Shown here piece after piece: positions 1 to 64,000 of a stretch of DNA of 64,000 bases. Source of the stretch: an uncultured Paracoccaceae bacterium (GTDB lineage Bacteria > Pseudomonadota > Alphaproteobacteria > Rhodobacterales > Rhodobacteraceae); NCBI GenBank assembly GCA_947503925.1, contig CANNFQ010000012.1, positions 1 to 64,000 of the forward strand. Reading direction: 5' to 3'. Within the stretch, counting starts at the first letter, position 1. Each line of letters begins with the position of its first letter. Below the pieces are notes generated by a model. The model was given only the letters and a program-made list of their open reading frames with translations, ran no database searches and had not been told where the DNA came from. The position numbers and the translations under genes are program-made.

Positions 1-165
1 GATTACAGCCGCACCCAAATGCGTGAGCCGCCAATATTTTCAAACAATCGCGCCACCGTGAAGCATTTGAAACGGAATTGACGTCAAAACAGTATCAACG
101 ACCGGCAGGTTCGGCGTTGCCAAGCCAGAATCGACCTCGTAACTCTGTTCCGACAGGAGGACGTC

Positions 166-810
166 ATGGGCGAAATAATTCTGGTACGTCACGGGCAGGC
201 GAATTCAGGTGCAACCGACGAAGAAAGCTATGACCGGCTGTCTGATCTGGGGCATCAACAGGCCCGCTGGCTTGGGGACTACCTGACAGCGCGCGAAGGG
301 CCGTTTGACAAGGTCATCGCAGGCAGCTTGCGCCGTCACAAGGAAACCGCGGCCGGGATTGGATATACTGATCCGCAGATCGACCCGCGTCTGAACGAGA
401 TGGATTACTTCAATCTGGGTCAGGCGCTAGAAGACGTCCATGGCGTGCCATTTCCCGGCCCCGATGAATTTGCCGCACATGTGCCGCAGGTCATGGAAGC
501 CTGGCACAGGGCCGAAATCATGGGCGTGGAAACCTTTGCATCCTTCGAGGAACGTGTGACAGGCGTTCTGCAAGAAGCCGCCAAGCCGGGTGCGCGGGTG
601 CTTTGCGTGACCTCTGGCGGTGTGATTGGCATGATCATCCGGCATCTGCTTGATCTTGATCCGACCCGCATGGCGCATGTGCTGCTGCCGATCATGAACA
701 GCTCACTTCACCGTGTGCATGTCATCCCGCAAGGGCCGATCCTTGCGGGGTTCAACGCGGTGCCGCATCTTGATCAACCCGACCGGGCGCATGCCCTGAC
801 ACATTACTGA
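166..810 (+). CDS. Histidine phosphatase family protein
   Basis: This is a 214-residue member of the phosphoglycerate-mutase-like histidine phosphatase superfamily. The catalytic RHG motif is at residues 8-10 (LVRHGQAN), where the His becomes phosphorylated. A second basic motif (SLRRHKETA) lies near residue 48, and the second catalytic His region is probably TSGGVIGMII near residue 150. The substrate cannot be told from sequence; these enzymes range from phosphosugar to protein phosphatases. The ATG follows a strong AGGAGG Shine-Dalgarno sequence. The gene is followed 12 bp later by a glutathione-transferase gene on the same strand, so both are probably co-transcribed. The family call is firm and the function is open. 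Confidence 0.85.
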   Translation: MGEIILVRHGQANSGATDEESYDRLSDLGHQQARWLGDYLTAREGPFDKVIAGSLRRHKETAAGIGYTDPQIDPRLNEMDYFNLGQALEDVHGVPFPGPDEFAAHVPQVMEAWHRAEIMGVETFASFEERVTGVLQEAAKPGARVLCVTSGGVIGMIIRHLLDLDPTRMAHVLLPIMNSSLHRVHVIPQGPILAGFNAVPHLDQPDRAHALTHY

Positions 811-822
811 GAGGATATCGTG

Positions 823-1425
823 ATGCTCAGATTGCATTATGCCAAAGGGACGATTTCTGTCGCCGTCGCAATTGCGTTGGAAGAAGTAGGGACAGAATAT
901 GAACCGGTACGGATCGACTTTGCAACCGGCGATCAGACCAAGGATGATTATCGGCTTTTGAACCCCAAGGGCCGTGTGCCCGCGCTGGAGACACCGGACG
1001 GGGTTTTGACCGAGACCGGCAGCCTGTTGGAATATGTGGCGCCGTCATTGGTTCCGTCTGACGAATTTGCTGCAGCAAAGATGCGCGAATTGATGTGTTA
1101 TCTGAATGGCACAATGCATCCGCATCATGCCCATGGGGTCCGGGGTGAACGATGGGCGGATGAAGAAAGCTCTTTTGCCGATATGAAGCGGAAGGTGCCA
1201 GAGCGGATGGCGGATTGTTCGGCCTATCTGGAGGAATATCTGCCAAGCCTGCCATTTCCGATTGGTGATTTGCAGGTGGTGTCCGATGCGTATCTTTACG
1301 TCGTCCTGTCATGGCTGCCGGGCGACGGGGTCGAGATTGCGCATTATCCAACCCTGGCCAAGATCCAGCACAAGATGAATACGCGCCGGTCGGTGCAGGC
1401 GGTTTTTGAAAAGGGCATGATGTGA
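823..1425 (+). CDS. Glutathione S-transferase family protein
   Basis: This 200-residue protein has the two-domain GST layout. The N-terminal thioredoxin-like half runs from LRLHYAKGTISVAVAIALEE to about residue 75. It contains the cis-Pro segment GRVPALE and the glutathione-binding LTETGSLLEY, with the usual Glu-Ser replaced by ETGS. A helical C-terminal domain follows. These proteins conjugate or reduce substrates with glutathione, often in detoxification. The ATG at 823 is preferred over an in-frame GTG at 820 because GAGGAT lies at a good distance. The stop overlaps the start of the next gene (TGATG), which indicates translational coupling with saccharopine dehydrogenase. The substrate is unknown. 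Confidence 0.85.
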   Translation: MLRLHYAKGTISVAVAIALEEVGTEYEPVRIDFATGDQTKDDYRLLNPKGRVPALETPDGVLTETGSLLEYVAPSLVPSDEFAAAKMRELMCYLNGTMHPHHAHGVRGERWADEESSFADMKRKVPERMADCSAYLEEYLPSLPFPIGDLQVVSDAYLYVVLSWLPGDGVEIAHYPTLAKIQHKMNTRRSVQAVFEKGMM

Positions 1426-2474
1426 TGGTGCATCTTTGGGTCCGCGCGGAATCCCGTGCGCATGAGGAACGCGTTGGCATAACCCCGCAAGGGGCTGCCA
1501 AGCTGATTGCGTCTGGTTTTCAGGTGAGTGTCGAAGAAAGCCGTCAGCGGATCCTGCCGATTGCCGACTACGCGGTTGCAGGTTGTGCGATTGCCCCGGA
1601 GTTTTCATGGGTCGATGCGCCGGATGATGCGATTATTTTTGGGCTAAAGGAGTTGCCGGAAAATGGCACGCCCTTGCGCCATCGCCACATCATGTTTGGG
1701 CACGCCTATAAGGGACAACCTGACGGGCAGGTTTTGCTCAGCCGTTTCAGGGCGGGCGGTGGCACATTGCTGGATCTGGAATACCTAACCGATGCGGATG
1801 GCAGGCGCGTTGCCGCCTTTGGCTATTGGGCCGGATATGCCGGTGCCGCTGTTTCGTTGATGTGCTGGATAGCACAGCAGCGAGGTGCGGTTGCTGACGC
1901 AGTAAGGGCCTACCCAAGTGCCAACCACCTGTTGGCAGAACTGCAGCAATCGCTTGTGAGTTTGGGCACGCAACGCCCGACTGCGCTGATTATCGGGGCC
2001 CTAGGCCGTGTGGGTGCCGGAGCGGCGGATCTGTGTCATGCCATGGGTGTGGCAACAACGAAATGGGATATGGCAGAGACGGCATCCGGTGGGCCGTTTC
2101 CCGAGGTTTTGGCCCATGATATCTTTCTGAATTGCATTCTGGCCCGTCCGGGCACGCCTGTCTTTGTCCCTGCCAGCGCAAAAACCGCTATGCGTGATCT
2201 ATCGGTGATTGGGGATATTGCCTGTGACCCGGATAGCGATTTTTCACCGATCAAGGTTTATGACCGGACCACCACATGGGATGAACCTGCCTTGCGGGTG
2301 CATGACCAGCCGGTGCTGGATGTGACAGCGATTGATAATCTGCCGTCGATGTTGCCGGCGGAAAGCAGCGAGGATTTTGCCGCGCAATTGCTGCCGCATC
2401 TTCTGACGCTGGACGCTTTGCATGACGGTGTTTGGGGGCGTGCGCGGGTCTGCTTTGAAAGGGCGATGGGTTAA
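1425..2474 (+). CDS. Saccharopine dehydrogenase (NAD+, L-lysine-forming type)
   Basis: This 349-residue protein resembles the fungal LYS1-type saccharopine dehydrogenase, which interconverts saccharopine with lysine and 2-oxoglutarate using NAD. It has an alanine-dehydrogenase-like N-terminal domain (RAESRAHEERVGITPQGA, with basic residues that bind substrate) and a nucleotide-binding Rossmann segment (ALIIGALGRVGAGAADLC, near residue 190). Bacteria normally make lysine through diaminopimelate, so a role in lysine breakdown is more likely than biosynthesis; this is inference. An in-frame GTG lies one codon upstream. The ATG at 1425 overlaps the stop of the GST gene and has AAAGGG ahead of it. 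A short palindrome overlaps the stop codon. Confidence 0.85.
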   Translation: MVHLWVRAESRAHEERVGITPQGAAKLIASGFQVSVEESRQRILPIADYAVAGCAIAPEFSWVDAPDDAIIFGLKELPENGTPLRHRHIMFGHAYKGQPDGQVLLSRFRAGGGTLLDLEYLTDADGRRVAAFGYWAGYAGAAVSLMCWIAQQRGAVADAVRAYPSANHLLAELQQSLVSLGTQRPTALIIGALGRVGAGAADLCHAMGVATTKWDMAETASGGPFPEVLAHDIFLNCILARPGTPVFVPASAKTAMRDLSVIGDIACDPDSDFSPIKVYDRTTTWDEPALRVHDQPVLDVTAIDNLPSMLPAESSEDFAAQLLPHLLTLDALHDGVWGRARVCFERAMG

Positions 2475-2482
2475 AACCCATC
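2465..2482. terminator. Possible bidirectional terminator hairpin
   Basis: An 18-bp perfect palindrome (GATGGGTT, AA, AACCCATC) spans the stop codon of the saccharopine dehydrogenase gene and the short convergent gap to the DUF3775 gene. It could stop transcription in both directions. There is no clear T-tract and the loop is very small, so this is weak. Confidence 0.35.
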
Positions 2483-2489
2483 TTACGTC

Positions 2490-2816
2490 TTAGGTCGGTC
2501 GGTAAAGATCATCTTCGGCAGCATTTGCGTCCACCCCCAGTGCCTCTAATCCCGCCTCCAGATGGTCGGACAGATGTGGTGACCCTTTCAGATATTCTGC
2601 CGTAGGCACTGTGGCCTCACGCGTGGCCGTATCTATGGCCTCGCTGATATCTTCTGGTTCAAAGCTACCCCGCCCGATCCAGAAGACCGCGACCAGACCG
2701 GCCTGTTCGTCTTCGTTCAGGCGTTCCACAAACGCATCGAATTCATTTTCTGCGCGGTCGAGTTCGCGGGCGAGGATGATCACCTCGGCAATTTTGTCGG
2801 CTGTGATAGGTAGCAT
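2490..2816 (-). CDS. DUF3775 domain-containing protein
   Basis: This 108-residue acidic protein matches my recollection of the DUF3775 family, which is common in Rhodobacterales and has no known function. The pattern is an N-terminal helix (ITADKIAEVIILARELD), then LNEDEQAGLVAVFWIGRGSFEPEDI, and a C-terminal HLSDHLEAGLEALG helix. No signal peptide, membrane segment or catalytic motif is visible, so it is probably a small cytoplasmic helical protein. The gene stands alone and converges with the saccharopine dehydrogenase gene across 15 bp. The start has AGGAGG-like bases just upstream (reverse complement of CCTCCTGTTG). Confidence 0.75.
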   Translation of the reverse strand: MLPITADKIAEVIILARELDRAENEFDAFVERLNEDEQAGLVAVFWIGRGSFEPEDISEAIDTATREATVPTAEYLKGSPHLSDHLEAGLEALGVDANAAEDDLYRPT

Positions 2817-2897
2817 GGGTATGTCCTCCTGTTGAGCGCAACATGAGGCAGTTTAGCAGGATAGGCTTTGATCTGGCGCAAATAAGATATGCTGCGC

Positions 2898-3635
2898 CTA
2901 TCCCGCCCCAAACAATCGGTAATACATCCAGTCCGGCATGAATTGCGACAGCCGGAACACCCAAGAAAACACCATCGGGAAGCTTTTCTTGAACCCGTCA
3001 GTGTTCATATGCTCAAAAACTTCCTTTGCCGCATCTTCGGGCGACATAATGAACGGCATATTGAAATCATTCTTTTCGGTCAGTCGCGTCTTGATGAAGC
3101 CTGGATTGATCAATTGCACCTCAATCGGAGAAGTCCGCAGATCGGCCTGCATGGATTCAGCCAGTGACATCATACCAGCCTTGGAAGAGCAGTAGCCTAT
3201 GGCACCGGGTAGCCCCCGAAAACCAGAGAGTGATCCGACCAGTACGATATGACCTGCGTTTTTGGTGACCATATCCTTGATCACTGATCCAACGACGCGG
3301 GACGCACCAAGGAAATTGACCTCGCCCATCATGTCGGCTTTTTCATTGTCCCATTCCTGCGCTTTCATGGGCCAATAGACGCCAGCCAGATAGACAACCC
3401 CATCAAGTTCACCGGCTTCGACGGCAGCTTTTTCGACAGCGGCACGATCAGCCACGTCAACAGGGATGTATGAGGCCTTGCCGGGGAGTTCGTCGACCAG
3501 TTCTTTCAACCGGTCTTCGGATCTGGCGGAAACGATGACCTCGGCCCCCGCACGGCTGAGACAAAACGCAACTTCGCGGCCTAGCCCCTCGCTTGCGCCG
3601 ACAAGCCAATAGCGTTTCCCCTGCCAATTCTTCAC
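2898..3635 (-). CDS. Short-chain dehydrogenase/reductase (SDR), last gene of the RpoE-linked operon
   Basis: This classical SDR oxidoreductase has 245 residues. The cofactor loop reads VGASEGLGR (a TGxxxGxG variant) near residue 11, and the catalytic Tyr-Lys pair is in YCSSKAGM near residue 155. The GTG start at 3635 is chosen because it lies one base after the upstream stop (TAATGTG), follows AGGGGA, and puts the Rossmann fold at the usual distance; the longer frame adds an unlikely N-terminus. It is the last of five same-strand genes divergent from rpoE-chrR. In Rhodobacter sphaeroides an SDR holds the same place (RSP_1087, from memory), so a role in the singlet-oxygen or lipid response is inferred. 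The substrate is unknown. Confidence 0.85.
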   Translation of the reverse strand: MKNWQGKRYWLVGASEGLGREVAFCLSRAGAEVIVSARSEDRLKELVDELPGKASYIPVDVADRAAVEKAAVEAGELDGVVYLAGVYWPMKAQEWDNEKADMMGEVNFLGASRVVGSVIKDMVTKNAGHIVLVGSLSGFRGLPGAIGYCSSKAGMMSLAESMQADLRTSPIEVQLINPGFIKTRLTEKNDFNMPFIMSPEDAAKEVFEHMNTDGFKKSFPMVFSWVFRLSQFMPDWMYYRLFGAG

Positions 3636-3636
3636 A

Positions 3637-4209
3637 TTATTCCCCTGCGTATGCTTGGTCGCGGGGCCGCATGGTCGCGACCATCTCGGCAACCTTGATC
3701 CCGAATTTGCGGAACTGGCTACGGTTCATGATTGACCCGTTGGACATCAGATACATCCAGTCAGTGACGTCAAGCGCATGCCCGCCTGCATCCTCTGTCA
3801 GTTTGATGCGGTAGTTCAGTAGAACGGCTGACCCGTCCTGCCGACCGTGGCCCGCACCAACCACATCGGGTGCTTCGGCCTTGATAGATCCGTCATTTGA
3901 CAGCGTAAGCGTCCAGACGCGGTCCTGTTCATTACCGCTGTCGTAGTAAAATTTTTCGACCATGGTGCCGACATTGCCATTCCAGGTTGCCTCAAAATCG
4001 GCCACGAAACGAGAGGTCACGCGACCTGTTGGTCCGTAGATCACGCCTTCGCAGACTATTGGCCCCTGAAATCGTTCCCGGATGTCAAAGATCGGACCGT
4101 CAGCATAGTCGTCAGACCGTTGTGCCCAGAAGGATACATAGCGTTCCTTGCAAAATACGGCCAGCGCCGTGATGGCCGCGCCAATGAGAATGTAGGTGAT
4201 AAACGACAT
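3637..4209 (-). CDS. DUF3833 domain-containing protein
   Basis: This 190-residue protein has an N-terminal membrane anchor (residues 4-20). The DUF3833 signature follows: a segment like FDIRERFQGPIVCEGVIYGPTGRV, then the FVADFEATWNG, FYYDSGNEQDRVWTLTL and DWMYLMSNGSIMNRSQFRKFGIKVAE patterns. The family has no proven activity; its members occur beside DUF1365, cyclopropane-synthase-like and SDR genes. It is the fourth gene of the operon divergent from rpoE-chrR, three bases downstream of the MFS stop codon. A lipocalin-like lipid-binding role has been suggested for such proteins, but that is not shown here. Confidence 0.8.
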   Translation of the reverse strand: MSFITYILIGAAITALAVFCKERYVSFWAQRSDDYADGPIFDIRERFQGPIVCEGVIYGPTGRVTSRFVADFEATWNGNVGTMVEKFYYDSGNEQDRVWTLTLSNDGSIKAEAPDVVGAGHGRQDGSAVLLNYRIKLTEDAGGHALDVTDWMYLMSNGSIMNRSQFRKFGIKVAEMVATMRPRDQAYAGE

Positions 4210-4212
4210 CGT

Positions 4213-5439
4213 TTATTCCTCAAGTTTTGTGGCGACCAGCAGGCCGATTGCCACAAGTTTCAACAAAGACGGCACCAGGGCATAAAGCACCGTCAACGTG
4301 TTTAATGCCGCGTCGGGCAAGTCTGTTCCCCCGGCGTCAAATCCGGACCGTTCCAAAAGTGGCAGTAAAACCACCGCAGCGAAGGCCAGGGTGAACTTGT
4401 TCACCAAGGTCCAAAGCCCGAACCCCTGACCCCCATTGGGCGAGATTGCGGCCATCCGCTTTGCAAACATTGCGGGCAGAAGGGTAAGGTCCGCTCCGAT
4501 CGTTGCTCCACTTAATACGCAGACAATCCCAAAAGGGATCACATCGCCGGTCGATAAAGTGAGCGTGTATCCAAATGACGCAATGGCGAGCACCATTGCT
4601 GTCAGTAAAACGGGCTTTTCGCCAAAGCGCCGGGCAAGTGCCGACCAGACCGGAGAGGAGATCGCCGCCGCCAGAAAAAACAGCACCAGTAGCGCTCCTT
4701 CCCAACCGGCTGCGCCCAAGCGGCTTTCGACGTAAAACAGAAATAGTGTGCTGGACACGGCCAAGGGCGTGGCATTCACAAGCGCCAGGATCAGCAGTTT
4801 GCGTGCTGTTGGGTCTGCGACAATTTCGCCGACCCTTGCGGGTTCTTGCCGGACCCGCCCCTTCCATTCCGGCCACATGAAAAGGGCAGCAACGATCGTT
4901 GCCGCCGCAAAGCCATATGCAAACGCAGCGAACGGGTCGGCCACAACGCCAATCAGCGCGGTTGGTATCACAGCGGCGATGCAAACCCCTAGCAGCGCCC
5001 CACTCTCACGCCAGGCGGCCAATCGTACATGTCCTTGCGGGCTGTCCCCGGCCTTGCTGACGCCTTGCGCATAGAAATTGATCGTTAGAAAGCTGAAAGC
5101 GGTGAACAGCCCGGTCACGGTCAACCCGAACCACCAGATCGGATCAATTGGGGGGGCAACTGCAAAAAGACCAATCATCGAAACGGCCAAAAGGCCCGCT
5201 GTCAGTGTGATGAACAGCTTCTTGCCAGCTGTCAGTCTTTCGCTGATCCAGCCAAGTAACGGGTCTTGGACGACATCGAACAGCCGCAATCCAAATAGGA
5301 CTGCTCCAAGCGCTGTCAGGCTGACGCCAAATGTGTCCGCATAATATTTCGGGGCATAGATATATATCGGCAGCCCTGCCCCCGACAAAACAGCGGCAAA
5401 ACCAGAATAGGCTGGCAGCCGCTCTTTCAGGGCTGTCAT
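4213..5439 (-). CDS. MFS transporter, GPH (sodium/melibiose-like) type
   Basis: This 408-residue polytopic protein has about twelve hydrophobic segments. The GPH-family motif is near the N-terminus (GLRLFDVVQDPLLGWISER), where the Asp residues normally sit at the cation site. The ATG at 5439 overlaps the stop of the DUF1365 gene by four bases (ATGA), which fixes the start; the longer open frame upstream is not used. The transporter is the third gene of the operon divergent from rpoE-chrR. Its neighbours act on lipids, so it may move a lipid-derived molecule rather than a sugar, but the substrate cannot be read from sequence. Confidence 0.85.
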   Translation of the reverse strand: MTALKERLPAYSGFAAVLSGAGLPIYIYAPKYYADTFGVSLTALGAVLFGLRLFDVVQDPLLGWISERLTAGKKLFITLTAGLLAVSMIGLFAVAPPIDPIWWFGLTVTGLFTAFSFLTINFYAQGVSKAGDSPQGHVRLAAWRESGALLGVCIAAVIPTALIGVVADPFAAFAYGFAAATIVAALFMWPEWKGRVRQEPARVGEIVADPTARKLLILALVNATPLAVSSTLFLFYVESRLGAAGWEGALLVLFFLAAAISSPVWSALARRFGEKPVLLTAMVLAIASFGYTLTLSTGDVIPFGIVCVLSGATIGADLTLLPAMFAKRMAAISPNGGQGFGLWTLVNKFTLAFAAVVLLPLLERSGFDAGGTDLPDAALNTLTVLYALVPSLLKLVAIGLLVATKLEE

Positions 5440-6194
5440 CTGCTGACCTCTTCGGTTGGTGGCGCTGGTTGTGATCGGAATGTCGCGCCCTTGAACCAGA
5501 GCTTCAACGCCTGCCAATGGATCAGGGTCAGGACCCGGCGCGATCCGAAAGGGCGCCGGATTGCTGCATGAAGAATGGATCGGTTAGTGATCGGCTTGCG
5601 CGGGCCGGCAAGGGTTGCGATCAATCCACCATTTCCGCGTGAATAGTCGATCCAGATGCCTATTTCATCTTGCTGAATGTCAAACCGAAATGTGTATCCA
5701 CCTTCGATCGGTTGGAAAGGTGACACATGCATCAATTTCTGGGCCGAGATTGTTTCGGCCTTGGTGATCCTTCGCCCATCCTCGTGCCGACACAGGTATG
5801 AATGTCTGTCGCCAAATGTATTTGTCACTTCGGCGATCACGCAACGCAGCGAATCTTCGCTGTCGTAACAAAGCCAGAACGATACGGGATTAAAGACATG
5901 TCCCAACAGGCGCGGTTGCGCCAAGAGTATCACCCGGGCCGGTTGCGGAACATCGTAAGCTTTCAGAATTTCGCGGACCCATGCGGCCCCACGCCCCTGT
6001 TTTGGTGGGCCGCCGTGGTCAGTGTCCTGTAGTGACATCAGGTTGCCTGCGTTTCGCGCAAACAAAGCCGGGCCGTTCACCGCCGCCTCTGCATCAACCA
6101 ACACATAGTCGATAGAGTACCGAAAGGCGTTCTTGGTGGCACCGCGGCGGCCGTGATATGTTTCGGCCGCGATATGTTCAATTCGACTGGTCAC
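5436..6194 (-). CDS. DUF1365 domain-containing protein
   Basis: This 252-residue protein carries the DUF1365 hallmarks: an N-terminal HGRRGATKNAFRYSIDYVLVD, the central LGHVFNPVSFWLCYD, and FGDRHSYLC. The family is encoded beside flavin amine oxidases and cyclopropane-fatty-acid-synthase-like genes in many bacteria. Its chemistry is not established to my knowledge. The start codon is GTG and overlaps the preceding gene's stop by four bases (GTGA), so the two are translationally coupled. It is the second gene of the operon divergent from rpoE-chrR. No cyclopropane-synthase gene lies next to it here. Confidence 0.85.
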   Translation of the reverse strand: MTSRIEHIAAETYHGRRGATKNAFRYSIDYVLVDAEAAVNGPALFARNAGNLMSLQDTDHGGPPKQGRGAAWVREILKAYDVPQPARVILLAQPRLLGHVFNPVSFWLCYDSEDSLRCVIAEVTNTFGDRHSYLCRHEDGRRITKAETISAQKLMHVSPFQPIEGGYTFRFDIQQDEIGIWIDYSRGNGGLIATLAGPRKPITNRSILHAAIRRPFGSRRVLTLIHWQALKLWFKGATFRSQPAPPTEEVSR

Positions 6195-7507
6195 TCTGCC
6201 GCAACATCAAGCCGTTCGACGGCGTTCAGTGCATGGACAACGTCAAGCGCACTGGAAAGCCCGTCTTCGTGAAAGCCGTTTTTCATCCACGCGCCGCAGA
6301 ACCATGTTCTGTTTGATCCGTTCATGGCGATGGCGGCCTCCTGTGCGGCAAGTGCTTCCAAATCATAGACCGGATGGCGTAGTGTCACCTCGTCCCAGAT
6401 CAGGTCGTCCCGTATCGGGCGTTTGGAATTCAGTGTGACCATCAGGTCCTCGGCCTGCAACCACGGTTGCAACGAATTCATCCAATAGGTCAGGTCAATT
6501 TCTCCGCCGCGACAATCGTTATCCTCGGAATAGATCCAGGATGACCAGACCTGCCGCCGCTTCGGCATAACGGATGTATCGGAGTGAAGGACGACTTTGT
6601 TGGGCTGGTAACGGACCGCGCCTAAAACTGATTGCTCCACCGCTGTGGGGTCAGACAAGAGCCGCAGCGTGTCATCAGAATGCGTGGCAAAGATGACTTC
6701 GTCGAACATCTCCCACTCGCCGCCATATGCTTTCACCTCAACCCCCACCGGGCCGCGTCGCACGCCGCGCACAGGGCTTCCCAGCCGCATATCGACACCA
6801 CGGCGGAACATATCCTGACCCAGCCGTGTCACATATTGCTGTGATCCGCCCTTGACGGTGTACCACTGGTGCTGCCCAGTTGCGCCGAGAAGCGCGTGAT
6901 TGTCGAAGAACTTCATCAACGCATATGCCGGAAAGTCGAGTATTTTTTCCTTCGGCGTTGACCAGATTGCGCCAGAGAATGGCAGCAGGTAGTGATCACG
7001 AAAGAAATCGCTCAGGTTCAGCTTGGCCAGCAGCCCGGCGATAGTAAGGGTTTCATCCTGACTCGCCGCCAACCCTTTTGCGTTAAACCGCATGATGTCG
7101 CGGATCATTCGCAGGAATTTTGGGCTGACTGCATTGCGTCGCTGGGCGAACAGGGCGTCCAGACTGGTCAGCGCATATTCCATTTTTCCCCCATCAAAGG
7201 ATGCACCAAAGCTCATGTTGCTTTTGACAACGGGGACATCAAGATATTCGAAGAGGGCGGTAAGGTTGGGGTAGTTGGCATAGTTGAAAACAATGAAACC
7301 GGTATCAACCTGCTGATCGCCATTGTGCCCGGCCATACGGGTGCGGGCGTGCCCGCCCAGTCGTTTTTCCGCTTCAAACAATGTGACGCGGTGATCCTTG
7401 GCCAAAGCATGTGCAGCACCCATGCCTGAAATGCCCGCGCCGATAACCGCGACATGGCGGGGGGCGGATGTAGTTGTTTCAAAAGGCATTCCTTGCTGCT
7501 CCATCAT
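6191..7507 (-). CDS. FAD-dependent oxidoreductase, flavin amine oxidase type (RSP_1091-like)
   Basis: This 438-residue flavoprotein starts with a dinucleotide-binding fold (VAVIGAGISGMGAAHALA, then a Glu ending the second strand and LGGHARTR), typical of the amine-oxidase/phytoene-desaturase superfamily. It is the first gene of the operon divergent from rpoE-chrR. From memory, the gene in this place in Rhodobacter sphaeroides (RSP_1091) is annotated as a cyclopropane fatty acid synthesis flavin amine oxidase, belongs to the RpoE regulon, and is needed for furan fatty acid formation. A fatty-acyl oxidation role here is inferred. The start at 7507 has AAAGGA upstream; an in-frame ATG at 7489 is an alternative if the candidate promoter abutting that site is real. 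Confidence 0.85.
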   Translation of the reverse strand: MMEQQGMPFETTTSAPRHVAVIGAGISGMGAAHALAKDHRVTLFEAEKRLGGHARTRMAGHNGDQQVDTGFIVFNYANYPNLTALFEYLDVPVVKSNMSFGASFDGGKMEYALTSLDALFAQRRNAVSPKFLRMIRDIMRFNAKGLAASQDETLTIAGLLAKLNLSDFFRDHYLLPFSGAIWSTPKEKILDFPAYALMKFFDNHALLGATGQHQWYTVKGGSQQYVTRLGQDMFRRGVDMRLGSPVRGVRRGPVGVEVKAYGGEWEMFDEVIFATHSDDTLRLLSDPTAVEQSVLGAVRYQPNKVVLHSDTSVMPKRRQVWSSWIYSEDNDCRGGEIDLTYWMNSLQPWLQAEDLMVTLNSKRPIRDDLIWDEVTLRHPVYDLEALAAQEAAIAMNGSNRTWFCGAWMKNGFHEDGLSSALDVVHALNAVERLDVAAE

Positions 7508-7520
7508 TTTGTCGTCCTTT

Positions 7521-7550
7521 CTGCTACGTAGCGCGTCATCAGACAGATCA
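7521..7550 (-). promoter_or_regulatory. Candidate RpoE-type promoter for the oxidoreductase operon
   Basis: Reading the minus strand, TGATCT is followed after 18 bases by TAGCAG. This matches the layout of the opposite promoter of rpoE (TGATC, 18 bases, TA). The -10 element abuts the Shine-Dalgarno site of the 7507 start. A transcript from here would therefore either be nearly leaderless or use the ATG at 7489, which lowers confidence. Confidence 0.4.
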
Positions 7551-7572
7551 CAGGAAAAATCTTCACTCTGCG

Positions 7573-7602
7573 TGATCCAGTTACGATTTGCGCCCGTAAC
7601 AA
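7573..7602 (+). promoter_or_regulatory. Candidate autoregulated RpoE promoter upstream of rpoE-chrR
   Basis: TGATCC at 7573-7578 is followed, after 18 bases, by TAACAA at 7597-7602. TGATC is, as I recall, the core -35 element of promoters used by Rhodobacter sphaeroides RpoE, which controls its own gene. Transcription would begin near 7609, about 100 bases before the chosen GTG start of rpoE. This argues against the longer frame starting at 7607. Confidence 0.55.
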
Positions 7603-7711
7603 GAACATGTTGACGGAAATAGCAGCTCTTTCAAAAGCGGATGCGCCGGGCTTTGCGCATGTCTATAAGACGAGTGAGTTAACGTTGTGTCGCATTGCGG
7701 GGGCTGAGGAC

Positions 7712-8263
7712 GTGAAGACTGAGCAACTGTCCAAACGCATGGCTTGGGTGTCCCAAGTCAGTGCAGTGCGTGACGGTAAAGACAAGGCTGCTTTTGCAGA
7801 GCTTTTTGGTTATTTCGCGCCGCGCGTGAAGTCGTTTTTGATGAAGTCGGGGGCCAGCCCGGATCTGGCAGAAGAATGTACGCAGGAGGTTATGGCGACC
7901 CTTTGGAACAAGGCCCATATGTTCGATCCGACCAAGGCGAGTGTATCCACATGGATTTTCACAATCGCCCGAAATCGAAAGATTGATCTGCTGCGTAAAC
8001 AGCGGCGGCCTGAGCCCGAGGATTTGCCATGGGGCCCGGAGCCGGAGCCGGATCAGGCCGAGGCGTTGGAACTGCAACAAGAAACAGAACAATTGGGTGA
8101 GGCGCTTGCGACATTACCGCCCGAACAAAGGAAACTGATCGAAAAAGCCTATTTTGGTGATTTGAGCCATAGCGAGATCGCCGCAGAAACGGGCCTGCCG
8201 CTGGGCACGATCAAATCGAGAATAAGGTTGGCGCTGGAACGTTTGCGCCACGCAATGAAATGA
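7712..8263 (+). CDS. rpoE: ECF sigma factor, RpoE type (singlet-oxygen response)
   Basis: This 183-residue ECF sigma factor has region 2 (FGYFAPRVKSFLMKSGASPDLAEE and FDPTKASVSTWIFTIARNRKIDLLRKQ) and region 4 (LSHSEIAAETGLPLGTIKSRIRLALERLR, a helix-turn-helix). A proline-rich linker, RPEPEDLPWGPEPEPDQAEAL, joins them and is, from memory, nearly identical to that of Rhodobacter sphaeroides RpoE. The GTG at 7712 follows CTGAGGAC and matches the family length; the open frame reaching to 7607 would start before the likely transcription start. The stop overlaps the chrR start (ATGA), so sigma and anti-sigma are made together. ChrR is expected to hold it inactive until singlet oxygen or similar stress. 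Confidence 0.92.
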   Translation: MKTEQLSKRMAWVSQVSAVRDGKDKAAFAELFGYFAPRVKSFLMKSGASPDLAEECTQEVMATLWNKAHMFDPTKASVSTWIFTIARNRKIDLLRKQRRPEPEDLPWGPEPEPDQAEALELQQETEQLGEALATLPPEQRKLIEKAYFGDLSHSEIAAETGLPLGTIKSRIRLALERLRHAMK

Positions 8264-8922
8264 TGAGTAAGATGACACAGATTAAACATCACTTAACCGA
8301 ACAGCTCTTGATGGGTTATGCTGGGGGCACGTTGCCAGAGGCATTTAGCCTGGTAGTGGCAACTCATATTTCGATGTGCGACACCTGCCGGGCGGCGCTT
8401 GCGGAGTACGAAGCCGTTGGCGGCGAAATCATGTTGGATGTCGATCCAACAGAGATGGCTGAAGATGCATTGGCCGCGACTATGGTCCTGATAGATGCAG
8501 TCACAGATGTGGCACCGCCACGCGCTGTACCGCGGACTAGTGGGATTTTCCCGGCACCTTTGCGCGACTACGTGAATGGCGATGTTGCTGATGTGAAATG
8601 GCGCAAGGTTGGTGGCGGGGTCAGTCAGATGATTTTGCCAACGTCGAAAGATGCCAGCGTACGTTTGCTGCGCATTCCTGCTGGCACTGCTGTTCCTGAC
8701 CACGGCCATCACGGCACAGAACTGACATTGGTGCTTCAGGGCGCGTTTGTCGATGAGACCGACCGGTTCGGCACAGGCGATGTCGAAGTTGCGAACGAAG
8801 ATCTGAATCACACGCCGGTGGCAGAAGAAGGCCTGGATTGCATTTGCTTGGCTGCCACCGACGCGCCTCTCCGGTTCAATGGTTTTTTGCCGCGCATCGC
8901 GCAGCGTTTCGTCGGTATTTGA
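8260..8922 (+). CDS. chrR: Zinc-binding anti-sigma factor ChrR
   Basis: This 220-residue protein has the two-domain ChrR layout. The N-terminal anti-sigma domain carries the zinc ligands His11, His36, Cys40 and Cys43 (HISMCDTC). They align one for one with His6, His31, Cys35 and Cys38 remembered for Rhodobacter sphaeroides ChrR. The C-terminal cupin domain keeps its metal ligands His148, His150, Glu154 and His184 (DHGHHGTE and NHTP). The first domain binds and inhibits RpoE; the cupin domain is needed for release under singlet oxygen. Two adjacent ATGs are possible starts (8260 and 8263), the first overlapping the rpoE stop. A terminator follows the gene. Confidence 0.93.
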   Translation: MMSKMTQIKHHLTEQLLMGYAGGTLPEAFSLVVATHISMCDTCRAALAEYEAVGGEIMLDVDPTEMAEDALAATMVLIDAVTDVAPPRAVPRTSGIFPAPLRDYVNGDVADVKWRKVGGGVSQMILPTSKDASVRLLRIPAGTAVPDHGHHGTELTLVLQGAFVDETDRFGTGDVEVANEDLNHTPVAEEGLDCICLAATDAPLRFNGFLPRIAQRFVGI

Positions 8923-8944
8923 GTTTTCCCAAGGCCACTCAGAC

Positions 8945-8969
8945 AAGGCCCCGGTCATACCGGGGCCTT
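8945..8969. terminator. Bidirectional terminator between chrR and rmuC
   Basis: A perfect 10-bp stem (AAGGCCCCGG / CCGGGGCCTT, loop TCATA) is followed by CATTTTT on the + strand. It lies 22 bp after the chrR stop and just touches the rmuC stop codon on the other strand. It is a good rho-independent terminator for rpoE-chrR and may also act on rmuC transcripts. Confidence 0.75.
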
Positions 8970-10219
8970 CATTTTTGGGATTGGCCCTGAGGGGAAGCCA
9001 ACGGAACGACCTTTGGGTCGGTTTCGGGTGACAATTCTTCGAAGTCGAAATTATCCAGCCGATCAGCACGTTTGCCAGCACGCGTCGCCGCTGTGATGAC
9101 GCCGGACACATCGTCGCCAGCCTGCCGCAGATGGGTTTCCAGCTTACCCGCCTTCTCGCCGATAATTTCGACATCACGGTGCAATTGCCGCAGGCTCTTG
9201 CGGATTTCGGCGGTGTGTTCGCGCATCCGTGCGTCCTTGAGGATCGCGCGCATCGTGTTCAGCGTCGCCATGCAGGTGGTTGGCGACACAATCCAGACGC
9301 GGGCGTTGAAACCGTCACGCACGACTTCGGGCAGGCGGGAATGTAGTTCGGCATAGACCGCCTCGGACGGCAGGAACATGATCGCACCGTCAGCCGTTTC
9401 ACCTTCGATGATGTAGCGTTCGCTGATGTCCTTGATGTGTTTGCGCACCGCAACCGCCAATTCGCGCAGTGCCGCCTTTTGCCGGTCCGGCGTGTCAGCA
9501 GCGGCAAGCTGTTCATAGGCCTCAAACGGGAACTTGGCGTCGATCACAATAGGGCCCGGCGGGTTTGGCAGTTTGACCAGACAATCCGCTCGCTTTCCAT
9601 TCGAAAGGGTCGTCTGAAGGGTGTAGCTGTCGGCGGGCAACGCCTTGGACACGATGTCGTTGAGTTGAATTTCGCCAAACATCCCCCGCCGCTGTTTGTT
9701 GGATAGGATATCCTGCAAGGACAGCACGTCGCCAGAGAGCTTTTCGATATTGGTCTGCGCCTTGTCGATGGTGGCGAGGCGTTCCTGCAATTCCGTCAGG
9801 CTTTTGGTCGTTTTCTCTGAGCTGCCAGACAAGGTATCTTTCATGCGTTCCTGCATATCGGACAACGATCGCGCCGACTTTAATGCGTTGTCGGCCAGCT
9901 TTTCTGCCATCTGGGTCTGCACTTCGGCCAGGCGCGCTTCCATTGTTTGTATGACCTGCACTTGAGCGTTTGCCTGCGCATCACTGACTGTCTGGATGTT
10001 CCCGGCGAGTTGGTGTTGGCCTTGCCCAAGCGCCTGCATATCGCCGGACAAGCGGCCAAGTTGCCCTGCAACATATTGCACGGTCTCGGCAGAGCGTCCC
10101 GCACGACGAACCGTTGTGATCAAAAGAATCAGGATTAGCAGGATAACAACGGCGCCAATCAATGCCCCAATTGCGAGCGGATCATCAAACGCATAGGAAT
10201 TGTCACCAATCTGGATCAT
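8969..10219 (-). CDS. rmuC: DNA recombination protein RmuC homologue
   Basis: This 416-residue protein has an N-terminal membrane helix (residues 17-38) and a long coiled-coil region rich in Gln, Glu and Ala (about residues 50-165). The conserved RmuC nuclease-like core follows ([44 protein letters not shown] and [16 protein letters not shown]). The DAKFPF segment carries probable PD-(D/E)XK catalytic residues. RmuC limits DNA inversions between short repeats, but its exact substrate is unsettled. The ATG overlaps the mutL stop by four bases, so the two DNA-maintenance genes are coupled. Confidence 0.92.
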
Positions 10220-12027
10220 GTGCGCCCAAACAGCCGTTCAATATCTGACAGTTTCAGTTCCACATAAGTGGGTCGCCCGTGGTTGCATTGCCCGGAAAGC
10301 GGGGTGGCTTCCATTTCGCGCAATAGCGCATTCATCTCCGCCCCTTGCATGCGTCGCCCCGACCGGATGGAGCCATGGCAGGCAACGCGACTCAGGATTG
10401 CTTCGATCTTGGTTTGCACATTCGCGCTTTCCCCCTGATCGGCCATTTCGTCCAGAATGTCGCGCAGCATCTTTTCGGCGTTAACTTCGCCAAGGATCGC
10501 TGGGGTTTCGCGCACTGCAATTGCGCCACCGCCAAATGGTTCCAGCGTCAGGCCAAGTCGACCCAGATCATCTGCAATCTCCATCAATTGCGCGACATCC
10601 GAAGCTGTCAGCTCAACGATTTCGGGGATCAGCAGGGCTTGCGCCGCAACACCGTTTTCGGCCATTTGCGCCTTTAGCTTTTCATAGACCAGCCGTTCAT
10701 GAGCGGCATGCTGATCGACAATCACGATGCCAGTTTCGGTCTGGGCGATGATATAGTTTTCATGCACTTGCGCACGGGCAGCGCCTAGCGGCAGGTCGTC
10801 TGGCTCATCTGCAATGACGGGTTCAATCCGTGCCGAAGCGACCTCAGCAAACCCGGGAGCCTGCGCCTGAAACGTCATTGACCGCGCGCTGAAACGCGGT
10901 TTGTCCATTTGGTAGACACGGGGTGTCATCGCTTCAGGCGTTATCGCGCCCAAAGAGGCATTGGCCACGGTGGTTGAGGCGCGGTGTCCGGCATCCGCCA
11001 AAGCATGGCGAAGACCCGAAACGATCAGTCCCCGTACAGTTCCGGGGTCACGAAAACGGACTTCGGTTTTGGCAGGATGCACGTTCACATCTACAAGCGT
11101 TGGGTCGCAATCCACAAACAGGGCAGCCACGGGATGCCGGTCGCGCGAAAGCACGTCCATATAGGCCGCGCGCAGCGCGCCCAGCAGCATTTTGTCGCGC
11201 ACCGGGCGGCCATTGACGAACAGGAATTGGGCCACCGCCGCACCGCGCGAATAGGTCGGTAAAGCAGCGTAGCCCGTCAGATGAAAACCGTCCCTCTGTG
11301 CGTCAATCGCCAGCGCGTTTTCGGCAAAATCGCGGCCCAGCACATTGCGCAAACGGCCATGCAGCGCATCAAACAGATCGCCACTTTCCGCATCAGCGCG
11401 GAAGGTTGTGCGCTGGTCGCCGCCCGACGCATCGCGCAGAATGAAGGTGATGAAGGGTTCGGCCATGGCCAGCCGTTTGACCACATCACTGATCGCCTGC
11501 GCCTCGGCCCGGTCAGTACGCAGGAATTTCAGGCGGGCGGGGGTAGCAAAAAAGATGTCCCGCAGTTCAACCACAGTACCGAGCGAAAGGGCCGCAGGTC
11601 GGACATTGTCAACCGTGCCACCTGACACAGTGATACTTGCCGCGTCGTCGCCCGCCACCCGCGAGGTAATAGTCAGTCGACCCACTGCGCCCAATGATGG
11701 CAGCGCCTCACCCCGAAACCCAAACGAGTTGATATTCAGCAGATCGGAGCCGTCGATTTTTGATGTCGCATGACGAGACAAGGCAAGGCGCAGATCGCCG
11801 GTCGCAATCCCACAACCGTCATCGGTGACGCGGATCATTGTCTTGCCACCATCGGCGATCACAATCTCGATCCGGGTCGCGCCAGCGTCGATACTGTTTT
11901 CGACCAGTTCTTTGACGGCAGAGGCGGGGCGTTCAAGCACTTCACCAGCTGCGATACGGTTGATCGCAGTTTCATCCAGCTGTCGGATCACTGGTTTGGG
12001 GTTTATATGGGGGTCGGTCATGGCCAT
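10216..12027 (-). CDS. mutL: DNA mismatch repair protein MutL
   Basis: This 603-residue MutL has the GHKL ATPase motifs in order: [11 protein letters not shown] (catalytic Glu), DDGCGI, TSKI and GFRGEALPS. The C-terminal endonuclease and dimer domain contains [12 protein letters not shown], the DQHA(x)2E(x)4E metal site found in MutL proteins of bacteria lacking MutH. It also has CHGSIRSGR and [10 protein letters not shown]. The protein therefore probably nicks the error-containing strand itself after MutS recognition. The gene heads the mutL-rmuC pair and lies 158 bp downstream of the M16 peptidase pair on the same strand. Confidence 0.96.
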
Positions 12028-12185
12028 ACTACAACTTATAGCATGATGTCAGTCGATTCTACGAGGGTGAAATCGGTATTTGCGACGCACCCATGTAGCC
12101 ACAAGAGAACATGAATCGCGGGATGTAGACGGCGAATACTTGCCTGTTGCGGAACCGGGAGATGACCACGCGACCCGGCCAATCG

Positions 12186-13496
12186 CTATTGAGCGCTTTC
12201 CAACCCTTCCGGCTTACCAACAACGACAAAATGAAGGTCATCTGGTCGCAATAGCTCTGCCGCGACCCTGTTCACGTCTTCTAACGTCACTGCGTTGATG
12301 TAGTCGTTGCGGTTCACCACATAGTCCGGCGACAGCCCGATCATCTGCATGCCAACCATGATCTTGGCGATCTCGCTATTGCCATCAAAACGCAGCGGGT
12401 ATTCTCCGGTCAGAAAGGTCTTGGCCGTTTCCAGTTCCTCCGCAGTAAGGCCTTCATTCGCCATGCGGGCCCATTCATTGCGCGTCACCTCGATCGCCTC
12501 TGCAATCGTGTTGTTTGCAGACGCGACAGAGCCGAGAACCATTTCCGAATGGAACTTCGGCACCAGATAAGTGCGAATGCCATAGGTCAATCCGCGTTTC
12601 TCGCGGACCTCTTCCATGAGACGGGATTCAAAACCACCGGCGCCCAGCACCTGGTTCATGATATAGGCTGCAAAGAAATCTTCGTCGTCGCGTTTGATTC
12701 CGGCATGCCCGAACAATGCGACCGATTGCGGCGTTTTAAAGTCAATGACGGTCACGCCACCATCCAAGCCAAACGCCACGTCTGGCGGCAGTGCCGGACC
12801 GGTTGCGGGCAGATCAAGCAAAAGCGCGTCCAACATTTGCCCAACCTCGTCAGCACGAACATCGCCGACAACAGACACGAATAACTGGTCACGGGTCAGG
12901 GCATTGCGATGGGCATCAAACATATCCTCGCGGGTCAGCGCGTTGACGGTGTCGACTGTCCCGCTCAGGCTGCTGCCATAAGGATGATCGCCAAAGGCGC
13001 CCGCATCAAACGCCACATTGGCGATTTCATTGGGGTCCTTGGCATCGCCTGCGATCCCGGTCAGAACCTGTGCGCGCACGCGGTCCAGCGCGTCTTGATC
13101 AAATGTTGGGGTAACAAGGGATTGGCGGAGCAGCGCCAGCGCCTCGTCTCTGTTTTCCGTCAGCACCCGCGCCGAAATCGACAATGTGTCGTCATATGCC
13201 CGGTAGCTGAAACGGGCTGCCAGTGCTTCCCGCGCGGCCTGAAATTCCTGGGCCGTCATGTCGCCCGATCCTTCTTCCAACAGGCCGACCATCAGGTTTG
13301 TCGCCCCGCGCTTGCCTGGCAGGTCAAGTGATGCGCTGCCGCGAAACCGAATTTCCAGTGCGACAAATGGGATGCTGGGTTCTTCGACTACCCAGGCATC
13401 AATACCTCCAGGTGAAGTGACCTCTTTGATGTCAATCTCGGCCTGCGCGAAATTGGCAAAGATCACCAGAAAGACAGTGGACAGAAAACGCAGCAT
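12186..13496 (-). CDS. M16 family zinc-peptidase homologue without the zinc motif (partner subunit)
   Basis: This 436-residue protein begins with a signal peptide (LRFLSTVFLVIFANFAQA) and has the two-domain fold of the M16 (pitrilysin/insulinase) family. The HxxEH zinc motif is missing: the matching region reads GATNLMVGLLEEGSGD. It keeps the family segment ARFSYRAYDDTLSIS and a C-terminal GLTYGIRTYLV Arg/Tyr region that, in two-subunit M16 enzymes, belongs to the non-catalytic subunit. Its start overlaps the stop of the upstream catalytic M16 gene by one base. The two probably form a periplasmic heterodimeric peptidase. Confidence 0.9.
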   Translation of the reverse strand: MLRFLSTVFLVIFANFAQAEIDIKEVTSPGGIDAWVVEEPSIPFVALEIRFRGSASLDLPGKRGATNLMVGLLEEGSGDMTAQEFQAAREALAARFSYRAYDDTLSISARVLTENRDEALALLRQSLVTPTFDQDALDRVRAQVLTGIAGDAKDPNEIANVAFDAGAFGDHPYGSSLSGTVDTVNALTREDMFDAHRNALTRDQLFVSVVGDVRADEVGQMLDALLLDLPATGPALPPDVAFGLDGGVTVIDFKTPQSVALFGHAGIKRDDEDFFAAYIMNQVLGAGGFESRLMEEVREKRGLTYGIRTYLVPKFHSEMVLGSVASANNTIAEAIEVTRNEWARMANEGLTAEELETAKTFLTGEYPLRFDGNSEIAKIMVGMQMIGLSPDYVVNRNDYINAVTLEDVNRVAAELLRPDDLHFVVVGKPEGLESAQ

Positions 13497-14827
13497 CAGC
13501 GTGCCTCCTCTTTGTTCGGTACGACCCAGCCCGTTACGGACTGGTCGCGATCAAACACTTTGGCGGCGACCGCCTTGATGTCGTCTTCGGTGACGGATTG
13601 CAGGACGTCTGGCCATACCTGCACATCCTCAACCGTCAGGCTTTGGGTCAAAGCAGCGCCATATCGGCGAGCCAGGCCACTGACATCATCAAGTGCGTAG
13701 ACCTCTGATGCGCGCAACTGGGTGCGAATGCTTTCCATTCGTTCAGGATCAATCGGGTTTTCAAGAAAGGCGGCAATGACGTCATCCATCGCGGCCTCTG
13801 CTTCTGACAATGTCACACCCGCAGAAGGTACGACCGTTACACTAAAGCTGGTATCATCAAGCGCATTGCCGCTGTAGGAGGCGTTGGTGTAAACGGCGGT
13901 CTGGCTGTCGAATTGCAAGGCGCGGCCAAGGTCGGATGTGAAGGGTGAACCGCCCAGCAGCTCTGCCAGATAAACCAATGCAGCGGCTTCCTCTTGCGCG
14001 CCGGGGTCGCGTTCGGGGGCAAGGTAGCTGCGGGTCACATATGACGTGCTGACGCGCGGGTCTGCAAACGTGATCCGACGCTCGGCGCGTTGCTGTGGTT
14101 CCTCGGGGCGCAGGCGATCGGGCAGTTGCGGTTCAGCGGGGATAACGCCGTAATATGTCTCTGCGAGTGTTTTTACCTCTTCTGGTTCAACATCACCGGC
14201 CACGATCAGAATGGCATTATTTGGCGAATAATAGAGGTCATAAAAACCCAGTGCATCCTGCAGATCCAACTGCTCCATCTCGTGCTTCCAGCCGATGACT
14301 GGCACACCGTAACGGTGGTTTTGGTAAAGTGCGGCGCGGAATTGCTCACTGGCAAGGGCATTGGGGTTGTTTTCGGTGCGTTGATTGCGCTCTTCCAGAA
14401 CGACATTCCGCTCTGTCTCAATGTCGTCCGCAGTGATGGCCAGATTATTCATCCGGTTGCTTTCCATCTGCATCATCAATTCCAGTCGGTCAGCCGCAAT
14501 GCGTTGGAAATAAGCGGTGTAATCATAGCTGGTGAACGCATTATCCGTGCCGCCATTGGCCGCGACCGTCGCCGAAAACTCGCCCGCCTTCAGAACGTCG
14601 GTTGCTTTGAAAAGCAGGTGTTCCAAGAAATGTGCGACGCCGGATGCGCCGACTGGTTCATCAGCTGACCCGATCCGGTACCAGACCATATGCACAACAG
14701 CCGGCGCACGGTGATCTTCGATCACGACAACATCCATCCCGTTATCAAGGCTGAAGGTCGTCACCTCGGCGGCTTTTGCGCCGGCGGCAAAGCCGATTAG
14801 TGCAATCAAGGCAAACAAACGTGTCAT
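13496..14827 (-). CDS. M16 family zinc peptidase, catalytic subunit
   Basis: This 443-residue peptidase has a signal peptide (TRLFALIALIGFAAGAKA) and the inverted zinc motif His66-Phe-Leu-Glu69-His70, with the distal ligand Glu146 exactly 76 residues on (VLEERNQR). These are the complete active-site features of the M16 family. It would act in the periplasm on peptides or misfolded fragments, paired with the inactive homologue encoded just downstream. The ATG at 14827 is chosen because AAGGG lies at a proper distance and the signal peptide starts there; upstream in-frame starts are less favoured. The pair sits between the DUF3035 lipoprotein gene and mutL. Confidence 0.93.
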   Translation of the reverse strand: MTRLFALIALIGFAAGAKAAEVTTFSLDNGMDVVVIEDHRAPAVVHMVWYRIGSADEPVGASGVAHFLEHLLFKATDVLKAGEFSATVAANGGTDNAFTSYDYTAYFQRIAADRLELMMQMESNRMNNLAITADDIETERNVVLEERNQRTENNPNALASEQFRAALYQNHRYGVPVIGWKHEMEQLDLQDALGFYDLYYSPNNAILIVAGDVEPEEVKTLAETYYGVIPAEPQLPDRLRPEEPQQRAERRITFADPRVSTSYVTRSYLAPERDPGAQEEAAALVYLAELLGGSPFTSDLGRALQFDSQTAVYTNASYSGNALDDTSFSVTVVPSAGVTLSEAEAAMDDVIAAFLENPIDPERMESIRTQLRASEVYALDDVSGLARRYGAALTQSLTVEDVQVWPDVLQSVTEDDIKAVAAKVFDRDQSVTGWVVPNKEEAR

Positions 14828-14910
14828 GGGCACCCTTTTCATTCTGCTATCGCGCAACGTACGTCGGGTGCGCCATTGTTCAAGTCAACAAACGCGGATG
14901 TGAGACGTGG

Positions 14911-15600
14911 TTATTGATCTTCTTCAACCGGCGTACAGACCCTGCGCAGTTCGTTGCCTGGCCCCTCGGTCGTAAAGACACAGTTCTGCCTTTCAGTACC
15001 AGGCCGCAAAATGCGCTGCAGCAATCCGGGTTGGTCATCGACCGGCTCGGGTCCGGTTTGGGCTGTTGTGGTTCGTTGTGGCCGGACTACCGGTTGCGGC
15101 ATAACGCCCGTTGGCACAGCAATGCCCAGCTCGCGTAGGCGCGCCAGTTCCGACCGAGCATCCAGCGCATGCCGGGCGTAGGCCGGGAAATACTTGTCAC
15201 GGCCCAGTGGGTTGAAGAAATTGGCGCTGCTGCGGCGATTGCGGAATGCCTCATCTCGCGCCGCAAGTTCGGCCCTGATTGCGGGATCAACGCCGTAGCG
15301 GCCCGTCTGTGCAACAAGGGCTGCGTCACTGGAAGGTATTCCTCCGAACCGCTGTGCCGAGGCACGCCCACCAAGTGCGGCTATCGCGTCGGCATTCGGG
15401 TTGGTATCGGCAAGGTTGCTGCCACCCGGTGTTGGCGTCGGCAATGTGGCCGTCGCGGGAATTGCCAGCGGACGCTGCGGGATCACCGCAAACTCATCCG
15501 GGCCATCACCGGCAGCGCGCAGATCACGCAAGGGGCGATCAACATTGGCACAGGCAGTCACAAGGGCAAGGGCCAGAACACAAAGCGTGATCACGCGCAT
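14911..15600 (-). CDS. DUF3035 lipoprotein
   Basis: This 229-residue predicted lipoprotein has a signal sequence ending in the lipobox LVTAC (Cys17). The DUF3035 pattern follows: VDRPLRDLRAAGDGPDEFAVIPQRPL, and later RDEAFRNRRS and FNPLGRDKYFPAYARHALDARSELARLRE. The family is found in alphaproteobacteria next to lspA; a link with outer-membrane assembly has been suggested, but I cannot confirm it. A Pro/Thr-rich stretch follows the N-terminal motif, and residues near the end (NCVFTTEGPGNELRRVC) carry two Cys that could pair. lspA, immediately upstream in the same operon, encodes the enzyme that would cleave its signal peptide. Confidence 0.8.
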   Translation of the reverse strand: MRVITLCVLALALVTACANVDRPLRDLRAAGDGPDEFAVIPQRPLAIPATATLPTPTPGGSNLADTNPNADAIAALGGRASAQRFGGIPSSDAALVAQTGRYGVDPAIRAELAARDEAFRNRRSSANFFNPLGRDKYFPAYARHALDARSELARLRELGIAVPTGVMPQPVVRPQRTTTAQTGPEPVDDQPGLLQRILRPGTERQNCVFTTEGPGNELRRVCTPVEEDQ

Positions 15601-15654
15601 CATAGGGCTTCCTTCAAACTCTTCCGGCCTGTTTAGCCGATGGGTGAGACGACG

Positions 15655-16176
15655 TCACGCCTTCTTGTCACTGGATTTCGATTTGCTGTCATCGGCAAAG
15701 AAAGCAAGGCCGATCGCCCCAGCAAAGATCGCGATATCGGCCACATTAAACGCGTAAGGGTTGTTGATCCCACAGCATGACATATTCAGAAAATCCGCCA
15801 CCGCCCCGTAGAAAAACCGGTCAATCACGTTTCCCATTGCGCCGCCAATCAGAAAACCAGCCGCGATGAATGTCCAACGCGAACCACCCGCGCGGTGCAA
15901 CCACCAGAGCACGCCAGCGGTAATCGCAAATGCGACGCCGATCAGCACCCAGCGCATGTCATATTGCGCGAAAAGGCCGAAATTCACCCCGCGGTTCCAG
16001 GCCATTCGCAAGACAAGGAAGGGTGGAAACACCTCAACCGTTTCCGGCCGGGGCAGTTGATCAGACGGGACACGCACTTGCCCCCATTGCAGACCAAAGA
16101 TGCCGAAAAGCACGTAGAATTTGATGGCCTGATCAACCAGAAAAACCCAAAAACCAGTCCAGAACATCAGCCGCAT
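15655..16176 (-). CDS. lspA: Lipoprotein signal peptidase (signal peptidase II)
   Basis: This 173-residue inner-membrane protein has four hydrophobic segments and the conserved LspA boxes: FLVDQAIKF, WNRGVNFGLF, GGAMGNVIDR, VADFLN and FNVADIAI. The catalytic aspartates are Asp128 and Asp147. It removes signal peptides from diacylglyceryl-modified prolipoproteins. The gene lies 12 bp downstream of purH on the same strand and just upstream of a gene for a lipoprotein substrate (DUF3035). The C-terminal tail is short and basic. Confidence 0.95.
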   Translation of the reverse strand: MRLMFWTGFWVFLVDQAIKFYVLFGIFGLQWGQVRVPSDQLPRPETVEVFPPFLVLRMAWNRGVNFGLFAQYDMRWVLIGVAFAITAGVLWWLHRAGGSRWTFIAAGFLIGGAMGNVIDRFFYGAVADFLNMSCCGINNPYAFNVADIAIFAGAIGLAFFADDSKSKSSDKKA

Positions 16177-16188
16177 GTCGCTGCCCCT

Positions 16189-17778
16189 TTAATGACGGAA
16201 ATGGCGCATGTTGGTAAAAACCATGGCGATCCCGGCCTCGTCGGCTGCGGCGATCACCTCGTCATCGCGCATCGACCCACCCGGTTGGATCACACAGGTC
16301 GCGCCTGCCGCTGCGGCTTCCATCAAACCATCGGCGAATGGAAAAAATGCATCGGAAGCTACCGCCGATCCTTGGGTCAGCGGTTTGGGCAGGCCCATGG
16401 CCTCGGCCATCCTTTCGGCCTTTTTGGCAGCGATCAGGGCACTATCCAGACGGGACATTTGGCCCGCGCCAACACCCACGGTCGCCTTATCTTTTACATA
16501 TACAATTGCGTTGGATTTAACGTGTTTCGCCACCTTCCAGGCAAACAGCAAATCCGTCATCTGCGCTTCAGTCGGGGCCAGTTTGGTCACAACCCTCAGA
16601 TCATCCATCCCGATATAGCCGGTGTCCTTGTCCTGCACCAACATGCCCCCCGCAACCTGACGATAGGTCGTGATCGGGGCCTTCACATCCGGGAAACCTT
16701 CGGTGGTCAACAGGCGCAGGTTCTTTTTGGTGGCGAAAACAGCCTTGGCGCCGTCCGATGCACCTGGTGCAATTACGACTTCGGTGAAGATCTCGACAAT
16801 CGCTTTGGCTGTGTCTTCATCAAGTGGTTGATTCAGCGCCACGATCCCGCCAAACGCGCTGGTGCGGTCGCAATCAAATGCGTTCTGATAGGCCTCCAGC
16901 AAGGTCGCGCCGCGCGCCACGCCGCAGGGGTTGGCGTGTTTGATAATCGCAACCGCAGGGCTGTCAGCAGGGTCAAATTCGGCGACCAATTCAAACGCCG
17001 CATCGGTGTCGTTGATATTGTTGTAAGACAGTTCCTTGCCCTGATGCTGAACCGCAGTTGCAACACCGGGGCGACCCGTACCATCGGTATAAAAGGAAGC
17101 ACTCTGGTGGCTGTTCTCGCCATAACGCATGGTCTGTTTGAATGTCCCGCTGAACGATCGGCGCCGTGGGGTATCTGCCCCAATTGCTCCCGCCATCCAT
17201 GTGCTGACGGCCGTGTCATAGGCCGCTGTACGGGCATAGGCCGTCTGCGCAAGCCGTTGCCGCAAGACCAGCGTTGTCTGCCCATCATTGGCGTCTAGTT
17301 CCGCCAAGACCGCGTCATAATCCACCACATCCGTGACCACCGTAATAAAAGCGTGGTTCTTGGCCGCAGAGCGGATCATCGCAGGCCCACCAATATCGAT
17401 GTTTTCGATACATGTGTCGAAATCGGCACCTTTGGCGACGGTTTCTTCAAACGGGTAAAGGTTCACGACCAGCAGGTCGATTGGTCCGATCCCATGTTCG
17501 ACCATTGCATCACGGTGACTCGGCAAATCGCGCCGCGCCAGCAACCCACCATGCACAACAGGATGCAGTGTTTTGACCCGCCCATCCATCATTTCGGGAA
17601 ACCCGGTCACATCGGCCACATCGCGCACCTCAAGCCCGGCGTCGCGCAAGGCTTTGGCTGATCCGCCGGTGGATAGCAGCTCGACCCCCCGGTCAGCCAG
17701 CGCACGTCCGAATGCGATCAGCCCCGATTTGTCAGAAACAGAAAGTAATGCGCGGCGCAGCGGTGTAAGGTCGGTCAT
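16189..17778 (-). CDS. purH: Bifunctional AICAR formyltransferase / IMP cyclohydrolase
   Basis: This 529-residue enzyme carries out the last two steps of purine synthesis, formylating AICAR with 10-formyl-tetrahydrofolate and closing the ring to IMP. The N-terminal MGS-like cyclohydrolase domain shows [32 protein letters not shown] and [13 protein letters not shown]. The C-terminal transformylase domain shows [25 protein letters not shown], the catalytic KHVKSNAIV region and [14 protein letters not shown]. The length is normal for the family. It lies 14 bp downstream of the heparinase-like gene and 12 bp before lspA, in one minus-strand run. Confidence 0.97.
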
Positions 17779-17792
17779 GGAAATCCCCAGTG

Positions 17793-19523
17793 CTAGTCGA
17801 TCTGGTCCGCCAGATCGGCCTGCACAAGGTCGCGGACAACATCGGGCGTGTTCTGCGACTTGGCCAGCGACCAGCGGATGCGGGTCGCATAGGCCATTGC
17901 GCGCCCAGATAAAACCACCTGCTGGCTGGTTCTTGGCTTCAGACGCCCGATTTCGAGGTAAACAGACGGCGCAAGCGTCATTTCAGCAATCCCGTCATGT
18001 CGGAACACCCATGTTTCGCCCGATTTCAGCACCATCGATACAGCTGTGCCTGCCATGTCGAGGCTCGCAGTTACATCGGGATGTAGATGGAACCGGATGG
18101 CATAAGGCACGCCCGGCAACGGGGGCTGATCATGAACCGACCCAAATTGCTTTTCATCCTCGGACGAAAGTGTCGTCAGCAGATCCTCGCCATCCAGCGA
18201 GCGACCATCCAGCGATAATTCAAGAACCCGCGCATGGGTCAATCCGTGGCTTGGCCTATAGCCATCATGTGACAATTCCAGCTTGCGGACATCATCGGAT
18301 TGGCTTGCGTTGCAAAGGACCTGATCAGGCGTTTTGGCCAATAGGTTCAGGCCGGTGACCAATTCGGATGATGAAACACCTTCGATCCCCAATGTGGAAT
18401 GGCTGGGCGTGGCACGGCTGGCCCTGCGCCATTCCGCCCCGAATCTGATGCCAGAACCACAATTGACGATCAGCGGACGCCGCCCGGACGTCAATTCAAA
18501 CCCCAATGTGCTAGCATGTGCATTTGCCGAAACGGGTCCGGCTGGTGGGGCGGCGGCATCCACAACCAACGAACTGCGTCCAGAATTCAGCCGTATGAAA
18601 CCCATTTGTGGCCCCGGGCCGGGCAGATCCTTGACCCCTGAACCGGCCAAGGCTTCGTCCAACCGCCCCTCTGGTCCTCGCCCGCCGCCGTGAAACCGGG
18701 CAAGACCGCCGTCACCATGGCGTAAGGCGCGCAGGACCGGTGCAACGCGCGCAACAGCGGCCAGAATTTGGGTCGGCACGCGATTTCCGGTGTCGTTTAA
18801 GGCTAGCACGGTCCAATTGAGCAAACCAAGGATGTGCAACAGCTCTTCGGGGTTGCGCGTGGCGATACCGCCACCCGCATCAATCCGCGTCTCGCAATCC
18901 TTGGCCAAGGCTTCCACGGCAGGCTGCACATAGGTATCCATCCCTTCCAGCGACAGACTGGCATAGACCATGCCAGCCAGCGCTTCGAACCGGGGAAGGC
19001 CAGGTGAGGCGGTGCGCCACCGCTTGGACAGAAACACGGTCTGGCGGGCAAGGCTGCGATATAGCCGTTGCGTTGCCGCTTTTTCCTGTCCACGAAACAA
19101 AAAGAACCCGTGATTGATCCAGCGGATCAGACGGCGCCCTGTCAAATCCGGCGTCCAGCCTGGACCTGTGCCCCTGCCGTAGCGGTCGATCCATTCGCCT
19201 ACCCAAGTCTGCGCGCGCAACCGGGCCTTGTCATTGCCGATTGCGGCCAGATCATCCAGCCATGTGCAACCGTGAATTTCTGCGGTAACGGCGGGATCTT
19301 CGGTGCCGACATCCCAGATTGAAACTTCGGTGCTTTCTACCAGAAAGCCAGAGAACAGGAAGTTCCCGGCGATCAGCTGACGGCCCCGGGCGACATTGCC
19401 AATCGTGCGGGGTTCGGGCGCCGATACGAACGCAGTCGCCGCTGGCAGACGACCAGCCCGGCGCGCGTGTACGCGATGCAAGAAATTCGTTCGGCGGGCA
19501 CGCCATGTTGTCGGATTTGCCAA
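17793..19523 (-). CDS. Heparinase II/III family protein
   Basis: This 576-residue protein has the alpha-helical toroid N-terminal half ([56 protein letters not shown]) and the beta-sandwich heparinase II/III-like C-terminal half ([48 protein letters not shown]). Homologues are encoded beside rsmB and purH in many alphaproteobacteria, where the glycan substrate is unknown; true heparin cleavage is not implied. The start is TTG, preceded by TTGAGG, and no good ATG is present, so the exact N-terminus is uncertain. No signal peptide is visible, which is odd for a polysaccharide lyase. Confidence 0.85.
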
Positions 19524-19580
19524 TTATGGTGCCTCAAGAAAGGGCTCTTGTCGCAACCATAGAAAAGGGTCGCGGCGAAG

Positions 19581-20849
19581 TCACGCAGGCTTTGCCAACA
19601 TCGCCATATAGAAACCATCCATGCCACCGATATCGGCCCAATAGTCAGGACGCAGGCGAATTCCGCCTTCCTGTGTTGTCCAATCAGGTGACAGGCCCGG
19701 CAGGTCGAGGGGGGCAGTGGCAAGGCCGGGGTGACGGACCAAGGCCTCATCCACCTGCACCTCGCCTTCGTCGGGCAATAGCGAACAGGTGCAAAACATC
19801 AGGCGCCCGCCGGGCCGCAACAGCGTCAAGGCGTGATCAATCATTGCTTCCTGCTGGGAGATCAATCCGCCGATTTCGGAGCCGTCCTTGGCATAAGGCA
19901 GGTCTGGATGACGGCGGAGGGTTCCCGTCGCCGAACATGGGGCATCCAAAAGGACAACGTCAAAACCGCCTTCGCCAAACGCAAACGCGTTGCTGACCAC
20001 CGTTCTGGCCGTCAAGCCGACGCGTGCCAAGTTCTCGGTCACGCGCGCCATGCGCCGCGCTGATACATCCAATGCTGTTACCTGCGCACCGGCAGCAGCC
20101 AATTGCATCGTCTTGCCACCCGGCGCGGCGCATAGATCAAGTACTGACAGACCGGTGACATCCCCCAAAAGCCGGACGGGCAGAGCGGCCGCGGCATCCT
20201 GCACCCACCAGTCACCTTGCGTATAGCCGGGCATTGCCGACACCTGACTGGCATTCGCAATGCGAACAGTGCCGGTTGGCAGCACAGTCCCGCCAACCGC
20301 CTTTGCCACTGCCGCCGCATCCCCTTTGACGGTCAGATCAAGAGGCGCCCCGGCAAAATGGGCAGCTTCTATGGCCGTGACAGCCTTGCGTCCCCAAGCC
20401 GCCACAAGCGGCGCGCGCAGCCAATTTGCTGTTATCGGCATCGGACGTTTTGACCAGCCTTCGGGACCCTCTGCCGCCACCTTACGCAAAACCGCATTGG
20501 TCAGCCCCTTCATCGATTGCGTGCGCTTGTTTTTGGCGACGATTTCGACATAGGCGTTTACGACGCCATGCGCAGCCTCGCCATGACACAGTTCGGTCAA
20601 CCCTAGGCGCAGTGCGTTCATAACAAAGGGAGGCGGGGTTTTCTTCAAATAGGGCTTCAGCATGCGGTCCGCCCGGTCAAGCCCACGCAATGTATCAAGG
20701 GTCAGGCGCTGGGCGCGGGCGCGGTCATCTGGTGGCAGGTCGGCTAATGCACCAGCAGCCACCAATTCAGACAACAGACGATGTTCCACCGTGATCTGCA
20801 TCAGCAAGTGATGGGCGGTACGACGCGCAGGCAGGCCGGTATGGCGCAT
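19581..20849 (-). CDS. rsmB: RsmB/NOP family rRNA cytosine-C5 methyltransferase
   Basis: This 422-residue protein has an N-terminal NusB-like RNA-binding domain (about residues 1-140) and a C-terminal SAM-dependent methyltransferase fold. The SAM loop is VLDLCAAPGGKTMQLA, with DAPCSATGTLRRHPDLPY and CTCSLLPDEGE downstream. The two cysteines in the last motifs (Cys355 in CTCSLL and the PCS Cys) are the release and catalytic residues of m5C methyltransferases. It probably methylates 16S rRNA near position 967. The ATG at 20849 follows AAGGA and gives the usual GLPARR start; the longer frame is rejected. It is the first gene of the run toward mutL. Confidence 0.9.
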   Translation of the reverse strand: MRHTGLPARRTAHHLLMQITVEHRLLSELVAAGALADLPPDDRARAQRLTLDTLRGLDRADRMLKPYLKKTPPPFVMNALRLGLTELCHGEAAHGVVNAYVEIVAKNKRTQSMKGLTNAVLRKVAAEGPEGWSKRPMPITANWLRAPLVAAWGRKAVTAIEAAHFAGAPLDLTVKGDAAAVAKAVGGTVLPTGTVRIANASQVSAMPGYTQGDWWVQDAAAALPVRLLGDVTGLSVLDLCAAPGGKTMQLAAAGAQVTALDVSARRMARVTENLARVGLTARTVVSNAFAFGEGGFDVVLLDAPCSATGTLRRHPDLPYAKDGSEIGGLISQQEAMIDHALTLLRPGGRLMFCTCSLLPDEGEVQVDEALVRHPGLATAPLDLPGLSPDWTTQEGGIRLRPDYWADIGGMDGFYMAMLAKPA

Positions 20850-20917
20850 GTAGAAGGTCCTTGAAGGTGATTGAAGGCGGAGTATATCAATCCTACAGGT
20901 CCGACAAGGAGACGGCG

Positions 20918-21091
20918 ATGAGCGACGAAACCACCGATATCCCGGAAGCCGCAAAACGCGCGCTGGCCGAAGCCGAGGAGCGGCGGAAGAAGAGCGGCGT
21001 TAACTTGCCACCGGAACTCGGCGGGCGTGACGGGCCAGAACCCGTCCGCTATGGTGATTGGGAGAAAAAGGGACTGGCCATTGATTTCTAG
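20918..21091 (+). CDS. DUF1674 / succinate dehydrogenase assembly factor 4-like protein
   Basis: This small protein of 57 residues ends with GGRDGPEPVRYGDWEKKGLAIDF. Its C-terminal pattern (G-x-x-GPEPxRYGDWExKG-x-x-DF) is the signature of the DUF1674/SDHAF4 family. In eukaryotes SDHAF4 binds flavinated SdhA and guards it until SdhB joins; a similar role in bacteria is inferred. The N-terminal half is a charged helix (AAKRALAEAEERRKKSG). The ATG at 20918 follows AAGGAGACGG, an excellent ribosome site; the earlier in-frame ATG is not supported. The gene is divergent from rsmB, with 68 bp between the starts. Confidence 0.85.
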   Translation: MSDETTDIPEAAKRALAEAEERRKKSGVNLPPELGGRDGPEPVRYGDWEKKGLAIDF

Positions 21092-21116
21092 GCCAGAGCC
21101 AAAGAGGTAAAAGAGT

Positions 21117-21380
21117 ATGAAAAAATTCATCATCGTCGGCCTGGCAGCGATCAGCTTCAGCAGTGCGGCGCAGGCACAGGACAATTGTACGGCAGAAGCT
21201 ATACAGACCAAATCCGGTGAGGTCGCGACCGCCTTACAGGGCATCGCGGCGAAGGATCCTGATCGGGCGCAAGTTTTGTCGGGTGAAATCGAAGATCTGA
21301 TGGCTGCAATTCAGAATGGCGCCGACATTCGCACCGTTTGCAGCTTCTTCGACAACGTCATTAGCGAAGCAGCGAGCTAG
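21117..21380 (+). CDS. Small secreted protein of unknown function
   Basis: This 87-residue protein has a clear signal peptide (KKFIIVGLAAISFSSAAQA) cleaved before QDNCTAEAIQ. The mature part is about 67 residues, helical and acidic, with two cysteines (in DNCTAEA and TVCSFF) that could form one disulfide, as expected for a periplasmic protein. I do not recognise a family. It lies 25 bp after the SDHAF4-like gene, with AAAGAGG-like bases before the start, and may be co-transcribed with it. The large non-coding gap after it marks the end of this unit. Confidence 0.75.
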   Translation: MKKFIIVGLAAISFSSAAQAQDNCTAEAIQTKSGEVATALQGIAAKDPDRAQVLSGEIEDLMAAIQNGADIRTVCSFFDNVISEAAS

Positions 21381-21798
21381 ACTCGTTCTGATCAAGCATT
21401 GCTGATTCGGCGCGCCGGATATGCCAAAGATTGATGATCTTGGCCTGTCCCAACGCGTCTTGGGTTTCCTGACTCTGTGTGAAGCCTGAATTGGTCGTCA
21501 AAAAGAAGCTCTATTTCGACAGAGTCTGAGACCATGGCTGTACAATAACGGCATCGTGAGCCGATTATGTTAATTTTCGCAAAATTGAATATAAAGTACT
21601 GATATGTTTAATACTTTATTCACAGTGTATTGCCTGAGGTTGAGCGCAAAACGCGGTGCGCGCCTCACTTTTGAGCAACAATAGTCGTGATTTACCGCCA
21701 TTTTGCCCCAAAAATCGCATATTTCTTAAGAATACGTTGACCCATCTAATGCCTCCATAACTGGTGTCCAAACTACAAATCCTCGAAAGGGTTCAACT
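21381..21798. other. AT-rich intergenic region with two inverted repeats
   Basis: This 418-bp gap precedes the binding-protein/OmpA fusion gene. It becomes strongly AT-rich from about 21565. It holds an 8-bp inverted repeat GACTCTGT (21471-21478) / ACAGAGTC (21519-21526) with a 40-base spacer, and a second perfect repeat at 21591-21619 listed separately. No convincing ORF, tRNA or pho box was seen. The promoter of the fusion gene is probably in the AT-rich half. Confidence 0.5.
21591..21619. promoter_or_regulatory. Candidate operator: AT-rich inverted repeat upstream of the fusion gene
   Basis: ATAAAGTA (21591-21598) and TACTTTAT (21612-21619) form a perfect 8-bp inverted repeat with a 13-base spacer. 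The centres of the arms are 21 bp apart, two helical turns, as expected for a dimeric regulator. It lies about 180 bp before the start of the binding-protein/OmpA gene. No regulator can be named. Confidence 0.35.
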
Positions 21799-23370
21799 AT
21801 GCTTCATCGTGAAAAACGGAATTCACTTTTCGCAGTATTAATGACCAGCTGCGCGCTCATTCCCGGCGCGCTTTCCGCACAGGAGGTGACGCTGACCTCC
21901 AATGATGGAAGCATCAACATCGTCGGCAAGTTTGTCGATCTTGTCGATGACTACTACATCATCGATTCTGCGCTGGGTCAGCTCCGGGTTGAAGCAAGCC
22001 GCGTTCAGTGTGAAGGCGATGCATGTCCAAGAGCGGACGTACCCACATCTGATGTCGTCGCCGTCGGGTCTGAAACCATCGGTGTCGGCCTGATGCCATT
22101 CCTTATCGATGGCTTTGCAAGCTCAACGGGCGGTGTGATCGAAACACAAACGTCAAACGGCGCAATCGTCACATCCAACCTTGTTGGCGATGGCGGTTTT
22201 GGCGATCCTATCGGTTCATTTAGCGTTTCTTCGACATCTTCCGCTGATGCATTTGCGGGCCTTCGTGACGAAGCGATCAAGCTGGGCATGTCATCGCGGC
22301 GTATTCTGCCGGCCGAAGCACGTCAGTTGCGGAACTTTGGCGCAGGCAACATGATTGATGTCAATCAGGAACATGTTGTGGCCGTGGACAGCATCTCGGT
22401 TGTCGTCAACCAGAACAACCCGGTTGAAACGATCTCTCTGGAAAATCTTGACCGGATCTATAGCGGTGGCATCACGAACTGGTCCGAGATTGGTGGCCCC
22501 AACGCTCCGATCGAAGTTTACACCCGCGAAAGGGGTTCTGGTGCGGAATCTGTGTTCTCTGAGCGTGTGTTTGAATTGTCGGGTCGTGCGATCTCTGGAA
22601 ACGCGACTGAACAAACATCAAGTGAATCGATGGCCGCTGCCGTACGTGAAAATCCAAATGCGATCGGCTTTGTTGCTTCAGCGTTTGAGCGCGGCACAAA
22701 ACCAGTGGCACTGGCTGAAACATGCGGCCTGACACACTCGCCAACCGCGTTTAATGCCAAAACAGAGGAATACCCGCTGCAGCGTCGTCTGTATCTCTAC
22801 AATCGTGCCGACAACGTTGATCCAACGACACAAGCTTTCATCGACTACTCACTTTCGAGTGCAGCGGATGAACTGATCGCGAAATCAGGCTTGGTTAACC
22901 TTGCGGTCAGCAAAGTACCACAAGACTTGCAGAACGGTCGGATGCGCGCTGTCCTGGAAAATGCGGTTGATCCGTTCGAGTTCCGCCTTGCACGCGACAT
23001 GCTGCTGGAAATGTTCGAATGGGATCGCCTGTCGACAACATTCCGTTTTGCGTCAGGTTCTTCGCGACTGGACGGTAAAGGTCAGGCTGACCTTGAGCGT
23101 CTGATCGACTTCCTTAAGACACAGCCTGCCGGAACACAGGTGTCAGTCGTTGGTTTCACCGACTCTGATGGTGCTTTTGGGTCCAACCAGGAACTGTCAG
23201 TTGGTCGCGCACAGCAGGTTGCAAATGAGCTGCTTGCAGCTGGCGGAAGTGCTCTCGCCAATATTGATGTGTCAGTCAAAGGTTATGGTGAACTTTCACC
23301 ATCCGCTTGCAACGACTCTCTGGAGGGTAAGCGCATTAACCGGCGCGTCGAAATCTGGATGCGGTCATAA
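21799..23370 (+). CDS. PstS-like substrate-binding protein fused to an OmpA C-terminal domain
   Basis: This 523-residue protein has a signal peptide (to about residue 27, ALSAQ). A short N-terminal unit (SNDGSINIVGKFVDLVDDYYIID) follows, then a phosphate-binding-protein-like domain (about 70-370) with VAVDSISVVVNQNNPVETISLENLDRIYSGGITNWSEIGG and YTRERGSGAESVF, which are PBP type-2 ligand-loop patterns. It ends in an OmpA/MotB peptidoglycan-binding domain (about 405-523) with FRFASGSSRLDGKG, VVGFTDSDGAFGSNQELSVGRAQ and RRVEIWM. It is therefore probably a periplasmic phosphate-type or other anion sensor tethered to the cell wall. No ABC permease or ATPase gene lies nearby, so transport is unlikely. 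Confidence 0.9.
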   Translation: MLHREKRNSLFAVLMTSCALIPGALSAQEVTLTSNDGSINIVGKFVDLVDDYYIIDSALGQLRVEASRVQCEGDACPRADVPTSDVVAVGSETIGVGLMPFLIDGFASSTGGVIETQTSNGAIVTSNLVGDGGFGDPIGSFSVSSTSSADAFAGLRDEAIKLGMSSRRILPAEARQLRNFGAGNMIDVNQEHVVAVDSISVVVNQNNPVETISLENLDRIYSGGITNWSEIGGPNAPIEVYTRERGSGAESVFSERVFELSGRAISGNATEQTSSESMAAAVRENPNAIGFVASAFERGTKPVALAETCGLTHSPTAFNAKTEEYPLQRRLYLYNRADNVDPTTQAFIDYSLSSAADELIAKSGLVNLAVSKVPQDLQNGRMRAVLENAVDPFEFRLARDMLLEMFEWDRLSTTFRFASGSSRLDGKGQADLERLIDFLKTQPAGTQVSVVGFTDSDGAFGSNQELSVGRAQQVANELLAAGGSALANIDVSVKGYGELSPSACNDSLEGKRINRRVEIWMRS

Positions 23371-23494
23371 CCCGTCATTCGCCCTCAATTGGTTGGCGAA
23401 ACCGGCATCGGCCGGACTCCGCCAACCAACCACACAACAATTGGACCGAGTCGTTACTTCTGGTTATTGGCGGCGCGTGTCTTGGAGAGATAAA

Positions 23495-24637
23495 ATGCAA
23501 CTGAAAGCCACTTTACTGGCGTCCTTGGCTGCCCTGGCCATCCCCCATATGACCTTGGCGGAATCGGGCGTTGACGACACCACCATTCACTTTGGGCAGA
23601 TTGCGGCGCTTGATGGCCCTGCCGCGCAGCTTGGACTGGGCATGCAGCAAGGCCTGCTCGCCGCATTCGAAGAGGTCAACAAGGCCGGCGGTGTCAATGG
23701 CCGCATGCTGACACTCGAAAGCCGCGATGACGGTTACGAGCCGGATCGGTCAATCGAACAGCTGAACCGGATGATCGCGGAAGATAAACACTTTGCCCTG
23801 ATCGGCAGTGTTGGCACGCCAACTAACCTGGTGCTGCAACCCATTGCGACTGACGCCGAGTTTCCCTTGATCGGGCCATTCACCGGCGCCGGTTTCTTGC
23901 GGAACCCATCCTTGGGCAACGTCTACAACGTGCGCGGCAGCTATGATGCCGAAACGGAACAGTGGATTGCGCATCTTGTGGATGAACTGAACTACAGCCG
24001 GATCGCGATCCTGTATCAGGATGACGGATTTGGGCAGGCAGGTCTAAGCGGTGTGAACAAGGCTATGGACGCGCGCGGTATGTCGCTGATCGCAGAAGGC
24101 ACTTACACCCGGAACACAACTGACGTAAAAGACGCGCTGCTGAGCATTCGCGAAGCTGACCCGGAAGCCGTGGTCATGGTCGGTGCCTACAAGCCAATTG
24201 GCGAATTCATCAAGCTGTCACGTTCCTATGAGTTCACACCGGATTTCGTAACGATCTCTTTTGTGGGGTCGCAGGCGCTTGCCGATGAACTTTGGCCCGA
24301 AGGCGCAGGGGTTGTGATCAGCCAGGTTGTGCCATTCCCTTGGGACAACTCCCTGCCAATCGTTGCCGACTATCAGGCCGCGCTGCAGGCGAATGATGTA
24401 AACGCATTGTTCGGGTTTGTTTCCCTTGAAGGCTACATGGTCGGCCGGGTTGCCATCGAAGCGTTGAAGAATGCAGGCGACGATCCAACACGCGAAGACT
24501 TCCTTGAGGCTTTCTCAAATATCGGAACGCTGGATCTTGGCGGGATCGAAATCACGCTGGGCAGCAACGACAATCAGGGCATTGATGAGATTTTCATGAC
24601 CCGCCTGTTGCCCGACGGTTTCTTTGAACCAATGTAA
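23495..24637 (+). CDS. ABC-type branched-chain amino acid (Leu/Ile/Val-like) substrate-binding protein, orphan
   Basis: This 380-residue periplasmic binding protein has a signal peptide (QLKATLLASLAALAIPHMTLA) and a type-1 periplasmic binding fold of the LivJ class (IHFGQIAALDGPAAQLGLGMQQGLLAAFEEVNKAGGVNGR, FALIGSVGTPTNLVLQPIA, ILYQDDGFGQAGLSG). The ligand is unknown. The ATG at 23495 follows GGAGAG and gives the signal peptide; the longer open frame overlapping the previous gene is rejected. No permease or ATPase genes are adjacent, so it serves a transporter encoded elsewhere or acts as a sensor. A strong terminator follows. Confidence 0.9.
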   Translation: MQLKATLLASLAALAIPHMTLAESGVDDTTIHFGQIAALDGPAAQLGLGMQQGLLAAFEEVNKAGGVNGRMLTLESRDDGYEPDRSIEQLNRMIAEDKHFALIGSVGTPTNLVLQPIATDAEFPLIGPFTGAGFLRNPSLGNVYNVRGSYDAETEQWIAHLVDELNYSRIAILYQDDGFGQAGLSGVNKAMDARGMSLIAEGTYTRNTTDVKDALLSIREADPEAVVMVGAYKPIGEFIKLSRSYEFTPDFVTISFVGSQALADELWPEGAGVVISQVVPFPWDNSLPIVADYQAALQANDVNALFGFVSLEGYMVGRVAIEALKNAGDDPTREDFLEAFSNIGTLDLGGIEITLGSNDNQGIDEIFMTRLLPDGFFEPM

Positions 24638-24706
24638 ATCGGCTGCACGCCATGCTTTATTGATGCATCCAGATATGACGTCAAGGACACGATCAGCCAG
24701 CAAAAG

Positions 24707-24734
24707 AAAAAGCGTCCGTTCGGGCGCTTTTTTT
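24707..24734. terminator. Terminator after the orphan binding-protein gene, possibly bidirectional
   Basis: AAAAAGCGTCCG and CGGGCGCTTTTT form a 12-bp stem (one G-T pair) with a two-base gap, ending in a run of seven T. On the opposite strand the A-rich start gives a T-run too, so it can also end transcripts of the convergent region. Confidence 0.8.
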
Positions 24735-24752
24735 GTGACGAACAGTGATCGT

Positions 24753-26189
24753 TTAGACGATGTCCATACTATGGGACACGTTCTTCACCGTCATATAGTT
24801 GTCCAACCCTTCAGTGCCTCCCTCACGCCCGTAGCCACTTGATTTCACGCCACCAAATGGCGTTTCCGGTAGTGAAGCTTCGAGCGTATTGAACGAGATG
24901 TTTCCAGCCTCAACCTCATCCGTCATCTTGTCGATATAGTCGGCGCGGTTGGAAAATCCGTAGGCCGCAAGGCCGTAGGGAACGGCATTGGCCTGCGCAA
25001 TCGCTTCATCAAGCGTGGTGACCGGGTTGATCACTGCCAACGGCCCAAATGGCTCCTCTTGCATGACCCGTGCGCCGTCGGGCACGTTCGCCAGTACGGT
25101 TGGGGCAAAGAAGTAACCAGTTTTGCCAACCCGCCCGCCGCCTATGCAAAGATTGGCACCCTTGGCCACGGCATCCTCGACAAGGCCGAGCAGCGCTGGA
25201 AGGCGGCGGTTATTGGCGACCGGGCCCATTTCGACCCCAGCATCAACACCTTTACCAACCACTGTTGCGGCGGTGCGTTTGACAAAGATATCAAGAAATG
25301 GCTGGAAAATGCGCTCATGAACGAAAAACCGAGTTGGCGACGTGCAAACCTGCCCTGCGTTGCGGTATTTTCGGATCGCACTGCTAAGTGCGGCCTTCTC
25401 CACATCCGCATCATCGCACACGATTACTGGCGCATGTCCGCCCAATTCCATCAGTACCCGCGTCATACTTTCGGATGCCATCGTGGTCAGATGGCGGCCC
25501 ACCGCCGTTGAACCGGTAAAGGCCACCAATCGCACAGGGTCTTGTTTGATCAGATGTTCCGAAATCTGCCCGGGTTCCCCGAAGACAAGGTTTAAGACAC
25601 CAGGCGGCAACCCCGCATCATGAAACGCCTGCACAATATGCATGGCCCCGGCAGGCGTTTCTTCGGCGGCTTTCAGGATGATCGCGCAGCCGGATGCCAG
25701 CGCACCCGCGATCTTGCGCGCGGGCTGGCTCATCGGGAAATTCCAAGGGGACAGGCCCAGGACCACACCGACAGGTTGATGGTGCACAACGTAACGCATG
25801 CCGGGGGCGGACGGGATCACGCGGCCATACGTTCGCATGGCCTCTCCGGCGTCCCATTCAAAAAACTCGCAGCCGCGAATGACCTCAAGTCGCGCCTGCG
25901 CCAAGGGTTTTCCATGCTCTGCCGTGATCGATTGCGCGATGTCTTCCTGCCGTTCTCGCATCAAAGCTGCCGCCTTCAGCATGATATCGGCCCGGTCGCG
26001 CGGGGCGGTACGACGCCAGATACAAAATCCGGCCTCCGCCGCCGTCAGCGCATCATCAAGATCGGAAATGCGAGCGCGGGGACAACGGCCAATCTCGGCC
26101 TCTGTTGCGGGATTGATGACGGTGAAATCTTCGCCCGTTTTCCGCCATGCGCCATCGATATAGAGGTTCAATTCCGGGTAAGTGTTCAT
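24753..26189 (-). CDS. NAD(P)-dependent aldehyde dehydrogenase (succinate-semialdehyde dehydrogenase-like)
   Basis: This 478-residue aldehyde dehydrogenase keeps Asn150 (SPWNFP), the NAD-fold FTGSTAVG near 225, the general base Glu248 (MELGGHAPV) and the nucleophile Cys282 (NAGQVCTSPTRF). The PWNFP and LELGG-type patterns place it near the succinate-semialdehyde and related semialdehyde dehydrogenases. The ATG at 26189 follows GAGGG. It runs divergent to nothing and lies downstream of a LysR gene on the same strand. The neighbouring dioxygenase and DapA-like aldolase make a semialdehyde of an aromatic or dicarboxylate pathway a likely substrate; this is inference. Confidence 0.88.
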   Translation of the reverse strand: MNTYPELNLYIDGAWRKTGEDFTVINPATEAEIGRCPRARISDLDDALTAAEAGFCIWRRTAPRDRADIMLKAAALMRERQEDIAQSITAEHGKPLAQARLEVIRGCEFFEWDAGEAMRTYGRVIPSAPGMRYVVHHQPVGVVLGLSPWNFPMSQPARKIAGALASGCAIILKAAEETPAGAMHIVQAFHDAGLPPGVLNLVFGEPGQISEHLIKQDPVRLVAFTGSTAVGRHLTTMASESMTRVLMELGGHAPVIVCDDADVEKAALSSAIRKYRNAGQVCTSPTRFFVHERIFQPFLDIFVKRTAATVVGKGVDAGVEMGPVANNRRLPALLGLVEDAVAKGANLCIGGGRVGKTGYFFAPTVLANVPDGARVMQEEPFGPLAVINPVTTLDEAIAQANAVPYGLAAYGFSNRADYIDKMTDEVEAGNISFNTLEASLPETPFGGVKSSGYGREGGTEGLDNYMTVKNVSHSMDIV

Positions 26190-26292
26190 ATGACCCTCTT
26201 CATGCATTGTTCTTTGGCCGAAAGTCACATTTGTATGGTGATAGGCTCAACTGAATTGAACAAATACCGATATCAGATTGCGTGATATCAAT

Positions 26293-27252
26293 TCACGGCG
26301 CCGCGCCTTGGACGGTTTTCGCAGCGACACGCAGCGCATCAAGAAACGTGCTACCCGCCGGAGAAAGGCTTTGCTCGCCCCGATGCGACACACCAACCGG
26401 CCCCGCCCCAAACGGCACATCCCAGTCAAGCTGGGATAACAGTCCATTGTTGATATCGAGCGCCGCGACATCGGCGGGCATCAGGCCCACAAAGTCATGC
26501 GAACGCAGCAAAGACCGGTTCGCCAGATAGGATACTGACTCTATTGCGATACCTGGCACATATTGCTGCTGCCTTATGAAATACTGATCAGCTTGACGGC
26601 GAAGTGTCGTCTCGACCGGGGGCAAGATCCACCCGAACGGCATGAGCTGTTCAAAACCGATATTCGCCACACCGCAAAGCGGATGCTGCAGCCCTGCAAC
26701 GGCAAGAACGCTTTCATCAAAGAACTTTTCCTGCGTGATCTTTGACCGGTGCCGGTGACTGGGTAGACGGCCAACAACCATGTCAATCTCGCCTGACAGA
26801 AGCGCTGGCATCAGCACTTCATTCGTGCCTTCGATGATCTTGATGGCCACTTTCGGGCGGTCTTCGAGCAGTCGCTCCACCGCGATTGGCAATAAACGGG
26901 GGGATGCAGCAAGCAGCGTGCCCACTACAACCCGCCCGCTATTACCCTCGCTCAGATCATCAAGCTCTTGGGCCGCGTTCGACACCTGCGCAAAGATCAG
27001 CTTGCCATGTCGGATCAGGGCCGCACCAAACACCGTGGGCACCACCCCGCGATTGGTCCGCTCAAACAATTTGACTTCGAAATCCAATTCAAGATCCTGG
27101 ATCATCTTGGTGGCGGCGGGTTGCGAAATCCCCAGATCGCGCGCGGCATTCTGGATGCTGCCATGCTGACCAACAACGACCAGCAGCCGCAATTGCCGCA
27201 GTTTCAAACGGGTCAGCGCGCGGTCAACGATCCTTGTATGCCGTGTCGCCAT
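26293..27252 (-). CDS. LysR family transcriptional regulator
   Basis: This 319-residue LysR regulator has an N-terminal helix-turn-helix (LRQLRLLVVVGQHGSIQNAARDLGISQPAATKMIQDLE) and a C-terminal effector domain beginning GRVVVGTLLAASPRLLP. The N-terminus resembles the GbpR/PcaQ branch, whose members control catabolism of aromatic acids and sugars. It lies between the aldehyde dehydrogenase and aspartate dehydrogenase genes, on the same strand. It probably controls this catabolic island, including the divergent DapA-like and dioxygenase-TRAP units, whose upstream regions share TTTCC repeats. The effector is unknown. Confidence 0.9.
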   Translation of the reverse strand: MATRHTRIVDRALTRLKLRQLRLLVVVGQHGSIQNAARDLGISQPAATKMIQDLELDFEVKLFERTNRGVVPTVFGAALIRHGKLIFAQVSNAAQELDDLSEGNSGRVVVGTLLAASPRLLPIAVERLLEDRPKVAIKIIEGTNEVLMPALLSGEIDMVVGRLPSHRHRSKITQEKFFDESVLAVAGLQHPLCGVANIGFEQLMPFGWILPPVETTLRRQADQYFIRQQQYVPGIAIESVSYLANRSLLRSHDFVGLMPADVAALDINNGLLSQLDWDVPFGAGPVGVSHRGEQSLSPAGSTFLDALRVAAKTVQGAAP

Positions 27253-27261
27253 GCTGCCTGC

Positions 27262-28032
27262 TCAAATCACGATCGCAGCACGTTGTCTTTCAACGGCGGC
27301 AATCGTGCTCATCGCAGCCAAGGCCGAACTGCGAGGATTGTCAGGCAGTGCCTTTCCTTCGATTCGGAAGGTGAAAGTGCCAAAACCGCCTGATGCATGG
27401 ATTTCGTGGATATTGGTAACGACAGACGGATCGGCGATTAATCGCGCCCGCGTTTCATCAAAACCACGGCCTGCGAGAGCCACCGCGGCAGCCACATTGG
27501 CGTTCTTTGGATACTGGACCGCGGCCTGCCTTGCTGAGCCGTCAAAATGGACGGCCGCGCTGTCCAGACTGTCCAGGTTAAGCTGCTGTTCGGCAGGAGA
27601 CCCTTTCCATCCTTGGGGCGGCTTGCGGCCAGTATATATGACGTCAGTTAACCCACCGACTTTGGCGGCCTGAAGGCAATCCAACGCCCCGATGGCACCG
27701 CTGGCAAGGTGCAGCTGTGCGCCACCGTTTTTCGCCGCTTGGGTCAGCTGTTTTTCCAATTCCGGGTCAGCAAGCGCGCCGACCGATACCGTGATCAAAT
27801 CAATGCCCCTTTCAAGAATTGCTGCACCGTATTGCGATAAGGCTGCATGACCGGCGCAATCGACCATCAGCGATACATCACACGGCAGATCAGAAACACT
27901 GGCAACGCGGTGGTCGTCACCTTGCGCGCGTGCGGGACGAACAAGGGTCACTTCGGGGCCAAGTCGCGCGGCCTCAAGGTGTCTCGCCAAGTAGGAACCG
28001 ATGGCCCCTTCGCCAATAATACCGATTTTCAT
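27262..28032 (-). CDS. Aspartate dehydrogenase (NadX type)
   Basis: This 256-residue protein starts with a Rossmann motif (KIGIIGEGAIGSYLARHL). It has LASGAIGALDCLQAA and the C-terminal ANVAAAVALAGRGFDETRARLIADP and NIHEIHASGGFG, features of L-aspartate dehydrogenase, with the last His a probable catalytic residue. The enzyme turns aspartate to iminoaspartate and then oxaloacetate and ammonia, or the reverse; iminoaspartate can feed quinolinate for NAD. The ATG at 28032 starts the Rossmann fold directly; the longer frame upstream is rejected. The gene is divergent from the DapA-like gene. Its presence beside 3-hydroxyanthranilate dioxygenase is notable because both lead toward quinolinate. 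Confidence 0.88.
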   Translation of the reverse strand: MKIGIIGEGAIGSYLARHLEAARLGPEVTLVRPARAQGDDHRVASVSDLPCDVSLMVDCAGHAALSQYGAAILERGIDLITVSVGALADPELEKQLTQAAKNGGAQLHLASGAIGALDCLQAAKVGGLTDVIYTGRKPPQGWKGSPAEQQLNLDSLDSAAVHFDGSARQAAVQYPKNANVAAAVALAGRGFDETRARLIADPSVVTNIHEIHASGGFGTFTFRIEGKALPDNPRSSALAAMSTIAAVERQRAAIVI

Positions 28033-28087
28033 ATCCGCCCTTATGATGTCGATTTCGTATTTGGGAAATGACAACCGCCTTGGTATA

Positions 28088-28109
28088 GGAAATTTATATA
28101 TCCATTTCC
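28088..28109. promoter_or_regulatory. Candidate operator between aspartate dehydrogenase and DapA-like genes
   Basis: GGAAAT (28088-28093) and ATTTCC (28104-28109) form a perfect inverted repeat with a 10-base AT-rich spacer, in the divergent promoter region. The half ATATCCATTTCC closely resembles GATATCCAGTTTCC found ahead of the dioxygenase gene. LysR regulators bind such dyads; the LysR gene nearby is the obvious candidate. Confidence 0.45.
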
Positions 28110-28199
28110 AGCGAATGGCATTGGTCTCGGGATGCTGCGCGGTCCTTACTGCGCAGCAAACCACGTCGGCCAATAGCGCCCTTACCGAGACTGAAAGCC

Positions 28200-29153
28200 A
28201 TGAAATACGCCAAGCACGAAGCCAAGGACTATGCGCGCGAAACGATGCGCGGCATTTGGGCGGCAGCGCTCAATCCGTTTGATGATGACCTGTCTCTTGA
28301 TGAAGCTGGCCTGCGGCACAACATCCGGCACTGGATTGATGACCTGCACATTCAGGGGTTGTTTATTGCAGGCAAACAAGGAGAATTCTGGTCGATGACG
28401 CTTGAGGAACGCAAGCGTAACATGACTATCGCCGCCGACGAATGCGGTGAAAAGGCGGCGACCATCATGTCGATCTCCGATCAGAATGTGGATACTGTGT
28501 TGGCGCTTGGTCGTCACGCGCAGGAATGCGGGGCCGACTATGTTGTGGTTCATGCCCCGATGCTTAGCTTTTGTCATGATCGGGATGAGGTTTTGTATAA
28601 TTATTACAAATACCTATGCGACCGGCTAGATATCGGCATCGCAATGTGGAGCCATCCTGACAGCGGCTACTTGATGCCACCTGAAACCTGCGCACGGATC
28701 GCTGAGTTGCCCAACATAATGGCCATCAAATACTCTGTCCCGCGCGAGATGTATGTGCGGCTGACCAAGATGGCAGGGGATAAGCTTCTCGTTTCCACCT
28801 CGTTGGAAGACGATTGGTTGAATAATATCGAGGAGCTTGGCTGGCAACTCTATCTCTGCTCTTCGCCGCCCTATCAGCTTCAGACAAAAAATGATCTGCG
28901 GATGCATGAATATACGGGGCTGGCCTTCGCCGGAAAGTTTGATCAGGCGCGCCGTGTTCGTGACAGCATGGAGCCGGTCCGCGCAGCGATCCGTGAAACA
29001 AAACCTGCGGGAAAGCCCACGGCACATGGGAAGTATTGGCAGGAACTGCTGGGACAGGTTGGGGGGCGGGTACGTCACCCGATGCTGGAACTAACGGACA
29101 CGGAAAAAGCCGCGACACGCGTCGCCTTTAATGATTGCGGACTCGTGGTTTGA
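28200..29153 (+). CDS. Dihydrodipicolinate synthase/N-acetylneuraminate lyase family aldolase
   Basis: This 317-residue TIM-barrel enzyme of the DapA/NanA superfamily has the Schiff-base lysine at Lys177 (IMAIKYS) and the substrate-carboxylate loop GKQGEFWSM (near 58-66). The position that usually holds the catalytic Tyr (as in YNVPGRT) reads MWSHPDSGY here, so Trp150 or another residue replaces it. It is thus not a housekeeping DHDPS but probably a pyruvate-dependent lyase or hydratase-aldolase of a catabolic route. It is the first + gene of the island, ahead of the dioxygenase and TRAP genes. The product it cleaves is unknown. Confidence 0.85.
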   Translation: MKYAKHEAKDYARETMRGIWAAALNPFDDDLSLDEAGLRHNIRHWIDDLHIQGLFIAGKQGEFWSMTLEERKRNMTIAADECGEKAATIMSISDQNVDTVLALGRHAQECGADYVVVHAPMLSFCHDRDEVLYNYYKYLCDRLDIGIAMWSHPDSGYLMPPETCARIAELPNIMAIKYSVPREMYVRLTKMAGDKLLVSTSLEDDWLNNIEELGWQLYLCSSPPYQLQTKNDLRMHEYTGLAFAGKFDQARRVRDSMEPVRAAIRETKPAGKPTAHGKYWQELLGQVGGRVRHPMLELTDTEKAATRVAFNDCGLVV

Positions 29154-29190
29154 TATCGCCAGACACCATGACGCGCGGCATGGATATTAC

Positions 29191-29218
29191 GTTTCCAGAT
29201 ATCCAGTTTCCGGGAAAC
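29191..29218. promoter_or_regulatory. Candidate operator upstream of the dioxygenase-TRAP unit
   Basis: GTTTCC occurs at 29191-29196 and again at 29206-29211, where it forms the 13-bp palindrome GTTTCCGGGAAAC (29206-29218). The segment GATATCCAGTTTCC resembles the dyad ahead of the DapA-like gene. It sits 68 bp before the dioxygenase start. It is probably the binding site of the same regulator. Confidence 0.45.
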
Positions 29219-29246
29219 CCATGTTTTTTGTGCCAGACTTGCCTAA

Positions 29247-30842
<1,596 letters not shown>

Positions 30843-30856
30843 AAAAACAACAGCAC

Positions 30857-30890
30857 CCGGGGGCGCAGTTATCATGCGCCCCCGGTTTTT
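30857..30890 (+). terminator. Intra-operon attenuating terminator between TRAP binding-protein and permease genes
   Basis: CCGGGGGCGCA and TGCGCCCCCGG form a perfect 11-bp GC-rich stem with a 7-base loop, followed by TTTTTG. It lies 14 bp after the binding-protein stop and 16 bp before the small-permease start. It probably ends most transcripts so that the binding protein is made in excess over the permease. Confidence 0.85.
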
Positions 30891-30905
30891 GTTGGAGGGT
30901 AGGGC

Positions 30906-31445
30906 ATGATCGGGCGCATTTCGGCGGTTTGGGCGCAGATCGAACTAACGTTGGCCGCAGCATTGGCGGCATCGATCACGCTGTTGATCCTGCTCAACGT
31001 CGTCACGCGCAGCCTCGGCGCTGCCCTGTTCTGGGTTGATGAGCTGGCGATCTATGCCATGGCCTGGATGGCGTTTCTTGGGGCCTCAGCGGCGGTGCAT
31101 TATGGCCATGCCGTTGCCGTCACGATCCTGGCGGACACATTGCCGCCCGCGTTGCGCAAGGTAACGGCGAAGCTTGTCGATGTGATCGTGTTGATCTTTG
31201 CACTGTTCATGATCTGGTTCTGCTGGCGGTGGTACGCCCCGCTGGAGCTTGTAAAAAATGGCTTTGATGTAAAAGCCTTCCAGGGCTCCACATTCAATTT
31301 TATCTACGCTGAACCCACGACCACACTAGGGATCAAGAAGTTCTGGGTCTGGAGCGTGATGTGGCTTTTTGCGCTGGGCGCAACATTGCACAGCCTTGCC
31401 AATCTGTTTGAACAAGGCCCACCACGGAATGAGGCGGCCGCATGA
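30906..31445 (+). CDS. TRAP transporter small permease (DctQ type)
   Basis: This 179-residue protein has four hydrophobic segments and the DctQ pattern (ITLLILLNVVTRSLGAALFWVDELAIYAMAWMAFLGASAAVHYGHAVAV). It partners the large permease in the sodium-driven TRAP transporter. The ATG follows GGAGGGTAGGGC, a good ribosome site just after the attenuating terminator. The stop overlaps the start of the large-permease gene (ATGA), so the two are translated together. Confidence 0.92.
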   Translation: MIGRISAVWAQIELTLAAALAASITLLILLNVVTRSLGAALFWVDELAIYAMAWMAFLGASAAVHYGHAVAVTILADTLPPALRKVTAKLVDVIVLIFALFMIWFCWRWYAPLELVKNGFDVKAFQGSTFNFIYAEPTTTLGIKKFWVWSVMWLFALGATLHSLANLFEQGPPRNEAAA

Positions 31446-32701
31446 CCCCGCTAATCTTTGCTTTCAAACTTCTTATCGCGGTGCCGGTCGCCCTTGTTCT
31501 GGCGTTGACCGCAATATGGTACATTTGGGAAAGCGGTAACACCGTTCTTTATGACAGTTTCGCCCAGAAGATGTTTTCCGGCCTGGAAAACTACGGGCTT
31601 CTGGCCATCCCACTCTTTATGCTGACCGGCGAGATGATGAACGAAGGCGGAATGACACGCCGCTTGATCAATGGCGCACGGGTCTTTGTCGGCGGGTTTC
31701 GCGGCGGGTTGGCCTATATCAACCTGTTGGCGAACATGTTCATGGCCGCCATCATCGGATCGGCAACCGCTCAAATTGCGGTCATGGCGCGTGCCATGAC
31801 GCCGGAGATGGAGGCCGAAGGTTATGACAAAGGGTTTGCTGCAGCCACAACGGCAGCGGGCGGATTGCTGGCTCCGGTGATCCCGCCATCAATGATGTTC
31901 GTGATTTACGGCGTATTGGCACAAGTGCCCATCGGCGACATGTTTCTGGCTGGTATCTTGCCCGGACTTTTGCTGGCGGTATCTTTTGCGGTGGTCATCA
32001 CGCTTATCGGATTTGCGCAGGGTTTTCCGAAAGGTGATTGGTTCACGCGTGGCGAGGCCATTTCTGCGCTGCTGTCATGTCTGCCTGCCACGCTGATCCC
32101 TTTTGCGATCATTGGCGGTATTCTTTTCGGCATCGCGACACCGACAGAGTCTGCGGCCATCGCATCGCTTATCGCGTTCCTGATTGGCTGGCTTGTCTAC
32201 GGAGAGCTGAACCCGAGCGCGATCTTCAAAATGTTCAAGCGCACCGCCGTGAATGCATCGATGATCATCTTCATGATCGCAGCTGCAAGCGTTTTTGGCT
32301 GGGTGATCATATACGAGGCGCTACCGCAAAAGCTGGCAGCCTTGATTACATCAATGACCAGCGACCCATTCATGTTCCTGCTGATTGTGAATGTCATCCT
32401 GTTGCTCGTGGGCATGTTGATCGATGGTATCGCCGCGGTCATCCTGATCACACCGATCCTGCTGCCTATCGCCATGAATGACTACAGCATCAGCCCTTAT
32501 CAGTTCGGCGTTGTGATGTGCCTCAACCTCGTGCTGGGCCTGTTGACACCACCGGTCGGTGTCGGCCTCTACATCGCGTCGTCGATGAGTGGAACATCAC
32601 CCGGGCGCATCCTGAAATCGCTTTGGCCATTCCTGCTTGCGGTGGCAGTCATCCTCGTCTGCCTTAGCAGGTTCCCTTGGCTTTCGACTGCGCTTTTGTA
32701 G
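31442..32701 (+). CDS. TRAP transporter large permease (DctM type)
   Basis: This 419-residue membrane protein has about twelve hydrophobic segments. It shows the DctM signatures IPLFMLTGEMMNEGGMTRRLINGARVFVG, AAATTAAGGLLAPVIPPSMMFVIYG and LVLGLLTPPVGVGLY. It forms the elevator transport domain of the TRAP system fed by the upstream binding protein. It starts inside the stop of the small-permease gene. The 3' end converges with the Rieske-ThDP gene, 27 bp away, and no terminator was seen between them. Confidence 0.94.
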   Translation: MTPLIFAFKLLIAVPVALVLALTAIWYIWESGNTVLYDSFAQKMFSGLENYGLLAIPLFMLTGEMMNEGGMTRRLINGARVFVGGFRGGLAYINLLANMFMAAIIGSATAQIAVMARAMTPEMEAEGYDKGFAAATTAAGGLLAPVIPPSMMFVIYGVLAQVPIGDMFLAGILPGLLLAVSFAVVITLIGFAQGFPKGDWFTRGEAISALLSCLPATLIPFAIIGGILFGIATPTESAAIASLIAFLIGWLVYGELNPSAIFKMFKRTAVNASMIIFMIAAASVFGWVIIYEALPQKLAALITSMTSDPFMFLLIVNVILLLVGMLIDGIAAVILITPILLPIAMNDYSISPYQFGVVMCLNLVLGLLTPPVGVGLYIASSMSGTSPGRILKSLWPFLLAVAVILVCLSRFPWLSTALL

Positions 32702-32728
32702 AACGACGATTGATCAGAGCGGGCCAAC

Positions 32729-34708
32729 TTAGACTAATTCCGCGTCGGTCATGATCTCCACGATAGCCGGGCCATTCACATCAAGGGCTGCTTGAATTGC
32801 CTCTTCAAGTTCAGTGGCATCAGTTACCTTGTGCCCGTGACCCCCGCAAAGTCTGGCGAACGCGGCGAAGGATGGGTTGATCAGATCGGTCTCCCAGACA
32901 GGCCACTCCCCCGATCGTTGTTCTTTGGAGATTTTGCCAAGCTCGCCGTTGTGCAGCAGGATATGCGTGACATCCATGCCGTATTTCACGGCTGTAGTGA
33001 AATCCATCGGATATTGCCCAAAACCGCCATCACCGGAAATCGACACCACCTTGCAATCGCGCAGCGCAGCGACATCTTGGGTCGCAGCCCAGGCACCAAG
33101 CCCGGCGGGGAAACCGTATCCGATAGATCCCAGATAACCGGACATTAGAACCCGCTGGCTACCTTTGGTTTCAAGGTAACGGCCGAATGAATATGTGTTG
33201 TTGCCTACATCAACTGCAAAAATCGTGTTATCCGGCACAAGCCGTCCTAGAATGTCGAAGATCGCGAATGAGTGGATACCACGTCCGTGATCCTCTGCCA
33301 GGCGGCGCTGTTTTTCATCACGCCAGATCGCCCAGCGTTCGGCCAATTCAGATCGTTGGTCGACGGCTTCAGAATTGACGCTGATCAGCGGGCTGGCCGC
33401 GTCGCAGAATGCGCCGATATCACCCCAAACCGGGACTTTTACCGCATGAAACTTGCCAAGCTGCATCCGGTCATAATCGACCTGAATGATGTTTTCCTTC
33501 AATGCGATCCCGGTATGGTTTGAAAAGCTGGCACCAAAGGCCACCAGTACATCAGCCTCATTCATGAACCAGCTGGCAATTGGTGTTCCTGACCGTCCGA
33601 TTACACCGGCGCCCAATGGGTGGCTATCTGGCACCAGCCCCTTGGCCTTGAACGTTGTGACCACCGGCGCGCCGATTTTCTCTGCCAGCGCTATGATTTG
33701 CGCCCGTGCATCATAGGCCCCATGGCCGACGACGAACATCGGTCGCTTGGCGCTGTTCAGAAGGTCGGCAGCGGCTTTCATATCGCTTTGCGATGGTGTC
33801 ACCCGTGTTCCACCCATACGCCCAACGGGTTCCGCTGCGGGCTTGTCAGATGGCACGGTCTGTACATCATCGGGAAAGATCAGGTGCGCCACATTTTGTT
33901 CAACGATGGCATTCTTGCAGGCCAGTGACATCAGCTCTGCATGATTTGAACTGTTCAACACGGGTTGCGAAAAGGTTGAGACAGCCTGAAATGCCGATTT
34001 CAGGTCGATATCCTGAAATGCGCCGGGGCCAAAGACCTGTGTTTGCACCTGACCTGTCAACGCCAGAACGGGCGCCCGGTCAACCTTGGCGTCCCACATG
34101 CCGGTCAGCAGATTGGTCGCACCGGGTCCCGCAATTGTCAGGCAGGCCGCCGGTTTTCCGGTCAGTTTGCCGTAGGCGGACGCGGCAAAAGCAGCGGCCC
34201 CTTCGTGGCGGACACCATAATATTTTAGCTTCTTCTCACCGACCTGCCGTCTGATTGCATCCGCCAATCCAAGGTTCGAATGCCCGACCATCCCAAAGAC
34301 GGTCCGCACACCCCAGTTCGTCATGGTTTCAACCATCACATCTGACACATCCCGGACATGGGGTGGTTCGGCTTCCAGCCCGACAAAAATCTCACCGTTG
34401 CGAATGTCGAGCGGGTAGATCTCTTGCCCGGTGTCTTCATGACCACCCGGCGGCCTGCCAGTCAGCGGGTCGAAATCCCAGCCATGCCAAGGGCAGCGAA
34501 TCCAGCATTTGTCATCAATGCCTTTTTCGATCGACCCTTCGCCCAGCGGTCCTTTTTGGTGTGGGCAATGGTTGTTCATTGCCGCCCACTGACCGTCGAA
34601 ATGCACAAGGCAAATGGATGTCGTGCGCGCCGTCACTGTTTTGACGCGACCCTCCGGCAGGTCGCTGATGTGGCCAACGGAAATCCAGTCAAGATTCTCT
34701 GTTGTCAT
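32729..34708 (-). CDS. Rieske [2Fe-2S] domain fused to a ThDP-dependent pyruvate-oxidase-like enzyme
   Basis: This 659-residue fusion has an N-terminal Rieske domain (about 5-112) with both cluster motifs: Cys48-Pro-His50 and Cys72-Pro-Trp-His75. A complete thiamine-diphosphate enzyme of the acetolactate-synthase/pyruvate-oxidase class follows. Its N-domain (about 120-290) has GVRHEGAAAFAASAYGKL, with the cofactor-activating Glu. Its C-domain (about 480-650) has GDGGFGQYPMDF...LLHNG, the GDG-x(25-28)-N metal motif. Such enzymes decarboxylate a 2-oxo acid; the attached Rieske domain suggests the electrons go to an iron-sulfur chain. It is the last gene of a tightly coupled operon with two other Rieske proteins. 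The substrate is unknown. Confidence 0.9.
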   Translation of the reverse strand: MTTENLDWISVGHISDLPEGRVKTVTARTTSICLVHFDGQWAAMNNHCPHQKGPLGEGSIEKGIDDKCWIRCPWHGWDFDPLTGRPPGGHEDTGQEIYPLDIRNGEIFVGLEAEPPHVRDVSDVMVETMTNWGVRTVFGMVGHSNLGLADAIRRQVGEKKLKYYGVRHEGAAAFAASAYGKLTGKPAACLTIAGPGATNLLTGMWDAKVDRAPVLALTGQVQTQVFGPGAFQDIDLKSAFQAVSTFSQPVLNSSNHAELMSLACKNAIVEQNVAHLIFPDDVQTVPSDKPAAEPVGRMGGTRVTPSQSDMKAAADLLNSAKRPMFVVGHGAYDARAQIIALAEKIGAPVVTTFKAKGLVPDSHPLGAGVIGRSGTPIASWFMNEADVLVAFGASFSNHTGIALKENIIQVDYDRMQLGKFHAVKVPVWGDIGAFCDAASPLISVNSEAVDQRSELAERWAIWRDEKQRRLAEDHGRGIHSFAIFDILGRLVPDNTIFAVDVGNNTYSFGRYLETKGSQRVLMSGYLGSIGYGFPAGLGAWAATQDVAALRDCKVVSISGDGGFGQYPMDFTTAVKYGMDVTHILLHNGELGKISKEQRSGEWPVWETDLINPSFAAFARLCGGHGHKVTDATELEEAIQAALDVNGPAIVEIMTDAELV

Positions 34709-34988
34709 GGCTATCGTCCTTTTCTGGCGCGAGGGCTGGAAATATGAAGTCGATGAATTTTTGTAGGTAAGTCAGGATCAGGAACACGCTGACGGCCCAG
34801 ATCAACAGCTCGAACGGGGCCAGCGGGGTGCCGCGCAGCCAGCGACCCAGCAGGCCGCCGCCGGGACGAAGTTCCTGCCAGCCAAAAAGGCCGGACCGTG
34901 GCCAGAGATCCAGAAACCAGAACCGCGACAGGTAAAGCATGATGATGCCAAGTACGGCCATCAAAAAAAGAAGGGTGAAGCGCTTCAT
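34689..34988 (-). CDS. Small two-helix membrane protein of the Rieske operon
   Basis: This 99-residue protein has two predicted membrane helices (about residues 3-20 and 60-80) and an acidic C-terminal tail (APEKDDSHDNRES). Between the helices lies a loop with WPRSGLFGWQELRPGGGLLGRWLRG. No cysteine, haem ligand pattern or known family is recognised. Its start overlaps the preceding gene by four bases and its end overlaps the Rieske-ThDP gene by 20 bases. It is therefore translated with them and may be an assembly or anchoring subunit. Confidence 0.75.
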   Translation of the reverse strand: MKRFTLLFLMAVLGIIMLYLSRFWFLDLWPRSGLFGWQELRPGGGLLGRWLRGTPLAPFELLIWAVSVFLILTYLQKFIDFIFPALAPEKDDSHDNRES

Positions 34989-35746
34989 TCGTCAATCAGC
35001 TCCATCGTCGTGTCGTCCATGCGCAGGACAAGGATGTCGCCGCGCCGTTCTAGGTCGCCTTCGAGCGTGATGAACTGACCGACGTAATCATAGGCTGCGG
35101 GTGGCAAGGTTGTGCCGTCAGGCCCGGTGATGAGCATGAAATCGGACCCCTCAATAGGCTGGGTCGAGACGAAAACAGGCGGCACGTCCCCGAGCAGGCA
35201 CAGATTGGCGCAGGCTTTGTGCGCGAGGCCGCGACCCGGGCGCATCGCCCCGTTCAGGCATTTGCCATCGCAAATCTCGCCCGCGACTTTCCAGCGACCT
35301 AAAGCTTCGGTTTCCATCGTGGGTGGATCGCCTTCGACCGCTATCAGCCCCCGTTGCCCGCCACGCAACTGCATCATGTCGATTGTGCCACGTTGCAGGA
35401 TGATGCCGGACACCTCTGCCAATTGCCCGTCCAGCCCCATCGCCCGCATATCCACCCCGGATTTGCCCGCGCTTGCCAGCATCAGGGTTTTGCCCGGCTT
35501 GATCAGGTCATTCCCTTCGGTCACCCGCAGCAGTGGGTATGGGGTTAGTTCGATCACGCCGGTGACGGTCTGGCGACCATAGTCAAAGCGAAAACCGGAC
35601 GCGGCTGGTTCATCCTGCGTGGCCCCGATCAGCAAGCCTGTGAACACGAAAATCGCGACCACGAACGCCGCTGTCAGCAGCAGGAACTTCCGTAAAGGGC
35701 CGGGGATGGGCAGATAGCCAACGAAAAAAGGGGTCTTGCCGCTCAT
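34985..35746 (-). CDS. Membrane-anchored Cys-rich protein of the Rieske operon, unknown family
   Basis: This 253-residue protein has one membrane helix near the N-terminus (residues 20-41) and a mostly beta extramembrane part. Four cysteines form two CxxxC pairs (Cys159, Cys163, Cys179, Cys183), with His177 between them. They could bind a metal or cluster, or form disulfides. The beginning of the soluble part (FRFDYGRQTVTGVIELTPYPLLRV) and the end (FITLEGDLERRGDILVLRMDD) look like OB-fold strands. I do not know a family. Both ends overlap neighbouring operon genes by four bases. It may be an electron-transfer or maturation subunit; that is speculation. Confidence 0.75.
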   Translation of the reverse strand: MSGKTPFFVGYLPIPGPLRKFLLLTAAFVVAIFVFTGLLIGATQDEPAASGFRFDYGRQTVTGVIELTPYPLLRVTEGNDLIKPGKTLMLASAGKSGVDMRAMGLDGQLAEVSGIILQRGTIDMMQLRGGQRGLIAVEGDPPTMETEALGRWKVAGEICDGKCLNGAMRPGRGLAHKACANLCLLGDVPPVFVSTQPIEGSDFMLITGPDGTTLPPAAYDYVGQFITLEGDLERRGDILVLRMDDTTMELIDE

Positions 35747-36798
35747 ACCGTGACCTCCGTAACGGCTATCGGTTCAACATAGGTTCCGGGCGCATTTGCA
35801 TCGCCATGGACCTGCACCGCGGTCCCATGCAGCCTGAGATTGTAGGTCGGCACCATTTCGGTGAAGGGCGCGGGTGAACGCCCGTTGGTCACATCATACT
35901 GAAACCCGTGCCAGGGGCAGGTCACAAGACAGTCAATGACCCGCCCCTCGCCCAACGGGCCGTTCTGATGCGCGCAGGCATTGGAAATCGCGCTCAGCTT
36001 ACCATCCTGCTTAAACACGGCGACACGGTCACCACTGGGCAGGATTTTTATCTTGGCAAAGCCTTCGGTGATATCGCCCGCATCGCAGATATCGATCCAG
36101 CCACCTGCATCATCGCCCAATTCATCGCCTTTGCGCCAATCAAGCAGGGCGGCATAGGCATGTAATCCGGCAACGGCCCCTGCGCCCCCGATAAAGATCA
36201 CGGTGAAGGTGTGGTTTTGCTGGTCCTGCAGAATGCCCAGACTAACATGAGCCACCACAGCGACATAGGCAAAATAGATCAGGCAATGCATGCGTTTCCA
36301 AATTGGCGGTGTCAGGAACTTCATCCAAAAATCATGGCTGGTGGCAGAAAGAAACAAGAGACAGATCAGTGCGAAGATACCAAAGATTTCAAACGGAAAA
36401 CCTGCCAGTTGGCCGTAGCTGGTATTCGCAAATAGCAGCGCTTCGTATTTGTCTGAGCTGGAGAATGCAAAATACCAATTCAGGATGTAGCTGGCATGGC
36501 TGATCGCCACGAAGGTTGTCATCACCCCAAAATGGCGGCGGTTGTAAAGAAGTGGCAAAAACCGCCGGTCGATCCGCGCTAGCGGCCCGATGCACAGGAT
36601 CACCGTTAGCATGACAAAGGCACAGGCCCCAAATGCACGGGCGTTATGGACTTGCGGGTTGATCGGGAATTCATGGCTAAGAAGTTCGGGACTGACGAAC
36701 AGGAATATCCAAAGGAATGCGACCACACCGGCGAGCATGATCCCGTCATAAAGCCATTTGTTCCGGTTCCATTGGACGGGGATGTACTTGACGCTCAT
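35743..36798 (-). CDS. Ferric-reductase-like membrane domain fused to a C-terminal Rieske domain
   Basis: In this 351-residue fusion, residues 15-220 hold about six membrane helices of the ferric-reductase/MsrQ type, with candidate haem-ligand histidines His89, His101, His155, His171 and His184. Residues 232-340 form a Rieske domain with Cys275-Ala-His277 and Cys294-Pro-Trp-His297. The protein could pass electrons between a soluble iron-sulfur centre and membrane b haem, and so to quinone. The usual FAD/NAD domain of ferric reductases is replaced by the Rieske domain. The gene overlaps both neighbours by four bases. The electron donor and acceptor are unknown. Confidence 0.88.
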   Translation of the reverse strand: MSVKYIPVQWNRNKWLYDGIMLAGVVAFLWIFLFVSPELLSHEFPINPQVHNARAFGACAFVMLTVILCIGPLARIDRRFLPLLYNRRHFGVMTTFVAISHASYILNWYFAFSSSDKYEALLFANTSYGQLAGFPFEIFGIFALICLLFLSATSHDFWMKFLTPPIWKRMHCLIYFAYVAVVAHVSLGILQDQQNHTFTVIFIGGAGAVAGLHAYAALLDWRKGDELGDDAGGWIDICDAGDITEGFAKIKILPSGDRVAVFKQDGKLSAISNACAHQNGPLGEGRVIDCLVTCPWHGFQYDVTNGRSPAPFTEMVPTYNLRLHGTAVQVHGDANAPGTYVEPIAVTEVTV

Positions 36799-37163
36799 TC
36801 CGCGGGCTCCGACAATTGAATCGGTGCAATATCAGCGGGCCAAGATTGGCGCATGGAAAGACCTGCGGCAATGATCAACACAATGGCGACGGGCATGATC
36901 AGGGCGAAAACCTGATGCGACCGGCGAGGCGGGCGGTAACGGTGCGACCATTCATCCTTGCCATTCACCAAGATGTTCCAGCGCCACAGGATCAGCGGCC
37001 AGATCAGCAGAATACCGGGGACAAGCAATGGGCGGAACACATATGCGCCGCGCGCATCCTCGTCCAAGCGATCGATGCCGAATGTCAGGAAAGGGATGGC
37101 GACCAGCGCCCCAATGCCGCCCCAGATCTTAACGATGAACAGGATTAGTTCGGCTTGGTTCAT
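36795..37163 (-). CDS. Small three-helix membrane protein of the Rieske operon
   Basis: This 122-residue protein has three predicted membrane helices (about residues 6-29, 44-61 and 84-104). The central loop has WRWNILVNGKDEWSHRYRPPRRSHQVF, rich in Trp, Arg and His. No family is recognised. It is coupled by four-base overlaps to the glutamate-synthase-like gene before it and the ferric-reductase-like gene after it. It could be a subunit of the membrane complex that the ferric-reductase-like protein forms. Confidence 0.75.
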   Translation of the reverse strand: MNQAELILFIVKIWGGIGALVAIPFLTFGIDRLDEDARGAYVFRPLLVPGILLIWPLILWRWNILVNGKDEWSHRYRPPRRSHQVFALIMPVAIVLIIAAGLSMRQSWPADIAPIQLSEPAE

Positions 37164-38770
37164 GCAGCCCCCCCGAAATTGACACCCGAAATGTCAGCCA
37201 TGTCTTTCTTCCAGGTCGTTAGGTCATCATGGTTGAACTTTGACAGGTGATCATGGCCGCAGGCGCGCGCCATAACCTGCATCAATTCGACTGATGCGCC
37301 GAAAAAATTCGCGAGCTGCTGGGCTGATTTTTCGGCGATCAAACGGTTAACGAGGTGGGGTTTTTGTGTGGCAATGCCCACCGGGCAGTTATTGGTGTGA
37401 CAGGCGCGCATGGCCAGACATCCAATCGCCTGCATTGCGGAATTCGAAACGGCGATAGCGTCCGCACCCAGCGCCATGGCCTTGATAAAGTCAGCCGGTT
37501 TGCGCAGCCCACCCGTGATAACAAGCGTAATATCGCCGCGCCCTTGTTTGTCGAGATGTTGGCGCGCGCGCGCTAAAGCCGGGATCGTCGGGACAGAGAT
37601 ATTGTCGCGGAAGATGATCGGGGCAGCACCGGTTCCGCCACCGCGCCCATCAAGAATGATATAGTCAACGCCAACGGCCAGTGCCGCGTCAATGTCCTTT
37701 TCAATATGCTGCGCGGACAGCTTGTAGCCGATGGGGATCCCGCCGGTTCGGTCGCGCACCTCATCGGCGAAATCCTTGATTTGGCTGACCTCAGTCCAGT
37801 CGGGAAAGCGCGGCGGCGAAATCGCAGATGTGCCTTCCTCCAGACCGCGCACTTCTGCGATCTTGCCTTTGACCTTGTTGCCCGGCAGGTGACCGCCTGT
37901 TCCAGTCTTGGCTCCCTGACCGCCTTTGAAGTGGAACGCCTGAACCTTGTCCAGCTTGTCCCAGCTGAATCCAAATCGGGCCGAGGCGAGTTCGTAGAAA
38001 TAGCGCGTATTTTCTGCCTGTTCTTCTGGTAACATGCCACCTTCGCCGGAACAGATACCTGTTCCGGCCAGTTCCGCCCCGCGTGCCAGCGCGATCTTGG
38101 CGGATTCCGACAAGGCCCCAAAGCTCATGTCGGACACGAAAAGTGGTATATCCAGTTTCAGCGGCTTTTGCGCATTCGGGCCAATCACAACCTCGGTCCC
38201 GACTGCATCATCATCCAACAAGGGTGGTTTTGCCAGCTGTGCGGTCAAAAGCTGAATGTCGTCCCAGTCGGGTAACTCCGTGCGCGGAACACCCATCGAG
38301 TCAACGATGCCGTGATGCCCCGTCTTGGACAGGCCATTCTTGGCATAGTTCTGGATCATCCCGTTATAGGGTTCGGCGTCAGTACCGTGGCTCGGGTCTG
38401 CATAAAGCCCAAGATAGGTGTCCCGGTTATAGGGCTGAGGATTCGCGTAGCCCCACGCATTGATTTCGTCAGCATCGACAAGGACGTCGTCGCCATCGAC
38501 CCATGATTTGAATTTGGGCAGTTTTTCGTCATTGGCGTAGGCCGAAACACCGCTATCCAGCCGGTAATCCCAGTTATGAACGCCGCAGATCAAATCATTG
38601 CCCCGCACATGCCCATCCGACATCAACGCGCCACGATGCAAGCAGCGCCCATAAAAGACGGATATCTCGTCATCAAATCGGACAACCACCAGATCGACCT
38701 CTCCGACGATCGCATATTCTGGCTTGCGATCTTGCAGATTGCTGCGTTTGAAGATGGCTGTGGCGTTCAT
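37160..38770 (-). CDS. Rieske domain fused to an FMN-binding glutamate synthase-like enzyme
   Basis: This 536-residue fusion has an N-terminal Rieske domain (about 1-100) with Cys43-Leu-His45 and Cys62-Gly-Val-His65. The rest is the FMN/synthase domain of glutamate synthase: LFVSDMSFGALSESAKIALARGA, GEGGMLPEE, GQGAKTGTGGHLPG, YIILDGRGGGTGAAP and the 3Fe-4S cysteines Cys451, Cys457 and Cys462 (CLAMRACHTNNCP). The glutaminase domain of GltB is absent, so free ammonia, an amine or another donor would be used. The ATG at 38770 follows GAGGAC; the longer frame is rejected. The attached Rieske domain suggests iron-sulfur electrons rather than NADPH. The reaction is unknown. Confidence 0.9.
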   Translation of the reverse strand: MNATAIFKRSNLQDRKPEYAIVGEVDLVVVRFDDEISVFYGRCLHRGALMSDGHVRGNDLICGVHNWDYRLDSGVSAYANDEKLPKFKSWVDGDDVLVDADEINAWGYANPQPYNRDTYLGLYADPSHGTDAEPYNGMIQNYAKNGLSKTGHHGIVDSMGVPRTELPDWDDIQLLTAQLAKPPLLDDDAVGTEVVIGPNAQKPLKLDIPLFVSDMSFGALSESAKIALARGAELAGTGICSGEGGMLPEEQAENTRYFYELASARFGFSWDKLDKVQAFHFKGGQGAKTGTGGHLPGNKVKGKIAEVRGLEEGTSAISPPRFPDWTEVSQIKDFADEVRDRTGGIPIGYKLSAQHIEKDIDAALAVGVDYIILDGRGGGTGAAPIIFRDNISVPTIPALARARQHLDKQGRGDITLVITGGLRKPADFIKAMALGADAIAVSNSAMQAIGCLAMRACHTNNCPVGIATQKPHLVNRLIAEKSAQQLANFFGASVELMQVMARACGHDHLSKFNHDDLTTWKKDMADISGVNFGGAA

Positions 38771-38799
38771 GGCTGTCCTCGTTGCTTTGGGTTTTTTGG

Positions 38800-40062
38800 T
38801 CAGATGGTGTCGTTGTCCGTGGGTCTCATCTTGTTTTCTACAGGCTGTGTTTCCGGGCAGACGCCCGAGGTCGAAACCCGCTGTCCGTACCACCTTGCCG
38901 CAGGTGCTGCGGTAACGCCATGCAATACCGCGCTAATCCATACTGTGTTCACGGCGATATGAAGTATGGTTTCGCCCAGATCATGGGGGAGCATCTCGAT
39001 CACCAGCAGGGCGAAAAGTGCTGTGGCCAGCCCGCGTGGACCAAACCAGCCAAAAAACAACCGCGTCAGGTACGATGCATCAGTGGCAATCAAAGAGACC
39101 CAGATCGCCAGTGGGCGGACGATGAACAGGCTGACCATTATCAGCGCAAAAACTGGCCAGGTCAGATGCATGATGGCTTCCGGCACCAATGCCGCACCCA
39201 AAAGCAGGAATGCGGACCATGACAGCAACTGCCCTTCGCTTTCGACAAATTCATAGATGAATTTGCAGCGACCCTGCACAACGGCACCAAAGACCAATCC
39301 ACTGACAAAGGCCGAAATGAAGCCATTGCCGCCGATTTGGGTTGCCGCAAGATAGGACAAACCGGCCAGCGCAAGCGCCCCGATGCCTTCATATGTTTCT
39401 GAGGTCAACGCATTGTCTTTTGCAAAAATCAGAACGCGCCCACCGATCCAACCCATGATGACCCCGGTAACCGGCCCCAGAACCACCTGTGCCAATCCGA
39501 ATGCGAGCCATGATACATTGGATTGCGACATCGCGCTTGCTAACAAGCTGGCCAATAGCAGGATCAGCGGTAGGGTCAGCCCGTCATTCAAGCCACTTTC
39601 AACCACCAGCGCACGCCGGGGTCGTATCGGAACGGCCTCATTCGAGACGACCGCCTGCCCAAGCGCGGCATCGGTTGGTGCCATGATGGCCGCCAACAAA
39701 ACCACGGCAAGCAGCGACCAGTCCGGCAACAGGATCGTGCCTGCCACTGCGCCAAAGATGACAGTTAGCGGCAAGCCGATCAGTAACATCCGGGTTGGCC
39801 AGACACGCCGCATTTGCAAGGCACGCATATCCGTGCTTGCCGCATCAAGGAACAGCAGAATGACCAAGGCGATCTCCGCAACAGGATGTAAAAGTGCGCG
39901 CGCCTGATCCGGTGGTATCAACCCGCCCAGTGAAATAAAGGCGCCCAAGGCAAGGAAAATCATTGGTGCTGTTAAGATGGTAGAACCAAGCCGCTGACCA
40001 AGCATGCAAAATGCCATTGTCGCGCCGCAGATAAGCGTAAGACCAAGCATTGTGCGGCGCAT
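38800..40062 (-). CDS. Na+/H+ antiporter, CPA1/NhaP type
   Basis: This 420-residue cation:proton antiporter has about twelve membrane helices. The conserved Asp-bearing motifs are APTDAALGQAVV and VVESGLNDGLTLPL (ND pair), with SWSAFLLLGAALVP and the Arg-containing FFGWFGPRGLATALFALL in the second half. It exchanges Na+ or K+ for protons. It lies only 29 bp upstream of the Rieske/glutamate-synthase gene on the same strand, so it may be the first gene of that operon and link ion gradients to it. AGGAG is close to the ATG at 40062; a second ATG 12 bases in is possible. Confidence 0.88.
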   Translation of the reverse strand: MRRTMLGLTLICGATMAFCMLGQRLGSTILTAPMIFLALGAFISLGGLIPPDQARALLHPVAEIALVILLFLDAASTDMRALQMRRVWPTRMLLIGLPLTVIFGAVAGTILLPDWSLLAVVLLAAIMAPTDAALGQAVVSNEAVPIRPRRALVVESGLNDGLTLPLILLLASLLASAMSQSNVSWLAFGLAQVVLGPVTGVIMGWIGGRVLIFAKDNALTSETYEGIGALALAGLSYLAATQIGGNGFISAFVSGLVFGAVVQGRCKFIYEFVESEGQLLSWSAFLLLGAALVPEAIMHLTWPVFALIMVSLFIVRPLAIWVSLIATDASYLTRLFFGWFGPRGLATALFALLVIEMLPHDLGETILHIAVNTVWISAVLHGVTAAPAARWYGQRVSTSGVCPETQPVENKMRPTDNDTI

Positions 40063-40325
40063 AACTCCTGATTGCGGTCAAGTGACTCAAAACATCATGC
40101 GCAGGTCCGGCTCAGGTCAAGAAGTTTATATAAAGCCGGTCTTGAGCAGCCGCAGCTGCGGCATTCGCAAGACGCCCCTCAGAAGGGGAGCATGCACCAA
40201 ACACAGCAAGATTGCGCAAGACATTGCTTCCGGATCAGGTTTATACAGGCAAATCATGACCCGCGTGCCAGTGGCAACTTCCGTTACTCATGAATTCATA
40301 TGTGAACCACGATAAAGGACACATC

Positions 40326-41372
40326 ATGTACCGCATCTCGACTTTACTCGTGTCTTTCCTTCTTGCCGTCTCGGTGGGTGGCCCCGCTGTGGCGCAGGAA
40401 AATACTGTGCGCCCGGCAAAGTTGATGGTTGTCGGGGCGGATACTGATGGCATTACCCGGCAATTCTTTGGGCAGGTCGTTGCACGCCAAACTGTGGATT
40501 TGGCGTTTCAGGTATCCGGGCAAATCGTGGCGTTTCCGGCGACAGAAGGGCAGGAGGTTGCACAAGGTGCCGTGATTGCAAAGCTTGATGAAGAACCATT
40601 TGAATTGCAGCGCCAACAGGCTGTTTTGCAACTGGAACAGGCTGATCGTCTTCTGACGCGCTTGAATAATCTGGGTGCCTCTGCGTCCGAGGTGTCGAAG
40701 CAAGACGCCGAAACCCAACTGGCTTTGGCGCGTGTTGCATTGCGGAATGCGGAATACTCATTGGAAAACGCCACGCTGCGCGCCCCGTTTGAAGCGCTTG
40801 TCGCCAGCAGGAACGTTGCAAATTTCACTACCACAAACGCGGGAAGCCCGGTCATCAGGTTACATGACATGTCGGAATTGCGGATCGATATCGACGTGCC
40901 GGAAATCCTGTTTCAGCGGGCCGGGCAAGATGCTGATGTGGCATTGATGGCGCGGTTTCCAACCAGCGACGAAACATACCCGTTAGAGATCAGAGAGTTC
41001 AACGCAGAGGCGTCTTCAATTGGACAGACCTTTCGTTTGACGCTTGGCATGGAGCGGCCAGATGATCTGAATGCGCTGCCGGGTAGCTCCGTCATCGTAC
41101 TGGCAACACTGAATGAAGGGCCGCCGCGCCTGATTGTGCCCGCAACGGCAATTCAGATCGGCAATGATGGATCGACCAGCGTTATGCAGTTTATGCCATC
41201 CGAAGGCGAAACTGGCATCCTACAAAAAGTGGATGTTGAGGTAAGCGCCACGCGCGACGGGGCGTTCATGATCACTGATGGATTGGATGTCGGAACGGAA
41301 ATCGTCAGAATCGGCGCACAACTGCTGGCAGACGGCGACACCGTCCGCCGTTTTTCAGGTTACGCAAATTAA
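40326..41372 (+). CDS. RND efflux periplasmic adaptor (membrane fusion) protein
   Basis: This 348-residue adaptor has a signal peptide (YRISTLLVSFLLAVSVGGPAVA) and HlyD-type domains. The lipoyl/beta-barrel halves (VDLAFQVSGQIVAFPATEGQEVAQGAVIAKLDEEPFELQ and NATLRAPFEALVASRNV) flank a short coiled-coil hairpin (about residues 85-145). It bridges the inner-membrane pump encoded next to an outer-membrane channel, which is not in the window. The ATG at 40326 follows AAAGGA; the longer frame is rejected. No lipobox Cys is present. It is divergent from the antiporter gene, with a 263-bp gap in which no clear motif was seen. Confidence 0.92.
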   Translation: MYRISTLLVSFLLAVSVGGPAVAQENTVRPAKLMVVGADTDGITRQFFGQVVARQTVDLAFQVSGQIVAFPATEGQEVAQGAVIAKLDEEPFELQRQQAVLQLEQADRLLTRLNNLGASASEVSKQDAETQLALARVALRNAEYSLENATLRAPFEALVASRNVANFTTTNAGSPVIRLHDMSELRIDIDVPEILFQRAGQDADVALMARFPTSDETYPLEIREFNAEASSIGQTFRLTLGMERPDDLNALPGSSVIVLATLNEGPPRLIVPATAIQIGNDGSTSVMQFMPSEGETGILQKVDVEVSATRDGAFMITDGLDVGTEIVRIGAQLLADGDTVRRFSGYAN

Positions 41373-41385
41373 TCGAGGGTAACTG

Positions 41386-44300
41386 ATGAACATAGCGCGG
41401 GCGTCGATTAATCTGCCGATCTTCACTTGGATCATCATTCTGACCTGCCTGTTTGGCGGCATATGGGGATTTAACACGGTCGGTCGTCTGGAAGACCCGG
41501 CATTTACTATCAAACAAGCGGTGGTGATCACCCAATACCCTGGGGCATCGGCGCAACAGGTGGCGGAAGAGGTCTCAGAACCGCTAGAGGCCGCCATTCA
41601 GCGCATGGCGGAGGTCAGCAAGATCAAATCCGTCAATCGCCCAGGCGTGTCCCGAATTGATGTCGAAGTTCAGGATACAATTGCGGGGGATGAACTGCCG
41701 GCAATCTGGACCGAATTGCGCGAACGTTTGCAGAATGTGCAAAACGAACTACCCAGCGAGGCGACGCCACCTTTTGTCGATGATGGGTTTGGGGACGTTT
41801 ATGGTATCTTCTTCGCGGTGACGTCCGATGGGTTCACAGATGCCGAACAACATCAGTTGGCGACCTTTCTGCGGCGCGAAATCCTGACTGTTGAAGGGGT
41901 GGCAGATGTTGATGTCGCGGGACTCCCGGCAGAGGCAATATTTGTTGAACCCGACCTTTCGGTCAGTTTTCAACTCGGTGTGGATCCACAGATCATCCAA
42001 CAGGCGCTGGCAACATCAAATTCGGTGCCTCAGGCGGGATCGGTGACAGCAGATGCCACCCGCACACAGATCCAGACCGCCGAAGGGTCGGACACCGTTA
42101 GCGAAATTGCGGCCCTGACCATCGGGGTTGGTGGTGATCTGATAAACCTGATCGACATCGCGGATGTCAGTCGGGGGCGGCAGGAAAACCCCGCCCAGAT
42201 CATCCGCTACAACGGGCAATCGGCTTTCACAATCGGCGTGTCCGGCGCGACCAATGACAACATCGTTGATGTTGGCAACCGTGTTGACGCACATCTTGCC
42301 TCACTCGCGGCGGAAATTCCGTATGGGGTCGTGCTGCACCCGATTTATCAGCAACATGTGGTTGTTGATGAATCCTCAACCGGGTTCTTGATCAACCTTG
42401 CGATGTCAGTCGGCATCGTGGTGCTGGTGCTTGCCATTTTCATGGGCGTTCGCGCCTCTTTGGTCGTTGGCATCACGCTTTTGCTGACGGTTGTCGGGAC
42501 ATTACTGTTCATGTCGCTCTTCTCGATTGAGATGGAGCGCATTTCGCTTGGCGCGCTCATCATCGCGATGGGCATGCTGGTCGACAACGCAATCGTTGTC
42601 GCGGAAGGCATGCAGATTGCCATGGCCCGTGGCAAATCTTCGCGTGATGCGGCAGATGAGGCGGCCGGCAAAACCCAAATACCGCTGTTGGGTGCAACGG
42701 TGGTTGGTATTATGGCCTTTGCGGGGATTGGCCTTAGCCCGGATTCAACGGGTGAATTCATGTTCTCGCTATTTGCCGTGATCGGCATCTCGCTTCTATT
42801 GTCATGGGTTCTGGCTGTCACTGTTACCCCGCTTCTTGGGCATTACATTTTTAAGCGGAGCAGCGATGATGGATCGGATCCATATGATGGGCCGGTCTTT
42901 CGGGGCTATGCTGGAATTTTACGCGGCGCGCTTCGGATCCGCTGGCTGGTACTTGCCGGGCTTGTTGGGATCACTGCGGCCAGTTTCGTTGGATTTGGTT
43001 CGGTAAAGCAGCAGTTCTTTCCGAACTCAAACACGCCGCTTTTCTTTGTCCACTACACAATGCAGCAAGGCACCCCGATCAAGACGACCTCTGAAAAAAT
43101 GGAAATCGTAGAGGCTTATCTTGCTGCGCATGAGGATGTCGTTTCCGTGTCTACCTTTGTTGGCCAAGGGGCCACACGTTTTCTGCTGACCTATGGGTCC
43201 GAACCGCCCAACCCCGCTTACGGGCATTTGATCATCCGGACCGAAACGCTCGATCTTATTCCACCGCTTCAGGCCGAGTTGGAGGCTTTTGCCGCCGAAA
43301 ATCTGCCCGAGGGCGAATTCAGAACGGAACGGCTCGTCTTTGGTCCGGGCGGCGGCAGCCCAATCGAAATACGCTTTTCCGGCAGCGACCCGCAGGTGCT
43401 GCGCGATCTGTCAGATCGGGCGATTGGACTGATGACAGAGGCATCGCCGAACATCCTCGCCCCGCGGATTGACTGGCACGAACAAGAGCTTGTACTGCGG
43501 CCGCGTTATGTCACTGAACGCGCGCAGGCGGCGGGCATCACACGTGATGACGTGGCGGATGCCATCCTGTTCGCGACCGATGGTGTCACGGTGGGCACCT
43601 ATCGTGAAGGCGACCGGGCAATCCCGATTGTGACACGCGTTGCGCCGGGTGCGGATGCCGGTATTCTGGATCAGGTTCTTGGGACGCAGGATCAATCGTC
43701 GATCCTGCCTATCGAACAGGTTATTGATGGTTTTGAACTTGAACCACAGAACACGATCATTCGTCGTCTGGACCGTCTGCCTACGATCACGGTTGGCGCC
43801 AGCATCCCCTCTGATATGACAGCAGCCCAGGTCCATGCAGAGATACGTGATGTGATCGAAGCGATTAGCTTGCCCATCGGATATAGAATGGAATGGGGCG
43901 GCGAATTCGAGTCCTCGGCCAATGCGAATGCCAGTCTCGCATCACAATTGCCCGTCACCATCCTGATTATGATCCTGATCACGATCCTGTTGTTCAATGC
44001 GCTGCGCCAATCGCTCATTATCTGGCTGCTTGTTCCGATGGCGGTGACGGGTGCGGTTATCGGCCTTCTGGGCACGGGCTTACCCTTCACCTTTACAGCG
44101 TTGCTGGGCTTGTTGAGCCTGTCTGGCATGCTGATCAAGAACGGGATCGTGCTGGTTGAAGAAATCGATATCGTCCGCCGGGAAGGTTCCGCGCTGCGCA
44201 AGGCGATTGTCGGGGCGTCGGTGTCACGTCTGCGGCCCGTCCTGCTGGCTGCTGCAACGACAATCCTTGGGATGGTCCCCTTGCTGGGTGATGCGTTTTT

Positions 44301-44436
44301 CGTTTCCATGGCGGTCACGATCATGGGAGGGTTGGCATTTGCCTCGATCCTGACGCTGATTGCGGCCCCTGTGCTTTATGATGTCTTCTTTGGCGGGGGA
44401 AAGGACCAGGAGGTGACCGGCGATGCGGTAGCCTAA
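41386..44436 (+). CDS. RND efflux transporter permease (AcrB/MdtB-like)
   Basis: This 1016-residue pump has the duplicated RND layout: twelve membrane helices in two sets with two large periplasmic loops. Recognisable motifs are VITQYPGASAQQVAEEVSEPLE (N-terminal porter region), SLGALIIAMGMLVDNAIVVAEGM with the TM4 proton-relay Asp, and the C-terminal FTALLGLLSLSGMLIKNGIVLVEE. It uses the proton gradient to export hydrophobic compounds. It lies 13 bp after the adaptor gene and is co-transcribed with it. No outer-membrane factor gene and no TetR regulator are adjacent. The substrate is not predictable. Confidence 0.95.
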   Translation: MNIARASINLPIFTWIIILTCLFGGIWGFNTVGRLEDPAFTIKQAVVITQYPGASAQQVAEEVSEPLEAAIQRMAEVSKIKSVNRPGVSRIDVEVQDTIAGDELPAIWTELRERLQNVQNELPSEATPPFVDDGFGDVYGIFFAVTSDGFTDAEQHQLATFLRREILTVEGVADVDVAGLPAEAIFVEPDLSVSFQLGVDPQIIQQALATSNSVPQAGSVTADATRTQIQTAEGSDTVSEIAALTIGVGGDLINLIDIADVSRGRQENPAQIIRYNGQSAFTIGVSGATNDNIVDVGNRVDAHLASLAAEIPYGVVLHPIYQQHVVVDESSTGFLINLAMSVGIVVLVLAIFMGVRASLVVGITLLLTVVGTLLFMSLFSIEMERISLGALIIAMGMLVDNAIVVAEGMQIAMARGKSSRDAADEAAGKTQIPLLGATVVGIMAFAGIGLSPDSTGEFMFSLFAVIGISLLLSWVLAVTVTPLLGHYIFKRSSDDGSDPYDGPVFRGYAGILRGALRIRWLVLAGLVGITAASFVGFGSVKQQFFPNSNTPLFFVHYTMQQGTPIKTTSEKMEIVEAYLAAHEDVVSVSTFVGQGATRFLLTYGSEPPNPAYGHLIIRTETLDLIPPLQAELEAFAAENLPEGEFRTERLVFGPGGGSPIEIRFSGSDPQVLRDLSDRAIGLMTEASPNILAPRIDWHEQELVLRPRYVTERAQAAGITRDDVADAILFATDGVTVGTYREGDRAIPIVTRVAPGADAGILDQVLGTQDQSSILPIEQVIDGFELEPQNTIIRRLDRLPTITVGASIPSDMTAAQVHAEIRDVIEAISLPIGYRMEWGGEFESSANANASLASQLPVTILIMILITILLFNALRQSLIIWLLVPMAVTGAVIGLLGTGLPFTFTALLGLLSLSGMLIKNGIVLVEEIDIVRREGSALRKAIVGASVSRLRPVLLAAATTILGMVPLLGDAFFVSMAVTIMGGLAFASILTLIAAPVLYDVFFGGGKDQEVTGDAVA

Positions 44437-44908
44437 ACGGACGGTATCTTGGGAAACAGTGGGGCGGGCGTTTGATCAAACGCACCGCCACCAACACTCA
44501 CTATTGCGGCAGAACAAAACCAAATACATCGCCGCCACAAACACAGCGCCATCTAAACCCCAGAATATGCCGGAAACTGGGCAAGCAAACCTGGCCTTTT
44601 GTGCAGGACCTGCACAATTGCGCCAAATTGTCGACGGCTGCCACGACGACACACGCGGTCAGCACAGCAATACCGCGACTACGGAGTGGGCCGGGAGTTC
44701 GGATCAACCTCAAACCGTTTGCTAAGTGTCGAATGCGTCGAACAGAGTCGGATTCTTGTCGTAGAGTGCTTGCGACACGAAACCGCCTCTGATACGACGC
44801 GCAGGATTTTGCCGCTCTCGTGAAAACGGGGGTGAAACAAGCTGCCCATTCGTCATCCGTTTCGACGGCAAGTGGTGAAGCCGGGCCCAAGACATCGGAA
44901 GGCTCAAC
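44437..44908. other. Non-coding gap before the ATP synthase operon
   Basis: This 472-bp gap should hold the atp promoter. Weak ORFs on both strands have no protein-like features. A short inverted repeat TGTCG / CGACA (44757-44761 and 44773-44777) with an 11-base spacer was the only structure seen. No RNA gene or terminator for the RND pair was recognised. Confidence 0.5.
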
Positions 44909-45469
44909 GTGTCCGAAACTGCTGGTATTTCAACAGGCATTGCGCAGCGCTATGCGACCGCTGTGTTTGACATCGCCAAGGAAGGCAAAGCGATCAAAGC
45001 GCTCGAATCGGATGTTGCTGCTTTAGAAGCTGCAATGAACGAAAGCGACGATCTGCGCACCTTGCTGACCTCACCGCTTTACAGCCGTGACGAACAATCC
45101 GCCGCGATTTTGGCGATTGCCAAGAAAATGGAACTTTCTGACACCACAAGCAATGTACTGGCGCTGCTGGCAAGCAAGCGCCGATTGTTTGTGATGCCAC
45201 AGCTGCTTGCCGTCCTTCAGGACATGCTGGCCGAAGAGCGTGGCGAAGTGACCGCCGAGGTCACAACCGCCAAGAAGCTGACAAAAGCGCAAGCTGACAA
45301 GCTGGCCAAGACACTCAAGACCCAAGTGGGCAAATCTATCACCATCAAAGAAACCGTCGATGAAAGCATCATTGGCGGTCTTATTGTTAAAGTGGGCTCA
45401 AAGATGATCGACACGTCGATCGCCTCCAAGCTCAACGCACTCCAGAACACTATGAAAGAGGTCGGATAA
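44909..45469 (+). CDS. atpH: ATP synthase F1 delta subunit
   Basis: This 186-residue delta subunit has the OSCP/delta fold: the N-terminal helical bundle (IAQRYATAVFDIAKEGKAIKALE) and the C-terminal TIKETVDESIIGGLIVKVGSKMIDTSIASKLNAL. It joins F1 to the peripheral stalk. The start is GTG, with GGAAGG upstream. It is the first gene of the F1 operon atpHAGDC; the F0 genes are not here, as is usual in alphaproteobacteria. atpA starts on the base directly after its stop. Confidence 0.97.
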   Translation: MSETAGISTGIAQRYATAVFDIAKEGKAIKALESDVAALEAAMNESDDLRTLLTSPLYSRDEQSAAILAIAKKMELSDTTSNVLALLASKRRLFVMPQLLAVLQDMLAEERGEVTAEVTTAKKLTKAQADKLAKTLKTQVGKSITIKETVDESIIGGLIVKVGSKMIDTSIASKLNALQNTMKEVG

Positions 45470-47008
<1,539 letters not shown>

Positions 47009-47030
47009 TCCTCGGACATAGGAGCACCTT

Positions 47031-47903
47031 ATGCCCAGTCTTAAGGACCTCAAAAACAGGATCGAGTCGGTCAAATCGACCCGCAAGATCACAAAGGCCA
47101 TGCAAATGGTCGCGGCTGCAAAACTGCGCCGCGCCCAAGACGCAGCCGAGGCATCGCGGCCCTATACAGAACGGTTCAACGCCGTGATGGGCGGGCTTGC
47201 GGCATCGGTTGGCGGATCAGATTCTGCACCAAAATTGCTGTCCGGTACGGGCAGCGATCAGGTGCAGTTGCTGATTGTCATGACCGCGGAACGTGGGCTA
47301 TGCGGTGGCTTTAACGGCAACATCGCCAAGCTTGCCAAAAGCCACGCACAGAAGCTTCTGGCGGAAGGCAAAACCGTGAAAATCGTGACTGTCGGCAAAA
47401 AAGGCCGCGACGCGATTAAACGGGAACTGGGTGATTACTTTGTCGATCATATCGATTTGACCGAAGTGAAACGCGTCGGTTATGCCAACGCTCAGGAGAT
47501 CGCCAAAGGTGTTCTTGCGCGTTTTGATGCAGCCGAATTCGATGTGGCCACGATCTTTTTCGCCCGTTTCGAAAATGTTGTGACGCAGCACCCAACAGCA
47601 CAGCAAATCATTCCTGCCAAGTTTGAGCAGGCCGAGGACACCGAAGCCACGCTTTATGATTATGAGCCTGGCGAAGAGGAAATCCTTGCAGACTTGCTGC
47701 CGCGCGGCGTGGCAACGGCTATCTTTAGCGCTCTGTTGGAAAATGCGGCCTCTGAACAGGGCGCGCGGATGTCTGCGATGGACAACGCCACACGCAACGC
47801 TGGTGAAATGATCGACAAACTGACGATTGAGTTTAACCGCTCACGTCAGGCCGTCATCACCAACGAGCTGATTGAAATTATTTCGGGCGCGGAAGCGCTC
47901 TAG
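47031..47903 (+). CDS. atpG: ATP synthase F1 gamma subunit
   Basis: This 290-residue central-stalk subunit has the conserved N-terminal helix ([35 protein letters not shown]) and the C-terminal helix ending [32 protein letters not shown]. It rotates inside the alpha3beta3 ring. It lies 22 bp after atpA, with AGGAGC before the start. Confidence 0.98.
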
Positions 47904-47920
47904 ACCCCGGAGAAACATAA

Positions 47921-49345
<1,425 letters not shown>

Positions 49346-49357
49346 GGAGGCCAGAAC

Positions 49358-49783
49358 ATGGCAAACCTACAATTCGATCTCGTCTCGCCCGAACGCCGAC
49401 TGGCGTCCGTCGAGGCATCCGAGGTTCGGATCCCCGGTGCAGATGGTGACATGACCGCAATGGCGGATCACGCGCCGACCATCACCACATTGCGCCCCGG
49501 TGTTCTGACCGTGGTGCATAAGGGCGGGTCTGACGAGTATGTCGTGTCAGGCGGTTTTGCAGAGATCACGGCGGCAAGCGTATCGGTTCTGGCCGAACAG
49601 GCGCTGCCCAAGGCCGAGATGACGCAAGAGGTCTATGACCAGATGGTTGCCGACGCCAAGGCGGCCCATGGCCGCGCGCAAGAGACGTTCAAGAACGAAC
49701 CTGGCCCCGTGGATGACGCAGCCAAGCTGTTGTCGGATATGGTGGCGATCGGTGGGCATATCGGCTTGACAGCCAATAACTGA
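49358..49783 (+). CDS. atpC: ATP synthase F1 epsilon subunit
   Basis: This 141-residue epsilon subunit has the N-terminal beta sandwich ([67 protein letters not shown]) and a short C-terminal helical part. It couples gamma to the c-ring and can restrain ATP hydrolysis. An AAGGAGG site lies 12 bp after the atpD stop. It is the last gene of the operon, ahead of a strong terminator. Confidence 0.97.
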
Positions 49784-49802
49784 TCCGACCGGAGTTTCAG
49801 CG

Positions 49803-49831
49803 AAAGCCCCGCATCTTGTGCGGGGCTTTTT
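49803..49831 (+). terminator. Terminator of the atpHAGDC operon
   Basis: AAAGCCCCGCA and TGCGGGGCTTT form a perfect 11-bp stem with a five-base loop, followed by a T-run. It lies 20 bp after the atpC stop and 4 bp before the end of the convergent lipoprotein gene. The A-rich left arm may let it work on that strand as well. Confidence 0.9.
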
Positions 49832-49834
49832 GCG

Positions 49835-50569
49835 TTATTGCTTTAGTGCGGACACCGTTGCGATGGCGATCTCATTGGGGGTGTCCAGCCCGTCAATTGT
49901 GACATCCATATCGCCATGCACGCCGGTATTGCTGCCAATGGCATGAAGCCCCTCGGCGCCGGAGCCATACAACGTGCCAACCAGATTGCCGGAGATATCA
50001 AATCGATTTAGCCCATTATCCAGCGTCCCATCGATCCCAAAGCCCAGGGTATCCGTGCCAGCCGCATTATCCACAACGACTCCATTTGCGATGGTGATCA
50101 TACCGTCATAATGCGCGGCCCTATTTGTCCCGAACTCATCCCGGGCGACACCAATGAAACCGTCGGCGGAGCCTGTGACAGTCTCGCTCGCCAGATTAAC
50201 CTGCAAACTGGTATCGCCGACGACATTGGCGGATACCGTCGTGTTCCCCATGATCAGCTGCATATAGCCCGCATAGGTGACGATACCGGTTGCGGGTTGC
50301 GCTGCAAATTCTTCCGGGCTGCCATCTGTCGCCGCGACACGAACCTGATCAAAGTCAGACAGAAAGTCGCGGTATCCAGCCAATTCAGCTGCGGTCAGCA
50401 CGTTTAGATCGGTGACAACAGGCGAGTCGACTGTTCCACCACCATTCTGCCCGCCGACATTGTCCACCGAACCGGGATCAGGGCTGCCGCCGGAACCGCC
50501 CCCGCCACAGGCAGTCAAGCAACCAAACATGAGCGCCGAAAAGACAAGGCGTAATTGGCTAATTTTCAC
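49835..50569 (-). CDS. Gly-rich lipoprotein, possibly TbpB-like barrel
   Basis: This 244-residue predicted surface or periplasmic lipoprotein has a signal sequence ending in LTAC (lipidated Cys21), then a poly-Gly/Ser/Pro linker (GGGGSGGSPDPG). The rest is beta-rich. It alternates hydrophobic strands and ends with DISGNLVGTLYGSGAEGLHAIGSN, resembling the FxGxFYGpxA pattern of transferrin-binding-protein-B-like barrels. The likeness is weak. The start codon is GTG and its ribosome site is poor, so the N-terminus may be off by a few codons. A second lipoprotein with the same Cys21-poly-Gly layout lies at 58987-59904. Confidence 0.75.
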   Translation of the reverse strand: MKISQLRLVFSALMFGCLTACGGGGSGGSPDPGSVDNVGGQNGGGTVDSPVVTDLNVLTAAELAGYRDFLSDFDQVRVAATDGSPEEFAAQPATGIVTYAGYMQLIMGNTTVSANVVGDTSLQVNLASETVTGSADGFIGVARDEFGTNRAAHYDGMITIANGVVVDNAAGTDTLGFGIDGTLDNGLNRFDISGNLVGTLYGSGAEGLHAIGSNTGVHGDMDVTIDGLDTPNEIAIATVSALKQ

Positions 50570-50722
50570 CTAAGAACATCCCTAGAATTTTAGTCATCTA
50601 CATGTTTAGCTATCCGCTAATTATGAACCAAAGATTAGTATTTCTCCGATGGCGGTTTCGGCGATGTAATCCGTGTCCGGCACAAAACTGATAAAGATGG
50701 CCAAAGGAACGCCAGTAAACTT

Positions 50723-51073
50723 ATGCGCAGGTTGAATAGTGGAACGGTCGGGATTGACCATGGTGATGTGGTTCTGTTCTCGGATTTCGAACATGATGGT
50801 GCGATGTGGCGTGGCGATGGTCCGCGGCAGAACAGGGCGAGCGTGGAGTTTGCGGAACCCTACCTGCACCCGCCACATGTGCAGGTTTCCATGTCGATGT
50901 GGGACATCTCGAACAACACCAATATCCGTGCGGATGTGCAGGCGGAAAACATCACGTCTGCGGGATTTGACATCGTCTTTCGAACCTGGGCGGATACGCA
51001 AGTGGCCAGGGTGCGGGTGGCGTGGACATCAATCGGCGAACTTGCCAATGATGATGGGTGGGAACTCTACTGA
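50723..51073 (+). CDS. H-type lectin domain protein
   Basis: This 116-residue protein matches the H-type lectin family: VEFAEPYLHPPHVQVSMSMWDISNNTNIRADVQAENITSAGFDIVFRTWADTQVARVRVAWTSIG. The Trp and the C-terminal WTSIG strand are typical of the Helix pomatia agglutinin fold, which forms hexamers that bind N-acetylgalactosamine. No signal peptide is visible. AAAGGA lies about 14 bases before the ATG, so the start is plausible but not certain. The gene stands alone between the lipoprotein and prs genes. The sugar bound and its biological role are unknown. Confidence 0.85.
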   Translation: MRRLNSGTVGIDHGDVVLFSDFEHDGAMWRGDGPRQNRASVEFAEPYLHPPHVQVSMSMWDISNNTNIRADVQAENITSAGFDIVFRTWADTQVARVRVAWTSIGELANDDGWELY

Positions 51074-51109
51074 TCCGAGGTCGCGGATCAGATCCGGAAC
51101 GCGGGAGTG

Positions 51110-52129
51110 CTATTCAGCCGCGTAAAGCCCTTCATAGATCGGGCCAAGCGTCTTGTGATCAAACAATGATGACACGGATGTCCCGTTCCATGTATTCAGA
51201 ATGGCCTGCGCGAACATCGGGGCGGTTGGCACGATGCGGATGTTTTTGCAGGCCTTCACCGGCTCAGTCGCCTGGATTGTGTCGGTGATGACCAAATTCT
51301 TCATCACAGATTTAGACACACGCTCAACCGCGGGGCCGGATAGGACACCGTGCGTGATGTAGGAATGGACCTCTTTCGCACCGTTTTCCACCAGCACTTC
51401 GGCGGCCTTGCACAGCGTGCCCGCCGTATCCACGATGTCATCGACGATGACGCAGACCTTGTCCTTTACATCCCCAATCACGGTCATCTCGGCCACTTCG
51501 CCGGGTTTGCCACGCCGTTTGTCTACGATGGATAAAGGCGCGCCAATCCGCTGCGCCAGATCGCGGGCGCGGGCCACGCCGCCAACATCGGGGGATACAA
51601 CCATGACCTGATCCATCTTGCCCCGGAAATGATGCATCGCATCCAGCGCATAGATGGGTGAAGCATACAGGTTATCGACCGGAATATCGAAAAAACCCTG
51701 GATCTGCGTGGCATGCAAATCCAGGGTCAAAACGCGTTCAATACCGGCTTCTACGATCATATTCGACACCAGCTTTGCCGTAATCGGCGTGCGGGCCTTG
51801 GATCGGCGATCCTGCCGCGCGTATCCGAAATAGGGGATCACTGCGGTGATGCGGGCCGCTGATGACCGGCGCAGCGCATCGGCAATGATCAAAAGCTCCA
51901 TCAGGTTATCATTGGCGGGATTCGAGGTGGGCTGGACGATAAACATATCTTCGCCGCGCACATTTTCGAACACTTCCACGAAAATCTCACCATCATTGAA
52001 CCGTTCCACACGTGCGTCGCACAACCCGACCTCCATTCCGCGATGCATCGACATACGACGGGCGATTCCATTGGCGAGGGGCTGGTTTGCGTTTCCGGAA
52101 ATCAGCTTGGGCTCGATCATTGTGGGCAT
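51110..52129 (-). CDS. prs: Ribose-phosphate pyrophosphokinase
   Basis: This 339-residue enzyme makes PRPP from ribose-5-phosphate and ATP. It shows [23 protein letters not shown], the ATP-binding [31 protein letters not shown], the flexible-loop region [13 protein letters not shown] and the PRPP loop DDIVDTAGT. The ATG at 52129 follows GGACCCCCC; the longer upstream frame is rejected because family members begin near [13 protein letters not shown] feeds purH and other pathways in this window. The gene converges with the lectin gene. Confidence 0.96.
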
Positions 52130-52241
52130 GGGGGGTCCTTTGGCAGAAGGGTCACTTGCATGTAACAGATTCGTGGCGTTGACACCTGCTAGCACAGGGT
52201 TACCGTCGCGCAAACACACAGCTGCCGACAGGAGCCCACAA

Positions 52242-52838
52242 ATGCCCCATATCGATTACTACTTTGCAACACTCTCGCCCTTCACCTATCTGTCCGGCAT
52301 CCGCCCGGCCGAGATTGCGGCCAAACACGACGCGACAATCACCTACAAGCCGCTGGATATCATGGCCCTGTTTGGCCGGACGGGGGGCATTCCGCCAAAG
52401 GACCGCCACCCTAATCGGCAAGAATACCGGCTGCAGGATCTGCGCCGCCGGGCCAAGCATGTGGGCCTGCCGCTCAACGTCAAACCGATGTTCTGGCCAA
52501 CAAATGGCGCACCGTCGGCCTATGCGATTATCGCCGCGCAGAATGCGGGCGGTGATATCGGCGCGCTCGTCCACGCCTTCGGTGCGGCCTGCTGGGCGGA
52601 GGAACGTGATATCAGCCAGGATGATGTTGTGCGCGACTGTCTGGAAAAGACCGGCTTCGATCCGGCCCTTGCAGATAAGGACATGCTGACCAGCGCCGAT
52701 ACATTTTCCAAGAACCTAGAGGATGCGGTGAATGCGGGCGCCTTTGGTGCGCCGTTCTTTATCACCGATAGTGATGAACGGTTCTGGGGTGAGGATCGGA
52801 TCGACGATCTGGATGCGTACCTATCTGGCAAATTGTAA
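52242..52838 (+). CDS. DsbA-like 2-hydroxychromene-2-carboxylate isomerase family protein
   Basis: This 198-residue protein has the DsbA/kappa-class glutathione-transferase fold. The pattern [17 protein letters not shown] has the Ser-Pro pair at the glutathione site, and [26 protein letters not shown] matches the family C-terminus (usually GVPTFvv-G-E-FwGqDRldml). Such proteins are glutathione-dependent isomerases of aromatic breakdown, but many are of unknown role. The redox CxxC of DsbA is absent. The ATG at 52242 follows AGGAGC. The next gene starts inside its stop (TAATG), so the two are coupled. Confidence 0.87.
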
Positions 52839-53623
52839 TGCCCGAAATCCACGGACATGCCGTGCATCATGTCACGGTTGGCAACGGTGCGCCTGCCGTG
52901 ATGGCGCATTGCGCGCTGGCCCGCCACGACGTGTTGCTGCCGTTGGCAGAGGCGATTGGCGGGCAGGTCACCCTGTTTGATATGCCCGGCCATGGGCGCA
53001 GCGCGGATTGGGATGGCAAGCAAGATTACCAGACGCTTGTTACTGCCTGTGTCGCTGCCTGTTGCGATGGACCAACCCATCTGATTGGTCATTCTTATGG
53101 GGCCACTGCTGCACTGCGTCTGGCGGTTGAGCATCAGGAGTTTGTGAACCGACTGACGTTGATTGAGCCAGTCTATTTCGCAGCGGCCAAGGGGACGCCG
53201 GAACATGCTGCCCATGCCAAGTCATTCCGGCCCTTTGTCAGTGCGATGTTGATGGGGGACGAAACCCGTGCGGCAGAGCTTTTCAATGACCTGTGGGGCG
53301 CGACACCTTGGGGATCGATCCCGGTGCGGCTCCAGCGCTATCTTGTCGATCGCATCCATTTGATTGTCGCAGGGGGCGGCCCGATTGAAGAAGACGCTGA
53401 CGGCATCATGACACCCGAACGGCTGTCCAACGTGAACGTTCCAGTCACCCTGATCCGTGGGGCAGCAACGCAGCCGGTCATCGGGGGCATTCATGAAAGC
53501 CTTGCAACACGCCTGCCGGATGCGGTGGATCACGTCGTGCCGGGGGCCGCGCATATGGTGCCGATCACCCATATGCCCGAGGTTGCCGCGATTATCCGCG
53601 CAGCAGATCCAGGAACCGGTTGA
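52838..53623 (+). CDS. Alpha/beta hydrolase fold protein
   Basis: This 261-residue alpha/beta hydrolase has the nucleophile elbow GHSYG (near residue 85), an oxyanion region GAPAVMAHCALARHD, the DMPGHGRS turn, and the catalytic His in PGAAHMVPITH near residue 240. The acid is probably the Asp or Glu in the segment after VTLIRGAA. The substrate is unknown. Its start overlaps the stop of the isomerase-like gene by one base. Its 3' end overlaps the convergent threonine aldolase gene by 32 bp, an unusual antisense overlap for two intact genes. Confidence 0.88.
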   Translation: MPEIHGHAVHHVTVGNGAPAVMAHCALARHDVLLPLAEAIGGQVTLFDMPGHGRSADWDGKQDYQTLVTACVAACCDGPTHLIGHSYGATAALRLAVEHQEFVNRLTLIEPVYFAAAKGTPEHAAHAKSFRPFVSAMLMGDETRAAELFNDLWGATPWGSIPVRLQRYLVDRIHLIVAGGGPIEEDADGIMTPERLSNVNVPVTLIRGAATQPVIGGIHESLATRLPDAVDHVVPGAAHMVPITHMPEVAAIIRAADPGTG

Positions 53624-54638
53624 CCCCGTCTTCGGTCATTGACCAATCAGTGACCAGACGACCGATCAGGGGTTCATCCGGGTCACCCGTTTCAGGATCG
53701 CCATTCATCACATAATAGACCGCGCCGCCATCCAGCATCCGCTTATGTTCCCGGCGGGGCATCTGGAAAAAGATGATATTCGCCCCTGGCGGGTACATCA
53801 CCTCAACGGCGTTGTGGCCGCGTAGACCAACCGCCAATTGGGCGCAGCGGGCGTTGGCGGATCGTGCCATATCCAGCCAGAGCCCGTCAGCCAGATAGGC
53901 CTGCATCTGCGCTGACAGATAGCGGTGCTTTGACAAAAGATGCCCACCGCGTTTGCGCCGCAGCTCGAACTCCCAGGCGAGCTCCGGGTCAAAGATGACA
54001 CAAGCCTCTACCCCCAAGGCACCATTCTTGGTGCCGCCGAAACTCACTGTGTCCACCCCCGCCTTCCACGTCATTTCAGCAGGCGAACAATTCAGCGCGG
54101 TCAGCGCATTAGCGAAACGCGCACCGTCCAGATGAGTTTTCATGCCGTATTCTTGTGCAATTTTTGCCAGCTCGTTGATTTCGTCCAGCGTATAAATCGT
54201 TCCCTTTTCAGTGACTTGGGTGACAGAAAGCGGACCGCGTTGCGGACCGTGTACCCCGCGGGTTTCCTCGCCCAGAATTTTCCGTCGCAGATCATCCGGT
54301 GCCATCCGACCATCCGTTGTTGGCACCAGCGTCAGCTTGGCCCCGGTATAGAATTCCGGCGCGTTGCATTCATCTTCGTGGACATGGGCGCAGTCGCTGC
54401 AAAAGATCGTTTGCCATGGCTGCGACATCGTCCCCAGCAAGACAGCGTTGGCCGCCGTACCATTGATAATCAGGTAAACCGCAGCATCCGGGGCTTCAAA
54501 GATATCGCGGACCTGCACGCGGACCTCATCCATGATTGGGTCCGCGCCATAGCCCATGGCGTAGCCCTGATTGGCGGCGGTCAGCGCCTCCATCACCTTT
54601 GGGTGGGCCGGGCCTGCGTTGTCGGAAGCAAAGAACAT
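53592..54638 (-). CDS. ltaE: Low-specificity L-threonine aldolase (beta-eliminating lyase family)
   Basis: This 348-residue PLP enzyme cleaves threonine or allo-threonine to glycine and acetaldehyde. It shows SDNAGPAHPKVMEAL at the start, the His/Asp segment MKTHLDGARFANAL, and the PLP lysine Lys204 in FGGTKNGALG. The start abuts the upstream YcgN-like stop (TAG then ATG with no gap), which indicates co-translation. The last 32 bases overlap the convergent hydrolase gene. Confidence 0.9.
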   Translation of the reverse strand: MFFASDNAGPAHPKVMEALTAANQGYAMGYGADPIMDEVRVQVRDIFEAPDAAVYLIINGTAANAVLLGTMSQPWQTIFCSDCAHVHEDECNAPEFYTGAKLTLVPTTDGRMAPDDLRRKILGEETRGVHGPQRGPLSVTQVTEKGTIYTLDEINELAKIAQEYGMKTHLDGARFANALTALNCSPAEMTWKAGVDTVSFGGTKNGALGVEACVIFDPELAWEFELRRKRGGHLLSKHRYLSAQMQAYLADGLWLDMARSANARCAQLAVGLRGHNAVEVMYPPGANIIFFQMPRREHKRMLDGGAVYYVMNGDPETGDPDEPLIGRLVTDWSMTEDGVNRFLDLLRG

Positions 54639-55106
54639 CTAAAGCGGCTCCTCTATAATTTGATCGTCCCAGTCGTCTTCGTCGATATCCGCCTCGGACA
54701 GGGTCATGTGTTGGATCGAAACACCGGCGCGATGCACAGATTGCGGATCACCCGAGATCAGCGGATGCCACTCAAACAGCGCGCGACCTTCATAAACCAG
54801 CCGATATCCGCAGGTCTGCGGCAGCCAATACATGTGTCTTTCGATGGTTTTTGGGGTCAGTACAATGCATTCCGGCACGAATTCGTGGCGCATGGTATAG
54901 TTGCTGCACAGGCAGGTTGTGTCGTCAAAAAGGCGGCAGGCCACGCGGGTCAGGGCGACGTCGCCATCGTCATCCTCCAGCTTGTTCAGGCAGCACTTGC
55001 CACAGCCATCGCAAAGCGCCTCCCACTCCTTGCGGTTCAGCTGATCAAGGGGTGTGGTTTCCCAGAAACGGTCACCCAACCCGTCGCGGTCGATCCTACT
55101 CGACAT
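54639..55106 (-). CDS. YcgN-type cysteine-cluster protein (UPF0260)
   Basis: This 155-residue protein of the YcgN/YkgJ type has many ordered cysteines: CDGCGKCCLNKLED, ACRLFDDTTCLCSNY and PECIVLTP. These patterns suggest metal or iron-sulfur binding; the function of the family is not known. The C-terminal part includes TCGYRLVYEGRALFEWHPLISGD, typical of the group. The ATG at 55106 overlaps the end of ribF by 11 bases. A TTG two codons earlier is in frame but unsupported. Confidence 0.88.
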   Translation of the reverse strand: MSSRIDRDGLGDRFWETTPLDQLNRKEWEALCDGCGKCCLNKLEDDDGDVALTRVACRLFDDTTCLCSNYTMRHEFVPECIVLTPKTIERHMYWLPQTCGYRLVYEGRALFEWHPLISGDPQSVHRAGVSIQHMTLSEADIDEDDWDDQIIEEPL

Positions 55107-56037
55107 CGGCAAGGATCTTTCGGGCCTCTGCGCAATCGACGTCCATCTGCGTGATCAGCGCGTCCAGCCCATCGAATTTCAGTTCCGGGCGCAGGTAATC
55201 CACCAACGCCACGGACAGATGCGTGCCGTAAAGATCGCCTTTGAAATCAAAGATGAAGGTTTCGCAATTGGGTAGGTTTTTCCCAAACATCGGACGCACG
55301 CCGATGGATGCTGCCCCATCATATGTCCCTTCATGCGGGCCGGACAACACATCAACCTTGACCGCATAGACACCGTGCTTTGGCGGGTGCAGGCCGGTGA
55401 TCGACATGTTGGCGGTTGGATAGCCCAATTCGCGCCCCCGCTGGTCGCCACGAATGACCTCGCCTTCGATCCGGTGCCAGTGATCCAGCATCGCAGCGGC
55501 GTCGCGTGGGCGGCCATCGCTCAGCGCTTGCCGGATCGCGGTGGAGGACACTGCGCCGGCGTCATTGGTGATGATTGCAGCGATAGTAACGCCGAACCCC
55601 ATTTCAGCGCCAAAGGATTTCAGGTCGTCGGCATTGCCTGCCCGGCCCTGGCCAAAACAGAAATCAGCCCCAACAACCACATGTTTCAAACCCAATTGGT
55701 CAACGATGATATCTTGGGCAAATGCGCGCGGGCTGAGTGCGGCAAGGGCCGCGTTAAACGGCACCTCATAGAGTTTTTCGACGCCAAGTTTCGCCAGCCG
55801 GTTTGCCTTTGCCTCTGCGTTCATTAGGCGAAAGGGGTTGGAATCTTTGGAAAAGTAACTGCGCGGGTGCGGCTCAAACGTCATGATCCCCAAAGGCGCG
55901 CCAGTGGCTTTTGCCGCATCGCGGGTGATGTCAATAACCGCTTGATGGCCAATATGCACACCGTCGAAATTACCAATGGCGGCAGCGGCCCCACGGTCGG
56001 TCGGATCAACAAAAACAGTGTCTCGAATAATGCGCAT
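55096..56037 (-). CDS. ribF: Bifunctional riboflavin kinase / FAD synthetase
   Basis: This 313-residue enzyme turns riboflavin into FMN and FAD. The N-terminal adenylyltransferase half shows AAAIGNFDGVHIGHQAVI and VVGADFCFGQGRAG. The C-terminal kinase half shows GEVIRGDQRGRELGYPTANM with the PTAN signature, and GVYAVKVD. The gene lies between the MaoC and YcgN-like genes. Flavin supply suits the many flavoproteins in the window, but that is no proof of linkage. Confidence 0.96.
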   Translation of the reverse strand: MRIIRDTVFVDPTDRGAAAAIGNFDGVHIGHQAVIDITRDAAKATGAPLGIMTFEPHPRSYFSKDSNPFRLMNAEAKANRLAKLGVEKLYEVPFNAALAALSPRAFAQDIIVDQLGLKHVVVGADFCFGQGRAGNADDLKSFGAEMGFGVTIAAIITNDAGAVSSTAIRQALSDGRPRDAAAMLDHWHRIEGEVIRGDQRGRELGYPTANMSITGLHPPKHGVYAVKVDVLSGPHEGTYDGAASIGVRPMFGKNLPNCETFIFDFKGDLYGTHLSVALVDYLRPELKFDGLDALITQMDVDCAEARKILADVE

Positions 56038-56073
56038 GGCCTTGCGTATCGTGGCCCGCGCGGGCGCGCAAGG

Positions 56074-56517
56074 TCAGTCGAATTTTCGCGATGGGGCAAG
56101 CACGGTGGCGTCGCCGACAAGCACCTTTTTGTCATTTACCAGGCAGCGGGTATCCATTTTTACCCGGCGCTTGGAAAAATCGATATCTGTCACCTCAACC
56201 TCGGCCAGAACCATGTCACCAGGGCGGACCGGGGCCAGAAATTTCAGGTTTTGACCCAGATAGACAGTGCCGTGACCGGGCAATTGTTCTCCGATGACGG
56301 CGCTGACGAGCCCCGCCGTCAACATACCATGGGCGATACGACCACCGAATATGGTGTCCTGCGCATAGTCCTCATCAAGATGTACGGGGTTTCGATCGGT
56401 GGACACTTCGGCGAACAACTCAATATCCCGATCTGTCACGACCTTGCGCAGCGACCGGATCATGCCGATTTCGATATCTTCAATGCAGATCGTTCCGCGA
56501 GGGGCGTTATCCAGCAT
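56074..56517 (-). CDS. MaoC family (R)-hydratase-like protein
   Basis: This 147-residue hot-dog fold protein carries the hydratase 2 signature: ELFAEVSTDRNPVHLDEDYAQDTIFGGRIAHGMLTAGLVSAVIGEQLPG, with the catalytic Asp and His in the D-x4-H motif (DRNPVH). It probably hydrates trans-2-enoyl-CoA. The ATG at 56517 has GGAG six bases upstream and is preferred over the in-frame ATG at 56529. The gene follows the HAD hydrolase gene after about 90 bp that contain a small palindrome. Confidence 0.88.
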   Translation of the reverse strand: MLDNAPRGTICIEDIEIGMIRSLRKVVTDRDIELFAEVSTDRNPVHLDEDYAQDTIFGGRIAHGMLTAGLVSAVIGEQLPGHGTVYLGQNLKFLAPVRPGDMVLAEVEVTDIDFSKRRVKMDTRCLVNDKKVLVGDATVLAPSRKFD

Positions 56518-56545
56518 GTCGCGCTCCATTCAGTAACATAAATCC

Positions 56546-56564
56546 CAATATCGCCGTGATATTG
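56546..56564. promoter_or_regulatory. Small palindrome ahead of the MaoC gene
   Basis: CAATATC (56546-56552) and GATATTG (56558-56564) form a perfect 7-bp inverted repeat with a five-base loop. It lies in the AT-rich gap between the HAD and MaoC genes, 29 bp before the preferred MaoC start. It could be an operator or a weak terminator; no T-run follows on the coding strand. Confidence 0.3.
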
Positions 56565-56607
56565 AAATTTTATTACTTTGCAAACGCAGAAAGATCAAGT
56601 GATTCCA

Positions 56608-57483
56608 TTAACGCAGATGACCAATTGTGTAAGTCGCGCTCATCTGATGCGATTGCAGATAGGCACCCAGCGCATCTGGGTCGGGATGGTCATCGGTTAT
56701 TGTTTCCTTTGCCGCAAGACCGCCGGAAATAAACAGCGCGTCGATATCTTCCTGCACGGCACCCAGAATATCGGTGCCAATGCCGTCGCCAATCCCAATG
56801 ATACGCGGATCGGATGGCGCACCGGTTAACGCAGCGAGCCGTCGGCGCGCGAGGTCATAGATCGGCGGGTGCGGCTTCCCGAAATAGAGGCTCTCACCCC
56901 CAATTTCCGTATAAAGCGCGGCCAGCGCCCCGGCGCACCATTCACGGACTTCGCCCCGGTCCACGACGATATCGGGATTGGCGCAAAGCAGCTTGAGCCC
57001 CTTCTGTTTGGCATAAAGAAACTCGGGCCGGTTCACATCCACATCGGCTAGCGGATCGAATGGGCCACAGCAGACGATGCCTTCGGCCTGTTCCAGCGGA
57101 ACCTTTTGAATTTCGACAGGGTTTTCGATGATTTTCAAAGGTTTGAAGAAATCATCGTCACGGGGGCTTTCGCCCATGAACCAGATTTTCTTGCCAACAA
57201 TCCCGCGATACATCGCGGCGCGGGCACTGTCGCCCGAGGTCGCAATTGCGTCCCACGCATCCTCTGGAATGCCGAAACCGGCGATTTGCCGGGCCACGGA
57301 ATCCCAAGGGCGGGGGGAGTTGGTGACAAGCACCACAAGCCCGCCCTGGGCACGGTATTTCTGCATCGCCGCAACCGCACCCGGCAGGGCATGCACGCCG
57401 TTATGCATGCAGCCCCAAAGGTCAACAAATGCCGCATCATAGCGGTCTGAAACTTCGTCAAAATGCGTGATGATCTGGGTCAT
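56608..57483 (-). CDS. HAD-type hydrolase, TIGR01459 family
   Basis: This 291-residue protein belongs to the NagD-like HAD group. The first motif is AAFVDLWGCMHNG (nucleophile Asp in a DLWG version rather than DxDGT), the second VLVTNSPRPWDSVARQI, and the last FGKPHPPIYDLA and GIGDGIGTDILGA with the metal-binding Asp residues. It resembles TIGR01459, a family of unassigned phosphatases common in Rhodobacterales. The start is just downstream of a stem that may cover the ribosome site. Confidence 0.87.
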   Translation of the reverse strand: MTQIITHFDEVSDRYDAAFVDLWGCMHNGVHALPGAVAAMQKYRAQGGLVVLVTNSPRPWDSVARQIAGFGIPEDAWDAIATSGDSARAAMYRGIVGKKIWFMGESPRDDDFFKPLKIIENPVEIQKVPLEQAEGIVCCGPFDPLADVDVNRPEFLYAKQKGLKLLCANPDIVVDRGEVREWCAGALAALYTEIGGESLYFGKPHPPIYDLARRRLAALTGAPSDPRIIGIGDGIGTDILGAVQEDIDALFISGGLAAKETITDDHPDPDALGAYLQSHQMSATYTIGHLR

Positions 57484-57484
57484 C

Positions 57485-57548
57485 AAAGGGTCCTTTTATT
57501 GCTGTCGGCATCGCGTCGGCTTTGCGTCGGCAAAACGTCGGACCCTTT
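57485..57548 (-). promoter_or_regulatory. Leader stem that pairs with the HAD gene ribosome site
   Basis: AAAGGGTCC and GGACCCTTT form a perfect 9-bp inverted repeat (57485-57493 and 57540-57548). In the minus-strand RNA the downstream arm contains GGACC one base before the ATG of the HAD gene, so folding would hide the ribosome site. Within the loop are four direct repeats. The stem could also act as a weak terminator for ppaC. Confidence 0.4.
57504..57541. repeat. Four GTCGG direct repeats with exact 11-bp spacing
   Basis: GTCGG occurs at 57504, 57515, 57526 and 57537, each 11 bp apart, about one helical turn. Bases between repeats vary (CATCGC, CTTTGC, CAAAAC). Such phasing suits a DNA- or RNA-binding protein that contacts one face. 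It lies in the gap between ppaC and the HAD gene. Confidence 0.55.
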
Positions 57549-57559
57549 TGCACGGTGGT

Positions 57560-58480
57560 TTATGAAATTTTCAGGTTCGGGATGATCTGCTTCTTCCGGC
57601 TCATGATGCCGGGCAGCACGACGCTGTCACCGCTGACCTTGGCGTCAAAGGATTTTTCGGCAACAGTTTTGGTCAGTTCATTGGGGATCAGCATGGTGGC
57701 TTCCTCAGAAAGGATATCAACCACGAAAAGCAGAACCTGATCAACGCCGTCGTCCTTGGCAACGGCGGGCATCGCGTCAATCAGCGCCTGTTTGCGGTTC
57801 AGCACCGCATCAGGTGATGTAGTTTCAAGGACAGACACCCGGAACTTCTTACCATCGACGGCGTATTCCTTGCTGTCCATGCGCAAGAGTTCCGCTTCGG
57901 AGAATTTGGACACGTCCGATTTCGCGGCGAACATTTCACCCGCGTAATCATGCAGTTTGACTTTCAGCTCATCGGCCAGTTTTTCGGCCAGTTCCTTGTC
58001 CATCGGGGTGGTCGTGGGCGACCGGAAGGCCAGCGTGTCGGACAGGATACAGGATAGCATCAGCCCCTTGACGCCGTCAGGCATGTCACTTGCCGTACTG
58101 CCCATCATCTGGTGCATGATTGTGGCGGTACAGGCCAATGGCCGGATGGTGATATTGATCGGGTTCTTGGTTTCCAGTCCGCCTGTCAGCTTGTGGTGGT
58201 CGATGATGGCGACAACCTTGGCGTTGTTGATGTTATCGGGCAGTTCCGCCGGGTTGTTCGTGTCAACGATGACGCATTCCTGATCGTCATCCACATCCTT
58301 GATCACCTCTGGCAGCGCAAAGCCCCATTTTTCGGCTACAAATAGGGCCTCGGTGTTTGGCGTGCCCAGCAGCGCCGCTTTTGCGTCGATCCCGGTGTGG
58401 TTCAGATACCATTCCCAGATCAGGGGGGAACCTGTGCTGTCAGTATCGGGGGCCTTGTGGCCAAAAACGAGTGTGCTCAT
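57560..58480 (-). CDS. ppaC: Manganese-dependent inorganic pyrophosphatase
   Basis: This 306-residue class C (DHH family) pyrophosphatase hydrolyses pyrophosphate to phosphate. It has the motifs FGHKAPDTDS at the N-terminus, VDTNNPAELP, AIIDHHKLTGG (DHH) and LSCILSDTLAFRSPTTTPMD, which hold the Mn ligands, and the C-terminal DHHA2 substrate loop with SRKKQIIP. The ATG at 58480 is at the family start; an ATG five codons upstream is in frame but lacks a clear ribosome site. It is the first gene of the run to ltaE. Confidence 0.94.
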   Translation of the reverse strand: MSTLVFGHKAPDTDSTGSPLIWEWYLNHTGIDAKAALLGTPNTEALFVAEKWGFALPEVIKDVDDDQECVIVDTNNPAELPDNINNAKVVAIIDHHKLTGGLETKNPINITIRPLACTATIMHQMMGSTASDMPDGVKGLMLSCILSDTLAFRSPTTTPMDKELAEKLADELKVKLHDYAGEMFAAKSDVSKFSEAELLRMDSKEYAVDGKKFRVSVLETTSPDAVLNRKQALIDAMPAVAKDDGVDQVLLFVVDILSEEATMLIPNELTKTVAEKSFDAKVSGDSVVLPGIMSRKKQIIPNLKIS

Positions 58481-58616
58481 GTGGGTCACTTTCAATGAAT
58501 GCGGAATTTTCCCCGTATATATGAGGGTCAGTTGGGGCTGTCACCCCATGCTGTGCGTTTGACGTGAACGGCCGGGGCATGGTAGGATATCGCCATTCAA
58601 AAGGAGGAAACTGACA

Positions 58617-58634
58617 ATGGACAAGCTGGTTTAA
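58617..58634 (+). CDS. Five-codon mini-ORF (MDKLV) with a very strong ribosome site
   Basis: ATG GAC AAG CTG GTT TAA follows AAAAGGAGGAAACTGACA, a near-perfect Shine-Dalgarno at ideal spacing. The product is only five residues. It may be a leader peptide that affects translation of the downstream ORFs, or the start of a gene broken by mutation. A second mini-ORF with a similar lead lies 63 bp further on. Confidence 0.35.
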   Translation: MDKLV

Positions 58635-58697
58635 ACCGCTTTCGTGACTGTTTGGGCCGTATCGCCCGCCACCTTTTGCAGAAGGAGCATCCTGACA

Positions 58698-58715
58698 ATG
58701 GACATGTTTGGCTGA
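58698..58715 (+). CDS. Second five-codon mini-ORF (MDMFG) with a strong ribosome site
   Basis: ATG GAC ATG TTT GGC TGA follows AGAAGGAGCATCCTGACA. The lead-in CTGACAATGGAC is shared with the first mini-ORF, which suggests duplication or common function. It precedes the small basic ORF at 58763 by 47 bp. Confidence 0.35.
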   Translation: MDMFG

Positions 58716-58762
58716 CGCCTGTCGGCGTTCCGTTTTCCACGACCATTTTCAAGAGAGGTGCA

Positions 58763-58951
58763 ATGATGCCCCGCAAGACACCAAAACCCCGCAATGGGGG
58801 TTCAAAACCTGTATCCGTGATCAAGAACCGCCGCGCCAACCGGCCTGATCCGCTGGGAGGAGCGGCATTAAAACTGCCACCGGGCCTGAACCGGCCACAG
58901 CGCGGCGGTGGACGCCCGCCACGCTTTCCCGGGCGTCAGGGTGGACGGTAG
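58763..58951 (+). CDS. Small highly basic Pro/Gly-rich protein
   Basis: This 62-residue ORF is very rich in Arg, Lys, Pro and Gly (PRKTPKPRNGGSKPVSVIKNRRANRPDP, then GLNRPQRGGGRPPRFPGRQGGR). It may bind nucleic acid. AGAGAGGTG lies before two adjacent ATGs (58763 and 58766). No family is recognised, and such composition can occur by chance in GC-rich DNA. The two mini-ORFs with strong ribosome sites upstream on the same strand add weight to a real transcript. Confidence 0.45.
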   Translation: MMPRKTPKPRNGGSKPVSVIKNRRANRPDPLGGAALKLPPGLNRPQRGGGRPPRFPGRQGGR

Positions 58952-58986
58952 GATCAAGAGCGCCCGGCCAATAGGGGTGGGGCGTG

Positions 58987-59904
58987 TTACTCCTCAGCGA
59001 GGAAGGCCCCTTGAACATAAATCGGTTCTTCGCCGCTTTCGGTGATCGTCATGCCAATGCCGCCACCGGCTGCGTCGCCATCCGTGCCAAAGAAACGCCC
59101 GTCATAGATCGTGTCGGTCGCTGACTGTCCTGCGTCGAGCGGGTTTGAGCTGGATACAACAAAAGTTCCGGAGAAGTTGTTGCCGCTGATGTCGGCTTCT
59201 GACAGGTCATAGACGCTGGAGCCGGTCAGGCCCGAAAAGGCATTGAGATTGAGTTGGCCCGAAACTTCATTGTCGTTGAAGTCGACATTGAGGGTAATTG
59301 AGCCTCCTGCTCTCTGTGTGTTGTCTACCTGATTGGCAACGGCAAATACATCGCCCGTATACATTGCGGTACCGCTAAGAGCAGTGACTGTGGTTGGATT
59401 AGTGTCAAAACCATAGACGAAATAGACATCGTCGCCAAAAAATTCCTCTATGCTGGTCATGCGCGCTAATTTTGCGTCCCCATTGCCGGAAACGCTTTCG
59501 ATGATGAGTTGCTCGGTGGTTGGTCCAGCACTTATTTCGGAGTAGGCCAATGGACCGTTCTCGTCCATTTCATAGTTGAACCGATCAACGCGAATGGACA
59601 GCCGATCACCATTCTGGCTGAAGACCAGTTCAAGGTTTGCAGGTTCGACCGAGACAGATGATGCCCCACCGCGTTCGCGCACTGTGTAGGACGCATTTGT
59701 CGGTGTGAATGTCACGTTGCTGTTGAAGGTGCTGCCGGATGTTGCAAAGCCGCTTGACGCTACGGGTGTCACGTTTGCACCGCCATTGCTTCCACTGCCA
59801 TTGCTGCTTCCGCCGCTGTCTCCCCCGCCTCCGCCACCGCCGCAGGCGCTGAGCCCCACGGTTAGGAAGATTGCAATCATGCTACGCGTGGTGACGATTT
59901 CCAT
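58987..59904 (-). CDS. TbpB-like Gly-rich surface lipoprotein
   Basis: This 305-residue lipoprotein has a signal sequence ending LSAC (Cys21), then a Gly/Ser/Asn linker (GGGGGGGDSGGSSNGSGSN). The C-terminal half has the barrel pattern of transferrin-binding-protein-like lipoproteins: TVTALSGTAMYTGDVFAV, ITLNVDFNDNEVSGQLNLNAFSG, ISGNNFSGTFVVSS and DGRFFGTDGDAAGGGIGMTI. These lipoproteins are often surface exposed and exported by Slam proteins; no Slam gene is in the window. The ATG at 59904 follows AGGACAGACC. The ligand is unknown. Confidence 0.8.
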   Translation of the reverse strand: MEIVTTRSMIAIFLTVGLSACGGGGGGGDSGGSSNGSGSNGGANVTPVASSGFATSGSTFNSNVTFTPTNASYTVRERGGASSVSVEPANLELVFSQNGDRLSIRVDRFNYEMDENGPLAYSEISAGPTTEQLIIESVSGNGDAKLARMTSIEEFFGDDVYFVYGFDTNPTTVTALSGTAMYTGDVFAVANQVDNTQRAGGSITLNVDFNDNEVSGQLNLNAFSGLTGSSVYDLSEADISGNNFSGTFVVSSSNPLDAGQSATDTIYDGRFFGTDGDAAGGGIGMTITESGEEPIYVQGAFLAEE

Positions 59905-60022
59905 TGGTCTGTCCTATTGTGAGTGGTGGAGACTTCACATTACCATGTGGCGATCCGGGGGGTAGTCAATATTTGCCCCGGTCACATCTTTTCCGTGTAG
60001 GGCCAAGCGCACGCGCAACCAT

Positions 60023-60691
60023 ATGACAAAACCAAAGGAAACAGCGCTTTACCCCCCGATCAAAGCCTATCTGGAAGGCCAGGATTACACGGTAAAGGGT
60101 GAGGTTGGGGCAGCCGATATCGTGGCCCGCCGCGCTGACGAGCCGCCCTTGATCGTGGAGCTGAAGTTAGGGTTTTCGCTTTCGTTGTTTCATCAGGGCG
60201 TCGCCCGACTGGCGGTAAGTGATCACGTTTATCTGGCCGTGCCCAACAAGCCGGGCAAACCGTTTCAGCGCGCCTTGAAAGACAATGTCAAACTTGCGCG
60301 CAGGCTGGGGCTGGGCGTAATTACAGTCCGGTTGCGTGATGGTCATGTGGAGGTGCATGCCGATCCCGGCCCCTATGCCCCGCGGAAATCAAAGCGTAAG
60401 GCGGCCCAGCTTTTGCGCGCCTTTGATCGCTTGCAGGGGGACCCGAATGCTGGCGGGGCCACCCGCCATGGTATCATCACCGGCTATCGTCAGGATGCCC
60501 TGCGATGCGCCCGGTTTCTGGCGGTGCATGGCCCGTCGAAAGGCGCCAAGGTGAAGGAGTGGGCGGAGGTCCCTGATGCCACGAGGATTATGGCTGCTGA
60601 TCACTATGGCTGGTTCTGCCGGGTCAGTCGCGGGATATATGACCTGACGGCGGCGGGCCGTCAGGGGCTGGCGGATTACGGTGACGTTTAA
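60023..60691 (+). CDS. DUF2161 family PD-(D/E)XK nuclease-like protein
   Basis: This 222-residue protein shows KETALYPPIKAYLEGQDYTVKGEVGAADIVARRADEPPLIVELKLGFSLSLFHQGVARLAVSDHVYLAVP. The D-x(n)-ELK pattern is the catalytic core of the PD-(D/E)XK phosphodiesterase fold, with Asp in ADIV and Glu/Lys in VELKL. The C-terminal half has a helix-turn-helix-like region (VKEWAEVPDATRIMAADHYGWFCRVSRGIYDLTAAGRQGL). It is a predicted nuclease of unknown target, widespread in Rhodobacterales. It stands alone on the + strand between minus-strand genes. Defence or repair roles are only guesses. Confidence 0.85.
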   Translation: MTKPKETALYPPIKAYLEGQDYTVKGEVGAADIVARRADEPPLIVELKLGFSLSLFHQGVARLAVSDHVYLAVPNKPGKPFQRALKDNVKLARRLGLGVITVRLRDGHVEVHADPGPYAPRKSKRKAAQLLRAFDRLQGDPNAGGATRHGIITGYRQDALRCARFLAVHGPSKGAKVKEWAEVPDATRIMAADHYGWFCRVSRGIYDLTAAGRQGLADYGDV

Positions 60692-60730
60692 GGCGTTGTG
60701 CGAAAAACCCGCAATCACATAGCGCTATAG

Positions 60731-61723
60731 TCATTGTAGGGGGCTGAGCGCCCAGTTCTCGTCCTTCAGGAATTGCAGAATCCCGTCTGCCCCAATCAGA
60801 TGTGCCGCCCCGACAGCAATCACGATGTCATCATGCTGGTTTGCCGCGTCCCTGATCACAGGCATCCACGCCCGGTTCCTGTCAATCAACAGGGCTTGTT
60901 CAAAAACGGCGAAGGATTCAGCCGCCTCTTGCGTGCTGAGGCCCGGTGTTTTTTCCATTACGATGCGTGACATCTCCCACAAGGTGGCGACATCACCGGC
61001 AAAGTAGCGATCCAACATCGCCACGAACATCTGTTGCTGGATTTCAGGGGCCAGCAGGTTGATGCGCAGCATGTTGATCTGTTCGTCGATCGGATCGCCT
61101 TTGAAGATCTCAAAGATCGTCAGGACGGATTCGACCGATTGGGTTGGCACGCCTGCTGCTGCTGCGTCTTCCATGATCATGTGATCCAATCCAAGCGCCC
61201 CGTTGAACATATCTTGTGTGGCACAGGGCGGGATCGACAGCATGATCGACAGATACCAAGGCTGCATCTTTGCCGCCATAAAGGATGGGATGGATCGCGC
61301 CTTTGCCGCCTCTGCGATCAATGCCCATGTTTCTTCATCCAAAAGGTCGGGCAGGGTTGGGCCTTCGGCGATGAATAGTATGCCCGGATCGGTGACCAGC
61401 ATCTCTTGCAGCTTCGCCTGATCCTCTAACGTCGCTTCCAGCATGACCAGATCGGCGCTTTGGACCTCATCCCTGATTTGGGCGCGGATCGTTTCCAATC
61501 GTGTGTCGAAGATATGCATGGTGCCGACTACGGTGATTTGCCGGTCACCTTTTGTTGCATTCCACAAAATCCCCTGGCCATAGGGAATATCTGATGTGGC
61601 CGCCGCAAGCGCCGCTTTATCCGCAGGCCCCAGCTGATCAAGATAGTTGTCGCCGGTGCACCGGGCCGCCGCAGGCAGACCGACCAGGAGAAGCGCGAAA
61701 GCGGTAATAAGACGGTGAAGCAT
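60731..61723 (-). CDS. TraB/GumN family protein
   Basis: This 330-residue protein has a signal peptide (LHRLITAFALLLVGLPAAARC; the Cys at residue 22 could be an exported Cys but the site is not a clear lipobox). It carries the TraB/GumN signatures: ITVVGTMHIFDTRLETI near residue 65, VMLEATLEDQ, and the C-terminal DDIVIAVGAAHLIGADGILQFLKDENWAL. The paired GxxH motifs suggest a metal-dependent hydrolase or protease of the Tiki superfamily. The ATG at 61723 follows AAAGGA. The role is unknown. Confidence 0.88.
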   Translation of the reverse strand: MLHRLITAFALLLVGLPAAARCTGDNYLDQLGPADKAALAAATSDIPYGQGILWNATKGDRQITVVGTMHIFDTRLETIRAQIRDEVQSADLVMLEATLEDQAKLQEMLVTDPGILFIAEGPTLPDLLDEETWALIAEAAKARSIPSFMAAKMQPWYLSIMLSIPPCATQDMFNGALGLDHMIMEDAAAAGVPTQSVESVLTIFEIFKGDPIDEQINMLRINLLAPEIQQQMFVAMLDRYFAGDVATLWEMSRIVMEKTPGLSTQEAAESFAVFEQALLIDRNRAWMPVIRDAANQHDDIVIAVGAAHLIGADGILQFLKDENWALSPLQ

Positions 61724-61800
61724 GAGCGGTCCTTTGGCTTTTGATGGTTGCAACGTAATTACCTAGGTCACGGCGTCAATTGCTGTGGCTCTCAAAGAAA

Positions 61801-61828
61801 AGCACGCCCATGGGACGATGGGCGTGCT
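61801..61828 (-). terminator. Terminator after the 50-residue ORF
   Basis: AGCACGCCCAT and ATGGGCGTGCT form a perfect 11-bp stem with a six-base loop. On the minus strand it is followed by TTTCTTTGAG. It lies 26 bp after the stop of the small ORF and before the TraB/GumN gene. A run of six T on the + strand (from 61836) is 8 bases away and less suitable. Confidence 0.75.
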
Positions 61829-61854
61829 GATTGCCGTTTTTTCAGAGCAGTTGG

Positions 61855-62007
61855 TTAAGGCTCAAATATCAACCGGACTGACTGTCGTTCCGCAAGATTG
61901 CCGTCTGCCACACCACTGACATTGGCTGTTGCGAAACCTAGCAAGGTAACAAGACCCGCGATGATCATGGCTGTCGCTTCGGGACCAAGAACATTCACAA
62001 ATCGCAT
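61855..62007 (-). CDS. 50-residue hydrophobic small protein
   Basis: This ORF of 50 residues has one hydrophobic stretch (ATAMIIAGLVTLLGFATANVSGVA, residues 11-34) that could be a membrane helix or a signal peptide, and a charged tail (DGNLAERQSVRLIFEP). GTGGAAG lies about eight bases before the ATG, and a strong terminator follows 26 bp after the stop, which supports a real transcript. No family is recognised. It sits between the Crp/Fnr gene and the TraB/GumN gene on the same strand; the 90-bp lead is AT-rich and may hold a promoter. Confidence 0.55.
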   Translation of the reverse strand: MRFVNVLGPEATAMIIAGLVTLLGFATANVSGVADGNLAERQSVRLIFEP

Positions 62008-62097
62008 CACAGGGCTTCCACTCACTCGTTACAAGAACAATTTAGCTGCAATGTGCCGTATATACTGTGCGCAATGACACGTTGACCTGACTTTAAG

Positions 62098-62772
62098 TTA
62101 TATTTCTGACAAAACTTCGGGATTAATAATCTCAATCCGTTGCCGCGATGATTTGATTCCGCCGCGTTTCACCAGTTTGCTGATCGACCGGCTGACCATT
62201 TCCCGGTTTGCCCCGATTGTGCCCGCAATTTCGGAATGTGTTGGGGCGTTTTCGATCACGGCGCCTTTGGCCAGTTTTCCCTGTTCGGCAGCCAGCCGCA
62301 GCAGGTAGCTGCCGACCCGTTGTTCGACGGACATCGTGCTCATCTCGGTACTGCGTTCGGTCAATGTGCGGATCCGGGCCACCAGACTATTGGTCACCCG
62401 TTCGCGGACCATTGGCACGTCGTTGAAAATTTGCAGGAAACAATCCCGTTTCATCGAAAGGACCCGCGCATCTGTCTTGGCAAAGACGGCGAGCGAGCGG
62501 GGCACGCCGTCAAACGCGGCCAATTCGCCGAAATAGGCACCTTCGGGGAAGCGGGAAAAGACGATTTCACGCCCTTCTTCTGTCCAGAACACCGCCATGA
62601 TCGACCCCGAGAGCAGGAAGTAAAGGTCATAGGAGCTGTCATCCTGGTCGAAAACGGTTTGCCAGGCGTCAAGCTTATGTTCGCTGACATTCAGGTTGAT
62701 TCCGTCCAGATCAGCCGCGCTGACGCCCTGAAACAAGGGCAAATCAAGGGCCAGGAATTTGTCAGCGTCCAT
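62098..62772 (-). CDS. Crp/Fnr family transcriptional regulator
   Basis: This 224-residue regulator has the cyclic-nucleotide-binding-like sensor domain (FDQDDSSYDLYFLLSGSIMAVFWTEEGREIVFSRFPEGAYFGELAAFDGVPRSLAVFAKTDARVLSM), a dimer helix, and a winged helix-turn-helix (THSEIAGTIGANREMVSRSISKLVKRGGI). The PEGxxFGELAAFDGxPRS segment is like a cAMP pocket. The N-terminal Cys cluster of FNR is absent, so oxygen sensing by a [4Fe-4S] centre is unlikely. The start is uncertain: ATG at 62772 is preferred, with an upstream ATG at 62808 and GTG at 62814 in frame. Confidence 0.88.
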   Translation of the reverse strand: MDADKFLALDLPLFQGVSAADLDGINLNVSEHKLDAWQTVFDQDDSSYDLYFLLSGSIMAVFWTEEGREIVFSRFPEGAYFGELAAFDGVPRSLAVFAKTDARVLSMKRDCFLQIFNDVPMVRERVTNSLVARIRTLTERSTEMSTMSVEQRVGSYLLRLAAEQGKLAKGAVIENAPTHSEIAGTIGANREMVSRSISKLVKRGGIKSSRQRIEIINPEVLSEI

Positions 62773-63116
62773 TCGAATTCCAGTGGAAGTTGCATCGCAA
62801 AAAGGCATTACCACAGCCTACTTTGTTGGATTTGGCCCATGACGGGCAACTTGTCCACTGTTCAGTTGACGTTAACGGCAAGATGCTGAAGGGGAAACGA
62901 GGCGGAATGCGGGTTATGTGTCTATCCCACGTTAAAAAATTTGTATTATATTTTAATATGTTGCAGGATTCTTTACTCTATTCATTCTGTACCCTCAGGG
63001 CACCTGGAAAAAGACAAAAGAAAATAATCCCGTCGCGACGCATGCGACAGGAGCCACCTCAAATTCTGGGGGACGTGCCTGTTTCAGCGCCCCCCGATCA
63101 GGTTAGGGTCCTGCCC
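62773..63116. other. Gap between the Crp/Fnr gene and the last gene
   Basis: This 344-bp gap has an AT-rich stretch at about 62930-63030 that probably holds the Crp/Fnr gene promoter. An imperfect hairpin (GGGGGACG at 63068-63075 and CGCCCCCC at 63088-63095) lies about 20 bp after the partial gene and may end its transcript, though no good T-run follows. No ORF or RNA gene was recognised. Confidence 0.45.
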
Positions 63117-64000
63117 CTAGGCTGCATCAAACATGCAGGCCCATGGTGCAGCGACCCCGATAGACAAAAGCGGCGCTGCCCCTTGCCGTGCGGTCATGCC
63201 GATCTTGCCATGATGCGTCCCGGATACAGAGGCGGGCGGCAGATTATCGACCAGCGACGTATAGCCCGTCAGTTGATAACCCCCGATGGCCTTGATCCCC
63301 TTGGCGATATTCGCATCACTGCCGAAGACCGCAGCGGAACACATGGACAGTGCCAGCACCGGCGGTTGATCGTTCCCCCGCATCCGATAGCTGAATTCGA
63401 CTTGCTTGGCGGGTAATTCATTTGCTGCTGTTTCCGCCAACCCATCCATCGCCATGGCAAGAATGTCAGGTGAAACCTGCGCCGGTTCGGCCAGTAACCC
63501 CAGATGCTGCGGTTCGGCGTCCTTAAGCTTGAAATGCAGTGCTACATCACCGCTGGCACTGTCATAGCTGACCATACAGGCCCGCGCGTCGCTACCCAGC
63601 TTGTCAATTGTGGGTGCGATGGCCGCATCATAGATCAACCCTGATAGATCTGTTGCCGCTGCGGGCAGTTCGGCCAAAAGCTGGCATTGCAGTCCGGATT
63701 TCCCATGGCGCAGCCCAAGCCGCGCGCCGTATGTCAGCCCGCCTGCCGTTTGGGCGGCACTGATCACATCGCGCAACCCGGCAGGCAATGGTTTGCCGCC
63801 GCGCCCATGCATGATCTTGCTGACGGCGGCGACCCGATTGCTGGCGTCGCTTTGCGGATTTGCCACTTCGGTCACCATCTGGAGATCGGTTTGCCCGGCA
63901 GTGAACAGCATCTCGACCGGTGACCCGGTTGTCGTCAGTCCACTGCGCCCCCAAGCGGCCCAGCCGCCTGGGTCCATGACGCCGATATCGTGCAGGATCC
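63117..64000 (-). CDS. Unrecognised protein, 5' end beyond the window
   Basis: The frame is open from the window edge to the stop at 63117, about 294 residues, so the gene is probably cut at its 5' end. The first Met inside the window (63977) is not needed as a start, because codons upstream continue without a stop (ILHDIGV then MDPGGW). The sequence is Ala/Gly rich with short beta-like strands (GKSGLQCQLLAELP, CMVSYDSASGDVALHFKL, QVEFSYRMRGNDQPPVLALSMCS). No signal peptide can be judged and no motif is recognised. It is coding by its length and even composition. No function is offered. Confidence 0.65.
   Translation of the reverse strand, partial: ILHDIGVMDPGGWAAWGRSGLTTTGSPVEMLFTAGQTDLQMVTEVANPQSDASNRVAAVSKIMHGRGGKPLPAGLRDVISAAQTAGGLTYGARLGLRHGKSGLQCQLLAELPAAATDLSGLIYDAAIAPTIDKLGSDARACMVSYDSASGDVALHFKLKDAEPQHLGLLAEPAQVSPDILAMAMDGLAETAANELPAKQVEFSYRMRGNDQPPVLALSMCSAAVFGSDANIAKGIKAIGGYQLTGYTSLVDNLPPASVSGTHHGKIGMTARQGAAPLLSIGVAAPWACMFDAA

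Follow-up and report, generated by a model that had tools for sequence, protein, structure and literature searches.

In the 64,000-nucleotide window analyzed here (the whole stretch of DNA, from an uncultured Paracoccaceae bacterium), a seven-gene run on the minus strand (40062-32729) appears to encode an undescribed electron-transfer system, with a keto acid as its probable electron source and the cell envelope as the probable destination. The run comprises three Rieske fusions, three small membrane-associated proteins without a family and one antiporter, and its genes are two separable modules, nested in this window. Our preferred reading, to which we give a probability of roughly 40%, is a Rieske-connected redox system in which Rieske domains would relay electrons from a PoxB-like dehydrogenase to a membrane-spanning haem protein and on to an anchored protein, u253, with a glutamate-synthase-type flavoenzyme as a second flavin outlet. 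As judged from titles and the openings of abstracts, with subscription papers mostly outside reach, the set as a whole is not described.

Domain architecture of the run

The first gene encodes a cation/proton antiporter (NHE, 38800-40062; Pfam Na_H_Exchanger, 6.9e-34), which scores 133 bits against the NCBIfam potassium/proton antiporter, below the cut-off of 355. It is separated by 29 bp from the gene for GltS-R (37160-38770), a 536 aa fusion of a Rieske domain (Pfam, 2e-11) to a glutamate-synthase FMN domain (Glu_synthase, 2e-90), with a start inferred at 38770 from homologues that align from around residue 40 onwards. The second fusion, FRD-R (35743-36798), joins a ferric-reductase-like membrane domain (Ferric_reduct, 6e-11) to a C-terminal Rieske domain (7e-15), and the third, ThDP-R (32729-34708), joins a Rieske domain (4e-17) to a PoxB-like ThDP enzyme (three ThDP domains, 9e-36 to 9e-30). 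Between them lie genes for two small membrane proteins, sm122 (36795-37163; three hydrophobic segments) and sm99 (34689-34988; two), and for u253 (34985-35746), none of which has a family match in Pfam (E<=0.1) or NCBIfam (E<=0.01). The open reading frames, Rieske motif pairs and gene overlaps (4, 4, 4, 4 and 20 bp) of a previous sequence-only reading were all reproduced. That reading had also counted three unassignable membrane proteins; their lack of a family holds, but u253 is not polytopic: a single hydrophobic segment accompanies a large domain that is presumably periplasmic. An anti-phage role was considered and rejected, with 0/7 proteins matching PADLOC models at E<=1e-5.

In length-filtered, non-redundant subsets of aligned homologues, all three fusions keep the Rieske ligands (C, H, C, H) without exception (ThDP-R 36/36, GltS-R 24/24, FRD-R 43/43), and the same 36 ThDP-R sequences all keep Glu169, K592, K595 and E596. 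GltS-R likewise keeps the 3Fe-4S cysteines C492, C498 and C503 (numbered from 38893) and the FMN-domain residues K323, Q326 and K329 in 24/24, and FRD-R keeps R87, R88, H89, H101, H155, H171, H184 and H213 in 43/43. By a count of spacings, R87, H101, H171 and H184 may tentatively be placed on the YedZ-type Arg/haem-His rule given in PMC3591440. The charges of the loops suggest that the FRD-R Rieske domain is cytoplasmic. In u253, D160, C163, M168, H176, C179 and C183 are invariant in 44/44 sequences; its structure model (pLDDT 84.7) is beta-rich; a fold search of the PDB gave nothing at E<=0.001 (weak OB-like matches, best E 0.014), and a sequence search gave no relative there below E 0.02.

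Conservation and modular organization

The three fusions travel together well beyond this strain. In a family sample of 199 genomes, one per genus, ThDP-R occurs in 13, full-length GltS-R in 18 and FRD-R in 20; ThDP-R shares 12 of its 13 genomes with GltS-R and 12 with FRD-R, and 13 of the 18 GltS-R genomes hold FRD-R, where 1.2-1.8 would be expected (p 1e-11 to 1e-14, with species relatedness left in). A sister GltS without a Rieske domain, used as a control in the same 199 genera, shows no link (p 0.24-0.36). In a class sample of 192 genomes, all six with full GltS-R (four genera) hold both ThDP-R and FRD-R, and protein distances among the fusions correlate (r 0.76-0.95, species history again left in). 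The co-occurrence frequently persists at a distance: ThDP-R and FRD-R genes are not neighbors in 6/12 shared genomes and GltS-R and FRD-R are unlinked in 6/13, while GltS-R and ThDP-R, the tightest pair, lie within 15 kb of each other in 10/12.

Across 80 fetched ThDP-R stretches, the neighborhoods recur. GltS is present in 53 of the 80 (in one, L060, as a CDGSH form), the antiporter in 28, and relatives of sm122 and sm99 in 30 and 23, respectively; neither GltS nor FRD is found in 17 of the fetched stretches. For its part, u253 is present in 35/35 FRD stretches; in the class sample it adjoins FRD in 11 of 12 FRD genomes and was not found in the remaining one (G205). The separability of the antiporter/GltS/ThDP and FRD/u253 sets led us to reject a single fixed operon: each is found without the other, and the latter often lies at another genomic location or on its own. 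The nested order is found mainly in records titled Rhodobacterales, and the modules adjoin also in a Planctomycete (L076) and two Bacteroidota (L079, L082). ThDP-R relatives extend to records of several phyla, haloarchaea included; of the 95 members of the ThDP cluster, two (L043_2 and L044_2) are other ThDP enzymes and one true member (L066) shows no Rieske domain in its frame.

The downstream TRAP/3-hydroxyanthranilate genes were discounted: no loci but those of the two closest relatives (L004 and L005) have the whole set in this order, and TRAP-type clusters in other orders occur in L006 and L034. An SDR gene precedes one of the modules, module B (the L016 protein scores 302 bits against PRK09134, cut-off 281); SDR matches occur in 7/80 stretches, and a pteridine link was considered through this gene. 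An ECF-type promoter lies ahead of the operon in some other alphaproteobacteria: nine loci have ECF/anti-sigma neighbors and the motif GTAACN-N15-GCATC upstream of the antiporter. The motif was recognized by visual inspection of 14 upstream regions, 6 of which lack it. It is absent from the window, where possible control of the operon by RpoE-ChrR was probed with the pattern TGATCC-TAAG, giving 0 matches (0.47 expected). A genome-wide regulon was rejected (22 sites versus 16 in the reversed control, nine genomes); in one genome (G409) there were 6 sites versus 1, and the promoter may mark this operon and few others.

A proposed electron route and its alternatives

The sequence-only reading had proposed a membrane redox chain running from 2-oxo acid oxidation or quinol to the glutamate-synthase-like enzyme. 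Co-occurrence and neighborhoods, the check that reading had itself put forward, support a dedicated, widely conserved redox system, but not one linear chain ending at GltS, given the two separable modules, the 17/80 ThDP-R loci with neither partner, and a GltS-R in which no glutaminase domain was found in a genome with a separate GltB-like frame of 1550 aa. Quinol as the donor found no support in this analysis, and the suggested sodium/proton link now has the frequency of the antiporter as its one basis. Several observations count against our preferred reading too: besides those 17/80 loci, ThDP-R is absent from 6/18 GltS-R and 8/20 FRD-R genomes, and among 21 genomes picked for having no GltS beside ThDP-R, 13 lack GltS-R altogether, including 5/5 cyanobacteria, in four of which an FMN-reductase-like gene adjoins ThDP-R instead. 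The Rieske domains of ThDP-R and FRD-R are alike (31/81 identical, z 24), in its favor; that of GltS-R is only distantly like either (z 6.7 and 10.4), which again counts against it.

On our preferred reading, ThDP-R would be a soluble dehydrogenase of the pyruvate-oxidase type that oxidizes a 2-oxo acid and gives the electrons to its own Rieske domain rather than to quinone. A 2-oxo acid is a plausible source of the electrons, given that PoxB is the nearest solved relative and that malic-enzyme genes adjoin ThDP-R or FRD-R in three lineages (L043/L044, L082 and L112; a peroxiredoxin-family gene lies within the L043 run). The electrons could then pass, by Rieske-Rieske contact, to the MsrQ/YedZ-like FRD-R and cross the membrane on its predicted haem b to u253, which might reduce an oxidized target in repair or detoxification under stress. 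GltS-R, a further flavin enzyme on this wire, would reduce an imine or a comparable compound. Apart from the co-occurrence, the correlated distances and the constant FRD/u253 pairing, this reading draws on exchanged connectors (CDGSH-GltS for Rieske-GltS in L060, CDGSH motifs ahead of the ThDP-R Rieske domain in three loci), on the ECF/anti-sigma neighbors and promoter of other loci, and on a Rhizobium plasmid in which module B adjoins NrsF-type genes and a chlorite-dismutase-family gene. A second Rhizobium plasmid lacks these neighbors, which counts against it, as do the missing ECF promoter in the window and the Lys at PoxB Phe465 and low curated-family score of ThDP-R.

A role for GltS-R in bulk glutamate synthesis is unlikely, because the GltB-like frame exists elsewhere and a glutaminase domain was not found. 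This also weighs on what remains of the earlier chain once its quinol step is removed, namely an NADPH-free amination in which ThDP-R oxidizes a 2-oxo acid, a Rieske domain relays the electrons and the FMN of GltS-R reduces an imine to an amino acid, with FRD/u253 as a separate overflow or membrane donor. The tight GltS-R/ThDP-R pairing (12/13 genomes, and GltS in most ThDP-R stretches) and the invariant 3Fe-4S and FMN-domain residues argue for such a chain, but FRD-R co-occurs equally strongly, Pfam matches give GltS-R neither a glutaminase nor an NAD(P)H domain, and the 13/21 genomes lacking GltS-R speak against it; we consider it somewhat unlikely.

It is unlikely, too, that the Rieske domains sense redox state or oxidants and so switch their enzymes on or off, with the ThDP enzyme a carboligase or decarboxylase and the genes joined by a stress regulon instead of electron flow. 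Consistent with sensing are the ECF/anti-sigma association and the promoter that some of the sister clades show, the ThDP-R loci without either partner nearby, the presence of acetolactate synthases among the near relatives of ThDP-R and the NrsF-type genes beside module B in one Rhizobium plasmid. Against it stand the cluster ligands, which do not vary among the aligned members of any of the three families, and the CDGSH motifs that precede the ThDP-R Rieske domain in L075, L119 and L122 (with Fer4_19 as well in L122), a stacking of Fe-S domains that resembles a wire; FRD proteins are moreover electron carriers by family, according to PMC3591440. Finally, NHE, GltS-R and ThDP-R on one side and FRD-R, u253 and the small proteins on the other might be independent modules that share habitats and horizontal transfer and are nested here by chance. 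Each does occur without the other, the nested order is largely confined to Rhodobacterales-titled records and the statistics still contain species relatedness, but the association persists between unlinked genes in a sample limited to a single genome per genus, where a related gene served as the negative control, and recurs as adjacency in the Planctomycete and Bacteroidota, so that we regard chance nesting as quite improbable.

Returning to the Rieske-connected route, we tentatively extend it to a possible new class of wiring in bacteria and haloarchaea, in which interchangeable Rieske/CDGSH plugs join soluble carbon-oxidizing and nitrogen flavoenzymes to a haem protein that spans the membrane. 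The source would be a 2-oxo acid, perhaps a dicarboxylic or other anionic compound recognized by the invariant K592 and K595, and its electrons would flow without NAD(P)H or quinone to reductive amination or to a new periplasmic metal/thiol center in u253. If true, Rieske domains would wire pyruvate-oxidase-type enzymes to an electron exporter in the membrane and to a glutamate-synthase-type flavoenzyme, outside the NAD(P)H and quinone pools. Rieske-FRD proteins, u253 and Rieske/CDGSH-GltS fusions, to which the literature consulted assigns no function, would thereby gain a role that can be tested.

Comparison with known systems

The best solved match of ThDP-R is E. coli PoxB, both by sequence (229 bits) and by fold (28% identity, TM 0.71-0.72 by query and 0.83-0.90 by target). 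It shares three ThDP domains with PoxB and the C. glutamicum pyruvate:quinone oxidoreductase and keeps the catalytic Glu169 and F231-Q232, but it carries an extra N-terminal Rieske domain and falls far below the curated pyruvate-oxidase NCBIfam cut-off (383.5 bits versus 742). The alignment ends at PoxB residue 528 of 572, leaving the C-terminal tail, which binds the membrane, without a counterpart. That tail and Phe465 are pyruvate-oxidase features; the Phe465 position is the invariant Lys, K592, in ThDP-R, and the chemistry may therefore not be pyruvate oxidation.

GltS-R has the FMN and 3Fe-4S domain of GltB and ferredoxin-GltS in 536 aa as against about 1500, no class II glutaminase domain being found in it. 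By description it can be likened to the MgsC-type N-methylglutamate synthase, a stand-alone GltS FMN domain, not known to carry a Rieske domain, that acts on non-standard amines. FRD-R shares its membrane domain with the MsrQ/YedZ subunit of the MsrPQ methionine-sulfoxide reductase, and MsrQ is its best FRD-type NCBIfam match, at 37.6 against a cut-off of 130 that is not reached. As with MsrQ, its gene adjoins one for a presumably periplasmic partner, but FRD-R adds a C-terminal Rieske connector, and the partner is u253, of no known family, instead of MsrP; the Rieske-bearing FRD architecture itself is named in PMC3591440.

Another relative of GltS-R is the type 5 CISD, described in PMC3174974 as tandem CDGSH motifs fused to Glu_synthase, whose Glu_synthase domain is 66-71% identical to that of GltS-R. 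Type 5 CISD genes have other neighbors in the loci read and show no co-occurrence with ThDP-R or FRD-R in the family genome sample. Both proteins carry an N-terminal [2Fe-2S] connector, that of GltS-R being a Rieske domain in place of CDGSH, and in L060 it is the CDGSH-GltS fusion that replaces Rieske-GltS beside ThDP-R.

Gene run and spread

The seven minus-strand genes that the sequence-only reading placed at 40062-32729 are present and read as it described, namely the antiporter (38800..40062), GltS-R (Rieske and glutamate-synthase FMN domains; 37160..38770), the small membrane protein sm122 (36795..37163), FRD-R (ferric-reductase-like membrane and Rieske domains; 35743..36798), u253 (anchored, presumably periplasmic; 34985..35746), the small membrane protein sm99 (34689..34988) and ThDP-R (Rieske and PoxB-like ThDP domains; 32729..34708). 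The overlapping junctions it claimed were confirmed, with a 29 bp gap between the antiporter and GltS-R followed by overlaps of 4, 4, 4, 4 and 20 bp, and each domain it named is backed by Pfam; three proteins of the run fell outside every Pfam and NCBIfam family under the limits applied. The most probable start of GltS-R is 38770, because most homologues align only from query residues 22-46 and do not cover the longer GTG frame that opens at 38893. Next to the operon, 27262-32701 carries aspartate-dehydrogenase-like, DHDPS-family, 3-hydroxyanthranilate dioxygenase and TRAP transporter genes, in an order kept in the related loci L004 and L005. On the plus strand, genes for an RND efflux adaptor and permease at 40290-44436 diverge from the operon, and 44909-49345 carries ATP synthase genes for delta, two alpha/beta-family and gamma-family subunits.

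Scanning a single genome from each species yielded 130 stretches, including 123 ThDP-Rieske relatives, of which the best 80 were analyzed. By record title these are mostly Alphaproteobacteria, together with Cyanobacteria, Planctomycetes, Bacteroidota, Myxococcota and others, with many MAGs among them; four haloarchaea and one Mycobacteroides also carry ThDP-R on plasmids (52-58% identity). Among these best 80 of 123, GltS is found in 53 loci (in L060 as the CDGSH form), FRD in 35, u253 in 35 (always with FRD) and the antiporter in 28, and 17 have neither GltS nor FRD, although 24 of the stretches are shorter than 15 kb and gene absences there may be false. ThDP-R is rare, occurring in 13 of 199 genera of the family, 12 of 192 genomes of the class (counting G059, where the contig ends short of the Rieske part) and 5 of 299 genomes drawn from the phylum, where the matches listed are mostly from the window's own family.

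Co-occurrence of the three Rieske enzymes

The family sample held 199 genomes, one per genus, searched at limits of our choosing (1e-150 for ThDP-R and GltS-R, 1e-40 for FRD-R). GltS-R was counted only if the match reached the Rieske part (query start <=46), which left out FMN-half-only matches in 19 genomes (three also with GltS-R) and the broken copy of G360, whose Rieske-GltS gene (L155) is split into two open fragments with 84% and 90% identity. With totals of 13 (ThDP-R), 18 (GltS-R) and 20 (FRD-R), ThDP-R and GltS-R share 12 genomes vs 1.2 expected (p 4e-14), ThDP-R and FRD-R 12 vs 1.3 (p 3e-13), and GltS-R and FRD-R 13 vs 1.8 (p 7e-12); these and the class tests take genera as independent, so the p-values are not literal. 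As a control, the 19 FMN-half genomes overlap with ThDP-R in 2, GltS-R in 3 and FRD-R in 3 (p 0.36, 0.24, 0.29). Four of the FMN-half sequences were read and are CDGSH fusions (L146, checked by Pfam, L152, L156 and L158), as the remainder probably are; their neighbors in L152 and L158 include genes that by eye resemble glutathionyl-hydroquinone reductases and a hemerythrin-like protein, and in L158 a pirin.

Shared genomes do not always mean shared loci: the genes lie >15 kb apart or on separate contigs in 6 of 12 genomes for ThDP-R and FRD-R, 6 of 13 for GltS-R and FRD-R, and 2 of 12 for ThDP-R and GltS-R. Across the class (192 genomes; limits 1e-150, 1e-120, 1e-8 and 1e-30), all six genomes with full GltS-R have both ThDP-R and FRD-R, leaving out the partial match in G059 and FMN-half matches in G039, G191 and G200. 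By genus this holds for 4/4 (p 7e-6), and ThDP-R and FRD-R, each in 10 genera, coincide in 4 (p 0.001); u253 adjoins FRD-R in 11/12 of the FRD-R genomes. Protein distances across loci, species history included, correlate at r 0.83 (ThDP/GltS), 0.76 (ThDP/FRD), 0.79 (GltS/FRD) and 0.95 (FRD/u253). The co-occurrence check proposed in the sequence-only reading came out in favor of a dedicated system, the three enzymes sharing genomes far above expectation, and we put the probability that they are functionally linked at about 0.85.

Regulation and accompanying genes

The antiporter of some other alphaproteobacteria has a sigma-70 ECF gene and an anti-sigma gene next to it (Pfam on the L083 pair); their relatives occur in 11 and 9, respectively, of the best 80 of 123 stretches. 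The pattern GTAACN-N15-GCATC, spotted by eye on comparing 14 upstream regions, stands in exact form upstream of the antiporter in eight of them and in L044, nine loci among which L043 and L044 are nearly identical and L052 resembles L054; L038, L042, L050, L056, L113 and L145 lack it there. At spacing 15 it has 19 matches in the 2.34 Mb of loci examined (eight in L043/L044), against 0-5 at each other spacing from 10 to 21. Permuted words at spacings 14-16 average 9.5 and reach 33, vs 23 for the pattern, so the evidence is the spacing, not the count. A search of nine genomes gave 22 sites vs 16 for a reversed control, and the window has none. L043 has the pattern a further time, upstream of a ThDP gene that lacks Rieske and is followed by a malic-enzyme-cluster gene (Pfam assigns malic enzyme in L112 and L082); later in the antiporter run of L043 comes a peroxiredoxin-family gene. 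The window itself carries genes for an ECF sigma factor and, after it, a ChrR-type cupin protein, an RpoE-ChrR-like pair (7607-8922, plus strand), about 24 kb from the operon.

Module B (FRD-R, u253 and the small proteins) occurs alone on one Rhizobium plasmid, where its neighbors are NrsF-type genes and a gene of the chlorite-dismutase family, and on a second without those neighbors. Beside it in L112, L098, L099 and L124 a ThDP gene, acetolactate-synthase-like in L112, recurs paired with a weak TPR protein, accompanied in three of the four by a CoA transferase and OpgC. In 16 loci, among them L083 (12017-12868), there is a weakly DUF5996-like protein, in many cases just after ThDP-R or GltS-R; the match is below cut-off in the two tested members that gave one and absent in that of L082, and the protein is a possible further component of the system.

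A candidate electron chain and its known relatives

A full-text literature search, with most subscription papers outside it, found no paper describing the system. Most likely, the PoxB-like ThDP-R would be the electron source, electrons would pass from Rieske to Rieske, the MsrQ/YedZ-like FRD-R would provide passage across the membrane, u253 would form the periplasmic end and GltS-R a second outlet. The direction and chemistry so proposed are tentative, at somewhat below even odds.

Conservation was assessed on non-redundant subsets filtered by length. The Rieske ligands and H89, H101, H155, H171, H184 and H213 of FRD-R are invariant (43/43 aligned). Five hydrophobic segments exceed the script's threshold, a sixth (about 89-112) was added by eye, and the loop charges suggest that the Rieske domain lies inside. 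u253 combines a single hydrophobic helix with a beta-rich part; six of its residues are invariant (44/44), and the motif loop (165-172) is modeled at low confidence. It has no solved relative of note, the best E values being 0.024 by sequence and 0.014 by fold. The 3Fe-4S cysteines of GltS-R are likewise invariant (24/24).

CxH...CxxH lies within the first 200 residues in 89 of 95 ThDP cluster members; among the remaining six, L075, L119 and L122 have it at a later position, after CDGSH, two are 562-aa ThDP enzymes without Rieske, and L066 has no Rieske in frame. ThDP-R of L075 and L119 starts with two CDGSH motifs, and L122:9488-12148 encodes CDGSH, Fer4_19, CDGSH, Rieske and ThDP in series in a single protein. 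A CDGSH-GltS fusion gene precedes ThDP-R in L060, and an FMN-reductase-like gene adjoins it in four of five cyanobacterial loci and lies two genes away in Mycobacteroides; the genomes of all five cyanobacteria lack GltS-R. Swapping of connectors in this way favors an electron-transfer role for the added domains.

Several of these parts have described counterparts. The CDGSH-GltS fusion is known as type 5 CISD (PMC3174974), and PMC3591440 names Rieske among FRD-fused domains and describes, for YedZ/STEAP, an Arg in place of the first haem His; by this rule, with the spacing counted by hand from H101, the invariant R87 of FRD-R would fall at the Arg position. For ThDP-R, PoxB is the nearest solved relative by sequence (229 bits) and by fold (E 7e-39; AlphaFold model, pLDDT 82.4, pTM 0.80). 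The two differ in that the end of ThDP-R aligns to residue 528 of the 572 in PoxB, and in that K592, invariant with K595 and E596 (36/36), stands at PoxB Phe465.
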